Source of the DNA: Pseudomonas taiwanensis
GTDB taxonomy: Bacteria > Pseudomonadota > Gammaproteobacteria > Pseudomonadales > Pseudomonadaceae
DNA length: 43,047 bases
Direction: 5' to 3'
Assembly (NCBI RefSeq): GCF_013393345.1
Contig: NZ_QJRF01000032.1
Location: 1-43,047, forward strand
Under the pieces are notes generated by a model. The model was not told the origin of the DNA. It saw only the letters and a program-made list of their open reading frames with translations, and searched no databases. Shown piece after piece: positions 1-43,047 of this stretch (position 1 is its first letter; the number at the start of each line of letters is the position of its first letter). The translations under genes and the position numbers were made by a program.

Positions 1-366
1 GGTGCCGAAGTCGGCTGCCAGGGCGAAGTGGGCTCGGCCTGCGCGATGGCCGCCGCTGGCCTGGCGGAAGTGCTGGGCGCGACCCCGGCGCAGCTGGAGA
101 ACGCCGCCGAGATCGGCCTGGAACACAACCTCGGGCTGACCTGCGACCCGGTGGGCGGGCTGGTGCAAGTGCCGTGCATCGAGCGCAACGCGATTGCCGC
201 GGTGAAGGCGATCAACGCCGCGCAGATGGCCCTGCGCGGTGACGGCGAGCACTTCATCTCGCTGGACCAGGTGATCCGCACCATGCGCGACACCGGTGCC
301 GACATGCACGACAAGTACAAGGAAACCTCGCGCGGTGGACTGGCGGTCAGTGCCATCGAGTGCTGA
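1..366 (+). CDS. L-serine ammonia-lyase (serine dehydratase), C-terminal part only
   Basis: Reading is open from base 1, so the 5' end lies outside the window. The protein is the iron-sulfur catalytic domain of a single-chain L-serine dehydratase, which deaminates L-serine to pyruvate and ammonia in the cytoplasm. Three cysteines at fragment residues 6, 48 and 59 have the C-X41-C-X10-C spacing known for the [4Fe-4S] ligands of this family. The last residue is Cys (ending AIEC), matching the C-terminal Cys that in characterised enzymes folds back onto the cluster. It sits directly upstream of gbdR, as sdaB does in P. aeruginosa, where it consumes serine made from betaine-derived glycine. The symbol is left blank because most of the gene is missing. 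Confidence 0.9.
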
Positions 367-649
367 CCTCGACCACGGGCGGCCGCCGCCGCCCAATGCT
401 GGTGCAAGATGCGGCGGGGGCGGTTATGACCAATTGGTCTGGTTATGAATATTCCGTCTGTTACTGAAGGTGTTGTCCTACGGCACGGGGTGACATTCGC
501 TGACTCCGCCAGTGCTACCTAAGTCCCCAGGGCCCGCCGGACGCGGGCTCTCACGGTCGTAAACAGAATGATTCTGTCGCTGATGCCTAGGCCGAATGGC
601 ACGGGCCTTGGAGGAATCTGCTGTTTTTAATTGAACGATCAATAAATCT

Positions 650-665
650 AGGCACGACCTTTGCC
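650..665 (+). promoter_or_regulatory. Sigma-54 (RpoN) promoter of gbdR
   Basis: The sequence AGGCACGACCTTTGCC fits the -24/-12 consensus TGGCACR-N4-TTGCW at all but the outermost positions. GG is at 651-652 and GC at 663-664, the required 12-bp register. Transcription would start near 676 and give a leader of about 85 nt that includes the hairpin at 712-729. Nitrogen and carbon control of gbdR through RpoN-dependent activators (NtrC, CbrB) is my recollection for P. aeruginosa; the promoter match itself is seen here. Confidence 0.75.
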
Positions 666-706
666 TAGATTTGGTATCACCTGGTTTAGCCGTACCAGGC
701 CATAAC

Positions 707-729
707 AAAAAAGCCCCGAAAACGGGGCT
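707..729 (-). terminator. Terminator-like hairpin oriented against gbdR
   Basis: The perfect 7-bp stem AGCCCCG / CGGGGCT with an AAAA loop is preceded on the plus strand by six A. Read on the minus strand it is a GC stem followed by a U run, so it would stop transcripts running leftward out of gbdR. On the plus strand it is a leader hairpin without a U tract. Confidence 0.5.
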
Positions 730-759
730 CCGCCCGTGCCTAGTCTGAGGGTTTCGCGA

Positions 760-1863
760 ATGTCACAGTTCAACCAAGGGGCTCAACCCCAGAACCGTGT
801 TCCCCAGTCCATCGGTTTCCTGCTGCTGGACAACTTCACCCTGATTTCCCTGGCATCCGCGGTCGAACCGCTGCGCATGGCCAACCATCTCTCCGGTCGC
901 GAACTCTACCGTTGGTACACCCTCAGCCAGGGTGCCCGCCCGGTCAGCGCCAGCGACGGCCTGCAGATCACCCCCGACAGCGGCCTGGACAATGCGCCGG
1001 CCCTGGATGCCGTGATCGTCTGCGGCGGTGTCGATATCCAGCACAGCGTCAGCCGCGAACATGTGCAGTGGCTGCAATCCCAGTCTCGCCAGGGCCGCCA
1101 GTTGGGCGCCGTGTGCACCGGCAGCTGGGCGCTGGCCAAAGCCGGCCTGCTCGACGGCTTCGAGTGCAGCGTGCACTGGGAGTGTTTGGCGGCGATGCAG
1201 GAAGCCTTCCCGCGTGCCGGCATCACCACCCGCCTGTTCTCCATCGACCGCAATCGCAACACCTCGTCCGGCGGCACCGCGCCCATGGACATGATGCTGC
1301 ACCTGATCGCCCGCGAGCACGGTCGCGAACTGGCGGCGGCCATCTCCGAGATGTTCATCTACGAGCGCATCCGTAACGAGCAGGATCACCAGCGCGTGCC
1401 GCTCAAGCACATGCTCGGCACCAATCAGCCGAAGCTGCAGGAAATCGTCGCGCTGATGGAAGCCAACCTGGAAGAGCCCATCGACCTCGATGAGCTGGCC
1501 ACCTACGTCGACGTCTCGCGCCGGCAGCTGGAGCGCCTGTTCCAGAAGTACCTGCACTGCTCGCCATCGCGTTACTACCTGAAGCTGCGCCTGATCCGTG
1601 CACGCCAGCTGCTGAAGCAAACCGCCATGTCGATCATCGAAGTGGCTTCGGTGTGCGGCTTCGTGTCCACCCCGCACTTCTCCAAGTGCTACCGCGAATA
1701 CTTTGGCATCCCGCCGCGCGACGAACGCGCCGGCCAGAACGCCAATGTGGTGGCCCTGATGCCGGTGCCGGACGAACTGGTACGCAACGCACCGTCCACC
1801 GCCGGCGTAGCCCTGACTCGTGCTCAAGGCGAGTCCACCTTCGCCAGTGTGCGGGTGGTATAA
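760..1863 (+). CDS. gbdR: GbdR, AraC/GlxA-family activator of glycine betaine catabolism
   Basis: The protein has 367 residues. An N-terminal DJ-1/PfpI-like (GATase1-like) sensing domain starts at IGFLLLDNFT, has a CTGSWALAKAGLL segment in the place of the nucleophile elbow, and is followed by a C-terminal AraC-type double helix-turn-helix from about residue 235 (SRRQLERLF and later EVASVCGFVSTPHFSKCYR). This is the architecture of GbdR, which senses glycine betaine and dimethylglycine and activates gbc, dgc and related operons. ATG at 760 is preferred over GTG at 736: it has TGAGGG about 8 nt upstream and gives the length usual for GbdR. Position next to a serine dehydratase and the dgc operon supports the name over a generic GlxA regulator. 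Confidence 0.9.
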   Translation: MSQFNQGAQPQNRVPQSIGFLLLDNFTLISLASAVEPLRMANHLSGRELYRWYTLSQGARPVSASDGLQITPDSGLDNAPALDAVIVCGGVDIQHSVSREHVQWLQSQSRQGRQLGAVCTGSWALAKAGLLDGFECSVHWECLAAMQEAFPRAGITTRLFSIDRNRNTSSGGTAPMDMMLHLIAREHGRELAAAISEMFIYERIRNEQDHQRVPLKHMLGTNQPKLQEIVALMEANLEEPIDLDELATYVDVSRRQLERLFQKYLHCSPSRYYLKLRLIRARQLLKQTAMSIIEVASVCGFVSTPHFSKCYREYFGIPPRDERAGQNANVVALMPVPDELVRNAPSTAGVALTRAQGESTFASVRVV

Positions 1864-1881
1864 GGGCGCGCTGCGCACGCC

Positions 1882-1906
1882 TTAGCGAATGAATTCGCCC
1901 CCACAA
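1882..1906 (+). repeat. REP-like element, family A (single copy)
   Basis: The core GCGAATGAATTCGCCCCCAC contains the palindrome GAATTC. The same core recurs at 10542-10641, 16088-16186, 39724-39749 and 42296-42316, always between genes. Most other copies are inverted pairs. Confidence 0.8.
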
Positions 1907-1945
1907 TGGCTGGATGGGCGAGTGGCCACCTTGCGGCACGTCCAG

Positions 1946-1980
1946 CTCCCTCTCCCTCTGGGAGAGGGTAGGGGTGAGGG
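1946..1980. repeat. Intergenic CCCTCTCCC/GGGAGAGGG repeat, family C
   Basis: CCCTCTCCCTCTGGGAGAGGG forms a near-perfect inverted repeat, followed by a TAGGGGTGAGGG tail. Related copies lie at 6533-6637, 9311-9373 and 20455-20490, all in gaps between genes of this window. Confidence 0.75.
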
Positions 1981-2080
1981 TAGGTGGGCCGTGCAGGGAT
2001 TTGAAGGAGGCCACGAAGCCCAACGAGGCTGCATCGATAACGATGGGCTTCGCTTCGCTCAGCCACAACCTACAGAGATG

Positions 2081-2107
2081 AAAAAGGGCGCCAATGGCGC
2101 CCTTTTT
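2081..2107. terminator. Bidirectional rho-independent terminator
   Basis: A5 followed by the stem GGGCGCC / GGCGCCC (2086-2092 and 2096-2102, loop AAT) and T5. It works in both directions, closing the long minus-strand dgc operon about 20 bases after its last gene and also ending plus-strand transcription from gbdR. Confidence 0.9.
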
Positions 2108-2126
2108 CATTCATGGGGTTCAGCTA

Positions 2127-2372
2127 TCAGCGCGGCACCAACGCCGGCAGCAGCGTGCGCGAAATAGCTTCACGCACGTTCGGCAGCAGGGTGGCGCTGC
2201 CCCCCAGCAACTCTTCCACCAGGCGGCGCAGCGCCAGTGCGCGCTCCGGGCTGAGGCCGCTCACGGCCTGCTCACAGGCCTGCTCGGCGCTCACCCCCGA
2301 CGGGATGCTGATACCCAGCGCCACCAGGCGCTCGCGAAAATCTTCCTGGTCGATCAGATCGGCATGCATCAT
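2127..2372 (-). CDS. 81-aa conserved-looking protein at the end of the dgc-ETF operon
   Basis: I do not recognise a named domain. The protein is 81 residues, soluble and predicted mostly helical (segments DLIDQEDFRERLVAL, ERALALRRLVEELLG, NVREAISRTLLPAL), with no signal peptide, cysteines or membrane segment. GGAGGA stands 8 nt before the first ATG (ATG ATG in tandem). It starts 32 bases after the ETF-beta-like gene and is the last gene before the terminator, so it is probably co-transcribed with dgcA-dgcB-ETF. The matching position in P. aeruginosa also holds a small hypothetical gene, as I recall. A role in ETF or DgcAB assembly is only a guess from position. Confidence 0.7.
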   Translation of the reverse strand: MMHADLIDQEDFRERLVALGISIPSGVSAEQACEQAVSGLSPERALALRRLVEELLGGSATLLPNVREAISRTLLPALVPR

Positions 2373-2404
2373 CGCGCTATTCCTCCGCGTCAGGTGCTGC
2401 GCGA

Positions 2405-3184
2405 TCAGCGCAGCACGCCCTCTTCCAGCAACAGTTTGAAGATAGCTTCGGCGCCCGCTTGCGGCGAGACATCCTTGAGCACCTGGCCGCCACCGCCGGA
2501 TGCCTTGGCGGTCGCCGCCTTCATCCGCTCGGCGCCGGTCTTGGCCTTGATCACCTTGAGCCGCTTGGGACGCGGACGGGCCGGCTGCAGCTGGGCCTCG
2601 GCGAACATTACATCCTCCACGAGCTCCACGTCTTCCGCTTCGATGCGGCCGCGACGGGCCGGCCCGAATGCGCTTTGTCGCGCAGTCGGTGCGGCGTTGT
2701 CGACGCTGGCGACGAAGGGCAGGCGAACCTTCAGACGGCGACGTTGGCCTCGGGGCAGGGCTTGCAGCACCTGGGCCACGCCATTGTCGACTTTCTCCAC
2801 CTCGGCCAGGCCCACCACCAGCGGCCAGCCCAGGCGTTCGGCCAGCAGGTAGGGCAGCAGCCCCGAGCCTTCGCCTGTTTCCGCCTGACTTCCGGTGAGG
2901 ACGAGTTGGGCACCGCTCTCACGGAGGAAGTCCCCCAGCGGATGCAGCGCGTCGTCCTGCGGTCCCTGTTCCAGGACGATCAACTCATCCAGACCCATGC
3001 CCAGATAGGCACGCAGCGCTTCTTCGTGCGGATTGCCCGCATGCACCACACGCAGGCGCGGGCCCGCCAGGCGCAGGCCGAGTTCGACGGCGCGGGCGTC
3101 CTGGTCGGCGCGGCGCGCGCGGCCCGAAGTGGGGTGCGCGCCGATGGAGACCAGGCTGACGATCTTCAGTGCGTCATGCGGCAT
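2405..3184 (-). CDS. Electron transfer flavoprotein beta-like subunit of the dimethylglycine demethylase operon
   Basis: The 259-aa ETF-beta fold protein has an N-terminal segment reading IVSLVSIGAHPTSG, a nucleotide-binding region around TGSQAETGEGSGLLPYLLAERL, where ETF-beta keeps its AMP-binding loop, and a PRGQRRRLKVRLPFVASVD strand. It carries electrons from the demethylase toward the respiratory chain together with the alpha subunit. It overlaps the alpha gene by 11 bases, the sign of translational coupling. The sequence is divergent from housekeeping EtfB, and the lysine-rich C-terminal stretch (about 205-235) replaces the usual beta C-terminus. The dedicated pair inside a dgc operon matches P. 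aeruginosa PA5400-PA5401. Confidence 0.85.
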   Translation of the reverse strand: MPHDALKIVSLVSIGAHPTSGRARRADQDARAVELGLRLAGPRLRVVHAGNPHEEALRAYLGMGLDELIVLEQGPQDDALHPLGDFLRESGAQLVLTGSQAETGEGSGLLPYLLAERLGWPLVVGLAEVEKVDNGVAQVLQALPRGQRRRLKVRLPFVASVDNAAPTARQSAFGPARRGRIEAEDVELVEDVMFAEAQLQPARPRPKRLKVIKAKTGAERMKAATAKASGGGGQVLKDVSPQAGAEAIFKLLLEEGVLR

Positions 3185-4406
3185 CGCGTGCCCCTCCCTG
3201 ACGGTATTCGGTGGCCAGCTGGATCAGCGCGGCGAGGATGGCGCCGGAGTCGCCGATCACCGAGAGATCCGCGCGTTTGATCATGTCGCAGCCCGGGTCC
3301 ATGTTCACCGCCACCACCTTGTCGCAGGCGCCGATGCCCTGCAGGTGCTGGATGGCGCCAGAGATTCCCACGGCCAGGTAGACCCGTGCGGTGACCCAGG
3401 TACCGGTGGCGCCCACCTGACGGTTACGCGGCATGAAGCCGTCGTCCACCGCCACGCGCGATGCGCCTTCGGTGGCGCCGAGGGCGCCGGCGGCTTCGTG
3501 GAACAGTGCCCAGTCCTTCACCCCGTTACCGCCGGAGAGGATGAACTCCGCTTCGGCCATGGGGATCTGCGCCGGGTCGACGGCCACCGGGCCGAGGTCC
3601 TCGATGCGAGGCAGGCTGTGGGCGATGTTCGCCGTCAGTTCCAGCGAACGGGCTTCATGACGGGTTTCGCTGACCGGTTCGGCGCATTCGGCGGCAGCCA
3701 GGATCAGGCGCGGCACAGCGCGCACCAGGTCCTCGCGGCCTGCACCGGCGCGGCCAGTGGCTTGTTCGTTGGCGACTTGCCAGACGCGGGTGGCCGGGCG
3801 CTCGCCCAGCTTCGCAGCCAGGCGCCGGCCCAGTTCACCACCACCGGTGCGGCTGTCGGGCAGCAGCCAGTGGCGCGGCGCCAACTGGCTTTCCACGGCA
3901 CTCAGGGCGAGCACGCGGGCTTCCGGCGAGTAGCCGTCGAAATCGCTGCCGGCGATGCGCAGGATGCGGTCGACGCCCGCGGTGTCGAAGGCGGATTCCT
4001 TGTCCTCGCCGAAGAGCACGGCAACCACCGCGCCTTCGCTTCCGGCCAGCTTGCTGGCCAGCCCCAGGAGGTCCTTGTCGTGGCTGGACAGACGGCCACC
4101 GACCATGTCCGGGACCACGCAAATGTGGAAGGCCGGTTGTTCGATCACGTGCAGTGGCAGCTGTACCACTTCGCTGGCCGCGCTGCGCTTGCCGGCGGTG
4201 CCCTGCTGGGCGCCGCTGCGGTCGATACGCTTGACGCCGTTGGGGCCGATGAAGCCCGCTGCTGCGGCGTGGGGATTCTTGCGGATCAGGCCGTTGGGGC
4301 CCATCCAGCTCGTCTGCCCCTGGGTCTGCATGGCGGCATGCAGCGGGTGCAGGCGGTTGCGGGCGATCCACTCGGCGCGCGGGTCGCGGCGGATGATGTC
4401 GCTCAT
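3174..4406 (-). CDS. Electron transfer flavoprotein alpha-like subunit of the dimethylglycine demethylase operon
   Basis: The protein has 410 residues, about 100 longer than housekeeping EtfA because of an N-terminal extension (residues 1-85, with GPNGLIRKNPHAAAAGFIGPNG, a repeated GPNG motif). The C-terminal FAD domain is clear: RQVGATGTWVTARVYLAVG, then ISGAIQHLQG, then VVAVNMDPGCDMIKRADLSVIGD, the classic EtfA signature. It should bind FAD and pass electrons from DgcA/DgcB. It is the fifth gene of the operon and is separated from dgcB by a REP pair, which may lower its transcript level relative to dgcB. Confidence 0.9.
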   Translation of the reverse strand: MSDIIRRDPRAEWIARNRLHPLHAAMQTQGQTSWMGPNGLIRKNPHAAAAGFIGPNGVKRIDRSGAQQGTAGKRSAASEVVQLPLHVIEQPAFHICVVPDMVGGRLSSHDKDLLGLASKLAGSEGAVVAVLFGEDKESAFDTAGVDRILRIAGSDFDGYSPEARVLALSAVESQLAPRHWLLPDSRTGGGELGRRLAAKLGERPATRVWQVANEQATGRAGAGREDLVRAVPRLILAAAECAEPVSETRHEARSLELTANIAHSLPRIEDLGPVAVDPAQIPMAEAEFILSGGNGVKDWALFHEAAGALGATEGASRVAVDDGFMPRNRQVGATGTWVTARVYLAVGISGAIQHLQGIGACDKVVAVNMDPGCDMIKRADLSVIGDSGAILAALIQLATEYRQGGARDAA

Positions 4407-4430
4407 TGGCGGGCCTCCAGCGTGCTTTTC

Positions 4431-4501
4431 GTAGGAGCGAGCTTGCTCGCGAAGGGGGTGACGTCGGCGCGGTGCCGGTTCGCGAGCAAGCTCGCTCCTA
4501 C
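4431..4501. repeat. REP pair (REPIN-like), family B
   Basis: GTAGGAGCGAGCTTGCTCGC (4431-4450) and its inverted copy (ending CTCGCTCCTAC at 4501) face each other across about 25 bases and would fold into a long hairpin between dgcB and the ETF-alpha gene. The same pair occurs at 19355-19416, and a diverged pair at 36771-36823. Confidence 0.85.
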
Positions 4502-4527
4502 ACCTGCTACCGGGGCTGGGATGTGCA

Positions 4528-6486
4528 TCACGCCACCTCCACAGCAGCTTTAGCCGCCGACGGCTTTTTTGCTTCCACCGGCACCTCGATCAGCACGTCG
4601 GCCACCAGTTCGGCGATGTCCTTGATCTCCGGGCGCGGGGCGACCACGCCTTCGAGCATTGCGGTGCACTGCGGGCAGCCCACGGCCACCAGCTCTGCGC
4701 CGGTTTCCTTGATGTCCACCATGCGCATGTCCGGAATCCGCTGCTTGCCAGGGATGTCGGTGATCGGTGCGCCACCGCCACCGCCGCAGCAACGGGAACG
4801 GAAGCCGGAGCGTTCCATTTCCTTCACCTCGATGCCGATGGCCTTGAGCACGGCGCGCGGGGCTTCGTACTCGCCGTTGTAGCGGCCCAGGTAGCACGGG
4901 TCGTGGTAGGTCACGCTGCCGCCCTTGTGCTGGCCGAGGCTGAGGTTGCCGCCTTGCATCAGTTCGTTGATGTAGGTGCTGTGGTGCAGGACTTCGTAAT
5001 GGCCGCCCAATGCGCCGTACTCGTTCTTCAGCACGTGGAAGCTGTGCGGGTCGCAGCTGACGATGCGCTTGAACTTGTACTGGTTCAGCGTGGCGATGTT
5101 GCGTTTGGCCAGGGTCTGGAAGGTAGCTTCGTCGCCCAGGCGCCGGGCCACGTCACCGCTGTCGCGTTCTTCCAGGCCGAGTACCGCGAAGTCGACGTTG
5201 GCGGCCTTCAGCACCTTCACGAAGGCGCGCAGGGTGCGCTGGTTGCGCATGTCGAAGGCACCGTCGCCGACCCAGAACAGCACGTCGGCCTGTTTCTTCT
5301 CTCTCATCAGCGGCAGGTTCAGGTCCGCGGCCCAGTTCAGGCGGCCGCCGGGGGCGAAGCCGCCGGGGTTGTCGGTGGCGATCAGGTTTTCCAGCACCTC
5401 GGCACCCTTGTTCGGAGTGGCGCCCTTTTCCAGGGTGAGGTGACGGCGCATGTCGACGATGGCATCGACGTGCTCGATCATCATCGGGCATTCCTCGACG
5501 CAGGCACGGCAGGTGGTGCAGGACCAAAGAGTGTCCGCTCCCACCAGGCCCTTGCCGCCCTGGACCACGATCGGCTGGTGCGGGCCGCCAGCGTGTTCGC
5601 CCAGCGGGATGCCTGGATAGGGACTGCCGGCGAACTTGGCGTCATTGCCGCCAGCCAGACCGATGACCATGTCCTGGATCAGCTTCTTCGGGTTCAGCGG
5701 CTGGCCGGCAGCGAAGGCGGGGCACACCGCCTCGCACTTGCCGCACTGCACGCAGGCGTCGAAGCCGAGCAGCTGGTTCCAGGTGAAATCGGTGGGTTTC
5801 TCGACGCCGAGTGGTGCCTCGGGATCGTTCAGGTTAAGCGCCTTGAGGCCGGTGGAGCGGCCGCCGCCGAAGCGCTCGGCACGGCGGTGCCAGGCCAGGT
5901 GCAGCGCGCCGGCGAAGGCGTGCTTCATCGGGCCGCCCCAGGTCATGCCGAGGAACAGCTCGGACACGCCCCAGGCCACGCCAATGGCGAGGATGCCGGC
6001 GAGGAACCAGCCGCCGAAGCCTTCCGGCAGGATGCCCGCCACCGGCAGCGTCGCGATGAAGAAGCTCGCCGCGAACATCAGCAGGCTCTTCGGCAGGCGC
6101 ATCCACGGGCCCTTGGACAGGCGGGACGGCGGGTCCAGGCGGCGTTTGGCGACGAAGAGGGCGCCGACGAACATCAGCACGGTGGCGGCCAGCAGCGCGA
6201 AGCCGAGGATCCGGCTGTGCAGGCCGAAGCCGTGCACCGCGATCGCCAGCACGGCCGACAGCACGAAGCCGCCAGCGGTGGCCACGTGGGTCTTGGACAT
6301 GTACTTGTCGCGCTCGACCACATGGTGCAGGTCCACCAGGTAGCGGCGCGGCATCTTCATCAGGCCGCCGATCCAGTCGACCTTGGAGGGTCGGCCGCGG
6401 CGCCACATGAAGAAGCGCTTCGCGGCGCCCAGAACGGCAAGACCGAGGGCGGCGAAGAGCAGGATGGGAAGAAGGGTGTTCAGCAT
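4528..6486 (-). CDS. dgcB: DgcB, membrane-bound iron-sulfur subunit of dimethylglycine demethylase
   Basis: The protein has 652 residues. It begins with hydrophobic segments (residues 1-20, about 65-110 and 130-185), so it sits in the inner membrane. Two [4Fe-4S] ferredoxin motifs follow, CVQCGKCEAVCP and CTTCRACVEECP. The C-terminal half has heterodisulfide-reductase-like CCG motifs (HDPCYLGRYN and SRCCGGGGG). This is the HdrD-like DgcB that works with DgcA to convert N,N-dimethylglycine to sarcosine and route electrons to the ETF or quinone pool. It lies 167 bases behind dgcA, with two family C repeats in the gap. The Ala/Lys-rich C-terminal tail (VEAKKPSAAKAAVEVA) is beyond the conserved part. 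Confidence 0.92.
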   Translation of the reverse strand: MLNTLLPILLFAALGLAVLGAAKRFFMWRRGRPSKVDWIGGLMKMPRRYLVDLHHVVERDKYMSKTHVATAGGFVLSAVLAIAVHGFGLHSRILGFALLAATVLMFVGALFVAKRRLDPPSRLSKGPWMRLPKSLLMFAASFFIATLPVAGILPEGFGGWFLAGILAIGVAWGVSELFLGMTWGGPMKHAFAGALHLAWHRRAERFGGGRSTGLKALNLNDPEAPLGVEKPTDFTWNQLLGFDACVQCGKCEAVCPAFAAGQPLNPKKLIQDMVIGLAGGNDAKFAGSPYPGIPLGEHAGGPHQPIVVQGGKGLVGADTLWSCTTCRACVEECPMMIEHVDAIVDMRRHLTLEKGATPNKGAEVLENLIATDNPGGFAPGGRLNWAADLNLPLMREKKQADVLFWVGDGAFDMRNQRTLRAFVKVLKAANVDFAVLGLEERDSGDVARRLGDEATFQTLAKRNIATLNQYKFKRIVSCDPHSFHVLKNEYGALGGHYEVLHHSTYINELMQGGNLSLGQHKGGSVTYHDPCYLGRYNGEYEAPRAVLKAIGIEVKEMERSGFRSRCCGGGGGAPITDIPGKQRIPDMRMVDIKETGAELVAVGCPQCTAMLEGVVAPRPEIKDIAELVADVLIEVPVEAKKPSAAKAAVEVA

Positions 6487-6532
6487 TCTAGTTGGTCTCC
6501 TTGCAGGGACCGAAAGGGGTGCTCCGAACCAG

Positions 6533-6637
6533 TCCCCTCTCCCTGAGGGAGAGGGTTAGGGAGAGGGGGATGCCGAAAACGCAGGGGTCGCCGGCTTGCC
6601 CTCTCCCCCCGCCCTCTCCCGCAAGCGGGAGAGGGGG
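6533..6637. repeat. Two family C repeats between dgcA and dgcB
   Basis: CCCTCTCCCTGAGGGAGAGGG (from about 6535) and CCCTCTCCCGCAAGCGGGAGAGGG (from about 6614) are two separate hairpins. They are intercistronic and may stabilise or attenuate the upstream dgcA message. Confidence 0.7.
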
Positions 6638-6653
6638 CCGTCCGTGTGGGCGC

Positions 6654-8714
6654 TTAGAAATCCTTGCACAGACGCAGAGCGTCGTAGATCGCCGCGTGGG
6701 TGTTGCGCTGGGCCACGCAGTCGCCGATACGGAACAGCAGGTAGCCATCGCCGGGCTGGCTCAGGCAGGGCTGCGGCTTGATGGCGAACAGCGCCTCGAC
6801 GTCGATCTGGCCCTTGTTGCGCGAACCGTCCTTGAGCGCGTAGTACAGGCCCTCGTCCGGGCGCACGCCGTTCTCGATGACGATCTGGTCCACCACACGC
6901 TCCTCGCGGGCGCCGGTGTACTCGTTCTCCAGCACCGCCACCACCTTGTCACCCTCGCGGTAGACCTTTTCCAGCATCAGGTCGCCGGTCATGATCACTT
7001 CTTTCGGGTACATGCTGCGGTAGTAGGTCGGGAAGGTGGTGCCGCCCATGGCGATGCCCGGCTTGATGTCGTCGGTGACGATTTCAACCTGGGCGCCCTT
7101 GTCGGCCAGGAAGTCCGCCGCCGACATGCCGCCGAATTCGCAGATGGTGTCGTAGACCAGCACGTTCTTGCCCGGCGCCACGGTGCCGTCGAGCACATCC
7201 CAGCTGCTCACTACCAGGCCTTCAGCCGCGCCCCAGTGCTCGTTCTGCTCCAGGAACGGATGACCGCCGTTGGCCAGGACGACGATGTCCGGCTTGAGGT
7301 CGAGGATGGCTTCCGGGTTGGCCGCGGTGCCCAGGCGCAGGTCGACGCCGAGGCGTGCGATCTCCAATTGGTACCAGCGGGTGATGCCGGCGATCTGGTC
7401 ACGTTGCGGCGCCTTGGAGGCGATGGTGATCTGGCCGCCGAGCTGGTCCTTCTTCTCGAACAGGGTCACGTCGTGGCCGCGCTCAGCCGCCACGCGGGCC
7501 GCTTCCATGCCAGCCGGGCCACCGCCGACGACGACTACCTTGCGCTTCACGCCGGTGGTCTTCTCGATGATGTGCGGCACGCCCAGGTATTCACGGGAAG
7601 TCGCGGCGTTCTGGATGCACAGTACGTCCAGCCCCTGGTACTGGCGGTCGATGCAGTAGTTCGCGCCGACGCACTGCTTGATCTGATCGATCTGGCCCAT
7701 CTTGATCTTGGCGATCAGGTGCGGGTCGGCCATGTGCGCGCGGGTCATGCCCACCATGTCCACATAGCCGCCTTCCAGGATGCGGGTGGCCTGGTTCGGG
7801 TCCTTGATGTTCTGCGCATGCAGGACGGGGACGTTGACCACTTCCTTGATGCCGGCTGCCAGGTGCAGGAAAGGCTCCGGCGGGAAGCTCATGTTCGGGA
7901 TCACGTTGGCCAGGGTGTTGTGGGTATCGCAGCCCGAGCCGACCACACCGAGGAAGTCGATCATGCCGGTGTCGCTGTAGTACTTGGCGATCTGCTTCAT
8001 GTCCTCGTGGGACAGGCCGTCCGGGTGGAACTCGTCACCGCAGATACGCATGCCGACGCAGAAGTCGTCGCCGACTTCGGCGCGCACGGCCTTGAGCACT
8101 TCCAGGCCGAACTTCATGCGGCCTTCGAAGGTGCCGCCCCACTCGTCGGTACGCTTGTTGACGCGGGGGCTCCAGAACTGGTCGATCATGTGCTGGTGCA
8201 CGGCGGACAGCTCGACGCCGTCCAGGCCACCTTCCTTCGCCCGGCGAGCGGCCTGGGCGTAGTTGCCGATCACACGCCAGATCTCTTCGACTTCGATGGT
8301 CTTGCAGGTGGCGCGGTGCACGGGCTCGCGGATGCCGGACGGCGACATCAGGGTCGGCCAGTTGAAGCCGTCCCAGCGGGAGCGGCGGCCCATGTGGGTT
8401 ATCTGGATCATGATCTTGGCGCCGTGCTTGTGCATGGCGTCGGCCAGATTCTGGAAGTGCGGGATGATGCGGTCGGTGGACAGGTTCACCGAGCTCCACC
8501 ATTCCTGCGGGCTGTCGATGGCGACCACGGAAGAACCACCGCAGATGGCCAGGCCGATGCCGCCCTTGGCCTTCTCCTCGTAGTACTTCACGTAACGCTC
8601 GGTGGTCATGCCGCCATCGGTGGCGTAGACCTCTGCGTGGGCGGTGGACAGCACACGGTTGCGGATGGTGAGTTTGCCGATCTGGATCGGCTGGAACATT
8701 GCTTCGAATGCCAT
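6654..8714 (-). CDS. dgcA: DgcA, dimethylglycine demethylase flavoprotein (old yellow enzyme / TMADH-like)
   Basis: The protein has 686 residues. An N-terminal FMN TIM barrel (MFQPIQIGKLTIRNRVLSTAHAE...) is followed by an iron-sulfur loop and a C-terminal FAD/NAD-type Rossmann domain (VVVVGGGPAGMEAARVAAERG, about 390-410). It resembles trimethylamine dehydrogenase and 2,4-dienoyl-CoA reductase. It oxidatively demethylates dimethylglycine to sarcosine, releasing formaldehyde. The loop reads CVGANYC-x11-C (C348, C354, C366), with Ala351 where family members have the second cluster cysteine. It starts 15 bases after the DUF5943 gene and precedes dgcB. Expression is expected from the GbdR-controlled promoter upstream of the dipeptidase gene. 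Confidence 0.93.
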   Translation of the reverse strand: MAFEAMFQPIQIGKLTIRNRVLSTAHAEVYATDGGMTTERYVKYYEEKAKGGIGLAICGGSSVVAIDSPQEWWSSVNLSTDRIIPHFQNLADAMHKHGAKIMIQITHMGRRSRWDGFNWPTLMSPSGIREPVHRATCKTIEVEEIWRVIGNYAQAARRAKEGGLDGVELSAVHQHMIDQFWSPRVNKRTDEWGGTFEGRMKFGLEVLKAVRAEVGDDFCVGMRICGDEFHPDGLSHEDMKQIAKYYSDTGMIDFLGVVGSGCDTHNTLANVIPNMSFPPEPFLHLAAGIKEVVNVPVLHAQNIKDPNQATRILEGGYVDMVGMTRAHMADPHLIAKIKMGQIDQIKQCVGANYCIDRQYQGLDVLCIQNAATSREYLGVPHIIEKTTGVKRKVVVVGGGPAGMEAARVAAERGHDVTLFEKKDQLGGQITIASKAPQRDQIAGITRWYQLEIARLGVDLRLGTAANPEAILDLKPDIVVLANGGHPFLEQNEHWGAAEGLVVSSWDVLDGTVAPGKNVLVYDTICEFGGMSAADFLADKGAQVEIVTDDIKPGIAMGGTTFPTYYRSMYPKEVIMTGDLMLEKVYREGDKVVAVLENEYTGAREERVVDQIVIENGVRPDEGLYYALKDGSRNKGQIDVEALFAIKPQPCLSQPGDGYLLFRIGDCVAQRNTHAAIYDALRLCKDF

Positions 8715-8729
8715 TGCCCTAGCCTCGCC

Positions 8730-9260
8730 TTACAGAGGTTTGACGATGAACAGGCCGTCGTCGTGGCCTTCTTCGGAGCCGCCGTACACCTGCTCGGCGA
8801 CGGTGCGGACGCTGCTGCCACGGGCCTGGAGGACCTGGTCCATGGCGCCGGCGAACCAGCCGGTGAACATGTAGTCGACCTTGCGACCGACCTTGCCGTA
8901 CACGTACACGAATGCGGAGTGCTTCAGGCGTACCTGGGCGGTGCCCTTGTCGAGGTCGATGGATTCGATCTGGAACAGGCCCCAACCGCGCTGGGACAGG
9001 CGCTTCATGTAGTGCTCGAACACCGCCACGCCTTCCAGGCCGTGGCATTCGGCTTCCTTCTCGCACCAGTGCCAGGCGGACTTGTAGCCGGCCTTGTAGA
9101 GGATTTCGGCGTAGCGCTCCGGGCCCAGCTCGGCTTCGATGCCCATGTGGTTGTTCACGAAGAAGTGACGGGGCACGTACAGCATCGGCAGGGCGTCGGT
9201 GGTCCAGACACCGGTTTCGCTGTCGACTTCGATGGGCAGTTCGGGGGCGTGTTTGGCCAT
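8730..9260 (-). CDS. DUF5943-type protein (V4R-like) of the dgc operon
   Basis: The protein has 176 residues, no signal peptide and no membrane segment. The sequence (YVPRHFFVNNHMGIEAELG ... AYKSAWHWCEKEA-like region ... SVRTVAEQVYGGSEEGHDDG) resembles the small vinyl-reductase-like/DUF5943 protein that sits just upstream of dgcA in P. aeruginosa (PA5397). Its biochemical role is unknown to me. Position between the dipeptidase and dgcA, with 15 bases to dgcA, makes it part of the demethylation operon. A GGAGC ribosome site lies about 9 nt before the ATG. The family name is from memory and should be checked with a profile search. Confidence 0.75.
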   Translation of the reverse strand: MAKHAPELPIEVDSETGVWTTDALPMLYVPRHFFVNNHMGIEAELGPERYAEILYKAGYKSAWHWCEKEAECHGLEGVAVFEHYMKRLSQRGWGLFQIESIDLDKGTAQVRLKHSAFVYVYGKVGRKVDYMFTGWFAGAMDQVLQARGSSVRTVAEQVYGGSEEGHDDGLFIVKPL

Positions 9261-9310
9261 GTTGTTTTAGCTCCGGAATTCGATTTGGGCCCGGCTGCGG
9301 GCTGCATTAA

Positions 9311-9373
9311 CCCCCTCTCCCTTTGGGAGAGGGTTGGGGTGAGGGTTTGGCCCCTCTCCCAATGGGAGAGGGG
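9311..9373. repeat. Tandem family C repeats between dipeptidase and DUF5943 genes
   Basis: CCCTCTCCCTTTGGGAGAGGG with a TTGGGGTGAGGG tail (9311-9345) and CCCCTCTCCCAATGGGAGAGGGG (9351-9373) are two hairpins filling most of a 123-base intercistronic gap. Confidence 0.75.
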
Positions 9374-9383
9374 AGAAGAGCGA

Positions 9384-10361
9384 TCACTCGCCCCAGACGT
9401 CCTTCAGTACGCGAACCCAGTTCTCGCCCATGACCTTGCGCACCACGCGCTCGGGCATGCCGCGTTTGAGCAGGGTTTCGGTGAGGTTGGGGAATTCGCC
9501 CACGGTGCGGATGCCCAGCGGGTTGACGATCTTCCCGAAGTTGGTCAGGCGGCGGGCGTAACCCTTGTCGTGGGTCAGCCACTCGAAGAATTCCTTGCCA
9601 TGGCCCTGGGTGAAGTCGGTGCCGATGCCGATGGCGTCTTCGCCCACGATGTTCATCACGTACTCGATGGCTTCGGCGTAGTCGTCGATGGTCGAGTCGA
9701 TGCCCTTGGCGAGGAAGGGCGCGAACATGGTCACGCCGACGAAACCGCCGTGATCTGCAATGAACTTCAGCTCTTCGTCGGACTTGTTGCGCGGATGTTC
9801 TTTCAGGCCGGACGGCAGGCAGTGGGAGTAGCAGACCGGCTTCTTGGATTCGAGGATGACTTCTTCGGAAGTCTTGGAGCCCACGTGGGACAGGTCGCAC
9901 ATGACGCCGACGCGGTTCATCTCGGCGACGATCTCGCGACCGAAGCCGGAGAGGCCGCCGTCACGCTCGTAGCAGCCGGTGCCGACCAGGTTCTGGGTGT
10001 TGTAGCACATCTGCACGATGCCAACGCCCAGCTGCTTGAACACCTCGACGTAGCCGATCTGGTCTTCGAACGCATGGGCGTTCTGGAAGCCGTAGAGGAT
10101 GCCGGTCTTGCCCAGTTCCTTGGCCTTGCGGATGTCGGCGGTGGTGCGCACCGGGATCACCAGGTCACTGTTTTCGCGGATCAGCTTGTTGCTCGCGGTG
10201 ATGTTGTTCACCGTCGCCTGGAAGCCCTCCCAGACCGACACGGTGCAGTTGGCTGCGGTCAGGCCGCCCTTGCGCATGTCTTCGAAGAGTTCACGGTTCC
10301 ACTTGGCGATGATCAGACCGTCGATGACGATGCTGTCGGCGTGCAGTTCGGCTGGGCTCAT
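9384..10361 (-). CDS. M19-family dipeptidase-like protein with an altered metal site
   Basis: The protein is 325 aa with no signal peptide, so it is cytoplasmic. The M19 (renal dipeptidase) fold is recognised by CDLSHVG (H159), YSH (H180), the HPRN segment (R191) and IGTDF (D249); the H159-H180-R191 spacing equals that of human H198-H219-R230. The N-terminal metal motif D-G-H-x-D is replaced by D14-G-L-I-I, and the bridging Glu is Gln93 (GFQNAH). A normal binuclear zinc site is therefore unlikely; a mononuclear enzyme or a new substrate is possible. It is the first gene of the dgc operon, in the place of PA5396 in P. aeruginosa. GGGGA precedes the ATG. True dipeptidase activity should not be assumed. 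Confidence 0.85.
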   Translation of the reverse strand: MSPAELHADSIVIDGLIIAKWNRELFEDMRKGGLTAANCTVSVWEGFQATVNNITASNKLIRENSDLVIPVRTTADIRKAKELGKTGILYGFQNAHAFEDQIGYVEVFKQLGVGIVQMCYNTQNLVGTGCYERDGGLSGFGREIVAEMNRVGVMCDLSHVGSKTSEEVILESKKPVCYSHCLPSGLKEHPRNKSDEELKFIADHGGFVGVTMFAPFLAKGIDSTIDDYAEAIEYVMNIVGEDAIGIGTDFTQGHGKEFFEWLTHDKGYARRLTNFGKIVNPLGIRTVGEFPNLTETLLKRGMPERVVRKVMGENWVRVLKDVWGE

Positions 10362-10541
10362 CAGGCTGTCCCCTGTTATCCATGCGCCGAATCTTCTGCC
10401 GGCGCTTTGAGGGGAGCATATCCCTGGGGAATTCGGCGCTATCGCGCAAAAGCGACCGGGGTATTGCCGAAAGCGTCAAGCCGGTCGCTAATGGGCAAGC
10501 GGGGTTCGGAACTGCCGTTTTTACGGGGGTGAGCCCTGCTC
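10362..10541 (-). promoter_or_regulatory. Promoter region of the dipeptidase-dgc operon with a 9-bp inverted repeat
   Basis: AGCGACCGG (10451-10459) and CCGGTCGCT (10481-10489) are perfect inverted 9-mers with 21 bases between them, about 90-130 bases upstream of the operon start. The GGTCGC core recurs upstream of gbcA (34368-34383, palindromic) and of fdsG (10742-10747). GbdR is the expected activator of this operon, so the element is a candidate GbdR site; that assignment is inference. Confidence 0.45.
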
Positions 10542-10641
10542 TTGTGGGGGCGAATTCATTCGCTATGCAGGCCGCAGGCCTGCCTTCAGGACGGAAATGG
10601 GGCGGCGGTGCCGCCCGTCGCGAATGAATTCGCCCCCACAG
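10542..10641. repeat. REP pair, family A, between dgc and fds operons
   Basis: TTGTGGGGGCGAATTCATTCGC and its inverted copy GCGAATGAATTCGCCCCCAC bracket about 50 GC-rich bases (with GGCCGCAGGCC). The pair lies between two divergent operons. Bases 10642-10937 hold no convincing gene; they contain small inverted repeats CGGGGA/TCCCCG (about 10773-10792) and ACCACG/CGTGGT (10845-10850, 10859-10864) in the fds leader. Confidence 0.85.
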
Positions 10642-10937
10642 CAAAGCCGCAGGTCTGCGCTTCTCCAGGCATCGTTCCTGAGCGCCTATAAAGGAAGGTA
10701 CAGAGCGCTCCGTCGGCCTGCGTCGGTTTCAGAATGTGCAGGGTCGCTGGGGTGAAATTTCCGAATGACGGGGATGGCAAGCTCCCCGAATGTCCCGACG
10801 AGCGCGCGTAGATGTGCTTCGGGGCGCTAGGACGGCCACCACAGACCACGCTCCGTGACGTGGTGAGTGAGCCGCAGCCGAGACCTCCGGACGATGAACG
10901 GCACTGCCCTGTCGTCCGCGAAGCAGAGGAACGCTGT

Positions 10938-11420
10938 ATGCCCGATGAGACGCTTCACCTGCCTCTGATCCATAGCGTGCTGGAGCGCGAGAAGGACACC
11001 CCCGGTGCCTTGCTGCCGATCCTTCACGCAATCCAGGAAGGCGCGGGTTACATCCCAGACGTCGCCATTCCCGAAATCGCTTACGCCCTGAACCTCAGCC
11101 TGGCTGAGGTGCGTGGGGTGATCAGCTTCTACCACGATTTCCGTACCACACCGCCGGCGCGCCATACCCTGCGCCTGTGCCGTGCCGAGTCCTGCCAGAG
11201 CATGGGCGCCGAGCGCCTCGCCGCGCAGTTGCGCGAGCAACTGGAGCTGGATGACCACGGCACCAGTGCCGACGGCCAGATCAGCCTGCGGCCGGTCTAC
11301 TGCCTGGGCGCCTGCGCCTGTTCGCCCGCCCTGGAGCTGGACGGCCGCCTGCACGCGCGCCTCACCCCCGAGCGCCTGCGTTCCCTGGTGAACGGTTGCC
11401 TGGAGGACGGCTCATGCTGA
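10938..11420 (+). CDS. fdsG: FdsG, gamma subunit of NAD-dependent formate dehydrogenase
   Basis: The 160-aa NuoE-like [2Fe-2S] protein has ligands in the pattern LCRAESCQ (C-x4-C) and YCLGACAC (C-x3-C), as in the 24-kDa subunit of complex I. The N-terminal helical region (LLPILHAIQEGAGYIP) is typical. In the FdsGBAD complex it relays electrons between FdsB and FdsA. ATG at 10938 is chosen because AGAGGA stands 7 nt upstream and the family homology begins there; the reading frame extends further upstream without homology. The stop codon lies inside the start region of fdsB (7-base overlap). Confidence 0.92.
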   Translation: MPDETLHLPLIHSVLEREKDTPGALLPILHAIQEGAGYIPDVAIPEIAYALNLSLAEVRGVISFYHDFRTTPPARHTLRLCRAESCQSMGAERLAAQLREQLELDDHGTSADGQISLRPVYCLGACACSPALELDGRLHARLTPERLRSLVNGCLEDGSC

Positions 11421-12973
11421 CGCTGTACGTCTCCTGTGATTCCGTCGCCCGTGCCGTCGGCGCGGACGATGTGGCAACGGCGCTCGCCCGTGAAGCCGAA
11501 CAGCGCAAGCTGCCACTGGACATCCGGCGCACCAGTTCCCGTGGCCTCTACTGGCTGGAACCGCTGCTGGAGCTGGATAGCGCCGAAGGGCGCCTGGGCT
11601 TCGGTCCGGTTGCACCCGAGGATGTGCCCTCGCTGCTGGAAGCCCTGCAGGGCGATGCCAGCGGCCATCCGCTGGCCCTTGGACCGGTGGAGGAACTGCC
11701 ATATCTGAAGAGCCAGCAACGGCTGCTCTTCGCCCGCGCCGGCATCACCCGGCCGCTGTCCCTGGATGACTACCGCGCCCACGGCGGTTTCGAAGGGCTG
11801 GCGCGCGCGATTGGTTTGAGCGGCGATGACGTCGTTACCGCCGTGCTGGATTCCGGCCTGCGTGGCCGGGGTGGCGCGGCCTTCCCGGCAGGCATCAAGT
11901 GGCGCACCGTGCGCGGCGCCGCCGCCGCGCAGAAGTACGTGGTCTGCAACGCCGACGAAGGCGATTCCGGCACCTTCGCTGACCGCATGCTGATGGAAGG
12001 CGACCCCTTCCTGCTGATCGAGGGCATGGCCATCGCCGGCCTCGCCGTCGGTGCCACCATGGGCTACATCTACGTGCGCTCCGAGTACCCGCAGTCGGTG
12101 GATAACCTGCGTGCCGCCATCGAGATCGCTCGCGAGGCCGGCTACCTCGGCGCCAACGTCGGCGGCAGCGGCCGGGCCTTCGACCTCGACGTCCGCGTCG
12201 GCGCCGGTGCCTACATCTGCGGCGAAGAAACCGCTCTGCTGGACTCGCTCGAAGGCAAGCGCGGCGTGGTTCGCGCCAAGCCGCCACTGCCGGCCCTGCA
12301 AGGCCTGTTCGGCCAGCCGACCCTCGTGCACAACGTGCTCACCCTGGCCTCGGTGCCGGTGATTCTCGCCCGTGGCGCGCAGTTCTACAGGGACTTCGGC
12401 ATGGGCCGCTCGCTGGGCACCATGCCCTTCCAGCTGGCCGGCAACATTCGCCACGGCGGCTTGGTGGAACGCGCCTTCGGCCTGACCCTGCGCGAGCTGG
12501 TGGAAGGCTATGGCGCCGGCACTGCCAGTGGTCGCCCGCTGAAGGCCGCACAGGTGGGCGGCCCGCTGGGCGCCTGGGTGCCGCCGTCGCAATTCGATAC
12601 GCCGCTGGACTACGAGGCCTTCGCCGCCATGGGCGCGATGCTCGGTCACGGTGGCGTAGTGGTCGCCGACGACACGCTGGACATGGCCCATATGGCCCGC
12701 TTCGCCCTGCAGTTCTGCGCGGAGGAATCCTGCGGCAAGTGCACGCCCTGCCGCATCGGTTCGACGCGCGGCGTGGAAGTGGTGGACCGCCTGATCGCCG
12801 CCACGGACATCACCGCCCGCGAAGAGCAGGCCCTGCTGCTCAGGGACCTCTGCGACACCATGACGTACGGCTCGCTCTGCGCCCTGGGTGGCATGACCGC
12901 CTTCCCGGTGACCAGCGCGCTCAAGCACTTCCCTGCCGACTTCGGTCTTGAGCCCGTGGAGGCCGACCAATGA
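11414..12973 (+). CDS. fdsB: FdsB, beta (diaphorase) subunit of formate dehydrogenase
   Basis: The protein has 519 residues. An N-terminal thioredoxin-like NuoE-type extension (about 1-110) is fused to a NuoF-like domain. The FMN site is GLRGRGGAAFPAGIKWR, the NADH site is GAGAYICGEETALL, and the [4Fe-4S] motif is ESCGKCTPCRIG with a later Cys. It reduces NAD+ with electrons from formate. ATG 11414 has GGAGGA 7 nt upstream. It overlaps fdsG at one end and fdsA at the other (ATGA, 12970-12973), so the subunits are translationally coupled. Confidence 0.95.
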   Translation: MLTLYVSCDSVARAVGADDVATALAREAEQRKLPLDIRRTSSRGLYWLEPLLELDSAEGRLGFGPVAPEDVPSLLEALQGDASGHPLALGPVEELPYLKSQQRLLFARAGITRPLSLDDYRAHGGFEGLARAIGLSGDDVVTAVLDSGLRGRGGAAFPAGIKWRTVRGAAAAQKYVVCNADEGDSGTFADRMLMEGDPFLLIEGMAIAGLAVGATMGYIYVRSEYPQSVDNLRAAIEIAREAGYLGANVGGSGRAFDLDVRVGAGAYICGEETALLDSLEGKRGVVRAKPPLPALQGLFGQPTLVHNVLTLASVPVILARGAQFYRDFGMGRSLGTMPFQLAGNIRHGGLVERAFGLTLRELVEGYGAGTASGRPLKAAQVGGPLGAWVPPSQFDTPLDYEAFAAMGAMLGHGGVVVADDTLDMAHMARFALQFCAEESCGKCTPCRIGSTRGVEVVDRLIAATDITAREEQALLLRDLCDTMTYGSLCALGGMTAFPVTSALKHFPADFGLEPVEADQ

Positions 12974-15846
12974 TCAACATCTTCGATCCCTCCAGCGATG
13001 TCGATCTCGGCACCCCGGCCCGCGAAAGCGACGTGCAGGTCAGCCTGAGCATCGATGGCCGCGAGATCAGCGTGCCCGCCGGCACGTCGGTGATGCGCGC
13101 CGCCGCGCTGCTCGGCACCACCATTCCCAAGCTGTGCGCTACCGATAGCCTGGAAGCCTTCGGCTCCTGCCGTATGTGCCTGGTGGAAATCGACGGCATG
13201 CGCGGTTATCCGGCCTCCTGCACCACGCCGGTGAGCGAAGGCATGGTGGTCCACACCCAGACGCCCAAGCTTGCCACCCTGCGCCGCAATGTGATGGAGC
13301 TGTACATCTCCGATCACCCGCTGGATTGCCTGACCTGCTCGGCCAACGGCAACTGCGAGTTGCAGACCGTCGCCGGCCAGGTGGGCCTGCGCGAGGTGCG
13401 CTACGGCTACGACGGCGCCAACCACCTGGATGAGCAGAAGGACGTCTCCAACCCCTATTTCGACTACGACCCGAGCAAGTGCATCGTCTGCAACCGCTGC
13501 GTGCGCGCCTGCGAGGAGACCCAGGGCACCTTCGCCCTGACCATCAGCGGGCGTGGCTTCGAGTCCCGCGTGGCGGCGGCCGGTGGCGAGAACTTCCTCG
13601 ACTCCGAGTGTGTGTCCTGCGGCGCCTGCGTGCAGGCCTGCCCGACCGCCACCCTGATGGAAAAGAGCGTGGTGGAGATGGGCCAGCCCGAGCGCAGCGT
13701 CATCACCACCTGCGCTTATTGCGGCGTGGGCTGCTCGTTCAAAGCCGAAATGAAGGGCGACCAACTGGTGCGCATGGTTCCGGACAAGAACGGCCAGGCG
13801 AACCACGGTCACTCCTGTGTGAAAGGCCGCTTCGCCTGGGGTTATGCGACCCACCCGGACCGCATCACCAAACCGATGATCCGCAAGCACATCGAAGACC
13901 CCTGGCAGGAAGTCAGCTGGGAAGAAGCGGTGAACTACGCGGCCAGCGAATTCCGTCGCATCCAGCTCAAGTACGGGCGCGACTCCATCGGTGGCATCAC
14001 TTCCAGCCGCTGCACCAACGAAGAGACCTACCTGGTGCAGAAGCTGGTGCGCGCTGGCTTCGGCAATAACAACGTCGACACCTGCGCCCGTGTCTGCCAC
14101 TCGCCCACCGGCTACGGCCTCAAACAGACCCTCGGGGAGTCCGCTGGCACCCAGAGCTTCGACTCGGTGATGCAGGCTGACGTGGTGCTGGTGATCGGCG
14201 CCAACCCCACCGACGCCCACCCGGTGTTCGGCTCCCAGCTCAAGCGCCGCCTGCGCGAGGGCGCGCGGTTGATCGTCATCGATCCGCGCCGCATCGACCT
14301 GGTGGATTCGCCCCACGCCCGCGCCGACCTGCACCTGGCGCTGCGACCGGGGACCAACGTGGCCATGCTCAACGCCCTGGCCCATGTGATCGTCACCGAA
14401 GGCCTGGTCAAACAGGACTTCGTGGATGCTCGCTGCGAAGCGACTGATTTTGCCCGCTGGCGCGATTTCGTCAGCCTGCCGGAAAACTCCCCCGAGGCCA
14501 TGGGGCCGATCTGCGGTGTGTCGCCTGACGACATCCGTGCCGCTGCGCGGCTCTACGCCACCGGCGGAAACGCGGCCATCTACTACGGCCTGGGCGTGAC
14601 CGAACACAGCCAGGGCAGCACCTCGGTGATGGGCATCGCCAACCTCGCCATGGCTACCGGAAACATTGGCCGAGAAGGCGTCGGCGTGAACCCGCTGCGT
14701 GGGCAGAACAACGTGCAAGGCTCCTGCGACATGGGTTCGTTCCCCCATGAACTGCCCGGCTATCGCCACGTTTCCAACGACACCGTGCGTGCCCAGTTCG
14801 AGCAGGCGTGGGGCGTGACTCTGCTACCTGATCCAGGCCTGCGCATCCCCAACATGTTCGAGGCGGCGCTCGGCGGCACCTTCAAGGCGCTCTACTGCCA
14901 GGGCGAGGACATCGCCCAGAGCGACCCCAATACCCAGCACGTCACCGCGGCCCTGTCGGCCATGGAATGCGTGGTGGTGCAGGACATCTTCCTCAACGAA
15001 ACCGCCAAGTTCGCCCATGTCTTCCTGCCGGGCAGTTCCTTCCTGGAGAAGGACGGCACTTTCACCAACGCCGAGCGGCGCATCTCCCGCGTGCGCAAGG
15101 TGATGGACCCGCTGGGCGGCAAGGCCGACTGGGAGGCGACGCAGCTGCTGGCCAACGCCCTCGGCTACAAGATGGACTACAAACACCCGTCCCAGATCAT
15201 GGACGAGATCGCCAGCCTGACCCCGACCTTCACCCGCGTGAGCTACGCCGAGCTGGATCGTCACGGCAGCCTGCAATGGCCCTGCAACGACGCCGCGCCG
15301 GATGGCACGCCGACCATGCACATCGAGGAATTTGTGCGCGGCAAGGGACGCTTCATGCTCACCGGCTACGTGCCCACCGAAGAGAAGGTCAACAACCGCT
15401 ATCCGCTGCTGTTGACCACCGGCCGCATCCTCAGCCAGTACAACGTCGGCGCCCAGACCCGACGCACCGACAACGTCGCCTGGCATGAAGAGGACCGCCT
15501 GGAGATCCACCCGACCGATGCCGAGAGCCGGGGCATCAACGAGGGCGATTGGGTGGGCGTGGGCAGCCGCGCCGGACAGACGGTGCTGCGTGCCAAGGTC
15601 AGCGAGCGGGTGGCGCCGGGGGTGGTGTACACCACCTTCCACTTCCCCGAATCGGGGGCCAACGTGATCACCACCGACAACTCCGACTGGGCCACCAACT
15701 GCCCGGAATACAAGGTGACGGCGGTGGAGGTCACGCGGGTCTACCACCCCTCCGAATGGCAAAAACGCTATCAAGAATTCAGTGACGAACAGCGGCGCCT
15801 GCTCAAGGACCGCCGCAGGACCGAAAAAGTCGAGGTACGCCGATGA
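12970..15846 (+). CDS. fdsA: FdsA, molybdenum catalytic subunit of formate dehydrogenase
   Basis: The protein has 958 residues. In order: an N-terminal [2Fe-2S] domain (CRMC and flanking Cys); a NuoG-type His-Cys3 cluster (HPLDCLTC...NGNC); two ferredoxin clusters (CIVCNRCVRACE, CVSCGACVQACP); the CAYCGVGC cluster; then the bis-MGD molybdopterin domain. Cys376 in the segment VCHSPTGYGLKQT is the expected molybdenum ligand. The C-terminal domain (TGRILSQYNVGAQTRR ... TTFHFPESGANVIT) is typical of formate dehydrogenases. It oxidises formate to CO2. There is no Tat signal, so it is cytoplasmic. It overlaps fdsB and fdsD by ATGA. Confidence 0.96.
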   Translation: MINIFDPSSDVDLGTPARESDVQVSLSIDGREISVPAGTSVMRAAALLGTTIPKLCATDSLEAFGSCRMCLVEIDGMRGYPASCTTPVSEGMVVHTQTPKLATLRRNVMELYISDHPLDCLTCSANGNCELQTVAGQVGLREVRYGYDGANHLDEQKDVSNPYFDYDPSKCIVCNRCVRACEETQGTFALTISGRGFESRVAAAGGENFLDSECVSCGACVQACPTATLMEKSVVEMGQPERSVITTCAYCGVGCSFKAEMKGDQLVRMVPDKNGQANHGHSCVKGRFAWGYATHPDRITKPMIRKHIEDPWQEVSWEEAVNYAASEFRRIQLKYGRDSIGGITSSRCTNEETYLVQKLVRAGFGNNNVDTCARVCHSPTGYGLKQTLGESAGTQSFDSVMQADVVLVIGANPTDAHPVFGSQLKRRLREGARLIVIDPRRIDLVDSPHARADLHLALRPGTNVAMLNALAHVIVTEGLVKQDFVDARCEATDFARWRDFVSLPENSPEAMGPICGVSPDDIRAAARLYATGGNAAIYYGLGVTEHSQGSTSVMGIANLAMATGNIGREGVGVNPLRGQNNVQGSCDMGSFPHELPGYRHVSNDTVRAQFEQAWGVTLLPDPGLRIPNMFEAALGGTFKALYCQGEDIAQSDPNTQHVTAALSAMECVVVQDIFLNETAKFAHVFLPGSSFLEKDGTFTNAERRISRVRKVMDPLGGKADWEATQLLANALGYKMDYKHPSQIMDEIASLTPTFTRVSYAELDRHGSLQWPCNDAAPDGTPTMHIEEFVRGKGRFMLTGYVPTEEKVNNRYPLLLTTGRILSQYNVGAQTRRTDNVAWHEEDRLEIHPTDAESRGINEGDWVGVGSRAGQTVLRAKVSERVAPGVVYTTFHFPESGANVITTDNSDWATNCPEYKVTAVEVTRVYHPSEWQKRYQEFSDEQRRLLKDRRRTEKVEVRR

Positions 15847-16064
15847 GCACCGACAACCTGATCAAGATGGCCAACCAGATCGCTCAGTTCTTCGCTTCCG
15901 AGCCGGACAGGGAGCAGGCAGTCAAGGGGGTGCGGACGCACCTGCAGAGCTTCTGGACACCGGCCATGCGTATCGAGCTGATGGCCTGGCAAGTGGAGCA
16001 CCATGGCGAATGCCTGCACCCCCTGGTGCAGCAGGCGCTGGCGGAGCAGGGCAGGGCGGTGTAG
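15843..16064 (+). CDS. fdsD: FdsD, delta subunit of formate dehydrogenase
   Basis: The 73-residue protein contains the NLIKMANQIAQFFASEPDR segment typical of the FdsD/FdhD-delta family, followed by a helical part rich in His/Trp (RIELMAWQVEHHGECLHP). It is required for mature FDS in other proteobacteria. It overlaps fdsA by ATGA. No fdsC (sulfurtransferase chaperone) lies in the operon, although the usual order is fdsGBACD; a copy elsewhere in the genome must serve. Confidence 0.88.
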   Translation: MSTDNLIKMANQIAQFFASEPDREQAVKGVRTHLQSFWTPAMRIELMAWQVEHHGECLHPLVQQALAEQGRAV

Positions 16065-16087
16065 CCAACCCTGGGGGCTTTTCTCTC

Positions 16088-16240
16088 TTGTGGGGGCGAA
16101 TTCATTCGCTTAGGGCAGCGTAGCTGCCCCCTGCAAGGCCAAGGGCAGGACTGCGTCCTGCATAGCGAATGAATTCGCCCCCACAAGTGAACAGCGCTCG
16201 GCCGAGCTTTGTGGGAGCGATTTCAATCGCGATTGCAGGC
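16088..16240. repeat. REP cluster, family A (pair plus a variant third copy)
   Basis: TTGTGGGGGCGAATTCATTCGC (from 16088) and the inverted GCGAATGAATTCGCCCCCAC (ending about 16185) enclose a second symmetric block (GGGCAG ... CTGCCC). A third, diverged copy TTGTGGGAGCGATTTCAATC follows at 16209. They fill the gap between the convergent fdsD and cdhR. Confidence 0.8.
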
Positions 16241-16252
16241 TGAAGGCCGGCC

Positions 16253-17221
16253 TCATCCTATCTGGCGAGCAGGCTCCTGATCCGGATGCTCATGCCGGTC
16301 CTGGCTCGGGCAGGTGTTGAAGCGCGCACGGTACGCGCGGGAGAAGTAGGACGAGGACTCGAACCCGCAGGCCAGCGCCACTTCCAGCACGCTCATGTCG
16401 GTCTGGCGCAACAGCTGCCGTGCCTTCTCCAGGCGCAGGCCGAGGTAGAAGTTCGACGGCGTTTCCTTCAGGTGCAGGCGGAACAGTCGCTCCAGCTGGC
16501 GCGGCGTGACGCTCACCCGCTCGGCCAGCTCCCGTGAACTCAATGGCGCCTCGCTGTGGCGCTGCATCTCGCCGATAACCTGTACCAGCTTCTTGTTGTG
16601 CACATTGAAGCGGCTGGCGACCTGCATGCGCTGGTGGTCCTGCTGGGTGCGGATGCGGCCCAGCACGAATTGCTCGGAAACCTGCAGCGCCAGGGCCTCG
16701 CCGTGGCTGCGAGCGATGAGGGTGAGCATCAGGTCGAGACTCGCGGTGCCGCCGGCACTGGTGATGCGTCGCCCGTCGATCTCGAAGAGCTCCTGGGTGA
16801 CGCTGAGCGCCGGGTAGCGCTCCTGAAAGGCTTCGATGGCTTCCCAGTGCAGGGTCAGTCGCTGCCGACTGAACAGCTCGGCTTCGGCAAGCACGAAGCT
16901 GCCGGTATCGATCCCACCCAACAGCAACCCGTCGTGCTCCGCACGGTTGAGCCAGTGGGCCAGGCGCGGACCGAAGCTGGCGAGCGGATCGAAGCCCGCG
17001 ACCACGAACAGGCAATCCCCTTCCGGCGGAGTCTCCAGCCCAGCGTCGACGTTCAGCGACATGCCATTGCTGCCCGCCACCGGGCCCCCGTCCAGGCTCA
17101 GTAACCGCCAGCGGTACAACTCACCGCGAAAGCGGTTGGCCACGCGCAAGGGTTCCACCGCCGACATCAGTCCCATCATCGAGAAGCCAGGCAGCAGGAG
17201 GAAGCTGAAAGTCTGGGACAT
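16253..17221 (-). CDS. cdhR: CdhR, AraC/GlxA-family activator of carnitine catabolism
   Basis: The protein has 322 residues from the ATG at 17221 (MSQTFSFLLLPGFSMMG). An in-frame start at 17269 would add 16 residues without homology. A DJ-1/PfpI-like sensor domain (AVEPLRVANRFRGELYRW, GIDTGSFVLAEAELF) is followed by an AraC HTH (SVTPRQLERLFRLHLKETPSNFYLGLR, EVALACGFESSSYFSRAYR). It is a paralogue of GbdR. Divergent placement against caiX-cdhCAB matches CdhR, which senses carnitine and activates the carnitine dehydrogenase operon. Its ribosome site is weak. Confidence 0.88.
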   Translation of the reverse strand: MSQTFSFLLLPGFSMMGLMSAVEPLRVANRFRGELYRWRLLSLDGGPVAGSNGMSLNVDAGLETPPEGDCLFVVAGFDPLASFGPRLAHWLNRAEHDGLLLGGIDTGSFVLAEAELFSRQRLTLHWEAIEAFQERYPALSVTQELFEIDGRRITSAGGTASLDLMLTLIARSHGEALALQVSEQFVLGRIRTQQDHQRMQVASRFNVHNKKLVQVIGEMQRHSEAPLSSRELAERVSVTPRQLERLFRLHLKETPSNFYLGLRLEKARQLLRQTDMSVLEVALACGFESSSYFSRAYRARFNTCPSQDRHEHPDQEPARQIG

Positions 17222-17280
17222 GGTCGGTTTCCGCGCATGGGATAACCCACTAAAAGGGAACGGCCTCAAGAGCGCAAGAA

Positions 17281-17312
17281 AGGTGGTCGTTCCTGTTCAA
17301 CAGGTAGTCGTT
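17281..17312. promoter_or_regulatory. Candidate CdhR operator: direct repeats around a palindrome
   Basis: AGGTGGTCGTT (17281-17291) and AGGTAGTCGTT (17302-17312) are direct repeats 21 bp apart, two helical turns. Between and touching them lies the perfect palindrome CCTGTT-C-AACAGG (17292-17304). Tandem direct repeats two turns apart are a usual AraC-family operator layout. The element lies midway in the 224-base cdhR-caiX divergent region, about 60-90 bases from cdhR and 135-165 from caiX. Confidence 0.6.
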
Positions 17313-17445
17313 TTAGTTCGAATCGCATCTTTGGACGCTGAGTAATTTGTCTCCATCGGGTTGTAGTGGCGCCCGAAAACGGAAGGAGTCGCCCCCGGCT
17401 CCTGCACAACAAATAAATAACCGTATGGCCGCAAGGGGAGCATCA

Positions 17446-18384
17446 ATGAAACGTCTTACCGCATTCGCTGGTTGCTGTTTGTTCGCCCTCTCCAGTTCCG
17501 CCGCATTCGCCGCCGAAGACGCCAGTTGCCAGAAGATCCGCGTGGGCGTGGTCGGCTGGACCGATGTCGTCGCCACCACCGCCGTCGCCAACGAACTGCT
17601 CGGCAGCCTGGGGTACCAGACCACCCAGACCCAGGCATCGCAGCAGATCATCTTCGCCGGAATCCAGAAGAAACAGGTCGACGTCTTCCTCGGCTACTGG
17701 AAGCCGATTATGGATGACAACATCAAGCCATTCCTGGAATCCAAATCGGTCAAGGTCGCCGCCGAGCCGTCACTCAATGACGCCATTGCCGTACTCGCCG
17801 TTCCTACCTACACCGCCGAGCAGGGCCTGCGCACCTTCGCCGATATCGCGAAGTTCAAGGACCAGTTGGACGGCAAGATCTACGGCATCGAATCCGGTTC
17901 CGGTGCCAACACCGCGATCCAGAAGATGATCGACACCAATCAGTTCGGCCTGGGCGGCTTCAAACTGATCGAATCCAGCGAGGCGGCCATGCTCACCGCG
18001 GTCAAGCGGGCGGTGAAGAACAACAAGCCGGTGGTGTTCTTCGGCTGGAAACCACACCCGATGAACATCCAGATGCCCGTTACCTACCTCACCGGCAGTG
18101 AGGACGTGTTCGGCCCCAACGATGGCGCCGCCACGGTCTCCACCGTCACCGCACCGGACTTCGCCCAGCGTTGCCCCAACGCCGATCGCCTGCTGGCCAA
18201 CCTGCGATTCACCAGCGCCCAGGAGGCTGAGTTGATGCAGCCGATCATGGAGCGGCAGGACCCCGCCAAGGTCGCCCGTGAGTGGCTGAAAGCCAACCCG
18301 GAAGTGGTCAAGGGCTGGCTCGCCGGGGTCACCACCTTCGACGGCAAGAACGGCGTCGACAGCGCCCTCGCTTCGCTGAAGTAA
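17446..18384 (+). CDS. caiX: CaiX, periplasmic carnitine-binding protein
   Basis: The protein has 312 residues, starting with a signal peptide ([22 protein letters not shown], cut before AED). The mature part is an OpuAC/ProX-type quaternary-amine-binding protein ([44 protein letters not shown]); the aromatic residues in GYWKP and GWKP are expected to form the cation-pi cage. In P. aeruginosa CaiX delivers carnitine to the shared CbcWV permease-ATPase, which explains why no transporter genes are adjacent. AAGGGGAG precedes ATG 17446 by 5 nt. It is the first gene of the cdh operon. Confidence 0.9.
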
Positions 18385-18401
18385 CTCAACGCAACGCCCA
18401 G

Positions 18402-18421
18402 TGCGCGGGCCTGCCCGCGCA
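18402..18421 (+). promoter_or_regulatory. Intercistronic hairpin between caiX and cdhC
   Basis: TGCGCGGGC / GCCCGCGCA is a perfect 9-bp inverted repeat 17 bases after the caiX stop, with no T run. It may protect the caiX message or partly attenuate the enzyme genes, as is common behind binding-protein genes. Confidence 0.5.
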
Positions 18422-18457
18422 CGGTTTCCGATCGCCTCGCAGAAGGATGAAACAACC

Positions 18458-19342
18458 GTGAACTACGAAGTCATCGTCACCTGTGCCGTTACCGGCGCCG
18501 GCGATACCGTCGGCAAGCACCCGGCCATTCCCGTTACTCCGAAGGAAATCGCCGCCGCCGCCATCGAAGCCGCCAAGGCCGGCGCCACCGTCGCCCACTG
18601 CCATGTGCGCGATCCGAAGACCGGCAAGCCGAGCCGTGATGTGGCGCTGTACCGGGAGCTGGTGGAACGTATCCGCGAGAGCGACACCGACATCATCATC
18701 AACCTCACTGCCGGCATGGGCGGTGACCTGGAAATCGGCAAGGGCGAGCAGCCCCTGGAGTTCGGCACCGGTACCGACCTGGTCGGGCCGCTGGAGCGGC
18801 TGGCCCATGTGGAAGAGCTGCTGCCGGAAATATGCACCCTGGACTGCGGCACCCTGAACTTCGGCGATGGCGACTTCATCTACGTCTCCACCCCGGCGCA
18901 GCTGCGCGCCGGTGCCAAGCGCATCACTGAGCTGGGCGTGAAGGCCGAGCTGGAAATCTTCGACACCGGCCACCTCTGGTTTGCCAAGCAGATGCTCAAG
19001 GAGGGCCTGCTGGAAGACCCGCTGTTCCAGATCTGCCTGGGGATTCCGTGGGGCGCGCCGGCCGACACCACCACCATGAAGGCCATGGCCGACAACCTCC
19101 CCGCTGGCTGCACCTGGGCCGGCTTCGGTATCGGCCGCTCGCAGATGCCGATGGTCGCCCAGGCCATGCTGCTGGGTGGCAACGTGCGGGTAGGACTGGA
19201 AGACAACATCTGGCTCGACCGCGGCGTGCATGCCAGCAACGGTCAATTGGTGGAACGCGCCATCGAGATCATCGAACGCCTCGGCGGCCGCGCCCTGACC
19301 CCGGCCGAGGGGCGCAAGAAGATGAACTTGAAGCCGCGCTGA
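18458..19342 (+). CDS. cdhC: CdhC, dehydrocarnitine cleavage enzyme (BKACE/DUF849)
   Basis: The 294-residue protein belongs to the beta-keto acid cleavage enzyme family. Signatures are the [23 protein letters not shown]-terminus, VAHCHVRD with the zinc-binding His pair, and a late segment [17 protein letters not shown], typical of the barrel. It cleaves 3-dehydrocarnitine with acetyl-CoA to betainyl-CoA and acetoacetate. The start is GTG 18458, behind AAGGA at 10 nt. The reading frame runs upstream with no homology. It lies between caiX and cdhA, as in other pseudomonads. Confidence 0.92.
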
Positions 19343-19354
19343 CCGCCCGTATGT

Positions 19355-19416
19355 GTAGGAGCGAGCTTGCTCGCGAATGATGCGTCCAGGAGCTTCGCGA
19401 GCAAGCTCGCTCCTAC
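19355..19416. repeat. REP pair, family B, between cdhC and cdhA
   Basis: GTAGGAGCGAGCTTGCTCGC (19355-19374) and its inverse (ending GCTCCTAC at 19416) have about 17 bases between the arms. They form a long intercistronic hairpin. Confidence 0.85.
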
Positions 19417-19459
19417 GGACTGTCTTTACCCAATTAGATTTGCCTGTCCAGGAGCCACC

Positions 19460-20425
19460 ATGTCCTTCGTCACCCAGATCAAGACCTTCGCCGCCCTCGG
19501 CAGCGGCGTCATCGGCAGCGGCTGGATCGCCCGCGCGCTGGCCCACGGACTCGACGTCATCGCCTGGGACCCGGCACCCGGCGCCGAGGCCGCACTGCGT
19601 GCACGCATCGCCAATGCCTGGCCGGCGCTGCAGAAGCAGGGCCTGGCCCCCGGCGCTTCCCAGGACCGTCTGCGCTTCGTCGCGACCATCGAAGAGTGCG
19701 TGCGGGACGCCGACTTCATCCAGGAAAGCGCGCCGGAACGACTCGACCTCAAGCTCGATCTGCACGCGAAGATCAGCGCCGCCGCACGACCGGATGTGAT
19801 CATCGGCTCCAGCACTTCGGGCCTCTTGCCCAGCGAGTTCTACGCTGACGCCGTGCACCCGGAACGCTGCGTGGTCGGCCACCCGTTCAACCCGGTCTAT
19901 CTGCTGCCACTGGTGGAAGTGGTGGGCGGCGAGAAGACCGCGCCGCAGGCCGTCCAGGCGGCCATCGAAATCTACACCGCGCTGGGTATGCGCCCGCTGC
20001 ATGTGCGCAAGGAAGTGCCGGGCTTCATCGCCGACCGCTTGCTGGAAGCCCTCTGGCGCGAGGCGCTGCACCTGGTGAACGATGGCGTCGCCAGCACCGG
20101 CGAGATCGACGATGCCATCCGCTTCGGCGCTGGCTTGCGCTGGTCATTCATGGGGACTTTCCTGACGTACACACTGGCGGGTGGCAACGCTGGCATGCGC
20201 CACTTCATGGCCCAGTTCGGCCCGGCGTTGCAGCTGCCGTGGACCTACCTACCGGCTCCGGAATTGACTGACGAACTGATCGACCGGGTGGTGGAAGGTA
20301 CGTCCGAACAGCAGGGTTCGCGCAGCATTGCCGAGCTGGAGCGTTACCGTGACGATTGCCTGTTGGCAGTGCTCGGCGCCATCAAGGAAACCAAGGCCAA
20401 TCACGGCTTCGCCTTCGCCGACTAA
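19460..20425 (+). CDS. cdhA: CdhA, L-carnitine dehydrogenase
   Basis: The protein has 321 residues and a 3-hydroxyacyl-CoA dehydrogenase fold. The NAD-binding glycine motif is GSGVIGSGW at the N-terminus; the catalytic-type segment [18 protein letters not shown] and the NDG/GPG-like [23 protein letters not shown] follow. It oxidises L-carnitine to 3-dehydrocarnitine with NAD+. AGGAG lies 5 nt before ATG 19460; an upstream in-frame start lies inside the REP pair and is rejected. Fused CdhAB forms exist in some species, but here the thioesterase is a separate gene. Confidence 0.93.
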
Positions 20426-20454
20426 CCTCAAACCTTCCCGCCACTCCGTGCTGG

Positions 20455-20490
20455 CCCCCTCTCCCTTCAGGGAGAGGGCTGGGGAGAGGG
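20455..20490. repeat. Family C repeat between cdhA and cdhB
   Basis: CCCTCTCCCTTCAGGGAGAGGG hairpin with a CTGGGGAGAGGG tail, filling the 86-base gap between cdhA and cdhB. Confidence 0.75.
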
Positions 20491-20511
20491 CGCATTGCTG
20501 GGAGTTTCCTG

Positions 20512-20991
20512 ATGGGCCACGCCCTCACCACCTACCGCACCGCCGTCCTGCCCGATTGGGTGGACTACAACGGCCATCTGCGCGATGCCTTCTACCTGCT
20601 GATCTTCAGTTACGCCACCGATGCCCTGATGGACGAGATCGGCCTCGACGAACAGGGTCGTGCGTCCACCGGCCACACTCTGTTCACCCTGGAGTGCCAC
20701 CTCAACTACCTGGCCGAAGTGAAGCTGGGAGCCGAGGTGGAGGTGCGCACCCAACTGCTCGCCCATGACGCCAAGCGGCTGCATATCCACCACGGCTTGT
20801 TTCTGAAGGGGGGAGAGGAGTTGCTGGCGGCCAGCGAGCAGATGTTGATGAACGTGGCTGCCGATACATCGCGCTCGGCGGCCTTCGCTGCGCCGGTGGC
20901 GGCGAAGGTAGAGGCCGTGTCGGCGGCTCATCGCGAACTGCCGCGACCCCGGCATGTGGGGTGTGTGATCGGGCTGCCGCCGCCCCGCTGA
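20512..20991 (+). CDS. cdhB: CdhB, betainyl-CoA thioesterase (hotdog fold)
   Basis: The 159-residue 4HBT-type thioesterase carries the motif WVDYNGHLRDAFYLLIFSYATDA, where Asp/Asn-Gly-His resembles the family active site. It hydrolyses betainyl-CoA to glycine betaine, completing carnitine-to-betaine conversion. GGAG lies 7 nt before ATG 20512. Its stop codon lies in the loop of the terminator hairpin. The short-chain acylcarnitine hydrolase (hocS), which follows in P. aeruginosa, is absent here. Confidence 0.9.
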   Translation: MGHALTTYRTAVLPDWVDYNGHLRDAFYLLIFSYATDALMDEIGLDEQGRASTGHTLFTLECHLNYLAEVKLGAEVEVRTQLLAHDAKRLHIHHGLFLKGGEELLAASEQMLMNVAADTSRSAAFAAPVAAKVEAVSAAHRELPRPRHVGCVIGLPPPR

Positions 20992-21010
20992 GGCGGCGGC
21001 ATTTTCTTTT
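20975..21010 (+). terminator. Rho-independent terminator of the cdh operon
   Basis: A perfect 10-bp stem TGCCGCCGCC / GGCGGCGGCA (20975-20984, 20992-21001) with a 7-nt loop ending in the cdhB stop codon, followed by TTTTCTTTT. Confidence 0.92.
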
Positions 21011-21022
21011 GGTGCGTGTTCC

Positions 21023-21655
21023 TCAGGGGGTGGGCACCACATAGCGGCGAGCGAAGTCGATCAGGTCGACCTGGTTGCGGGTCTTCAGCTTGTCCATCAA
21101 ACGGGATTTGTAAGTACTGACCGTCTTGTGGCTGATGAACAGCTGCTTGGCGATTTCCTGATTGTTCTTGCCATTGGCCAGATTCTGCAGGACCGCCAGT
21201 TCGCGGTCGGACAGCGTGTCCAGCAGATGGCTGTCGCTGCACTCGCCCCGCTGCGAGGTATCCGGCAGGTGCACCGTGCTGGGAAACAGGCTGTACCCGG
21301 ACAGTACCGAGCGCACAGCCGAGACCAGACTGACCGCCTGCTCCTGCTTGGACATGTAGCCGGTAGCGCCCGCCTGCAGGCAGCGGTTGGCGTACAGCGA
21401 GGCTGGCAGCGAGGTCAGCACCAGCAGTTTGAGGTTGGCGTCCATGCTGCTGAGTCGGCCCAGGACTTCCAGGCCGTCGAGCTTGGGGATGGCGATATCC
21501 AGTATCACCAGGTCGGGTCGCAGCGAACGCGCCATGCTCAGGCCTTCCACGCCGCTCTCGGTCTCACCGATCACCTCATAGTCCTCTCGCTCCAGCAGTA
21601 CGCGAGTTGCAAATCGGATCATGGACTGATTGTCGATCAGCAGTACCTTGTTCAT
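21023..21655 (-). CDS. RocA/BvgA-type response regulator (REC + LuxR HTH), acidic pocket D-N
   Basis: The protein has 210 residues from ATG 21655, which has GGAG about 9 nt upstream; an ATG 15 bases earlier lacks a clear ribosome site. The receiver domain has phospho-acceptor Asp53 (LVILDIAIP), Thr/Ser at LVLTS and Lys in GYMSK. The C-terminal LuxR/FixJ HTH reads LSDRELAVLQNLANGKNNQEIAKQLFISHKTVSTYK. The usual acidic pair is D8-N9 instead of D-D, which may change magnesium binding. It is a clear paralogue of the regulator at 27085 (same length, Asp53 in both). It is divergent from the hybrid kinase, so it is a probable output partner or modulator of that kinase. Confidence 0.85.
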   Translation of the reverse strand: MNKVLLIDNQSMIRFATRVLLEREDYEVIGETESGVEGLSMARSLRPDLVILDIAIPKLDGLEVLGRLSSMDANLKLLVLTSLPASLYANRCLQAGATGYMSKQEQAVSLVSAVRSVLSGYSLFPSTVHLPDTSQRGECSDSHLLDTLSDRELAVLQNLANGKNNQEIAKQLFISHKTVSTYKSRLMDKLKTRNQVDLIDFARRYVVPTP

Positions 21656-22068
21656 CTGTTGGTTCTCCATGTCAGGTTTCCAATGAGTACGGAGCGCTCA
21701 CAGGCCTTCGGGAATTGCCGTTGAGAATGGGGCTATCGAAGATGTGGATGGCCACGCCGGCCCATTGAGATGGGGATTCGTTTCGACCGGCGTGAGAATG
21801 CCAAGTTGGCTTTAACGGAAATCCTATTCAGAATCTCGGCAACTTATCCTTCAGACCGATCTGATAACTTCGTACTAACTTTCACCTGTTTCTAAGACTT
21901 GCCCGTACTGTTTCCGGGTGTCCGTCCCAATTGGCAGGTGAATGTTCAGGGGCGGAAGTATATTGGCGGTTTTTCTGTTGATTGGACGTTTAGGAAGTTT
22001 CCTACAGAGTCTGTAGGCAGACTTCTTGGCGTGTAGGTCGCCCCGAAAAAAGTGCCCTGTTTCAACTA
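21656..22068. promoter_or_regulatory. Divergent control region of the hybrid kinase with overlapping palindromes
   Basis: No gene is visible in these 413 relatively AT-rich bases. At 21991-22017 two perfect palindromes overlap: TAGGAA-GT-TTCCTA (21991-22004) and CCTACAG-AGT-CTGTAGG (22001-22017). TGTAGG recurs at 22032-22037. A diverged copy ATCCTATTCAGAATC lies near 21821-21835. The TTCCTACAGA core (21999-22008) is shared with the pilin and regulator promoters of this locus. Confidence 0.65.
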
Positions 22069-25000
22069 ATGTTCTGTTCATTCAATTCTGCGAGGCGGAC
22101 CGGCCAGGTGATCCGTAATTTCCTTTCCAGAGCAGTCCTGCCCTTCTTCTGGCTTCTCATGGTGGGGACTGCCTACGCTGGCGAGGATGCTCGCCCACTG
22201 ACCCTTTCCAGCCAACTGGTGGTCGATCAGCAGGAGCTGTTGATCAGCGAGGAAGACTGGCACTGGCTACGGCAGAAGCGCGAGCTGGTGCTGGGCGTCA
22301 CGGGTGGAGAGTTCGCGCCCCTGGAAATCATCGGGCGTGATGGCGGCTACGAAGGTATCGCGGCCGACGCCGTGGCACTGGTCCAGCAATTGCTCGGCAT
22401 GCAGATCAAGCTGCGTCGGTACCCCGACCGGCCGGCCCTGCTGCAGGCCCTGGTCGCCGGCGAGATCGACCTGCTGATTGGCGATGGCCAGGACGGCGCC
22501 GGCCAGAGCGTCGTTCGCAGTCTGCCCATTGCGACTGATCGGCTGGCGCTGTTCCGCCGCTATGACGACCAGCGCAACTTCCCGCAGGACCTCGCTGGCG
22601 TCACCGTCGCTCTGGTGCCGGGGCATGACCAGGCGCTCGGCCAGCGCTATCCCGGCGTGCGGCAGGTGGTTGCCCGGTCGGTGGAGGATGGCTTGGCGGC
22701 GGTTGCGTTCGGGGAGGCCGATCTGCTGCTGGGCGACTTGCTGCCGGTCTATTACCAGCTCAATAGCAACTTCTATGGCATGGCCAGGTTCGATCGCTTC
22801 GTCGACCAGCCGGATGTCGGCGTCGCGTTCATCGTGCGGGAGCAGGACCAGCGTCTGTTGCGTGGCCTTGACGCGTCCCTGAGAGCGGTGGGCCGCGCGC
22901 GCCTTGACGAGATATCCCGGCGCTGGACGGGCGTTGGTGTAATTCCCGTACGCGACCTGCAGCCGCTCACACCCGAGGAAGCGCGCTGGGCTCAATCCCA
23001 TCCGGTTGTGCGCCTGGTGATCGATGACGACAAGGCACCGCTGGCGTACTTCGACGACAGTGGACAGCTACGTGGTGGTGTGGCGGACCTGCTGGAAATG
23101 GTCTCGGTGCGCACGGGATTGCGTTTCGAAGCAGTCAGTCGTACCGGTGGCCCCGCCCGCCAGCTCGAGGATCTGGAAGAGGGTGACGCGGACCTGGCCA
23201 TCCTGACGCCGAGCAAGGAACGGGAAAGCCAGCTGCGCTTCACCCGTCCGATTTCTACCAGCCCCTTCGTGCTGGTGGCGCATATGGACAAAGAGGGCGA
23301 AGTCGCGCCGATTGGGGAGAGGGGCCAGCGCCTCGCCCTGAGCCGCGGTAACGTGGCCCGGGAGCAAATCCGACAGATCTATCCCGAGATGCAGTTTATC
23401 GATGCCGCCTCCTCTCTGGATGCCATGAATAGGGTGCGTTCCGGCGAGGCGGACTTCGCCTTGGTGGCGATGCCGGTGGCGCAGTACTACACCGTGCCCC
23501 TGTTCGAAAACAGACTGAAGATCGCGGCACTGCCGCCCATCGACCCGGCGCATGCCAACTTCGCCGTGCGCCGCGGCGATACCGAGTTGTATTCGATCAT
23601 CGAGAAGGCCCTGGCCAGCATTTCGCCGGACGAACTGAACGCAGCAACGAATCGTTGGCGCGGTAGCCGGGCCATGAGCCCACAGATCTGGCGCGACTAC
23701 AGCGCCCTGATTCAGCGCATCCTCATCGGTGCCTCCCTGCTGCTGCTGCTCGTGCTCGCCTGGGTCCTGCGCCTGCGTCGCGAAGTGCGGCGGCGGCAGA
23801 CGGCCGAGCGCCAGCTCAGCGACGAGCTGCGCTTCATCGAAACCCTGACCGACAGCATGCCGCCGCCGCTTTATGTGCGGGATACCGAAGGGCGACTGCT
23901 GTCGTGCAACCGCAGCTATTCGACGAGCCTGGGGCTGGCAGCGGATCAGGTGCGCGGCCTCACTCCGATGGAGCTGCCTGGAGACGTTTTCGAGGCTGCG
24001 CCGGAGTTCCATCGGCTCTACCTCCAGGCGATGGCGGAAGGGCGGATGATCAAGGGCATCCACCACGTTCGTCTCGGCGGCAAGAGCCTGTGGATCGATC
24101 ACTGGATCCAACCTTTCCAGGACTCCGCCGGCAAGGTCAAAGGGGTAATCTGCGGCTGGCTCGACATCACCGAGCACCGTCATCTGGTGCAGGAGCTGGA
24201 ATCGGCGAAGAACCTGGCGGACGAGGCCAGCCGGGCCAAGACCACCTTCCTCGCGACCATGAGCCACGAAATCCGCACGCCGATGAACGCGGTGATCGGC
24301 ATCCTCGAACTGGCGCTGAAGCGTGCTGCCGACCAGCCCATCGACCGCTCCAGCATTGAAGTGGCCTACGGCTCGGCCCGCAGCCTGCTGGCGCTGCTCG
24401 GTGACATCCTCGACATCGCCCGTATCGAATCGGGTCGGCTCAGCCTGGCACCGCAGCGGGCCAACCTGCGCGAATTGGTGGAATCGGTGGCGCGGGTGTT
24501 CGATGGGCTGGCACGACAGAAGCGCCTGAGTCTGCTGCTGGATATCGACTCCAGCATCCAGGGCGACGTCCTGGTGGACTCCCTGCGTTTCAAGCAGATC
24601 CTTTCCAACCTGGTCAGCAACGCGATCAAGTTCACCCGTGAGGGCAGTGTTCGCGTGCACATCCGCGGTGAGGCGCTGGAGGGTGAAATGCTGCGCGTCC
24701 ACCTCGGAGTCGAGGACACGGGCATCGGTATCTCGCTGGAGGAGCAAGGCCGGCTGTTCCGCCCCTTCGCCCAGGTGGAGCGAGGCAACCAGCAGACCGA
24801 AGGCGCGGGCCTGGGACTGGTGATCAGCCGCTCTCTCTGCGAAATGATGGGTGGCCGGCTGAACCTGACCAGTACGCCTGGCCAGGGCACGCGAATCGAC
24901 CTGGAGCTGCGCCTGCACCGCCTCGAACCGGTCGAGGAGCCGGCGTTGCCCTCGCCCGATCGCGTACAGCAGCGCCGCAGGTTGCGGGTGCTGGTGGTGG

Positions 25001-25731
25001 ATGATCATCCGGTGAACCGGCAAATCCTCGCCCAGCAACTGGCCTACCTCGGACACGAAGTGGTCGCGGTGGAGAATGGCGTGGAGGCCCTTGCCGCCTG
25101 GCGGGCCTATCCGTTCGATGTGATCGCCACCGATTGCCACATGCCGCTCATGAATGGCGCCAGCCTCGCTCAAGCGATCCGCGCCGAAGAACGCCAGGGG
25201 CCGCGTGCGCCGGTCCTGATTCTCGGCCTGACGGCCGATGCCCAGCCGGATGAAATCGAGCGGGGCCTGCAAGCTGGCATGGACGACTGCCTGATCAAGC
25301 CCATAGGTCTCGACCTGTTGGAAGAGAAGCTTTGGGGAGCGTCGGGAGGCGAAGCGGCTCCAGCGGAAGAAGCCAAAGGTGAAGCGCTGTTCGACCTGTC
25401 TCCCCTGGCGCCGCTTACTGGCGGTGATGCGGTTCTGATTCGCAATCTGGTGAACGAGTTGCTGGAGGCCAATCGGCGGGATCTGGAGCCCTTGGCCGAC
25501 CTGGCCGGAAGGAGTGATGCGCCTGCCCTGGCTGAACTCGCCCACCGCCTCAAGGGCGCCGCACGTGTGATCCGCGCGGAACCGCTGATCGACGCCTGCA
25601 ATGATCTCGAACAGGCATGCAAGCTACCGGCGCCGCAACCCTCGGACCTGCGCGCAGGTGCAGAGGGGCTGCGGCGGGCGATGCTGGAACTGGAGAGCGC
25701 GTTGCTGGCGGAGCTGGCCCAGAATCAGTGA
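22069..25731 (+). CDS. rocS1: RocS1/BvgS-type hybrid sensor histidine kinase with two periplasmic binding domains
   Basis: The protein has up to 1220 residues. In order: signal/membrane segment (to about residue 38); two periplasmic SBP_bac_3 (VFT) domains (about 55-285 and 305-540); a membrane helix near 553-572; PAS (about 590-710); HisKA with His733 in SHEIRTPMNAVIG; ATPase with NLVSNAIKFT, DTGIGI and GAGLGL boxes; receiver with Asp1022; HPt with His1159 (AHRLKGAARVI). This full phosphorelay is the BvgS/RocS1 type. ATG 22069 lacks a clear ribosome site; GTG 22108 has GAGGCGG before it and would give a neater signal peptide. The ligand is unknown. It is convergent with, and overlaps by 7 bases, the rocR gene. 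The symbol rests on gene order and domain make-up. Confidence 0.85.
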   Translation: MFCSFNSARRTGQVIRNFLSRAVLPFFWLLMVGTAYAGEDARPLTLSSQLVVDQQELLISEEDWHWLRQKRELVLGVTGGEFAPLEIIGRDGGYEGIAADAVALVQQLLGMQIKLRRYPDRPALLQALVAGEIDLLIGDGQDGAGQSVVRSLPIATDRLALFRRYDDQRNFPQDLAGVTVALVPGHDQALGQRYPGVRQVVARSVEDGLAAVAFGEADLLLGDLLPVYYQLNSNFYGMARFDRFVDQPDVGVAFIVREQDQRLLRGLDASLRAVGRARLDEISRRWTGVGVIPVRDLQPLTPEEARWAQSHPVVRLVIDDDKAPLAYFDDSGQLRGGVADLLEMVSVRTGLRFEAVSRTGGPARQLEDLEEGDADLAILTPSKERESQLRFTRPISTSPFVLVAHMDKEGEVAPIGERGQRLALSRGNVAREQIRQIYPEMQFIDAASSLDAMNRVRSGEADFALVAMPVAQYYTVPLFENRLKIAALPPIDPAHANFAVRRGDTELYSIIEKALASISPDELNAATNRWRGSRAMSPQIWRDYSALIQRILIGASLLLLLVLAWVLRLRREVRRRQTAERQLSDELRFIETLTDSMPPPLYVRDTEGRLLSCNRSYSTSLGLAADQVRGLTPMELPGDVFEAAPEFHRLYLQAMAEGRMIKGIHHVRLGGKSLWIDHWIQPFQDSAGKVKGVICGWLDITEHRHLVQELESAKNLADEASRAKTTFLATMSHEIRTPMNAVIGILELALKRAADQPIDRSSIEVAYGSARSLLALLGDILDIARIESGRLSLAPQRANLRELVESVARVFDGLARQKRLSLLLDIDSSIQGDVLVDSLRFKQILSNLVSNAIKFTREGSVRVHIRGEALEGEMLRVHLGVEDTGIGISLEEQGRLFRPFAQVERGNQQTEGAGLGLVISRSLCEMMGGRLNLTSTPGQGTRIDLELRLHRLEPVEEPALPSPDRVQQRRRLRVLVVDDHPVNRQILAQQLAYLGHEVVAVENGVEALAAWRAYPFDVIATDCHMPLMNGASLAQAIRAEERQGPRAPVLILGLTADAQPDEIERGLQAGMDDCLIKPIGLDLLEEKLWGASGGEAAPAEEAKGEALFDLSPLAPLTGGDAVLIRNLVNELLEANRRDLEPLADLAGRSDAPALAELAHRLKGAARVIRAEPLIDACNDLEQACKLPAPQPSDLRAGAEGLRRAMLELESALLAELAQNQ

Positions 25732-26921
25732 CGTCCGGGGTGCAAACGATCATCCAGCAGCGCCCGGAAGCTGCTGCGATCCAGCGGCCGTGCGAAGAGG
25801 AAACCCTGTGCCACCTTGCAGCCGAGCGAAAGCAGACGCTCACATTGCTCGGTGGTTTCCACGCCTTCCACCACCAGCGTCAGGTCCATGGCCTCGGCCA
25901 TGGCGACGGCGCCGCGGATGACCGCCCCGCTGCGCGGCTGGTTATCCAGCTTGCGGACGAATGCCGCGTCCAGCTTGACCTCGCTGAAGGGCAGTTCACA
26001 CAAGCGATCCAGCGACGAATAGCCGGCGCCGAAGTCATCCATGGCCAGTCCACAGCCCATCAGGCGCAGGCGGACCAGGCTTTCCAGGCTGGCGGCTGGC
26101 GCTTCCAGCAGGCCGGTTTCGGTGAGTTCGAACGTCAATCCGGAGCCTGGCAGCCCAGCCAGTTCCAAGGCCTGGCCAACGCGCTCGGCGATATCGAGAT
26201 TGCCCAGCTGTCGTGGGTGGAGATTGAAGGCGAGGTTCACCTGCCGCCCGCTGAGGCCGAGTTCCTGCTGCAGTTCCAGGCCTTGCCCGAGGAGATGCCA
26301 GAACAGGCGATCGACCAGGCCGTGACGCTCGATGGCTGGCAGGAAGTGGCCGGGCGATAACACGCCTCGTCGTGGATGGCGCCAGCGGGCGAGGACTTCA
26401 GCGCCCTGGAGCTCACCGCTCCGCATGCACACCTTCGGCTGGAGAAACGGTTCGAACTCACCCTGTTCCAGGCCTCTGAGGATTTCCTCCAGGGTGGGCG
26501 GCGCGTTCGCCGCCGCGAGGGCTTCGGGCCGCGTGGGAAGGGCTGAATGGCGCTTGATCAGGTCGGCAGCACGCTGCATGTCGAAGGGCTTACCGAGGTC
26601 GCCGAGGAAATCCAGGCCAAGGCAGCGGATCATGGCAGAGGTCGCCTGGCGCAGCTCAGGCCCTACCTCGCTGCTGAGAATCACCGAACGGATGACGCCA
26701 GCCTGGCTGGCACAACGGAGAAAGGCCGCGCCATCCATGCCGGACATGCGCAGGTCGCAGAGGGCGATGTCGACTCCGCCGCAGGCTTCGAGCAAGGATA
26801 AGGCGCTGGCGCCGTCCGCCGCTTCGTGGATCTTCTCGAGCCCCAATTGCCGAAGGGCGGTTACCGCGATCAGGCGCTGGAATGGTTCGTCTTCCAGCAC
26901 CAGAATGCTCAAGTTCTTCAT
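25725..26921 (-). CDS. rocR: RocR-type response regulator with c-di-GMP phosphodiesterase (EAL) domain
   Basis: The protein has 398 residues from ATG 26921. A receiver domain (Asp56, Lys111) is followed by an EAL domain. With this start, the catalytic residues fall at the numbers I recall for P. aeruginosa RocR: E175 (EVLARW), N233, E265, E268, D295-D296 (DDFGAGYSS), K316 and E352 (VEGVET). The enzyme is therefore expected to be active, hydrolysing c-di-GMP to pGpG. A GTG at 26969 would add 16 residues without homology. RocR proteins oppose RocA-type activators of fimbrial genes, here encoded next door. It is convergent with the kinase gene. Confidence 0.9.
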   Translation of the reverse strand: MKNLSILVLEDEPFQRLIAVTALRQLGLEKIHEAADGASALSLLEACGGVDIALCDLRMSGMDGAAFLRCASQAGVIRSVILSSEVGPELRQATSAMIRCLGLDFLGDLGKPFDMQRAADLIKRHSALPTRPEALAAANAPPTLEEILRGLEQGEFEPFLQPKVCMRSGELQGAEVLARWRHPRRGVLSPGHFLPAIERHGLVDRLFWHLLGQGLELQQELGLSGRQVNLAFNLHPRQLGNLDIAERVGQALELAGLPGSGLTFELTETGLLEAPAASLESLVRLRLMGCGLAMDDFGAGYSSLDRLCELPFSEVKLDAAFVRKLDNQPRSGAVIRGAVAMAEAMDLTLVVEGVETTEQCERLLSLGCKVAQGFLFARPLDRSSFRALLDDRLHPGRH

Positions 26922-27001
26922 GGCGGGCTCGACAGCGGTTGGGATAACGGCCAAGTTACCTACGGACACGCGTCCCCAGCTAGGCGATGCGTCCTAGGTG
27001 G

Positions 27002-27015
27002 TTGTAGGAAAATTC
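27002..27015. promoter_or_regulatory. TTCCTACA-type box between rocR and the RocA-like gene
   Basis: TTGTAGGAAAATTC (reverse complement GAATTTTCCTACAA) lies 75 bases before the regulator start at 27085 and 80 before the rocR start at 26921. CCTAGG stands just beside it at 26993-26998. It matches the box shared with the kinase and fimbrial promoters. Confidence 0.5.
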
Positions 27016-27084
27016 ATCGGTTGTCGGCTTTGGCCAAGTTCGGGTGCAGCGTCATGGATGCTTGGCCCCTTTTTCGAGGTTGCA

Positions 27085-27720
27085 ATGAGAAGTGCCCTGA
27101 TCGTCGACGATCATCCAGTGATCCGTATGGCTGTCCGCATGTTGCTGGAGCGCAACGGGATGGAGGTCATCGGCGAGGCTGATAACGGCGTCGATGCCTT
27201 GCAGATGATCCGTCAACATGAGCCGGATATCGTCATCCTGGACATTGGCATCCCGCGCCTTGATGGCCTCAATGTCATCTCGCGAATCCAGGCGCTGGGG
27301 CTCGACAGTCATGTCCTGGTGCTGACTTCGCAGTCGGCAGAGGGCTTTTCCCAGCGCTGTCTCCAGGCGGGAGCAAAGGGCTTCGTCAGCAAGGAAGAGG
27401 ACCTGCAGAACCTGCTCACGGCCATCAATGCCATCAACGCCGGATTCACCGTGTTTCCGTCCATTTCGATGAGCGGCAGCCAGGCACCGGCGCTGAGCGA
27501 AAGCGAGCTGGTGGAGAGGCTGTCCAACCAGGAGCTGATGGTCTTGCAGTACCTGGCGACCGGGCTGTCGAACAAGGAAATCGGCGAGCGCATGCTGCTC
27601 AGCAACAAGACCATCAGCACCTACAAGACCCGTATCCAGCAGAAGCTCAACCTCGGGTCCTTGCTGGAGCTGATCGAGTTCGCCCGGCGCAACGACCTCG
27701 CCGAACGACCCGAGGGCTGA
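27085..27720 (+). CDS. rocA1: RocA1/BvgA-type response regulator (REC + LuxR HTH)
   Basis: The protein has 211 residues. The receiver has the acidic pair D8-D9, phospho-acceptor Asp53 (IVILDIGIP), Thr at LVLTS and Lys in GFVSK. The HTH reads LSNQELMVLQYLATGLSNKEIGERMLLSNKTISTYKTR. ATG 27085 has GAGG 5 nt upstream; upstream in-frame codons have no homology. It belongs to the FimZ/BvgA/RocA subfamily that activates fimbrial operons, and the adjacent gene is a fimbrial usher (convergent, 11 bases apart). It is likely phosphorylated through the HPt of the neighbouring kinase. The symbol is inferred from kinase-rocR-rocA gene content. Confidence 0.82.
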   Translation: MRSALIVDDHPVIRMAVRMLLERNGMEVIGEADNGVDALQMIRQHEPDIVILDIGIPRLDGLNVISRIQALGLDSHVLVLTSQSAEGFSQRCLQAGAKGFVSKEEDLQNLLTAINAINAGFTVFPSISMSGSQAPALSESELVERLSNQELMVLQYLATGLSNKEIGERMLLSNKTISTYKTRIQQKLNLGSLLELIEFARRNDLAERPEG

Positions 27721-27731
27721 CCTTTCTTCCC

Positions 27732-30305
27732 TCAGTTCTGGCAGCTGAGGCGATAGCGCTGGTAGTTGCTGGATTTGTCTTGTGGCGGTAGCGCGTAGGC
27801 GGCGGCGCATTGTTGCCCACTCCACTTGATGGTCAGCGTGGCCTGGTCCTCTTCGACCAGGGCCAGTGCCCTGCCGCTCGGATCGGAGATGGCGAGCTGC
27901 TTGCCCTTGGCATCTTCCAGCGAAGCGCCGAATGGGATGGGTTGGCCCAGGCTGTCGAACAGCTCGAACTGGACGCGTTGCCCCTTTTTTCCTTCGTAAC
28001 GGGCCAGCACTATGGCCCCGCGGCGCGGCACGACCTGCTGGGTAGCGTTGTCGATCTCGACGCCGCCGCCGAGGTTGCGTGTGTCCAGGGTGATCCAGTT
28101 GGTCCGGTAGGGCTGAGCGTTCGGCACTATGGCATAGCCGTTGTATCCGGTATTGACCCCGTTGAAGTTGCTGACGCTGACATCCGAGATGTCGGGGACT
28201 TCCACCAGTGCGAAGGTTTCACCCACCGGTTGGCCCAGGTTGATGCCGCCAGCGTGGGCGACGACGGAGCCCGACAAGGTGAGGTTCTCCGACGTGTAGC
28301 TGCGTCCCTTGCTGTAGCCAAGGTTGATCTCCGCAAGCGAGGTGCGGCTGTTCAGGTTGACCGAAGTCGAGCTACCCCTGCTGCTGTTCTGGCTGCCTTG
28401 CACCGAGTAGGAGGTGTCGCTGTCTTCGGACAGGTAGCCGTTCACGCCGACCTGCGTGTTGTCGTTGCTGTCCTGATGGGTGGTCGAGAGGTAGGCGCGT
28501 GGCGCCCGTGGCTTCGAGCCCAGAGGGAAGGACACGGAAAGGTTTAGCTGGGTGTCGTCGTTCGACGGGCCGGCAGTACCGATGTTGCGAGTTTGGCTCA
28601 CGCTGAAGCTGTAGCTGACGTCGCGCCAACCATTGGAGTAGCCGGCGGAGAGGCTGCGCGTGCCGCCGCGATTCCAGTAACGCTCGTCGCTGGCGTTGAT
28701 GTAGAGGCTGCCGTACTTGCGCTGGCCAAGGGTCTGGTTGACGGTCAGGTCGGTACGGATCTTCGAGCGACCACTCGTGCTCGGCATGCCCAGGGTGAGT
28801 TCTTGAACATGATCGGAGAGCGTCCGATAGCCTTCGGTGGAGTAGCGATAGGCCGCCAGGGTGAAGCTGGTGTCAGTGCCGGTGAAGGTCTTCGCGTACA
28901 GCGCACGCAGGCTGTTGCCTCGGGCGGAGAGCCCACGAACCCGGCTGGCCGAGTGCGTTACGTCGACCGACACAGCACCGATCGGGGTATTTCGCCCGGC
29001 ACCGAGCGATACGGCATTGAAGTCCTGGGTGGCCTGGGTGCCAGCAATGCCCGTGAGGTTGCTGCTGAGGCCGTAGGCTGCAGTCGCGCTGACGAATGCC
29101 GGGTTTTTGAGGTCGTCACTGTTGCTATTGAACTCGCCGGCAGAAAGGCTGTAGTTCAGTTGGCCTTCGCGGACCATGGTCGGCAGGCTCGAAAAGGCCT
29201 GCTGGCTCACGCGCCGGCGCCCGTCGGCCTCGATGATGGTGATCTCCAGGTCGCCGTTGGAACCGGTGGGGAAGATGTCGCTGATCTCGAACGGGCCCGG
29301 CGCCACGGTTGTGGAGTAGAGGATGTAATCGTTCTGACGAATCTCCACGGTCGCGTTGGTCTCCGCAACGCCACGGATGACCGGTGCATAGCCGCGCTCG
29401 CTGTCCGCCCGCATGGCTTCATCGGAGGCCAGCTTGATGCCGCGGTAGCGCACACTGTCGAACAGGTGGGCGTCGGAGTAGATCTCCCCCAGGCTGAACT
29501 GCCCCTTGAGCCTTGTGATGTCGCGCTGCAAGTAAGTGCGGTTGCTGGTGAAGGAACTTGGCCGACCAGTGCCCGTCCGGTAGTTGGATTCGTTCCGCAG
29601 ACGCCATGCCCCCAGGTTGATGCCGTTGCGCAGGCCCAGGTTGTTGTATGTCTGACGGCCGTAGTCGTCCCGGTTCCGGTTGGTGTTGAGCTGGTAATTG
29701 ACGAAGGCGGCGGCGACACCGTTGTCCCACAGGGCCGGGTCTACGTAGCCGCGCCGGCCCTGGAGCATGGCGATCTGCGGAATGCTGGCGCTCAGGCGCA
29801 GGCGAGTGGAGTCGTAGCGCAGTGTGGCCTGGTCGATCAGTGTCGACAGGTCGTAACAGGTGTCGGCCCCGTCGGGATTGACCACGCCCTGTTCCACCAG
29901 CTTTGCCAGGTCGATGCCCAGCAGGTGAAGCAGCTCGATATTAAGGCAGGGTTCGACTATTCCCGTCTGCTGATTGCGCAAAAAGTCGATGTCCCTACGC
30001 CCGACCAGTACCTCGTTGCTGTAAAGGTCCACCCGATAATTGCCAGGCACGACGCTGTTCGCGTGCAGCAGGGACTGCAGGTCGACGGCTGAGGGCGCAC
30101 CCTTGAGGAAGGTCGTGTTGAACGAATCGACCTGGGCGTCTGCCACCGGTAGCGGTTCGGGGGATTTGGCATGCAGCGTCATCGAAGGGAGAGCCAGGGA
30201 AATGGCTAGCGCGAGTTTGCTGCGGCGAACCAGGGGGCGCGATCTCAGGTTGCCCGCGGGCAACCGAGTGGAACGTCCCTCGATATGACTGGGCCAATTG
30301 CTCAT
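27732..30305 (-). CDS. Fimbrial outer-membrane usher (PapC/FimD family)
   Basis: The protein has 857 residues, the normal usher length. A signal peptide with a long basic lead (to MTLHA, about 46) is followed by the N-terminal chaperone-binding domain (FNTTFLKG ... VVPGNYRVDLYSNEVLVGRRDIDF), the 24-strand barrel with plug, and C-terminal domains (QPIPFGASLEDAKGK ... the last Cys near the end pairing with an upstream Cys). It exports and orders pilin subunits. An in-frame stop lies directly upstream of the ATG, fixing the start region. The 118-base gap after the chaperone gene holds a long stem (30329-30339 with 30383-30393). It is convergent with the RocA1-like gene. Confidence 0.93.
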   Translation of the reverse strand: MSNWPSHIEGRSTRLPAGNLRSRPLVRRSKLALAISLALPSMTLHAKSPEPLPVADAQVDSFNTTFLKGAPSAVDLQSLLHANSVVPGNYRVDLYSNEVLVGRRDIDFLRNQQTGIVEPCLNIELLHLLGIDLAKLVEQGVVNPDGADTCYDLSTLIDQATLRYDSTRLRLSASIPQIAMLQGRRGYVDPALWDNGVAAAFVNYQLNTNRNRDDYGRQTYNNLGLRNGINLGAWRLRNESNYRTGTGRPSSFTSNRTYLQRDITRLKGQFSLGEIYSDAHLFDSVRYRGIKLASDEAMRADSERGYAPVIRGVAETNATVEIRQNDYILYSTTVAPGPFEISDIFPTGSNGDLEITIIEADGRRRVSQQAFSSLPTMVREGQLNYSLSAGEFNSNSDDLKNPAFVSATAAYGLSSNLTGIAGTQATQDFNAVSLGAGRNTPIGAVSVDVTHSASRVRGLSARGNSLRALYAKTFTGTDTSFTLAAYRYSTEGYRTLSDHVQELTLGMPSTSGRSKIRTDLTVNQTLGQRKYGSLYINASDERYWNRGGTRSLSAGYSNGWRDVSYSFSVSQTRNIGTAGPSNDDTQLNLSVSFPLGSKPRAPRAYLSTTHQDSNDNTQVGVNGYLSEDSDTSYSVQGSQNSSRGSSTSVNLNSRTSLAEINLGYSKGRSYTSENLTLSGSVVAHAGGINLGQPVGETFALVEVPDISDVSVSNFNGVNTGYNGYAIVPNAQPYRTNWITLDTRNLGGGVEIDNATQQVVPRRGAIVLARYEGKKGQRVQFELFDSLGQPIPFGASLEDAKGKQLAISDPSGRALALVEEDQATLTIKWSGQQCAAAYALPPQDKSSNYQRYRLSCQN

Positions 30306-30423
30306 TACTCAATGCCTGCGAGCTGCCCGGTTCACCTCCCCTCAGGACGAGCGGTGCCAGGCGGGAGCGTTCAGCACCCGCCGGAGGTGAGCCAGAGGTT
30401 TGGGGATAGAGCTCGTTACAAGC

Positions 30424-31155
30424 TCACTCGGACCGCTTTGCCGTGGCTCCAGCGGGACTCCCGATGGAAAGGCTTGCGGAGTAGGGCACCAGGGCTCCGT
30501 AGTCGTTGATGCTGAAGAAGGTCAGATCAACGGCTTTCGCAGACGGCAGATCCGGGACGCTGAATACCCGTTCTTCGCCGGGGGCGATCATGGTGGAGTC
30601 GACGGCCACCGTGGTGCCCAACTTCACATCGCTCATGGAGACGTGGTATTTACCCGGGTTTCGGAGCTTCAGCTCCGTCTTGCCGCCAAGGCGCGCGAGC
30701 TGCCATTGCAGTTCTTCTGGTGCACGGTGGGCCTCGGTCTTCAGCCCCTCCGGACGGAAGAACATCTTGATTCGCTGGCGTACGGCCAACTGCAAGATGT
30801 TCCGGCCTTCGCTGGTCTGGGGAATTTCCTGGACGTTGAGCCATACCACCGACTCCCGGTCGGTAGGCATGCCGCTGCCTTCGTAGAGAATGCGCAACAG
30901 CTGTCGTTCGTTCGCAGGTACGCGCGCCAGAGGAGGCGTCACGGCAAAAGGTGGCGGCGTGTCCAAATCCTTGTCGCTGTCGATCCATGACTGAACAAGA
31001 ACGTCCTTTCCAGTGTTGCGAACGGTGATGCTGGCCTCTTTGTTGGGGCTGTTGAAGACAAGACGGGTGGAGCTGAGAGAGATTCCCGCGCATGCGTGGG
31101 AAGCCAGCACCAGGCTCAAGGCGCCCAGGCAGGTGGAGATCGTGCGACGGAGCAT
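30424..31155 (-). CDS. Periplasmic fimbrial chaperone (PapD family)
   Basis: The protein has 243 residues. A signal peptide (to about SHACA) precedes two Ig-like domains. The conserved Arg in STRLVFN and Lys in RQRIKMFFRP anchor the subunit C-terminus; the alternating hydrophobic G1 strand is NILQLAVRQRIKMFF. The F1-G1 loop looks short, so it is an FGS-type chaperone. It donates strands to the pilins encoded just upstream. It is separated from the pilin gene by a strong hairpin. Confidence 0.93.
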   Translation of the reverse strand: MLRRTISTCLGALSLVLASHACAGISLSSTRLVFNSPNKEASITVRNTGKDVLVQSWIDSDKDLDTPPPFAVTPPLARVPANERQLLRILYEGSGMPTDRESVVWLNVQEIPQTSEGRNILQLAVRQRIKMFFRPEGLKTEAHRAPEELQWQLARLGGKTELKLRNPGKYHVSMSDVKLGTTVAVDSTMIAPGEERVFSVPDLPSAKAVDLTFFSINDYGALVPYSASLSIGSPAGATAKRSE

Positions 31156-31183
31156 AGGATTACCATCAGGTACCAGGGAAGTA

Positions 31184-31203
31184 GCGGGGCCGGATGGCCC
31201 CGC
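31184..31203 (-). promoter_or_regulatory. Hairpin between pilin and chaperone genes
   Basis: A perfect 8-bp stem GCGGGGCC / GGCCCCGC with a GGAT/ATCC loop, 25 bases after the pilin stop and 28 before the chaperone start, with no U run. Such structures are known to set high pilin versus low chaperone/usher expression by partial termination or message protection. Confidence 0.6.
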
Positions 31204-31228
31204 CAGGCTTCATGGATGCCGTTCCTGC

Positions 31229-31795
31229 TTATTCGTACTGCAGGGTGAACGGCAGGGTGGCGTTAGCGTCACCGGGAGTGGCGGTCTTCGGGTCGGCAGT
31301 GGTGACGTAGGCTGCGGCGAAGGTCAGGGTGGCGTCGGTACCGTTCAGTGCGCTCTCGATCTTGGCGGTGTTTTTTGTGCGCAGGTCAATGATTTCACCA
31401 TTGCTGTCCATGATGGCGATGCCGACGTTCGTGGCAGATTCGGTGCTTCGGTTCAGGGCCAGGATTGGCTTGCTGTCGACCAACCCGGAACCAGCTGCGG
31501 CGTCGAACACCATGGCGACCTTGGTGCCTTCGTTGCAGTTGACCTTCAGGTTGAAGTTGCTTGCGCCGATTCGGCCGCTGGTCGGGGCGGTATCGGTACC
31601 GATGTCCTTGATGGCAAGGTTGCCCATATCGACGATGATGGCCTTTTCCTTACCGACGGAGCCGTCTACCGTGCAGGCGTCGTTGTTGATGAAGCCGGTG
31701 AAGTTGATCTGGCCACCACCTGCGTCGATGGCAAAGGCGGAACCGCTAGCTGCGATGACGGACATCGCGAGGAAGGCCAGGGAGATCTTTTTCAT
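31229..31795 (-). CDS. Major type 1-like fimbrial subunit (pilin)
   Basis: The protein has 188 residues, with a signal peptide MKKISLAFLAMSVIAASGSAFA. The mature N-terminus has the donor-strand pattern GGGQINFTGFINNDAC; a disulfide pair is expected between the Cys of NDACTV and of KVNCNEG. The C-terminus LPFTLQYE has the penultimate Tyr required for chaperone recognition. It would be the structural shaft subunit. It has its own upstream box at 31880-31910 and probably its own promoter, as a 461-base gap separates it from the short pilin-like gene. Confidence 0.92.
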   Translation of the reverse strand: MKKISLAFLAMSVIAASGSAFAIDAGGGQINFTGFINNDACTVDGSVGKEKAIIVDMGNLAIKDIGTDTAPTSGRIGASNFNLKVNCNEGTKVAMVFDAAAGSGLVDSKPILALNRSTESATNVGIAIMDSNGEIIDLRTKNTAKIESALNGTDATLTFAAAYVTTADPKTATPGDANATLPFTLQYE

Positions 31796-32256
31796 GTGTT
31801 ACTCCAGACAAATTGATCACGAAAAGTGGTGCATCGAAATGCCCGGCCAAGATAATCCCTGGTGAAATTCGGGAATATCAGATGGGGTTTTTGATTCTGT
31901 AAGGAATTACCGATATTGGGGGTAGCCGCTTTCTTGCCGGCGTTTTCAGCGACGATCGTGGTCGTTTCAATGCAGGCTGAAAGCCCCTATGAACGGATGA
32001 TTCAGCTTGATTGCACCTGTGCCGAAGCTTTCGGAGAGCGGGTCCAGGTCGAGGCGACGGCTTTCCGCTTGTGCGTGAGGGGAGAAGGAAGCAGGCCCTT
32101 GCTTGGCCGGGGCGATTCGGAGCGGGTTCCGCGCGGAGGCATTCGGCTGATACCAACACTTCGTGATTGAAAGCTGTCTGCTTCCGACGGCAGCTGCAGC
32201 TTGCCGTTGCCCCCACCGGAGATAGCAGGCAAGGCCCCGTGGGGGGCTTGGCCCTT
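31796..32256 (-). promoter_or_regulatory. Pilin promoter region carrying the shared box
   Basis: No convincing gene lies in these 461 bases. On the minus strand AATTCCTTACAGAATC is followed by AAAAACCCCATCTG (31880-31910), about 85-115 bases before the pilin ATG. The same block, slightly expanded, precedes the short pilin-like gene at 32634-32668. The stretch is AT-richer than its surroundings near 31800-31920, typical of regulated fimbrial promoters. A weak hairpin (CAAGGCCCC / GGGGCTTG, about 32231-32247) follows the short pilin-like gene. Confidence 0.6.
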
Positions 32257-32577
32257 TCAGTTGAAGGTGACGATCACCACCTTGCCGCGAATCGTGGAAC
32301 GGGAGCTGCTGGCGACTGCATAAGTGCTGATGGAGGACGTATCAGCTACGCCTGCACAGATTCCATTTGCAGCGGGAGCCGCCCCGGCGCTGCCCGGGCT
32401 GACGCCATTGATTCGACCCGCATGCCGGTTCCAAGTGGCCGTGGAATATTCACACGGTCCCCTCTCAATGCTCCCTACGAAGTGAATGACGCCATGAGTT
32501 GTCTTGCCGTCGCGTGCATGAGAAACCGCTGAAAATGCAATCAGCAGCATCGCTACTGGGATAAGAATTTTCTTCAT
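32257..32577 (-). CDS. Short pilin-like secreted protein (106 aa)
   Basis: The protein has 106 residues with a signal peptide (MKKILIPVAMLLIAFSAVSHA). The mature part is only about 85 residues but keeps pilin hallmarks: the donor-strand pattern HGVIHFVGSIERGPC, a second Cys in NGICAG, and an alternating hydrophobic C-terminus KVVIVTFN with a penultimate aromatic. A full pilin has about 150 residues, so the middle of the Ig fold is missing or replaced by a Gly/Ser/Ala-rich link. It may be a tip, base or assembly-terminating subunit, or a decayed pilin. It carries its own copy of the shared box. No two-domain adhesin is present in the locus. Confidence 0.75.
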   Translation of the reverse strand: MKKILIPVAMLLIAFSAVSHARDGKTTHGVIHFVGSIERGPCEYSTATWNRHAGRINGVSPGSAGAAPAANGICAGVADTSSISTYAVASSSRSTIRGKVVIVTFN

Positions 32578-32850
32578 GGCTGAGCCCTCTATCTGACTTA
32601 GGGTCAGTAAAGATCAGACGGCTCTGACCTACTAGATCTTGGGGTTTCCGATTTTTCTGTAGGAATTCAGGGTCCGTCTGAAGTCTCTTCGCAATCGCCG
32701 GAGAATTCCTATGAGGAATGTGTGCTTATCCGCACTTCCTCAGGAATGGGAAATTTCACACAGCCAATTTCCCGCTGGAACTGAGGATCATTGAGGGTTT
32801 TGCCGGACCGACGGTGCTTCAGAAAGGACGTTGGTGAGGAATGGCGGGCA
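32578..32850 (-). promoter_or_regulatory. Upstream control region of the fimbrial locus with AGGAA palindromes
   Basis: There is no gene here. On the minus strand GAATTCCTACAGAAAAATCG then GAAACCCCAAGATC (32634-32668) repeats the pilin-promoter block. Further out are two perfect palindromes with the same core: ATTCCT-ATG-AGGAAT (32705-32719) and TTCCT-C-AGGAA (32736-32746). They suggest several adjacent binding sites for a dimeric regulator. Confidence 0.6.
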
Positions 32851-32888
32851 AAAAAAGCCCCCGTCAGGGCCGACATCCCGACGAGGGC
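32851..32888 (-). terminator. Rho-independent terminator of the gbcA operon
   Basis: On the minus strand GCCCUCGUC pairs with GACGGGGGC (9 bp, one U-G) and is followed by seven U (A run at 32850-32856). It ends the gbcA-microprotein transcript and insulates the fimbrial control region. Confidence 0.85.
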
Positions 32889-32910
32889 GAGGGTGGTCCT
32901 TGAGGGGACC

Positions 32911-33000
32911 TCAGTGTGAACGTTCGGACCAGGCCTTGAGCAGGCTCGAGGCCAGTCCATAGAGCGTCAGGAGGATGGCGAAGCCGAGGCATACGGACAT
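32911..33000 (-). CDS. 29-codon membrane microprotein behind gbcA
   Basis: The product is 29 residues (begins MSVCLGFAILLTLYGL, ends SERSH): a single hydrophobic helix of about 20 residues with a charged tail (KAWSERSH). GGAGGA lies 7 nt before the ATG, an excellent ribosome site. It starts 58 bases after the gbcA stop, on the same strand, and a strong terminator follows 22 bases after its own stop, so it is the last gene of a gbcA transcript. I know of no name or function. A membrane anchor or regulator for the Rieske monooxygenase or a betaine transporter is speculation from position. Confidence 0.65.
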   Translation of the reverse strand: MSVCLGFAILLTLYGLASSLLKAWSERSH

Positions 33001-33058
33001 GGCTGTTCCTCCGCCCGGCGAGGCTGCCGCAGCCGCCTCGCCGAGCTCCCTGGAAGTG

Positions 33059-34348
33059 TTACTCGTTGACCTGGCGCAGTTGGGTGGCCGGGGTATCACC
33101 GAGGTTGTTCAGCATGCGTTCGCTGTACCAGTCGAGGAAGTTGATCACGCCGAACTCGTAGGTCTTGGAGTAGGGGCCCGGCTGGTAGGCCGTGGAGTTG
33201 ATGCCGCGCTGGTTCTCTTCGGCCAGGCGACGGTCCTGGTCGTTGGTGGCATCCCAGACTTCACGCAGGCGCTGCACGTCGTAATCCACGCCTTCCACCG
33301 CGTCCTTGTGCACCAGCCATTTGGTGGTGACCACGGTTTCCTGGGCGCTGATGGGCCACACGGTGAACACGATCAGGTGATCGCCCATGCAGTGGTTCCA
33401 CGAGTGCGGCAGATGGAGGATGCGCATCGAGCCCAGGTCCGGGTTCTTGATGCGGCCCATGAGTTTCTTGCTGCCCTGCTTGCCGTCCATGGTCATGGAT
33501 ACGGTGCCGTCGAGCAGGGGCATGCGCACGATCCGGTTGCGCAGGCCGAAGCTGGCGTGGGCGTAAGGGATCTTCTCCTCGTCCCAGGCCTTGGTGCAGG
33601 CGGCGACCTGGTCCTTGAAGGCCTGGCTGGCGCGCGGGTCGGTGACGTCGTCCCATTCCAGCAGGGTTTTCAGCAGTTCCGGGTGCGAACCGTTGCAGTG
33701 GTAGCACTCGCGGTTGTTCTCCAGCACCAGCTTCCAGTTGGCGGCTTCCTTCAGGGTGGTCTGCACGGCCACCTTGGTGTTCTCCATGTCATACGGCTCC
33801 ATGTAATGGGCCAGGGTGGAGAGGAAGTCGTCGATGGCTGGCGGGTTCTCGGCCAGGGAAATGAAGATGTAGCCGCCCGCGGTCTTCACATTGACGGGTT
33901 TGAGGCCGTATTCCTTCATGTCGAAGTCGGCACCCATCTCGGTACCGGCGAACAGCAGGCGGCCGTCGAGTTCGTAGGTCCACTGGTGATAGGGGCAGAC
34001 CAGCTTGGCGACCTTGCCCTTTTCACTGACGCACAGGCGCGAGCCACGGTGGCGGCAGACGTTGTGGAAGGCATGGATCTGGCCTTCGCCGCCACGGATG
34101 ACGATGATCGGGTTATCGCCGATCTGCAGGGTCAGGTAGTTGCCCTTGGCGGGGATTTCGCAGGTCATGCCGGCGATCAACCACTCCTTGTGGAAGATCT
34201 CCTGCATGTCGATCTGGAACAGACGCTCGTCGCTGTAGAACGGCTGCGGCAGGGAGAAGCTGTGGTCGCGTTCGCGGAGCATTTCGGCCGTGGCCTTGCG
34301 TGCGGGTTCAAGCGGATCGCCCAGGCTCAGGGTGGAAGTGACGTCCAT
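33059..34348 (-). CDS. gbcA: GbcA, glycine betaine monooxygenase, Rieske oxygenase subunit
   Basis: The 429-residue Rieske non-heme iron oxygenase has the cluster motif CRHRGSRLC...CPYHQW (CxH ... CxxH) at about 95-125, and the mononuclear iron site in ENNRECYHCNGSHPELL with two His. It demethylates glycine betaine to dimethylglycine with O2, releasing formaldehyde, using electrons from GbcB. ATG 34348 has GAGGAG 6 nt upstream; the frame extends 71 codons upstream with no homology. It is divergent from gbcB across a 364-base control region. GbdR is the known activator of the family locus. Confidence 0.95.
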   Translation of the reverse strand: MDVTSTLSLGDPLEPARKATAEMLRERDHSFSLPQPFYSDERLFQIDMQEIFHKEWLIAGMTCEIPAKGNYLTLQIGDNPIIVIRGGEGQIHAFHNVCRHRGSRLCVSEKGKVAKLVCPYHQWTYELDGRLLFAGTEMGADFDMKEYGLKPVNVKTAGGYIFISLAENPPAIDDFLSTLAHYMEPYDMENTKVAVQTTLKEAANWKLVLENNRECYHCNGSHPELLKTLLEWDDVTDPRASQAFKDQVAACTKAWDEEKIPYAHASFGLRNRIVRMPLLDGTVSMTMDGKQGSKKLMGRIKNPDLGSMRILHLPHSWNHCMGDHLIVFTVWPISAQETVVTTKWLVHKDAVEGVDYDVQRLREVWDATNDQDRRLAEENQRGINSTAYQPGPYSKTYEFGVINFLDWYSERMLNNLGDTPATQLRQVNE

Positions 34349-34712
34349 CGGTAACTCCTCAATGGCTGGTCGCGCCGGCGACCGCCGCAAATAAGTGGCT
34401 GATTCGGTTGTCACGCAAGGCGGCGTGACCTGCCCTCGTTTCTTGCCTGCCGATTGGCTGCCCTGCTGCGGGTGCGAGGGTGGTTCGCTCGGAAGCCTTA
34501 TGGTTCGGCTGGGAATGAGTGTGCTGGCGCTGGGAGGTACGACCTTATCCATGGGCGACATGGGGACATCCGTTTCCGACGGGCGAGCCCCGGTGGTTGC
34601 TGGCAGGTCGCGATGAGCATGTGAATGTCGCGGACAGGTAAATGGGCCGTTTTTGCGTTATTCACAATCCGCCACATTAGGCCGATATCCGGCCACGCGC
34701 GGAGCAGCGTCC
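34349..34712. promoter_or_regulatory. gbcA-gbcB divergent control region
   Basis: No gene is supported here. Inverted repeats: GGTCGC-GCCG-GCGACC (34368-34383) just ahead of gbcA, and GTCACGC-AAGGCG-GCGTGAC (34410-34429). GGTCGC occurs again at 34605-34610. A perfect DnaA-box consensus TTATTCACA lies at 34658-34666, 47 bases before gbcB. GbdR is the expected regulator; the site assignment is not proven. Confidence 0.5.
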
Positions 34713-35816
34713 ATGACCAATAACTTCCTCAATCCGATCACGACCCAGACCTGGACCAACGGCCGGCACATGGTTCGCTGCGTCAAGGCGATCCAGGAAA
34801 CCTGGGATGTGCGTACGTTCTGCTTCATGGCCGACCAGCCCATGGTGTTCTTCTTCAAGCCGGGGCAATTCGTGACCCTGGAGCTGGAGATCGACGGCCA
34901 GCCGATCATGCGCTCCTACACCATCTCCAGCTCGCCGTCGGTGCCCTACAGCTTCTCGCTGACGATCAAGCGCGTGCCGGGCGGCAAGGTGTCCAACTGG
35001 CTGCACGACAACCTGAAAGAAGGTGACGTGATTCCGGTGCACGGCCCGGTCGGCCTGTTCAACGCCATCGACTTCCCGGCGGACAAGGTGCTGTTCCTGT
35101 CCGGCGGCGTCGGCATCACCCCGGTGATGTCCATGGCGCGCTGGTTCTTCGATACCAACGGCGCGGTGGACATGATCTTTGTCCACAGTGCGCGGACGCC
35201 GAAAGACATCATTTACCACCGCGAGCTGCGTCACATGGCCTCGCGCATCGAGAACTTCAAGCTGCACCTGATCTGCGAGAAGTACGAGATCGGCGAAACC
35301 TGGTCGGGTTATCGCGGCTACCTGAGCCGCGCGATGCTCGATCTGATGGCCGGCGATTTCATGGAACGCGAGATCTTCTGCTGCGGCCCGACGCCTTACA
35401 TGTCCGCGGTCAGGCGCCTGCTGGAGGCCGCCGGCTTCGACATGAAGCGCTATCACGAGGAAGCCTTCGGCCCGACGCCGCCGGAGATCCGCGAGGAAGT
35501 GAAGGAACATGCCGCCGAGGCAGCCGAAGCGGCGGCGGAAGTACCGGCCGGCGCGATGAACCTGGTGGAGTTCACCGGCACTGGCAAGAGCATCCGCGTG
35601 GCGCCGGGTGAAACCGTGCACTCGGCCGCCGCCAAGGTCGGCCTGCATATTCCCAAGGCGTGCGGCATGGGCATCTGCGGAACCTGCAAAGTGATGAAGA
35701 CCGCCGGCGAGGTGGACATGGAGCACAACGGCGGCATCACCGACGAAGACGTCGCCGAGGGCTACATCCTGTCCTGCTGCAGCATTCCCAAGGGCGACGT
35801 GGCCATCGACTACTGA
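34713..35816 (+). CDS. gbcB: GbcB, glycine betaine monooxygenase, ferredoxin reductase subunit
   Basis: The protein has 367 residues. An FAD-binding ferredoxin-reductase domain (MRSYTISSSP, the RxYS-like FAD motif) is followed by an NAD domain (LFLSGGVGITPVMSMARW; CCGPTPYM), an Ala/Glu-rich linker (about 270-290) and a C-terminal plant-type [2Fe-2S] domain CGMGICGTC...C. It passes electrons from NADH to GbcA. ATG 34713 has GGAG 8 nt upstream and gives the family length. Confidence 0.95.
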   Translation: MTNNFLNPITTQTWTNGRHMVRCVKAIQETWDVRTFCFMADQPMVFFFKPGQFVTLELEIDGQPIMRSYTISSSPSVPYSFSLTIKRVPGGKVSNWLHDNLKEGDVIPVHGPVGLFNAIDFPADKVLFLSGGVGITPVMSMARWFFDTNGAVDMIFVHSARTPKDIIYHRELRHMASRIENFKLHLICEKYEIGETWSGYRGYLSRAMLDLMAGDFMEREIFCCGPTPYMSAVRRLLEAAGFDMKRYHEEAFGPTPPEIREEVKEHAAEAAEAAAEVPAGAMNLVEFTGTGKSIRVAPGETVHSAAAKVGLHIPKACGMGICGTCKVMKTAGEVDMEHNGGITDEDVAEGYILSCCSIPKGDVAIDY

Positions 35817-35835
35817 TGGTTTTCTGAGCAACTCC

Positions 35836-35864
35836 CGCCAGCCCGCGGCAATCGTGGGCTGGCG
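35836..35864 (+). terminator. Hairpin after gbcB (no U tract)
   Basis: A perfect 9-bp stem CGCCAGCCC / GGGCTGGCG with an 11-nt loop, 19 bases after the gbcB stop. It lacks a T run, so it may be a 3'-end stabiliser or a factor-dependent stop. Confidence 0.5.
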
Positions 35865-35868
35865 CCAT

Positions 35869-36011
35869 CTATCCACAGCTTGTGGACGCAGCGGTGCACA
35901 GTTGTTGTGCGCAACTCGCTGAAATCGCTGAAAAAACCACCAATCCTCTGCAGCCTACGCAGCACGCGGCCACGAATCAGGCACGAACAGCTTGTCCACA
36001 GCCTGGTCCAC
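35869..36011. repeat. DnaA-box-like sequences between gbcB and gst
   Basis: CTATCCACA (35869-35877) lies within the palindrome TCCACA-GCT-TGTGGA (35872-35886). TTGTCCACA (35992-36000) is followed by a second GTCCAC 12 bases on (35994 and 36006). They belong to a box family that continues to 42.2 kb. Confidence 0.6.
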
Positions 36012-36110
36012 CGTTGGTGGGGGTAACCCCCGCTATGCTTGATCGGACCTTCGTTCCGCCGGCGCACCTGCCTGCGCCGGTCCCCTGCGACCTGCCTGAG
36101 GTGCCATGCG

Positions 36111-36716
36111 ATGAAACTCTACTATTCCCCCGGAGCCTGCTCCCTCGCCGTGCATATCGTCCTGTGTGAAATCGGCAAGCCCTTCACTCTGGAGAAGGTC
36201 GACCTGGCCACGCACAAGACAGCCGACAACTGGGATTACTACCGCAGCAATCCCAAGGGCTATGTACCGCTGCTGGAAATGGACGATGGCCAGAAACTGA
36301 CCGAAGGCCCGGTGATCTGCCAGTACCTGTGCGACGAGGCCGGGCGCACCGACCTGATGCCGCCAGCTGGCGACATGCGGCGCTATCGCGTCATGGAGTG
36401 GCAGGCATTCATCGGCAGCGAAGTGCACAAGACACTCGGGGCCCAGTTCAATTCGGCGCTGGATGACAAGGCCAAGGCAACCTACGCCGGCATGGCTCAC
36501 CGGCGTCTGCTCTGGATTTCCCAACAACTGCATGACCAGCAGTTCCTCACTGGCGACGACTTCACCGCAGCGGATGCGTACCTCTTCACGGTCACCAACT
36601 GGACGGGTCACCTGAACATGGACATCTCCGATTGCCCCGATCTCCAGGCCTTCCAGGCCCGCGTGGCGGCCCGCCCGGCCGTGCAGGCCGCGCTGAAGGC
36701 GGAGGGGTTGGCCTGA
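36111..36716 (+). CDS. Glutathione S-transferase, beta class (GstA-like)
   Basis: The protein has 201 residues. It has an N-terminal thioredoxin-like domain with Cys10 in YYSPGACSLAVHIVLCE, the glutathione-binding NPKGYVPLLEMDDG and LTEGPVICQYL segments, and a C-terminal helical domain with the His of FIGSEVHKTLG typical of beta-class enzymes. A cytosolic detoxification or glutathione-storage role is expected; no substrate can be read from the sequence. GAGG precedes ATG 36111. Glutathione use close to formaldehyde-generating pathways is suggestive but unproven. Confidence 0.88.
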   Translation: MKLYYSPGACSLAVHIVLCEIGKPFTLEKVDLATHKTADNWDYYRSNPKGYVPLLEMDDGQKLTEGPVICQYLCDEAGRTDLMPPAGDMRRYRVMEWQAFIGSEVHKTLGAQFNSALDDKAKATYAGMAHRRLLWISQQLHDQQFLTGDDFTAADAYLFTVTNWTGHLNMDISDCPDLQAFQARVAARPAVQAALKAEGLA

Positions 36717-36770
36717 TACCGGAACGGTGGGCCGTGTCTGCATCAAGTGCTGCAAGTAGCTGCAATGCCC

Positions 36771-36823
36771 GTAGGAGCTGGCTTGCCAGCGAATGGCCCG
36801 TTTCGCTAGCAAGCTAGCTCCTA
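36771..36823. repeat. REP pair, family B variant
   Basis: GTAGGAGCTGGCTTGCCAGC and the inverted GCTAGCAAGCTAGCTCCTAC face each other between gst and the EF-G-like gene. The two arms have diverged more than other family B pairs. Confidence 0.75.
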
Positions 36824-36851
36824 CAAGGCAAGCCAGTCCCCACAAGGATTC

Positions 36852-38897
36852 TCAATCCTCCTCCTGCACCGCCTTGTAGTTGCCGGAGAGCTTCTGCTGA
36901 ACATCCTGGGGTGCGGCGTTGTAGTGGCTGAGGACCATGCTGAAGGCGCCGTGGCCCTGGGTGATCGCCTTGAGCCGTCCGGCGTAGCCGTCCAGCTCCG
37001 CCAGGGGCACCTGGCCGTAGACCAGCGCCAAACCCTGGGACAGTGACTCGGTACCCGTGACCTGGCCGCGACGGCCAATCAGGTCGGTGGTGATATCACC
37101 CAGGTTGGCCTCCGGCGCAGTCACTTCCACCGCTACCACAGGTTCCAGCACGACCTCTCCGGCAGCACGCAGGGCATCGAGCATGGCCTTGCGTCCGGCG
37201 GCCTGGAAGGCGATGTCCTTGGAGTCCACCGGGTGGTGCTTGCCGTCGTAGACGGTGACCTTCACATCCTCCACCGGCAAGCCTGCCAGCGGTCCGCAGG
37301 TAAGCACCGAGCGCACGCCCTTTTCCACCGAGAGAATGAACTGCGACGGAATCACACCGCCCTTCACCTCGTCGGTGAAGGCGAAACCGGTGCCACGCGG
37401 CAGCGGTTCGATACGCAGGAACACCTCGCCGAACTGGCCGGCGCCGCCCGTCTGCTTCTTGTGCCGGCTGTGGCCCTCGGCGGGGCGGGTGATGGCTTCG
37501 CGGTAAGGGACCTTGGGCGGGCGGGTTTCCACTTCCAGCTTGTAGGTGCCGGTGATGCGATCCAGCAGGTAGCGCAGGTGCAGCTCGCCCATGCCGCGCA
37601 GCACGGTTTCCTGGGTAGAGGCCTGGTAGTCCAGCTTCACGCAGGGGTCTTCCGCCTGCAGACGACTCAGTACCTCAGCGATGCGTTGCTCGTCGCCACG
37701 GCGCTTGGCCTCGATGGCGAGCCCTTGCATTGGCTCGGGGAAGTCCAGGGCCTTGAGATGGATCTGATCCTCGTCGTGGGAGTCGTGCAGGACCGAGTCG
37801 AACTCCACTTCGTCCACCTTGGTCAGGGCGCCGAAATCGCCGGGGATCAGCCGTGTCACTTCCTCATGGCGCTTGCCTTGCAGGCGCAGCAGATGGCCGA
37901 GCTTGAAGGGTTTGCGCCCATCGCCGACGAACAGTTGCATGTCCCGCATCAGGGTGCCCTGGTGCACGCGGAAGATGCCCAGCTTTCCCACGAACGGGTC
38001 GATCACCACCTTGAACACGTGGGCCAGGACGTGTTGCTGAGGGTCGGGCCGGGAGCGGAAGGCCTTGGCATCCGCTCCCTCGCCCTTGAGAAAGAGCGGG
38101 GGGTTGCCCTCGGTGGGGTTGGGCGCCAGGCGCGCGAGGATGTCCAGCAATTCGGCCACCCCGGCACCCGTGCGTGCGGAGGTGAAACACAGGGGAATGA
38201 GATGCCCTTCGCGCAGGGCTCGCTCGAAGGGTTCATGCAGTTCAGCCGGGGCGATTTCACCTTGCTCCAGGTAGCGCGCCATCAGCTCCTCATCCACCTC
38301 CACCACCTGGTCGACCAGGGCCTGGTGAGCTTCGGCCACCGAAGAAAAGTCGGCCTCGCCAGCAGGCTCGAAGAAGCAATCCACTACGCGGCTCGCATTG
38401 TCTGCCGGCAGGTTCAGCGGCAGTACCTCCTTGCCGAAGACTTCCCGAAGGTTGGCCAGCAGGGCAGGGAGGTCGACCCGCTCGGCATCGATCTTGTTCA
38501 CCACCAGCATCCGGCACAAGCCGCGTTCGGCTGCCATGGTCATCATCCGGCGTGTGGTCAGCTCGATGCCGTTCTGTGCATTGACCACCACCAGCGCGGT
38601 TTCCACGGCCGCCAGGGCGGCGATGGACTGGCCGATGAAGTCGGGATAGCCGGGGGTGTCGATCAGATTGAGCTCGGCGCCCTCGTGGCTGCAGTGGGCC
38701 AGGGCGGAGGCGAGGGAATGGCGGTATTCGCGCTCCAGTGGATCGAAGTCGCACACCGTGTCGCCGCGCTCCAGGCTGCCGGCGCTGGCAATCGCGCCGC
38801 TGCCCTGCAGCAGGGCTTCGGTCAGGCTGGTCTTGCCGCTATCACCATGGCCGACCAGGGCGACCGTTCGAATGGATTCCACCGAGTAGTTCGCCAT
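36852..38897 (-). CDS. EF-G-like GTPase (EF-G-2 / FusA2 type)
   Basis: The protein has 681 residues. The G domain has GHGDSGKTS (P-loop), DTPGYPDF and NKID; EF-G domains II-V follow, with the domain IV segment RHKKQTGGAGQFGEVFLRIEP. The switch I motif RGITI of canonical EF-G is replaced by EYRHSL, as in the EF-G-like subfamily whose role is not settled. It is not the housekeeping fusA, which sits in the ribosomal str operon. GGAGG lies 5 nt before the ATG. It is flanked by intergenic regions with REP or DnaA-box-like sequences; no functional tie to its neighbours is visible. Confidence 0.9.
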   Translation of the reverse strand: MANYSVESIRTVALVGHGDSGKTSLTEALLQGSGAIASAGSLERGDTVCDFDPLEREYRHSLASALAHCSHEGAELNLIDTPGYPDFIGQSIAALAAVETALVVVNAQNGIELTTRRMMTMAAERGLCRMLVVNKIDAERVDLPALLANLREVFGKEVLPLNLPADNASRVVDCFFEPAGEADFSSVAEAHQALVDQVVEVDEELMARYLEQGEIAPAELHEPFERALREGHLIPLCFTSARTGAGVAELLDILARLAPNPTEGNPPLFLKGEGADAKAFRSRPDPQQHVLAHVFKVVIDPFVGKLGIFRVHQGTLMRDMQLFVGDGRKPFKLGHLLRLQGKRHEEVTRLIPGDFGALTKVDEVEFDSVLHDSHDEDQIHLKALDFPEPMQGLAIEAKRRGDEQRIAEVLSRLQAEDPCVKLDYQASTQETVLRGMGELHLRYLLDRITGTYKLEVETRPPKVPYREAITRPAEGHSRHKKQTGGAGQFGEVFLRIEPLPRGTGFAFTDEVKGGVIPSQFILSVEKGVRSVLTCGPLAGLPVEDVKVTVYDGKHHPVDSKDIAFQAAGRKAMLDALRAAGEVVLEPVVAVEVTAPEANLGDITTDLIGRRGQVTGTESLSQGLALVYGQVPLAELDGYAGRLKAITQGHGAFSMVLSHYNAAPQDVQQKLSGNYKAVQEED

Positions 38898-39648
38898 GAG
38901 TACCTCCGCACACTGGGTGTTTCCAGTATAGGCAGGCGGCCCATGCGTGCCCGGATGGCTCGTGCTTTCTACAACTCATTGATATTGCGCGAAAAATGTA
39001 CGAATCGCGGCAGGCCCCGCCATTCCTGGTGTCGGCCAGTGTCTGTACAGCTTGTCCACAGAAGACTCCACTGGCTTTGTGAGTAAACACCGGGTTTTCC
39101 ACTGGCTGACCGGGTTTTTAACCTGCGGATGGACCTGAACGGCCAATAGATCGGCAAGTGATCACTTCTCTATACAGTGCGTAAATGCTGGCGTTGATCG
39201 ACTTGCAAACGGTTTTTCCACAGGGTTCTTCACGGATTTTGTGCGCAATATTTCGGCGGCTGACCGCTCCGCTCCGTGAATCTGTTTGAAAGCCTTGAAC
39301 TGCGGGGCTTTGCCTATACATAGCCACCAACAGGTTTTCAACAGGGTTATTCACAGGCTATGGGGATAGATCCGCAGAAACACTAGACTGTCTACTTTTT
39401 GATCGATTCTGCGCAAGGCAGGTAGGACTAGGTGCGCATTCCTTTTTCCACAGCTTGTGTACCTTTCGCTGCACAGAATCTGTGTGGAAGAAGTGCCAAG
39501 TCGTTGAAGTAGATCAGGAAATATACAAGTGACGGGAGGCCGCGGACGGCGTGGGCTGCAGCAGTGGCTCTACAGATTGTCCACAGGTTGGTCCACGGAA
39601 AACGGGGGTAAGGCGGGGAAAGAGGGAACGAGAGAAGCCTGTGGAAAC
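38898..39648. other. Gene-free region with a cluster of DnaA-box-like sequences
   Basis: I see no credible gene. Boxes: TTGTCCACA (39052-39060), TTTTCCACA (39214-39222), TTATTCACA (39347-39355, perfect consensus), TTTTCCACA (39444-39452), TTGTCCACA (39577-39585). Several have a partner hexamer exactly 12 bases downstream (39054/39066, 39216/39228, 39337/39349, 39579/39591). TGGGGATAG follows at 39361-39369. A direct repeat CCGGGTTTT occurs at about 39091 and 39111. The stretch is lower in GC than the genes around it. Confidence 0.6.
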
Positions 39649-39749
39649 TTGTGGGGGCGATTTCAATCGCTACAGGCCGCAGGCCTGCCGCCCGAAGGGG
39701 CAAGGGGGGCAACTGCGCTGCCCTTAGCGAATGAATTCGCCCCCACAAG
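39649..39749. repeat. REP pair, family A, downstream of ltaE
   Basis: TTGTGGGGGCGATTTCAATC and GCGAATGAATTCGCCCCCAC face each other around GGCCGCAGGCC. The left arm is the ATTTCAAT variant also seen at 16209. Confidence 0.8.
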
Positions 39750-39771
39750 AGAAGAAAGCCGGAGGCGTGAA

Positions 39772-40812
39772 TCAGGCCCCCATCGCCGCACGGATATCCG
39801 CGGCCAGTTCACGCACGCGATCCATCTCGGTGTCCCACGAGCACATGAAGCGCGCACCGCCGGCGCCGATGAAGGTGTAGAAGCGCCAGCCCTTGTCGCG
39901 CAGGTATTCCAGCGCCGGTTCGGACATCTGCAGGAACACGCCGTTGGCTTCCACCGGGAACATCAGGCTGACGCCGGGCACGTCGGCGACCAGTTCGGCC
40001 AGCAGTTGTGCACAGGCGTTGGCATGGTTGCCGTAATGCAGCCAGGCGTCGTCCTGCAGCAGGCCAACCCAGGGAGCAGCGAGAAAGCGCATCTTCGACG
40101 CCAGCTGGCCGGCCTGTTTGCAGCGGTAGTCGAAGTCTTCGGCCAGATCACGGTTGAAGAAGAGGATGGCCTCGCCCACCGCCATGCCGTTCTTGGTGCC
40201 GCCGAAGCAGAGCACGTCCACCCCGGCTTTCCAGGTCAGATCGGCCGGCGAGCAGCCGAGGAAGGCGCAGGCATTGGAGAAACGCGCGCCGTCCATATGC
40301 AGGTTAAGGCCCAGCTCCTTGCACACCTGGCTGATGGCGCGGACTTCCTCGGGACGGTAGACCGTGCCGACTTCGGTGGCCTGGGTAAGGGTGACCACGC
40401 GGGGCTTCGGATAGTGGATGTCCTGGCGCTTGAGGGCGATTTCGCGGATCGCTTCGGGCGTCAGCTTGCCGTCGGCGGTCTTGGCCAGGAGCAGCTTGGA
40501 ACCGTTGGAGAAGAACTCCGGTGCGCCGCATTCGTCGGTCTCGACGTGGGCGGTCTCGGAGCAGATCACGCTGTGGTAGCTCTGGCACAGCGACGCCAGG
40601 GCGAGGGAGTTCGCCGCGGTACCGTTGAAGGCAAAGAAGACTTCGCAGTCGGTTTCGAACAAGTCCCGGAAATAGTCGGAGGCCCGCGCCGTCCACTGGT
40701 CATCGCCATAGGCGCGTTCATGGCCGTGATTGGCCTCGGCCATCGCGGCCCACGCTTCCGGGCAGATACCGGAGTAGTTGTCACTGGCGAATTGCTGGGT
40801 CTGGTCGGTCAT
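39772..40812 (-). CDS. ltaE: Low-specificity L-threonine aldolase
   Basis: The 346-residue PLP-dependent fold-type I enzyme has the pyridoxal lysine in FGGTKNGMAVGEA and the MDGARFSNA segment, as in bacterial low-specificity L-threonine aldolases. It cleaves threonine and allo-threonine to glycine and acetaldehyde, or acts on related beta-hydroxy amino acids. A glycine/serine role suits the betaine-to-glycine locus, and an ltaE homologue lies in the same region in P. aeruginosa and P. putida. AAGGA lies 9 nt before the ATG. Confidence 0.92.
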   Translation of the reverse strand: MTDQTQQFASDNYSGICPEAWAAMAEANHGHERAYGDDQWTARASDYFRDLFETDCEVFFAFNGTAANSLALASLCQSYHSVICSETAHVETDECGAPEFFSNGSKLLLAKTADGKLTPEAIREIALKRQDIHYPKPRVVTLTQATEVGTVYRPEEVRAISQVCKELGLNLHMDGARFSNACAFLGCSPADLTWKAGVDVLCFGGTKNGMAVGEAILFFNRDLAEDFDYRCKQAGQLASKMRFLAAPWVGLLQDDAWLHYGNHANACAQLLAELVADVPGVSLMFPVEANGVFLQMSEPALEYLRDKGWRFYTFIGAGGARFMCSWDTEMDRVRELAADIRAAMGA

Positions 40813-41019
40813 GTACTGGTCCTTCTGTCCGATCGCCTGCAGGCACAGGCGTATGGGGCCTAACTTTACGCCAGGTTGAAGGCTTGGGATTCGCTCGAGG
40901 CGACATCCTTTTCCATGGCTGGCGCCTGATCAGACCAAGGGAACTCCAGCGGCCATCCGCCCCTCAGAATCCAAGAGCCCGCCTCACGGCGACGCCCTGC
41001 CCAGGAAGGAGGAACCGAC

Positions 41020-41322
41020 ATGCGTTACCCGACCCTGATCGCCCTGTTCATCCCCGTGTTGATCGGCCTGCCGGCCATAGCCGCCGAATGGCCCAGCGGC
41101 GAGCGCGACCACTTCATCCAGGAGTGCAAGACCAGCGCGCAGGCCAATGTGTCAGGCGACAAGCTGCAGCGTTATTGCAGTTGCGCCGCTGACCAGGTCA
41201 GCACTGAGTTCAGCACTGCCGAGCTTGAAGAACTCAAGACCCAGAAAACCCCCTTGCCCGATCAGACCCAGCAGCGCCTGATCAAGGTGTCCCAGTCCTG
41301 CCTGAGTCAGCTGAACGGCTGA
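41020..41322 (+). CDS. Small secreted protein with four cysteines
   Basis: The protein has 100 residues with a signal peptide (MRYPTLIALFIPVLIGLPAIAA). The mature part has Cys in IQECKTS, RYCSCAADQ and VSQSCLSQL, a C...CxC...C pattern that could form two disulfides in a helical periplasmic protein. GGAGG precedes the ATG. I cannot name the family; similar small hypothetical proteins stand near ltaE in other pseudomonads, from memory. There is no evidence of function. Confidence 0.8.
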   Translation: MRYPTLIALFIPVLIGLPAIAAEWPSGERDHFIQECKTSAQANVSGDKLQRYCSCAADQVSTEFSTAELEELKTQKTPLPDQTQQRLIKVSQSCLSQLNG

Positions 41323-41385
41323 GCATAATTTGATCGATCGGCTGCAGCCCAGGCATTACGCGGGCTGCGTGGCCGCTCCCACAGT

Positions 41386-41420
41386 TTGTCCACAGGAACG
41401 TCCACGTTTTGTGGGGATAG
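41386..41420. repeat. Paired DnaA-box-like repeat with GGGGATA tail
   Basis: TTGTCCACA (41386-41394) has a second GTCCAC at exactly +12 (41388/41400) and ends in TGGGGATAG (41412-41420). The 35-base unit aligns without gaps to 39335-39369. It separates the convergent secreted-protein and thioesterase genes. Confidence 0.55.
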
Positions 41421-41423
41421 TGG

Positions 41424-41843
41424 TCAGTCGACCGGCTCCCAGGCCGCCGCCCGCGCGCGGACATCTTCCGGGAACGCGCGGGCCTTGCGCGCCTGGGTAT
41501 CCAGGTGCACGCCCACCAGGGTCGTGACGGCGGCGATCTCGCCAGTCTCGTCATTGCGCATTTCGTGGCAGAAGTGGATCGACTTGTCCTTTATCTCCAG
41601 CACCCGCGAATGAATGGACACCACGTCGCCGGCATGCAACTCGCGCCGGTACTCGATCCGCTGTTCCACGGCTGCCATCCCCGCGTTCTCGCCGCGCAGC
41701 CGCGATGGCGCGAGACCGAGCAAGCTGAAGAGCTGCCAGGTCGCTTCATCGAACTTGCCGACGTACCACATCACGTTCATGTGGCCCATGTGATCGCAGT
41801 GCCAGGGATAGACAGCGCCGCGGTAGGTGAGGGTATCGGTCAT
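41424..41843 (-). CDS. 4HBT-family (hotdog) acyl-CoA thioesterase
   Basis: The protein has 139 residues from ATG 41843 (MTDTLTYRGAVYPWHCDHMGHMNVMWYVGKFDEA). CDHMGHMN is the YbgC/FadM-type hotdog signature with the catalytic Asp. A 158-residue form from ATG 41900 is possible but lacks a ribosome site; AAGG lies 9 nt before 41843. It is distantly related to cdhB in the same window. The acyl-CoA substrate is not evident. Confidence 0.82.
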   Translation of the reverse strand: MTDTLTYRGAVYPWHCDHMGHMNVMWYVGKFDEATWQLFSLLGLAPSRLRGENAGMAAVEQRIEYRRELHAGDVVSIHSRVLEIKDKSIHFCHEMRNDETGEIAAVTTLVGVHLDTQARKARAFPEDVRARAAAWEPVD

Positions 41844-42352
41844 GTCAGGCTGCCTTGTGAGGAGTGACTGGAACAGGAAGTCGGGTTCTGAAGCGGTCAT
41901 TATTTGAACGCGGTCAGTTATACCAATCGCTTTGAATGGCCGCCGCAGGGGTTACAAAATTTAATCGCGTGTTTAATTTGGTTGTTTTTTGATCAATTCT
42001 TCGCAAGTCCCGCAGCGCCGCCATTCGGCATCGACACACACACCTTATCCACAGCCCACTGCACAGATTCTGGGGGCAGCTGTTTCGGCAAGCGCCTGAA
42101 ATGGCTCAAGAAATGACCATTCGGCTGCAAGCCGCGTGACGCAAGGGGCCGGGCGGTGGCTCTACAGCTTATCCACAGCATGATCCCCGGCTTCTGTGGG
42201 CGAGGCGGTGCGCCGGTACATTTTCGAGTCGGATACAGACAGATTTCGCTGAGGCGGGATCGGGAGAATCGTACTGGGCAGGCTCGGCCTGATTCGCGAA
42301 TGAATTCGCCCCCTCACATCGCTCCTAAATTGCCTCCAAGCGGGGAACCTGC
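41844..42352. other. Gene-free region with two perfect DnaA boxes and a REP element
   Basis: TTATCCACA occurs twice, at 42045-42053 and 42169-42177, both exact DnaA-box consensus; the second has ATCCCC 12 bases after its ATCCAC (42171/42183). A single family A REP core lies at 42296-42316. An AT-rich patch (about 41955-42000, with TTTAATCG and GTTTAATTTGG) precedes the boxes. The stretch includes the upstream region of the serine dehydratase gene; I see no riboswitch-like structure I can defend. Confidence 0.6.
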
Positions 42353-43047
42353 ATGGCCATCAGCGTGTTCGACCTGTTCAAGATCGGTATCGGCCCTTCC
42401 AGCTCGCACACCGTGGGCCCGATGCGGGCGGCGGCGCTGTTCGCCACGGCGCTGCGTGAGCGCGGCCTGCTGGCGCAGGTGACGCGCGTCGAGGTGCGCC
42501 TGTACGGCTCGCTGTCGGCCACCGGCGTCGGCCACGGCACCGACCGTGCGACCCTGATCGGGCTGATGGGCGAATGGCCGGACCAGGTCGACCCGAAACA
42601 GATCGCTCCCCGTATCGAGGCGCTGAAGGAAGCCCGCGAACTGCGGCTGGATGGCAGTCACCCGGTGGCCTTCGACTGGAACCGCGACCTGTTGCTGCTG
42701 GACGAGAACCTGCCTTACCACCCCAACGCCATGACCTTGATTGTCGAAGGCGAGGCGGGCGAACTGCACCGCGACACCTACTACTCCGTCGGCGGCGGCT
42801 TCGTGGTCGACGAGGCCCAGGCCAAGGCCGGGCAACTCGATCAGGACGCCACCGAACTGCCCTACGACTTCTCCAGCGCCGAGGAGCTGCTGGTGCTGTG
42901 CCAGCGCCATAACCTGCGCATTTCGGAACTGATGCTGGCCAACGAGAAGGCCTGGCGCAGCGAGGCGGAGATCCGCGCCGGGCTGCTGAAACTCTGGGAC
43001 GCCATGCAGGAATGCGTAAGCAACGGCCTCGGCCACGAAGGCATCCT
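42353..43047 (+). CDS. L-serine ammonia-lyase, N-terminal part (cut by window end)
   Basis: 231 codons are visible. The N-terminal serine dehydratase beta-type domain begins MAISVFDLFKIGIGPSSSHT, with the SSSHT motif of the single-chain enzyme; the start of the catalytic alpha-type domain lies beyond the window. GGGGA lies 6 nt before the ATG. It converts serine to pyruvate and ammonia. It is a separate gene from the fragment at the window start, so this locus has two serine dehydratases of one family at its two ends. In related species this position is followed by glyA and the sarcosine oxidase genes, which would supply the serine. Confidence 0.92.
   Translation, partial: MAISVFDLFKIGIGPSSSHTVGPMRAAALFATALRERGLLAQVTRVEVRLYGSLSATGVGHGTDRATLIGLMGEWPDQVDPKQIAPRIEALKEARELRLDGSHPVAFDWNRDLLLLDENLPYHPNAMTLIVEGEAGELHRDTYYSVGGGFVVDEAQAKAGQLDQDATELPYDFSSAEELLVLCQRHNLRISELMLANEKAWRSEAEIRAGLLKLWDAMQECVSNGLGHEGI

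Follow-up and report, generated by a model that had tools for sequence, protein, structure and literature searches.

A palindromic element conserved at the promoters of a Roc-fimbrial locus of Pseudomonas taiwanensis is a probable operator of RocA-type response regulators

Introduction

The locus described here raises the question of whether a short box repeated in front of its regulator and pilus genes is the operator of one regulator family, and which of these genes the operator serves. The window, i.e. the whole stretch of DNA that was analysed, comprises 43,047 nt of Pseudomonas taiwanensis (GCF_013393345.1, NZ_QJRF01000032.1, positions 1 to 43,047, forward strand). Pfam matches identify RRup, a second RocA-type response regulator (REC-GerE; 21023-21670, minus strand; 46% identity to RocA1), a RocS1-like hybrid histidine kinase with SBP_bac_3, PAS, HisKA, HATPase, REC and Hpt domains (22069-25731, plus strand), a RocR-like REC-EAL protein (25725-26921, minus strand), a RocA1-like response regulator (27085-27720, plus strand), and, all on the minus strand, an usher (27732-30305), a periplasmic pilus chaperone (30424-31155) and a fimbrial pilin (31229-31795). 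A short pilin-like gene of 106 amino acids (32257-32577, minus strand) has no Pfam match and is traceable by tblastn in the loci of 16 relatives with 35-92% identity. The solved structures nearest to the RocA1-like protein are those of EvgA (PDB 5f64, 8zwn). RRup has no match to a named gene, and the window contains no RNA element matching Rfam at the gathering score.

The first-pass annotation of this DNA had proposed that a single box, about 60-100 bases from a start codon, is shared by four promoters and serves as the operator of one or both RocA-type regulators in an autoregulated regulon. All four boxes are present, at 60, about 75/81, 100 and 78 bases from the respective start codons.

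Results

Box 1 (TTCCTACAGA, 21999-22008, plus strand), which lies 60 bases before the RocS1-like gene, is contained in a larger element, site 1 (21989-22017, plus strand), built of the palindrome TAGGAAG/TTTCCTA (21991-22004) and a third half-site TGTAGG (22012-22017). The pattern TTCCTACA-N5-TGTRGG stands upstream of the kinase in all 17 orthologous loci, and the 398-nt intergenic region has 25 invariant columns, 17 of them within the 29-nt element (17 of 29 columns versus 8 in the remaining 369 positions). The third half-site is found at +17 in 16 of the 17 loci, as judged by best score. Site 2 (26990-27018, minus strand) has a similar composition: the palindrome GATGAAT/TTTCCTA, a third half-site TAGGACG (26990-26996) and, inside, box 2 (TTCCTACAA, 27002-27010, minus strand), about 75 bases from the start codon of RocA1 and 81 from that of RocR. 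Here TGTAGGA is invariant in 17/17 orthologous loci and exact TTCCTACA is present in 16/17, L132 having the variant TGTCCTACA; the third half-site is at +16 in 11 of the 16 loci scored (L136 was left out). The true element is the palindrome (T)RGGAA-N-TTTCCTACA with two to three half-sites, of which the 10-mer is only a part.

When one mismatch is allowed, the window has 4 matches to TTCCTACAGA versus 0.74 expected, a count reached in 1 of 100 shuffles; two of these matches are boxes of the first-pass annotation, another forms the mirror half of box 1 and one lies elsewhere (39927). The bare 10-mer is not enriched genome-wide (8 copies versus 16 for the reversed pattern) and was rejected as a genome-wide motif. 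The complete palindrome TTTCCTACA-N5-TGTAGG is unique, with one exact copy in the genome; at up to two mismatches its count is 7, as is that of the reversed pattern. Three of the eight 10-mer copies precede Roc or fimbrial genes, two of them being the seed boxes and the third (C69:317836) lying in a second chaperone-usher operon, 143 bp upstream of its pilin-like ORF; next to the other five, inspection of ORF translations by eye recognised no Roc or fimbrial gene. We built a matrix from sites 1 and 2 of the relatives, using 31 of 34 sites and leaving out the site 2 of L132 and both sites of the window itself. In the window this matrix ranked site 2 (31.2) and site 1 (29.9) first and second, while the best score among 60 shuffles was 19.6. 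Exact GRANNTTCCTACA was found 94 times versus 34 for the control in the 17 genomes with RocA1; 59 of these 94 extended sites are not associated with roc or cup genes, and some are conserved upstream of other genes. The same motif with one mismatch gave no signal in the present genome (89 versus 92) and was rejected as a genome motif.

The fimbrial promoters carry a weaker form of the box. Site 3 (half-site TTCCTTACAGA, 31896-31906, minus strand) is located 100 bp upstream of the pilin start, and TTCCTTACA is exact in 6 of the 9 loci with an orthologous pilin, the variants being TTCTTACA in L132, ATCCTTACA in L133 and CTCCCTACA in L143, a locus without a close RocA1. Site 4 (half-site TTCCTACAGA, 32656-32665, minus strand) is located 78 bp upstream of the short pilin-like gene; of the 17 loci, 8 have exact TTCCTACA, 6 an altered form and 3 (L133, L137, L138) none, and in two of the altered loci (L141, L142) an exact copy stands a few bases upstream of this position. 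Because the palindrome matrix does not score them (4.9 for site 3, and for site 4 less than the 20th-ranked hit, 2.1), these two sites share only the half-site. Conservation in orthologous loci, complete for sites 1 and 2, is weaker for sites 3 and 4. A single matrix for all four boxes was rejected, as sites 3 and 4 misfit the palindrome model; so was the AAACCCC block as a site component, which is not conserved in relatives.

A further palindrome around GAAATTTC, site 5 (32746-32765, plus strand; matrix score 16.2), had been missed by the first-pass annotation. Its dyad lies about 176 bp upstream of the short pilin-like gene, at a distance of 88 bp from site 4, and the position scores at least 12 in 6 of 17 loci. 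Eleven of the 17 short-pilin promoters contain GAAATTTC: in 8 it occurs at -175 or -176 with the 88-bp spacing, and in L140-L142 it is at -233 and the spacing differs; the other 6 lack it; L135 has an additional palindrome 49 bp from the distal one. An exact 22-bp period across this promoter was considered and rejected: what holds is the 88-bp distance alone, in 8 loci, and the dyad of L140-L142 is elsewhere.

The boxes recur at the fimbrial operons of relatives. In 17 loci (323 kb) the matrix gave 53 hits of at least 12 versus 1.7 +/- 1.2 in 20 shuffle rounds. Sites 1 and 2 account for 33 of the hits, 31 of these 33 being the training set; of the remaining 20, 16 precede a fimbrial gene by no more than 500 bp. 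Where the fimbrial operon has been replaced (usher identity 35-47%), 5 of 7 operons have an upstream hit and the other two a TTCCTACG half-site. The genus sample contained 31 ushers, 17 at the roc locus and 14 outside it, of which L323 (634 bp) was excluded; of the 13 testable ones that remain outside this locus, 4 have a hit before the pilin and 9 have no qualifying upstream hit. The piece with usher L316 ended at 3.2 kb. Not counted were a hit of 13.9 behind the pilin (L317) and two hits of 22.9 that other genes separate from the usher end, some 3.4 kb away (L322, L324). The roc2-like locus of the present genome has no box (best matrix score 7.6), and the G174 locus (RocA1 identity 61%) has no clear one, with 7.6 just before rocA1 and a best score of 12.8 elsewhere.

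Discussion

The comparison of loci shows that the boxes are conserved, share an architecture and recur at fimbrial operons. Together with their presence in P. paraeruginosa-like regions and with published motifs, this makes a RocA-type operator and an autoregulated regulon, as first proposed, the best explanation. We estimate at roughly 0.86 the probability that a RocA-type (EvgA/BvgA-like, NarL-family) response regulator uses the boxes as operators in an autoregulated Roc-Cup regulon.

Box 1 had been assigned to the kinase promoter, and it does stand upstream of the kinase in 17/17 loci, but it probably serves the divergent RRup more. The sequence TATATT, which reads TATACT on the minus strand (21957-21964), is invariant in 17/17 loci (TATAAT on the minus strand in L139) at a fixed distance of 26 nt from the palindrome, whose centre lies about 36 bp upstream of TATACT. 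TATACT is probably the -10 of the divergent RRup gene, the direction being the point that we infer. Box 1 probably drives RRup (21023-21670), either instead of the kinase or together with it, and the best-conserved box would belong to the putative RRup promoter.

One could go further and argue that the box is chiefly an autoregulating RRup operator, with RocA1 binding weakly or at other places; this seems to us a possible but less convincing explanation. It is favoured by the sister genome G001, the single one without close RocS1, RocR and RocA1 (best identities 43%, 44% and 55%), which retains RRup (77%) with the palindrome (matrix score 21.5) and TATACT at an equal spacing of 28 nt and in which the outer half-site, the one facing RocS1 in other loci, has been lost, and by the RRup recognition helix, which is nearer to that of EvgA than the RocA1 helix is. 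However, G001 contains no exact GRANNTTCCTACA (0 versus 6 for the control) although it has RRup, the half-site at its pilin is degraded despite 78% identity of the usher, and the P. paraeruginosa-like genome has boxes without a close RRup orthologue (best 51%). Alternatively, TATATT could be the plus-strand -10 of RocS1, so that the palindrome would lie just downstream of the start point and mediate negative feedback on rocS1. The invariance and fixed distance of TATATT, with the RocS1 start about 105 nt downstream, would fit, but the element is kept in G001, whose locus carries no RocS1, and the autoregulation of RocA3 given in section 6 of PMC12051241 is positive; we regard this repression as unlikely. 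That the boxes are mere AT-rich promoter punctuation or sites of an unrelated factor, e.g. an MvaT-type nucleoid protein, is highly improbable: the four promoter stretches are indeed AT-richer than the window (46-58% versus 63.7% G+C) and the short word is found at other genes too, but all 17 loci have one and the same dyad geometry, the invariant columns concentrate in the motif, the hits far exceed those in composition-preserving shuffles and the boxes resemble sites of the EvgA/BvgA/RocA family.

Under the preferred reading of RocA-type operators, a phosphorylated regulator dimer would bind the palindrome (T)RGGAA-N-TTTCCTACA and draw further dimers onto the neighbouring DNA, in the manner of BvgA at its promoters. 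The third half-site starts 16-17 nt from the dyad and therefore a second dyad would lie 22-23 bp away; this half-site and the distal short-pilin palindrome 88 bp upstream are what suggest the further dimers. The bound regulator would activate rocR/rocA1, RRup and the pilus genes, and because it would activate both gene groups, regulators and fimbria could be switched on together by kinase signalling. We infer binding, phosphorylation and activation from the arrangement of sites, as well as which of RocA1, RRup or another paralogue might bind where. More speculatively, the roc locus of the genus may be a fixed regulatory dock with unrelated, swapped pilus cassettes and with RRup as main product and amplifier. 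If this doubtful proposal were true, one EvgA/BvgA-like operator grammar would be kept in the regulator promoters, swapped cassettes would be subject to control because they bring along or gain the same half-site, and RRup, not the kinase, would be the chief product of the best-conserved promoter. Evolution alone provides a base-level definition of a candidate operator for the Roc pilus-control circuit and a link to the way in which BvgA and EvgA sites are built; how swapped fimbrial operons come under a resident two-component network becomes testable.

RocA1, RRup and EvgA strongly resemble one another in their recognition helices. The emrK-evgA intergenic region of E. coli K-12 contains TTCTTACGCCTGTAGGA, a stretch which we take to be an EvgA site; its inverted halves are 10 bp apart from start to start, versus 12-13 bp here. 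The available portions of PMC3083521, PMC2696094, PMC8041468 and PMC4222967 give no RocA or EvgA site, and in the literature on the EvgA/BvgA consensus and on TTCCTAC with fimbria, as far as its text was accessible, no definition of the present site was found, which does not prove its absence. A further comparison is with the primary BvgA site of Pfha, as presented in the accessible part of PMC7250471: the inner palindrome of site 1 equals it at 12 of 14 bases and site 2 at 11 of 14, inverted TTTCCTA heptamers are common to all three, and our spacings of 22-23 bp and 88 bp resemble the 22-bp spacing of BvgA dimers. Unlike in Bordetella, CA is added after the heptamer here, and the promoters and regulons are unrelated.

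A close known system is Roc-Cup of P. aeruginosa, which shares the RocS1, RocR, RocA1 gene set with our locus and has targets of a like kind, namely the roc1 locus, cupB and cupC. According to the available portion of PMC12051241, a DAP-seq re-analysis, the motifs of RocA1, RocA2 and RocA3 are highly similar and their shared in vitro targets include roc1, cupB, cupC and lepBA. In a P. paraeruginosa-like genome (G130) our matrix scores 25.6 at cupC, 20.6 at rocR3-rocA3 and 18.1 at rocR-rocA1. At cupB a half-site TTTTCCTACG, which the matrix does not score, lies about 220 bp upstream of where cupB1 presumably starts, and the published RocA3 signal at cupB1 is centred at 214 bp (PMC12051241, same portion); a stretch within the cupB usher gene scores 14.7. 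The half-site is thus common to our locus and the P. paraeruginosa-like regions compared. In contrast to P. aeruginosa, the fimbrial operon adjoins the roc genes here, and a second RocA paralogue is present, divergent from rocS1. This kind of regulation has already been described in P. aeruginosa, and the present arrangement extends it.

Conserved elements of the Roc/fimbrial module

In the window, whose host genome (window contig C25) measures 6.69 Mb, the RocA-type regulator RRup (21023-21670, minus strand) diverges from a RocS1-like hybrid kinase (22069-25731, plus). A RocR-like REC-EAL protein (25725-26921, minus) and RocA1 (27085-27720, plus) follow, and beyond RocA1 lie an usher, a chaperone, a pilin and a 106-aa pilin-like gene in that order, all on the minus strand; the names RocS1, RocR and RocA1 are taken from the first-pass annotation. 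Within the Pseudomonas resinovorans / P. alcaligenes group, six named genomes have a RocA1 orthologue with 80-92% identity. Of 17 further genomes from the genus, 16 contain one, at 80-96% identity. Relatives of RocS1, RocR and RocA1 adjoin one another in the P. paraeruginosa-like genome G130, whose RocR is nearly identical to the solved RocR structure 3sy8. The 106-aa pilin-like gene (32257-32577) lacks a Pfam match, is found by tblastn in the loci of all 16 relatives, including those with a replaced or missing usher operon, and is possibly a pilin or adhesin forming a separate transcription unit. The divergent RocA paralogue has an apparent leader of 280 nt (21671-21956), and Rfam gave no match at gathering score anywhere in the window.

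All four boxes claimed for this module were found: before the kinase (within site 1, 21999-22008, plus), between rocR and rocA1 (within site 2, 27002-27010, minus), before the pilin (site 3, 31896-31906, minus) and before the short pilin-like gene (site 4, 32656-32665, minus). The footprinting proposed with them, for which the orthologous locus of 16 relatives was aligned with the window and the intergenic regions compared, bore out sites 1 and 2 in 17/17 loci. Upstream of rocS1 every locus has TTCCTACA-N5-TGTRGG with (T)RGGA in front of it (whole element 21989-22017), and TATATT sits 26 nt left of (T)RGGA in each; 25 columns of this 398-nt region are invariant, 17 within the 29-nt element and six forming TATATT. 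The same intergenic region is 397-423 nt long among the 17 loci and mostly variable in sequence. Between rocR and rocA1 (26990-27018), the invariant TGTAGGA is followed by the other palindrome half, and the opposite-strand TTCCTACA is exact in 16 loci. An exact pilin box occurs in six of the nine loci whose pilin is orthologous. At the short-pilin gene, eight of the 17 loci carry an exact box and six an altered one, and three lack it.

Sites 1 and 2 are built alike, from a TTTCCTA-type heptamer palindrome, then CA, then a third half-site. At site 1 this third half, TAGG or TGGG, begins at +17 from the dyad in 16/17 loci by best score (L131 also has TAGG at +17, but another register scores equally); at site 2, scored in 16 loci, it begins at +16 in 11. 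By these positions a second dyad could lie 23 bp from the first at site 1 and 22 bp from it at site 2. Sites 3 and 4 have a single good half-site and low palindrome-matrix scores. The short-pilin promoter also holds a distal palindrome, GAAATTTC (within 32746-32765), lying at -175 or -176 in eight of the 17 loci, each time exactly 88 bp from the box, and at -233 with different spacing in three; in the short-pilin promoter of the other six it was not found.

Specificity of the site

A 20-column matrix, trained on 31 copies of sites 1 and 2 from the relatives with the window excluded, put site 2 at the top of the window with 31.2, followed by site 1 with 29.9; the highest score among 60 dinucleotide shuffles was 19.6. 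Over the 17 loci (323 kb) 53 matches scored at least 12, against 1.7 +/- 1.2 in 20 shuffle rounds. Sites 1 and 2 account for 33; sorting by hand placed 16 of the remaining 20 no more than 500 bp ahead of a fimbrial gene (a pair of these being one palindrome on both strands). The other four comprise site 1 backwards, a match 779 bp ahead of a chaperone gene and two elsewhere.

In seven relatives the fimbrial operon at the locus has been exchanged for a distant one (usher 35-47% identical). Five of the replacement operons have an upstream score of at least 12 (best 27.9, in L139; weakest 12.6), and the two below threshold carry TTCCTACG. Two genomes, G013 and G009, have a locus without usher and a box at one operon elsewhere (28.5 and 13.9); the second usher of G013 has no box. 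Among 13 testable ushers outside the locus, four have a qualifying upstream match and nine have none. In two genomes, the segments retrieved for an usher of divergent type (L322 and L324) have a strong match (22.9, TTATGAAAACTCCTACAACA) near position 1800.

Matrix scores in the P. paraeruginosa-like genome are 25.6 before cupC, 18.1 at rocR-rocA1 and 20.6 at rocR3-rocA3. Upstream of cupB, TTTTCCTACG stands about 220 bp ahead of the earliest possible start for the gene preceding the chaperone, with no matrix score; in the cupA region the top score, 10.3, is off the operon, and a TTTCCTA word lies at L162:12839. The three ushers were assigned from their neighbours and from what we take to be the gene order of cupA, cupB and cupC. 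G153 (RocA1 58%) has matches at rocR-rocA1 (15.0) and immediately past rocA1, towards a fimbrial operon (30.0), and the matrix scan of the G174 locus (RocA1 61%) gave no clear box.

The genes at 4528-15846, which resemble those of dimethylglycine-type catabolism (DUF3483 iron-sulfur protein, Oxidored_FMN, M19 dipeptidase) and include a formate-dehydrogenase-like pair, are, as first noted, free of the TTCCTACAGA word at up to one mismatch, and its sole occurrence in the window outside the module is at 39927. A genome scan showed no enrichment of the bare 10-mer: eight copies against 16 of the reversed pattern. Three of the eight precede Roc or fimbrial genes, the third in front of another chaperone-usher operon, which lies outside the window on contig C69. 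Exact GRANNTTCCTACA occurs 94 times against 34 for the reversed pattern in the 17 genomes with RocA1; by hand sorting, 33 are in the roc locus, two at other cup operons and 59 of the 94 elsewhere. Some of the latter positions are conserved between genomes: beside a DUF2339-like gene (seven loci), upstream of an AcnA-like gene (five loci, perhaps six) and upstream of a universal-stress-type gene (four loci), the names being our own reading of the sequences. Such recurrent sites may be further targets, or chance inheritance. About 110 bp upstream of the aconitase-like (AcnA) gene, GGAATTTCCTACA or GGAAATTCCTACA is present in five of six loci (L234, L240, L245, L260, L272, L279); in L245, the sixth, one neighbour matches but the ORF call differs.

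Direction of site 1 and candidate regulators

G001 has no close relatives of RocS1, RocR and RocA1 (best 43%, 44% and 55%). This genome (locus L143, G001:C17:13000-32200) still has the fimbrial operon, together with two regulators of RRup type. In this one genome exact GRANNTTCCTACA is found 0 times against 6 for the reversed pattern, and the pilin half-site is degraded. Because G001 retains RRup, the inner palindrome (matrix 21.5, with CCTACG at its end) and, with the 28-nt spacing unchanged, TATACT, and has lost the outer half-site, we take site 1 to be above all a putative promoter element of RRup. As a less probable rival reading, TATATT could run rightwards; if TATACT is the -10 of RRup, the site 1 dyad would lie near -48.

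The nearest solved structures to RocA1 are those of EvgA. The segment aligned below is the recognition helix in the NarL family, and it is very similar in RocA1 (NKTISTYKTR), RRup (HKTVSTYKSR), the roc2-type paralogue (NKTVSTYKTR) and EvgA (NKTVSTYKSR); sequence alone does not separate the candidate binders. PMC12051241 describes highly similar consensus motifs for RocA1, RocA2 and RocA3, common in vitro targets that include roc1, cupB, cupC and lepBA, a DAP-seq signal of RocA3 with its centre 214 bp upstream of cupB1 and positive autoregulation of RocA3. This overlap of targets suggests that several paralogues may bind. The first-pass proposal of an autoregulated RocA-type operator is judged right in kind, with corrections in the promoter role towards RRup, in the half-site nature of sites 3 and 4 and in the distal palindrome that it missed.

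Judged in this way, the system is of a known kind, to which a better resolved putative operator is added here; its interest lies in pilus cassettes exchanged under a fixed regulator. The inner palindrome of site 1 equals the BvgA primary site of Pfha, as quoted in PMC7250471, at 12 of 14 bases, and that paper gives a spacing of 22 bp between the BvgA dimers at Pfha.
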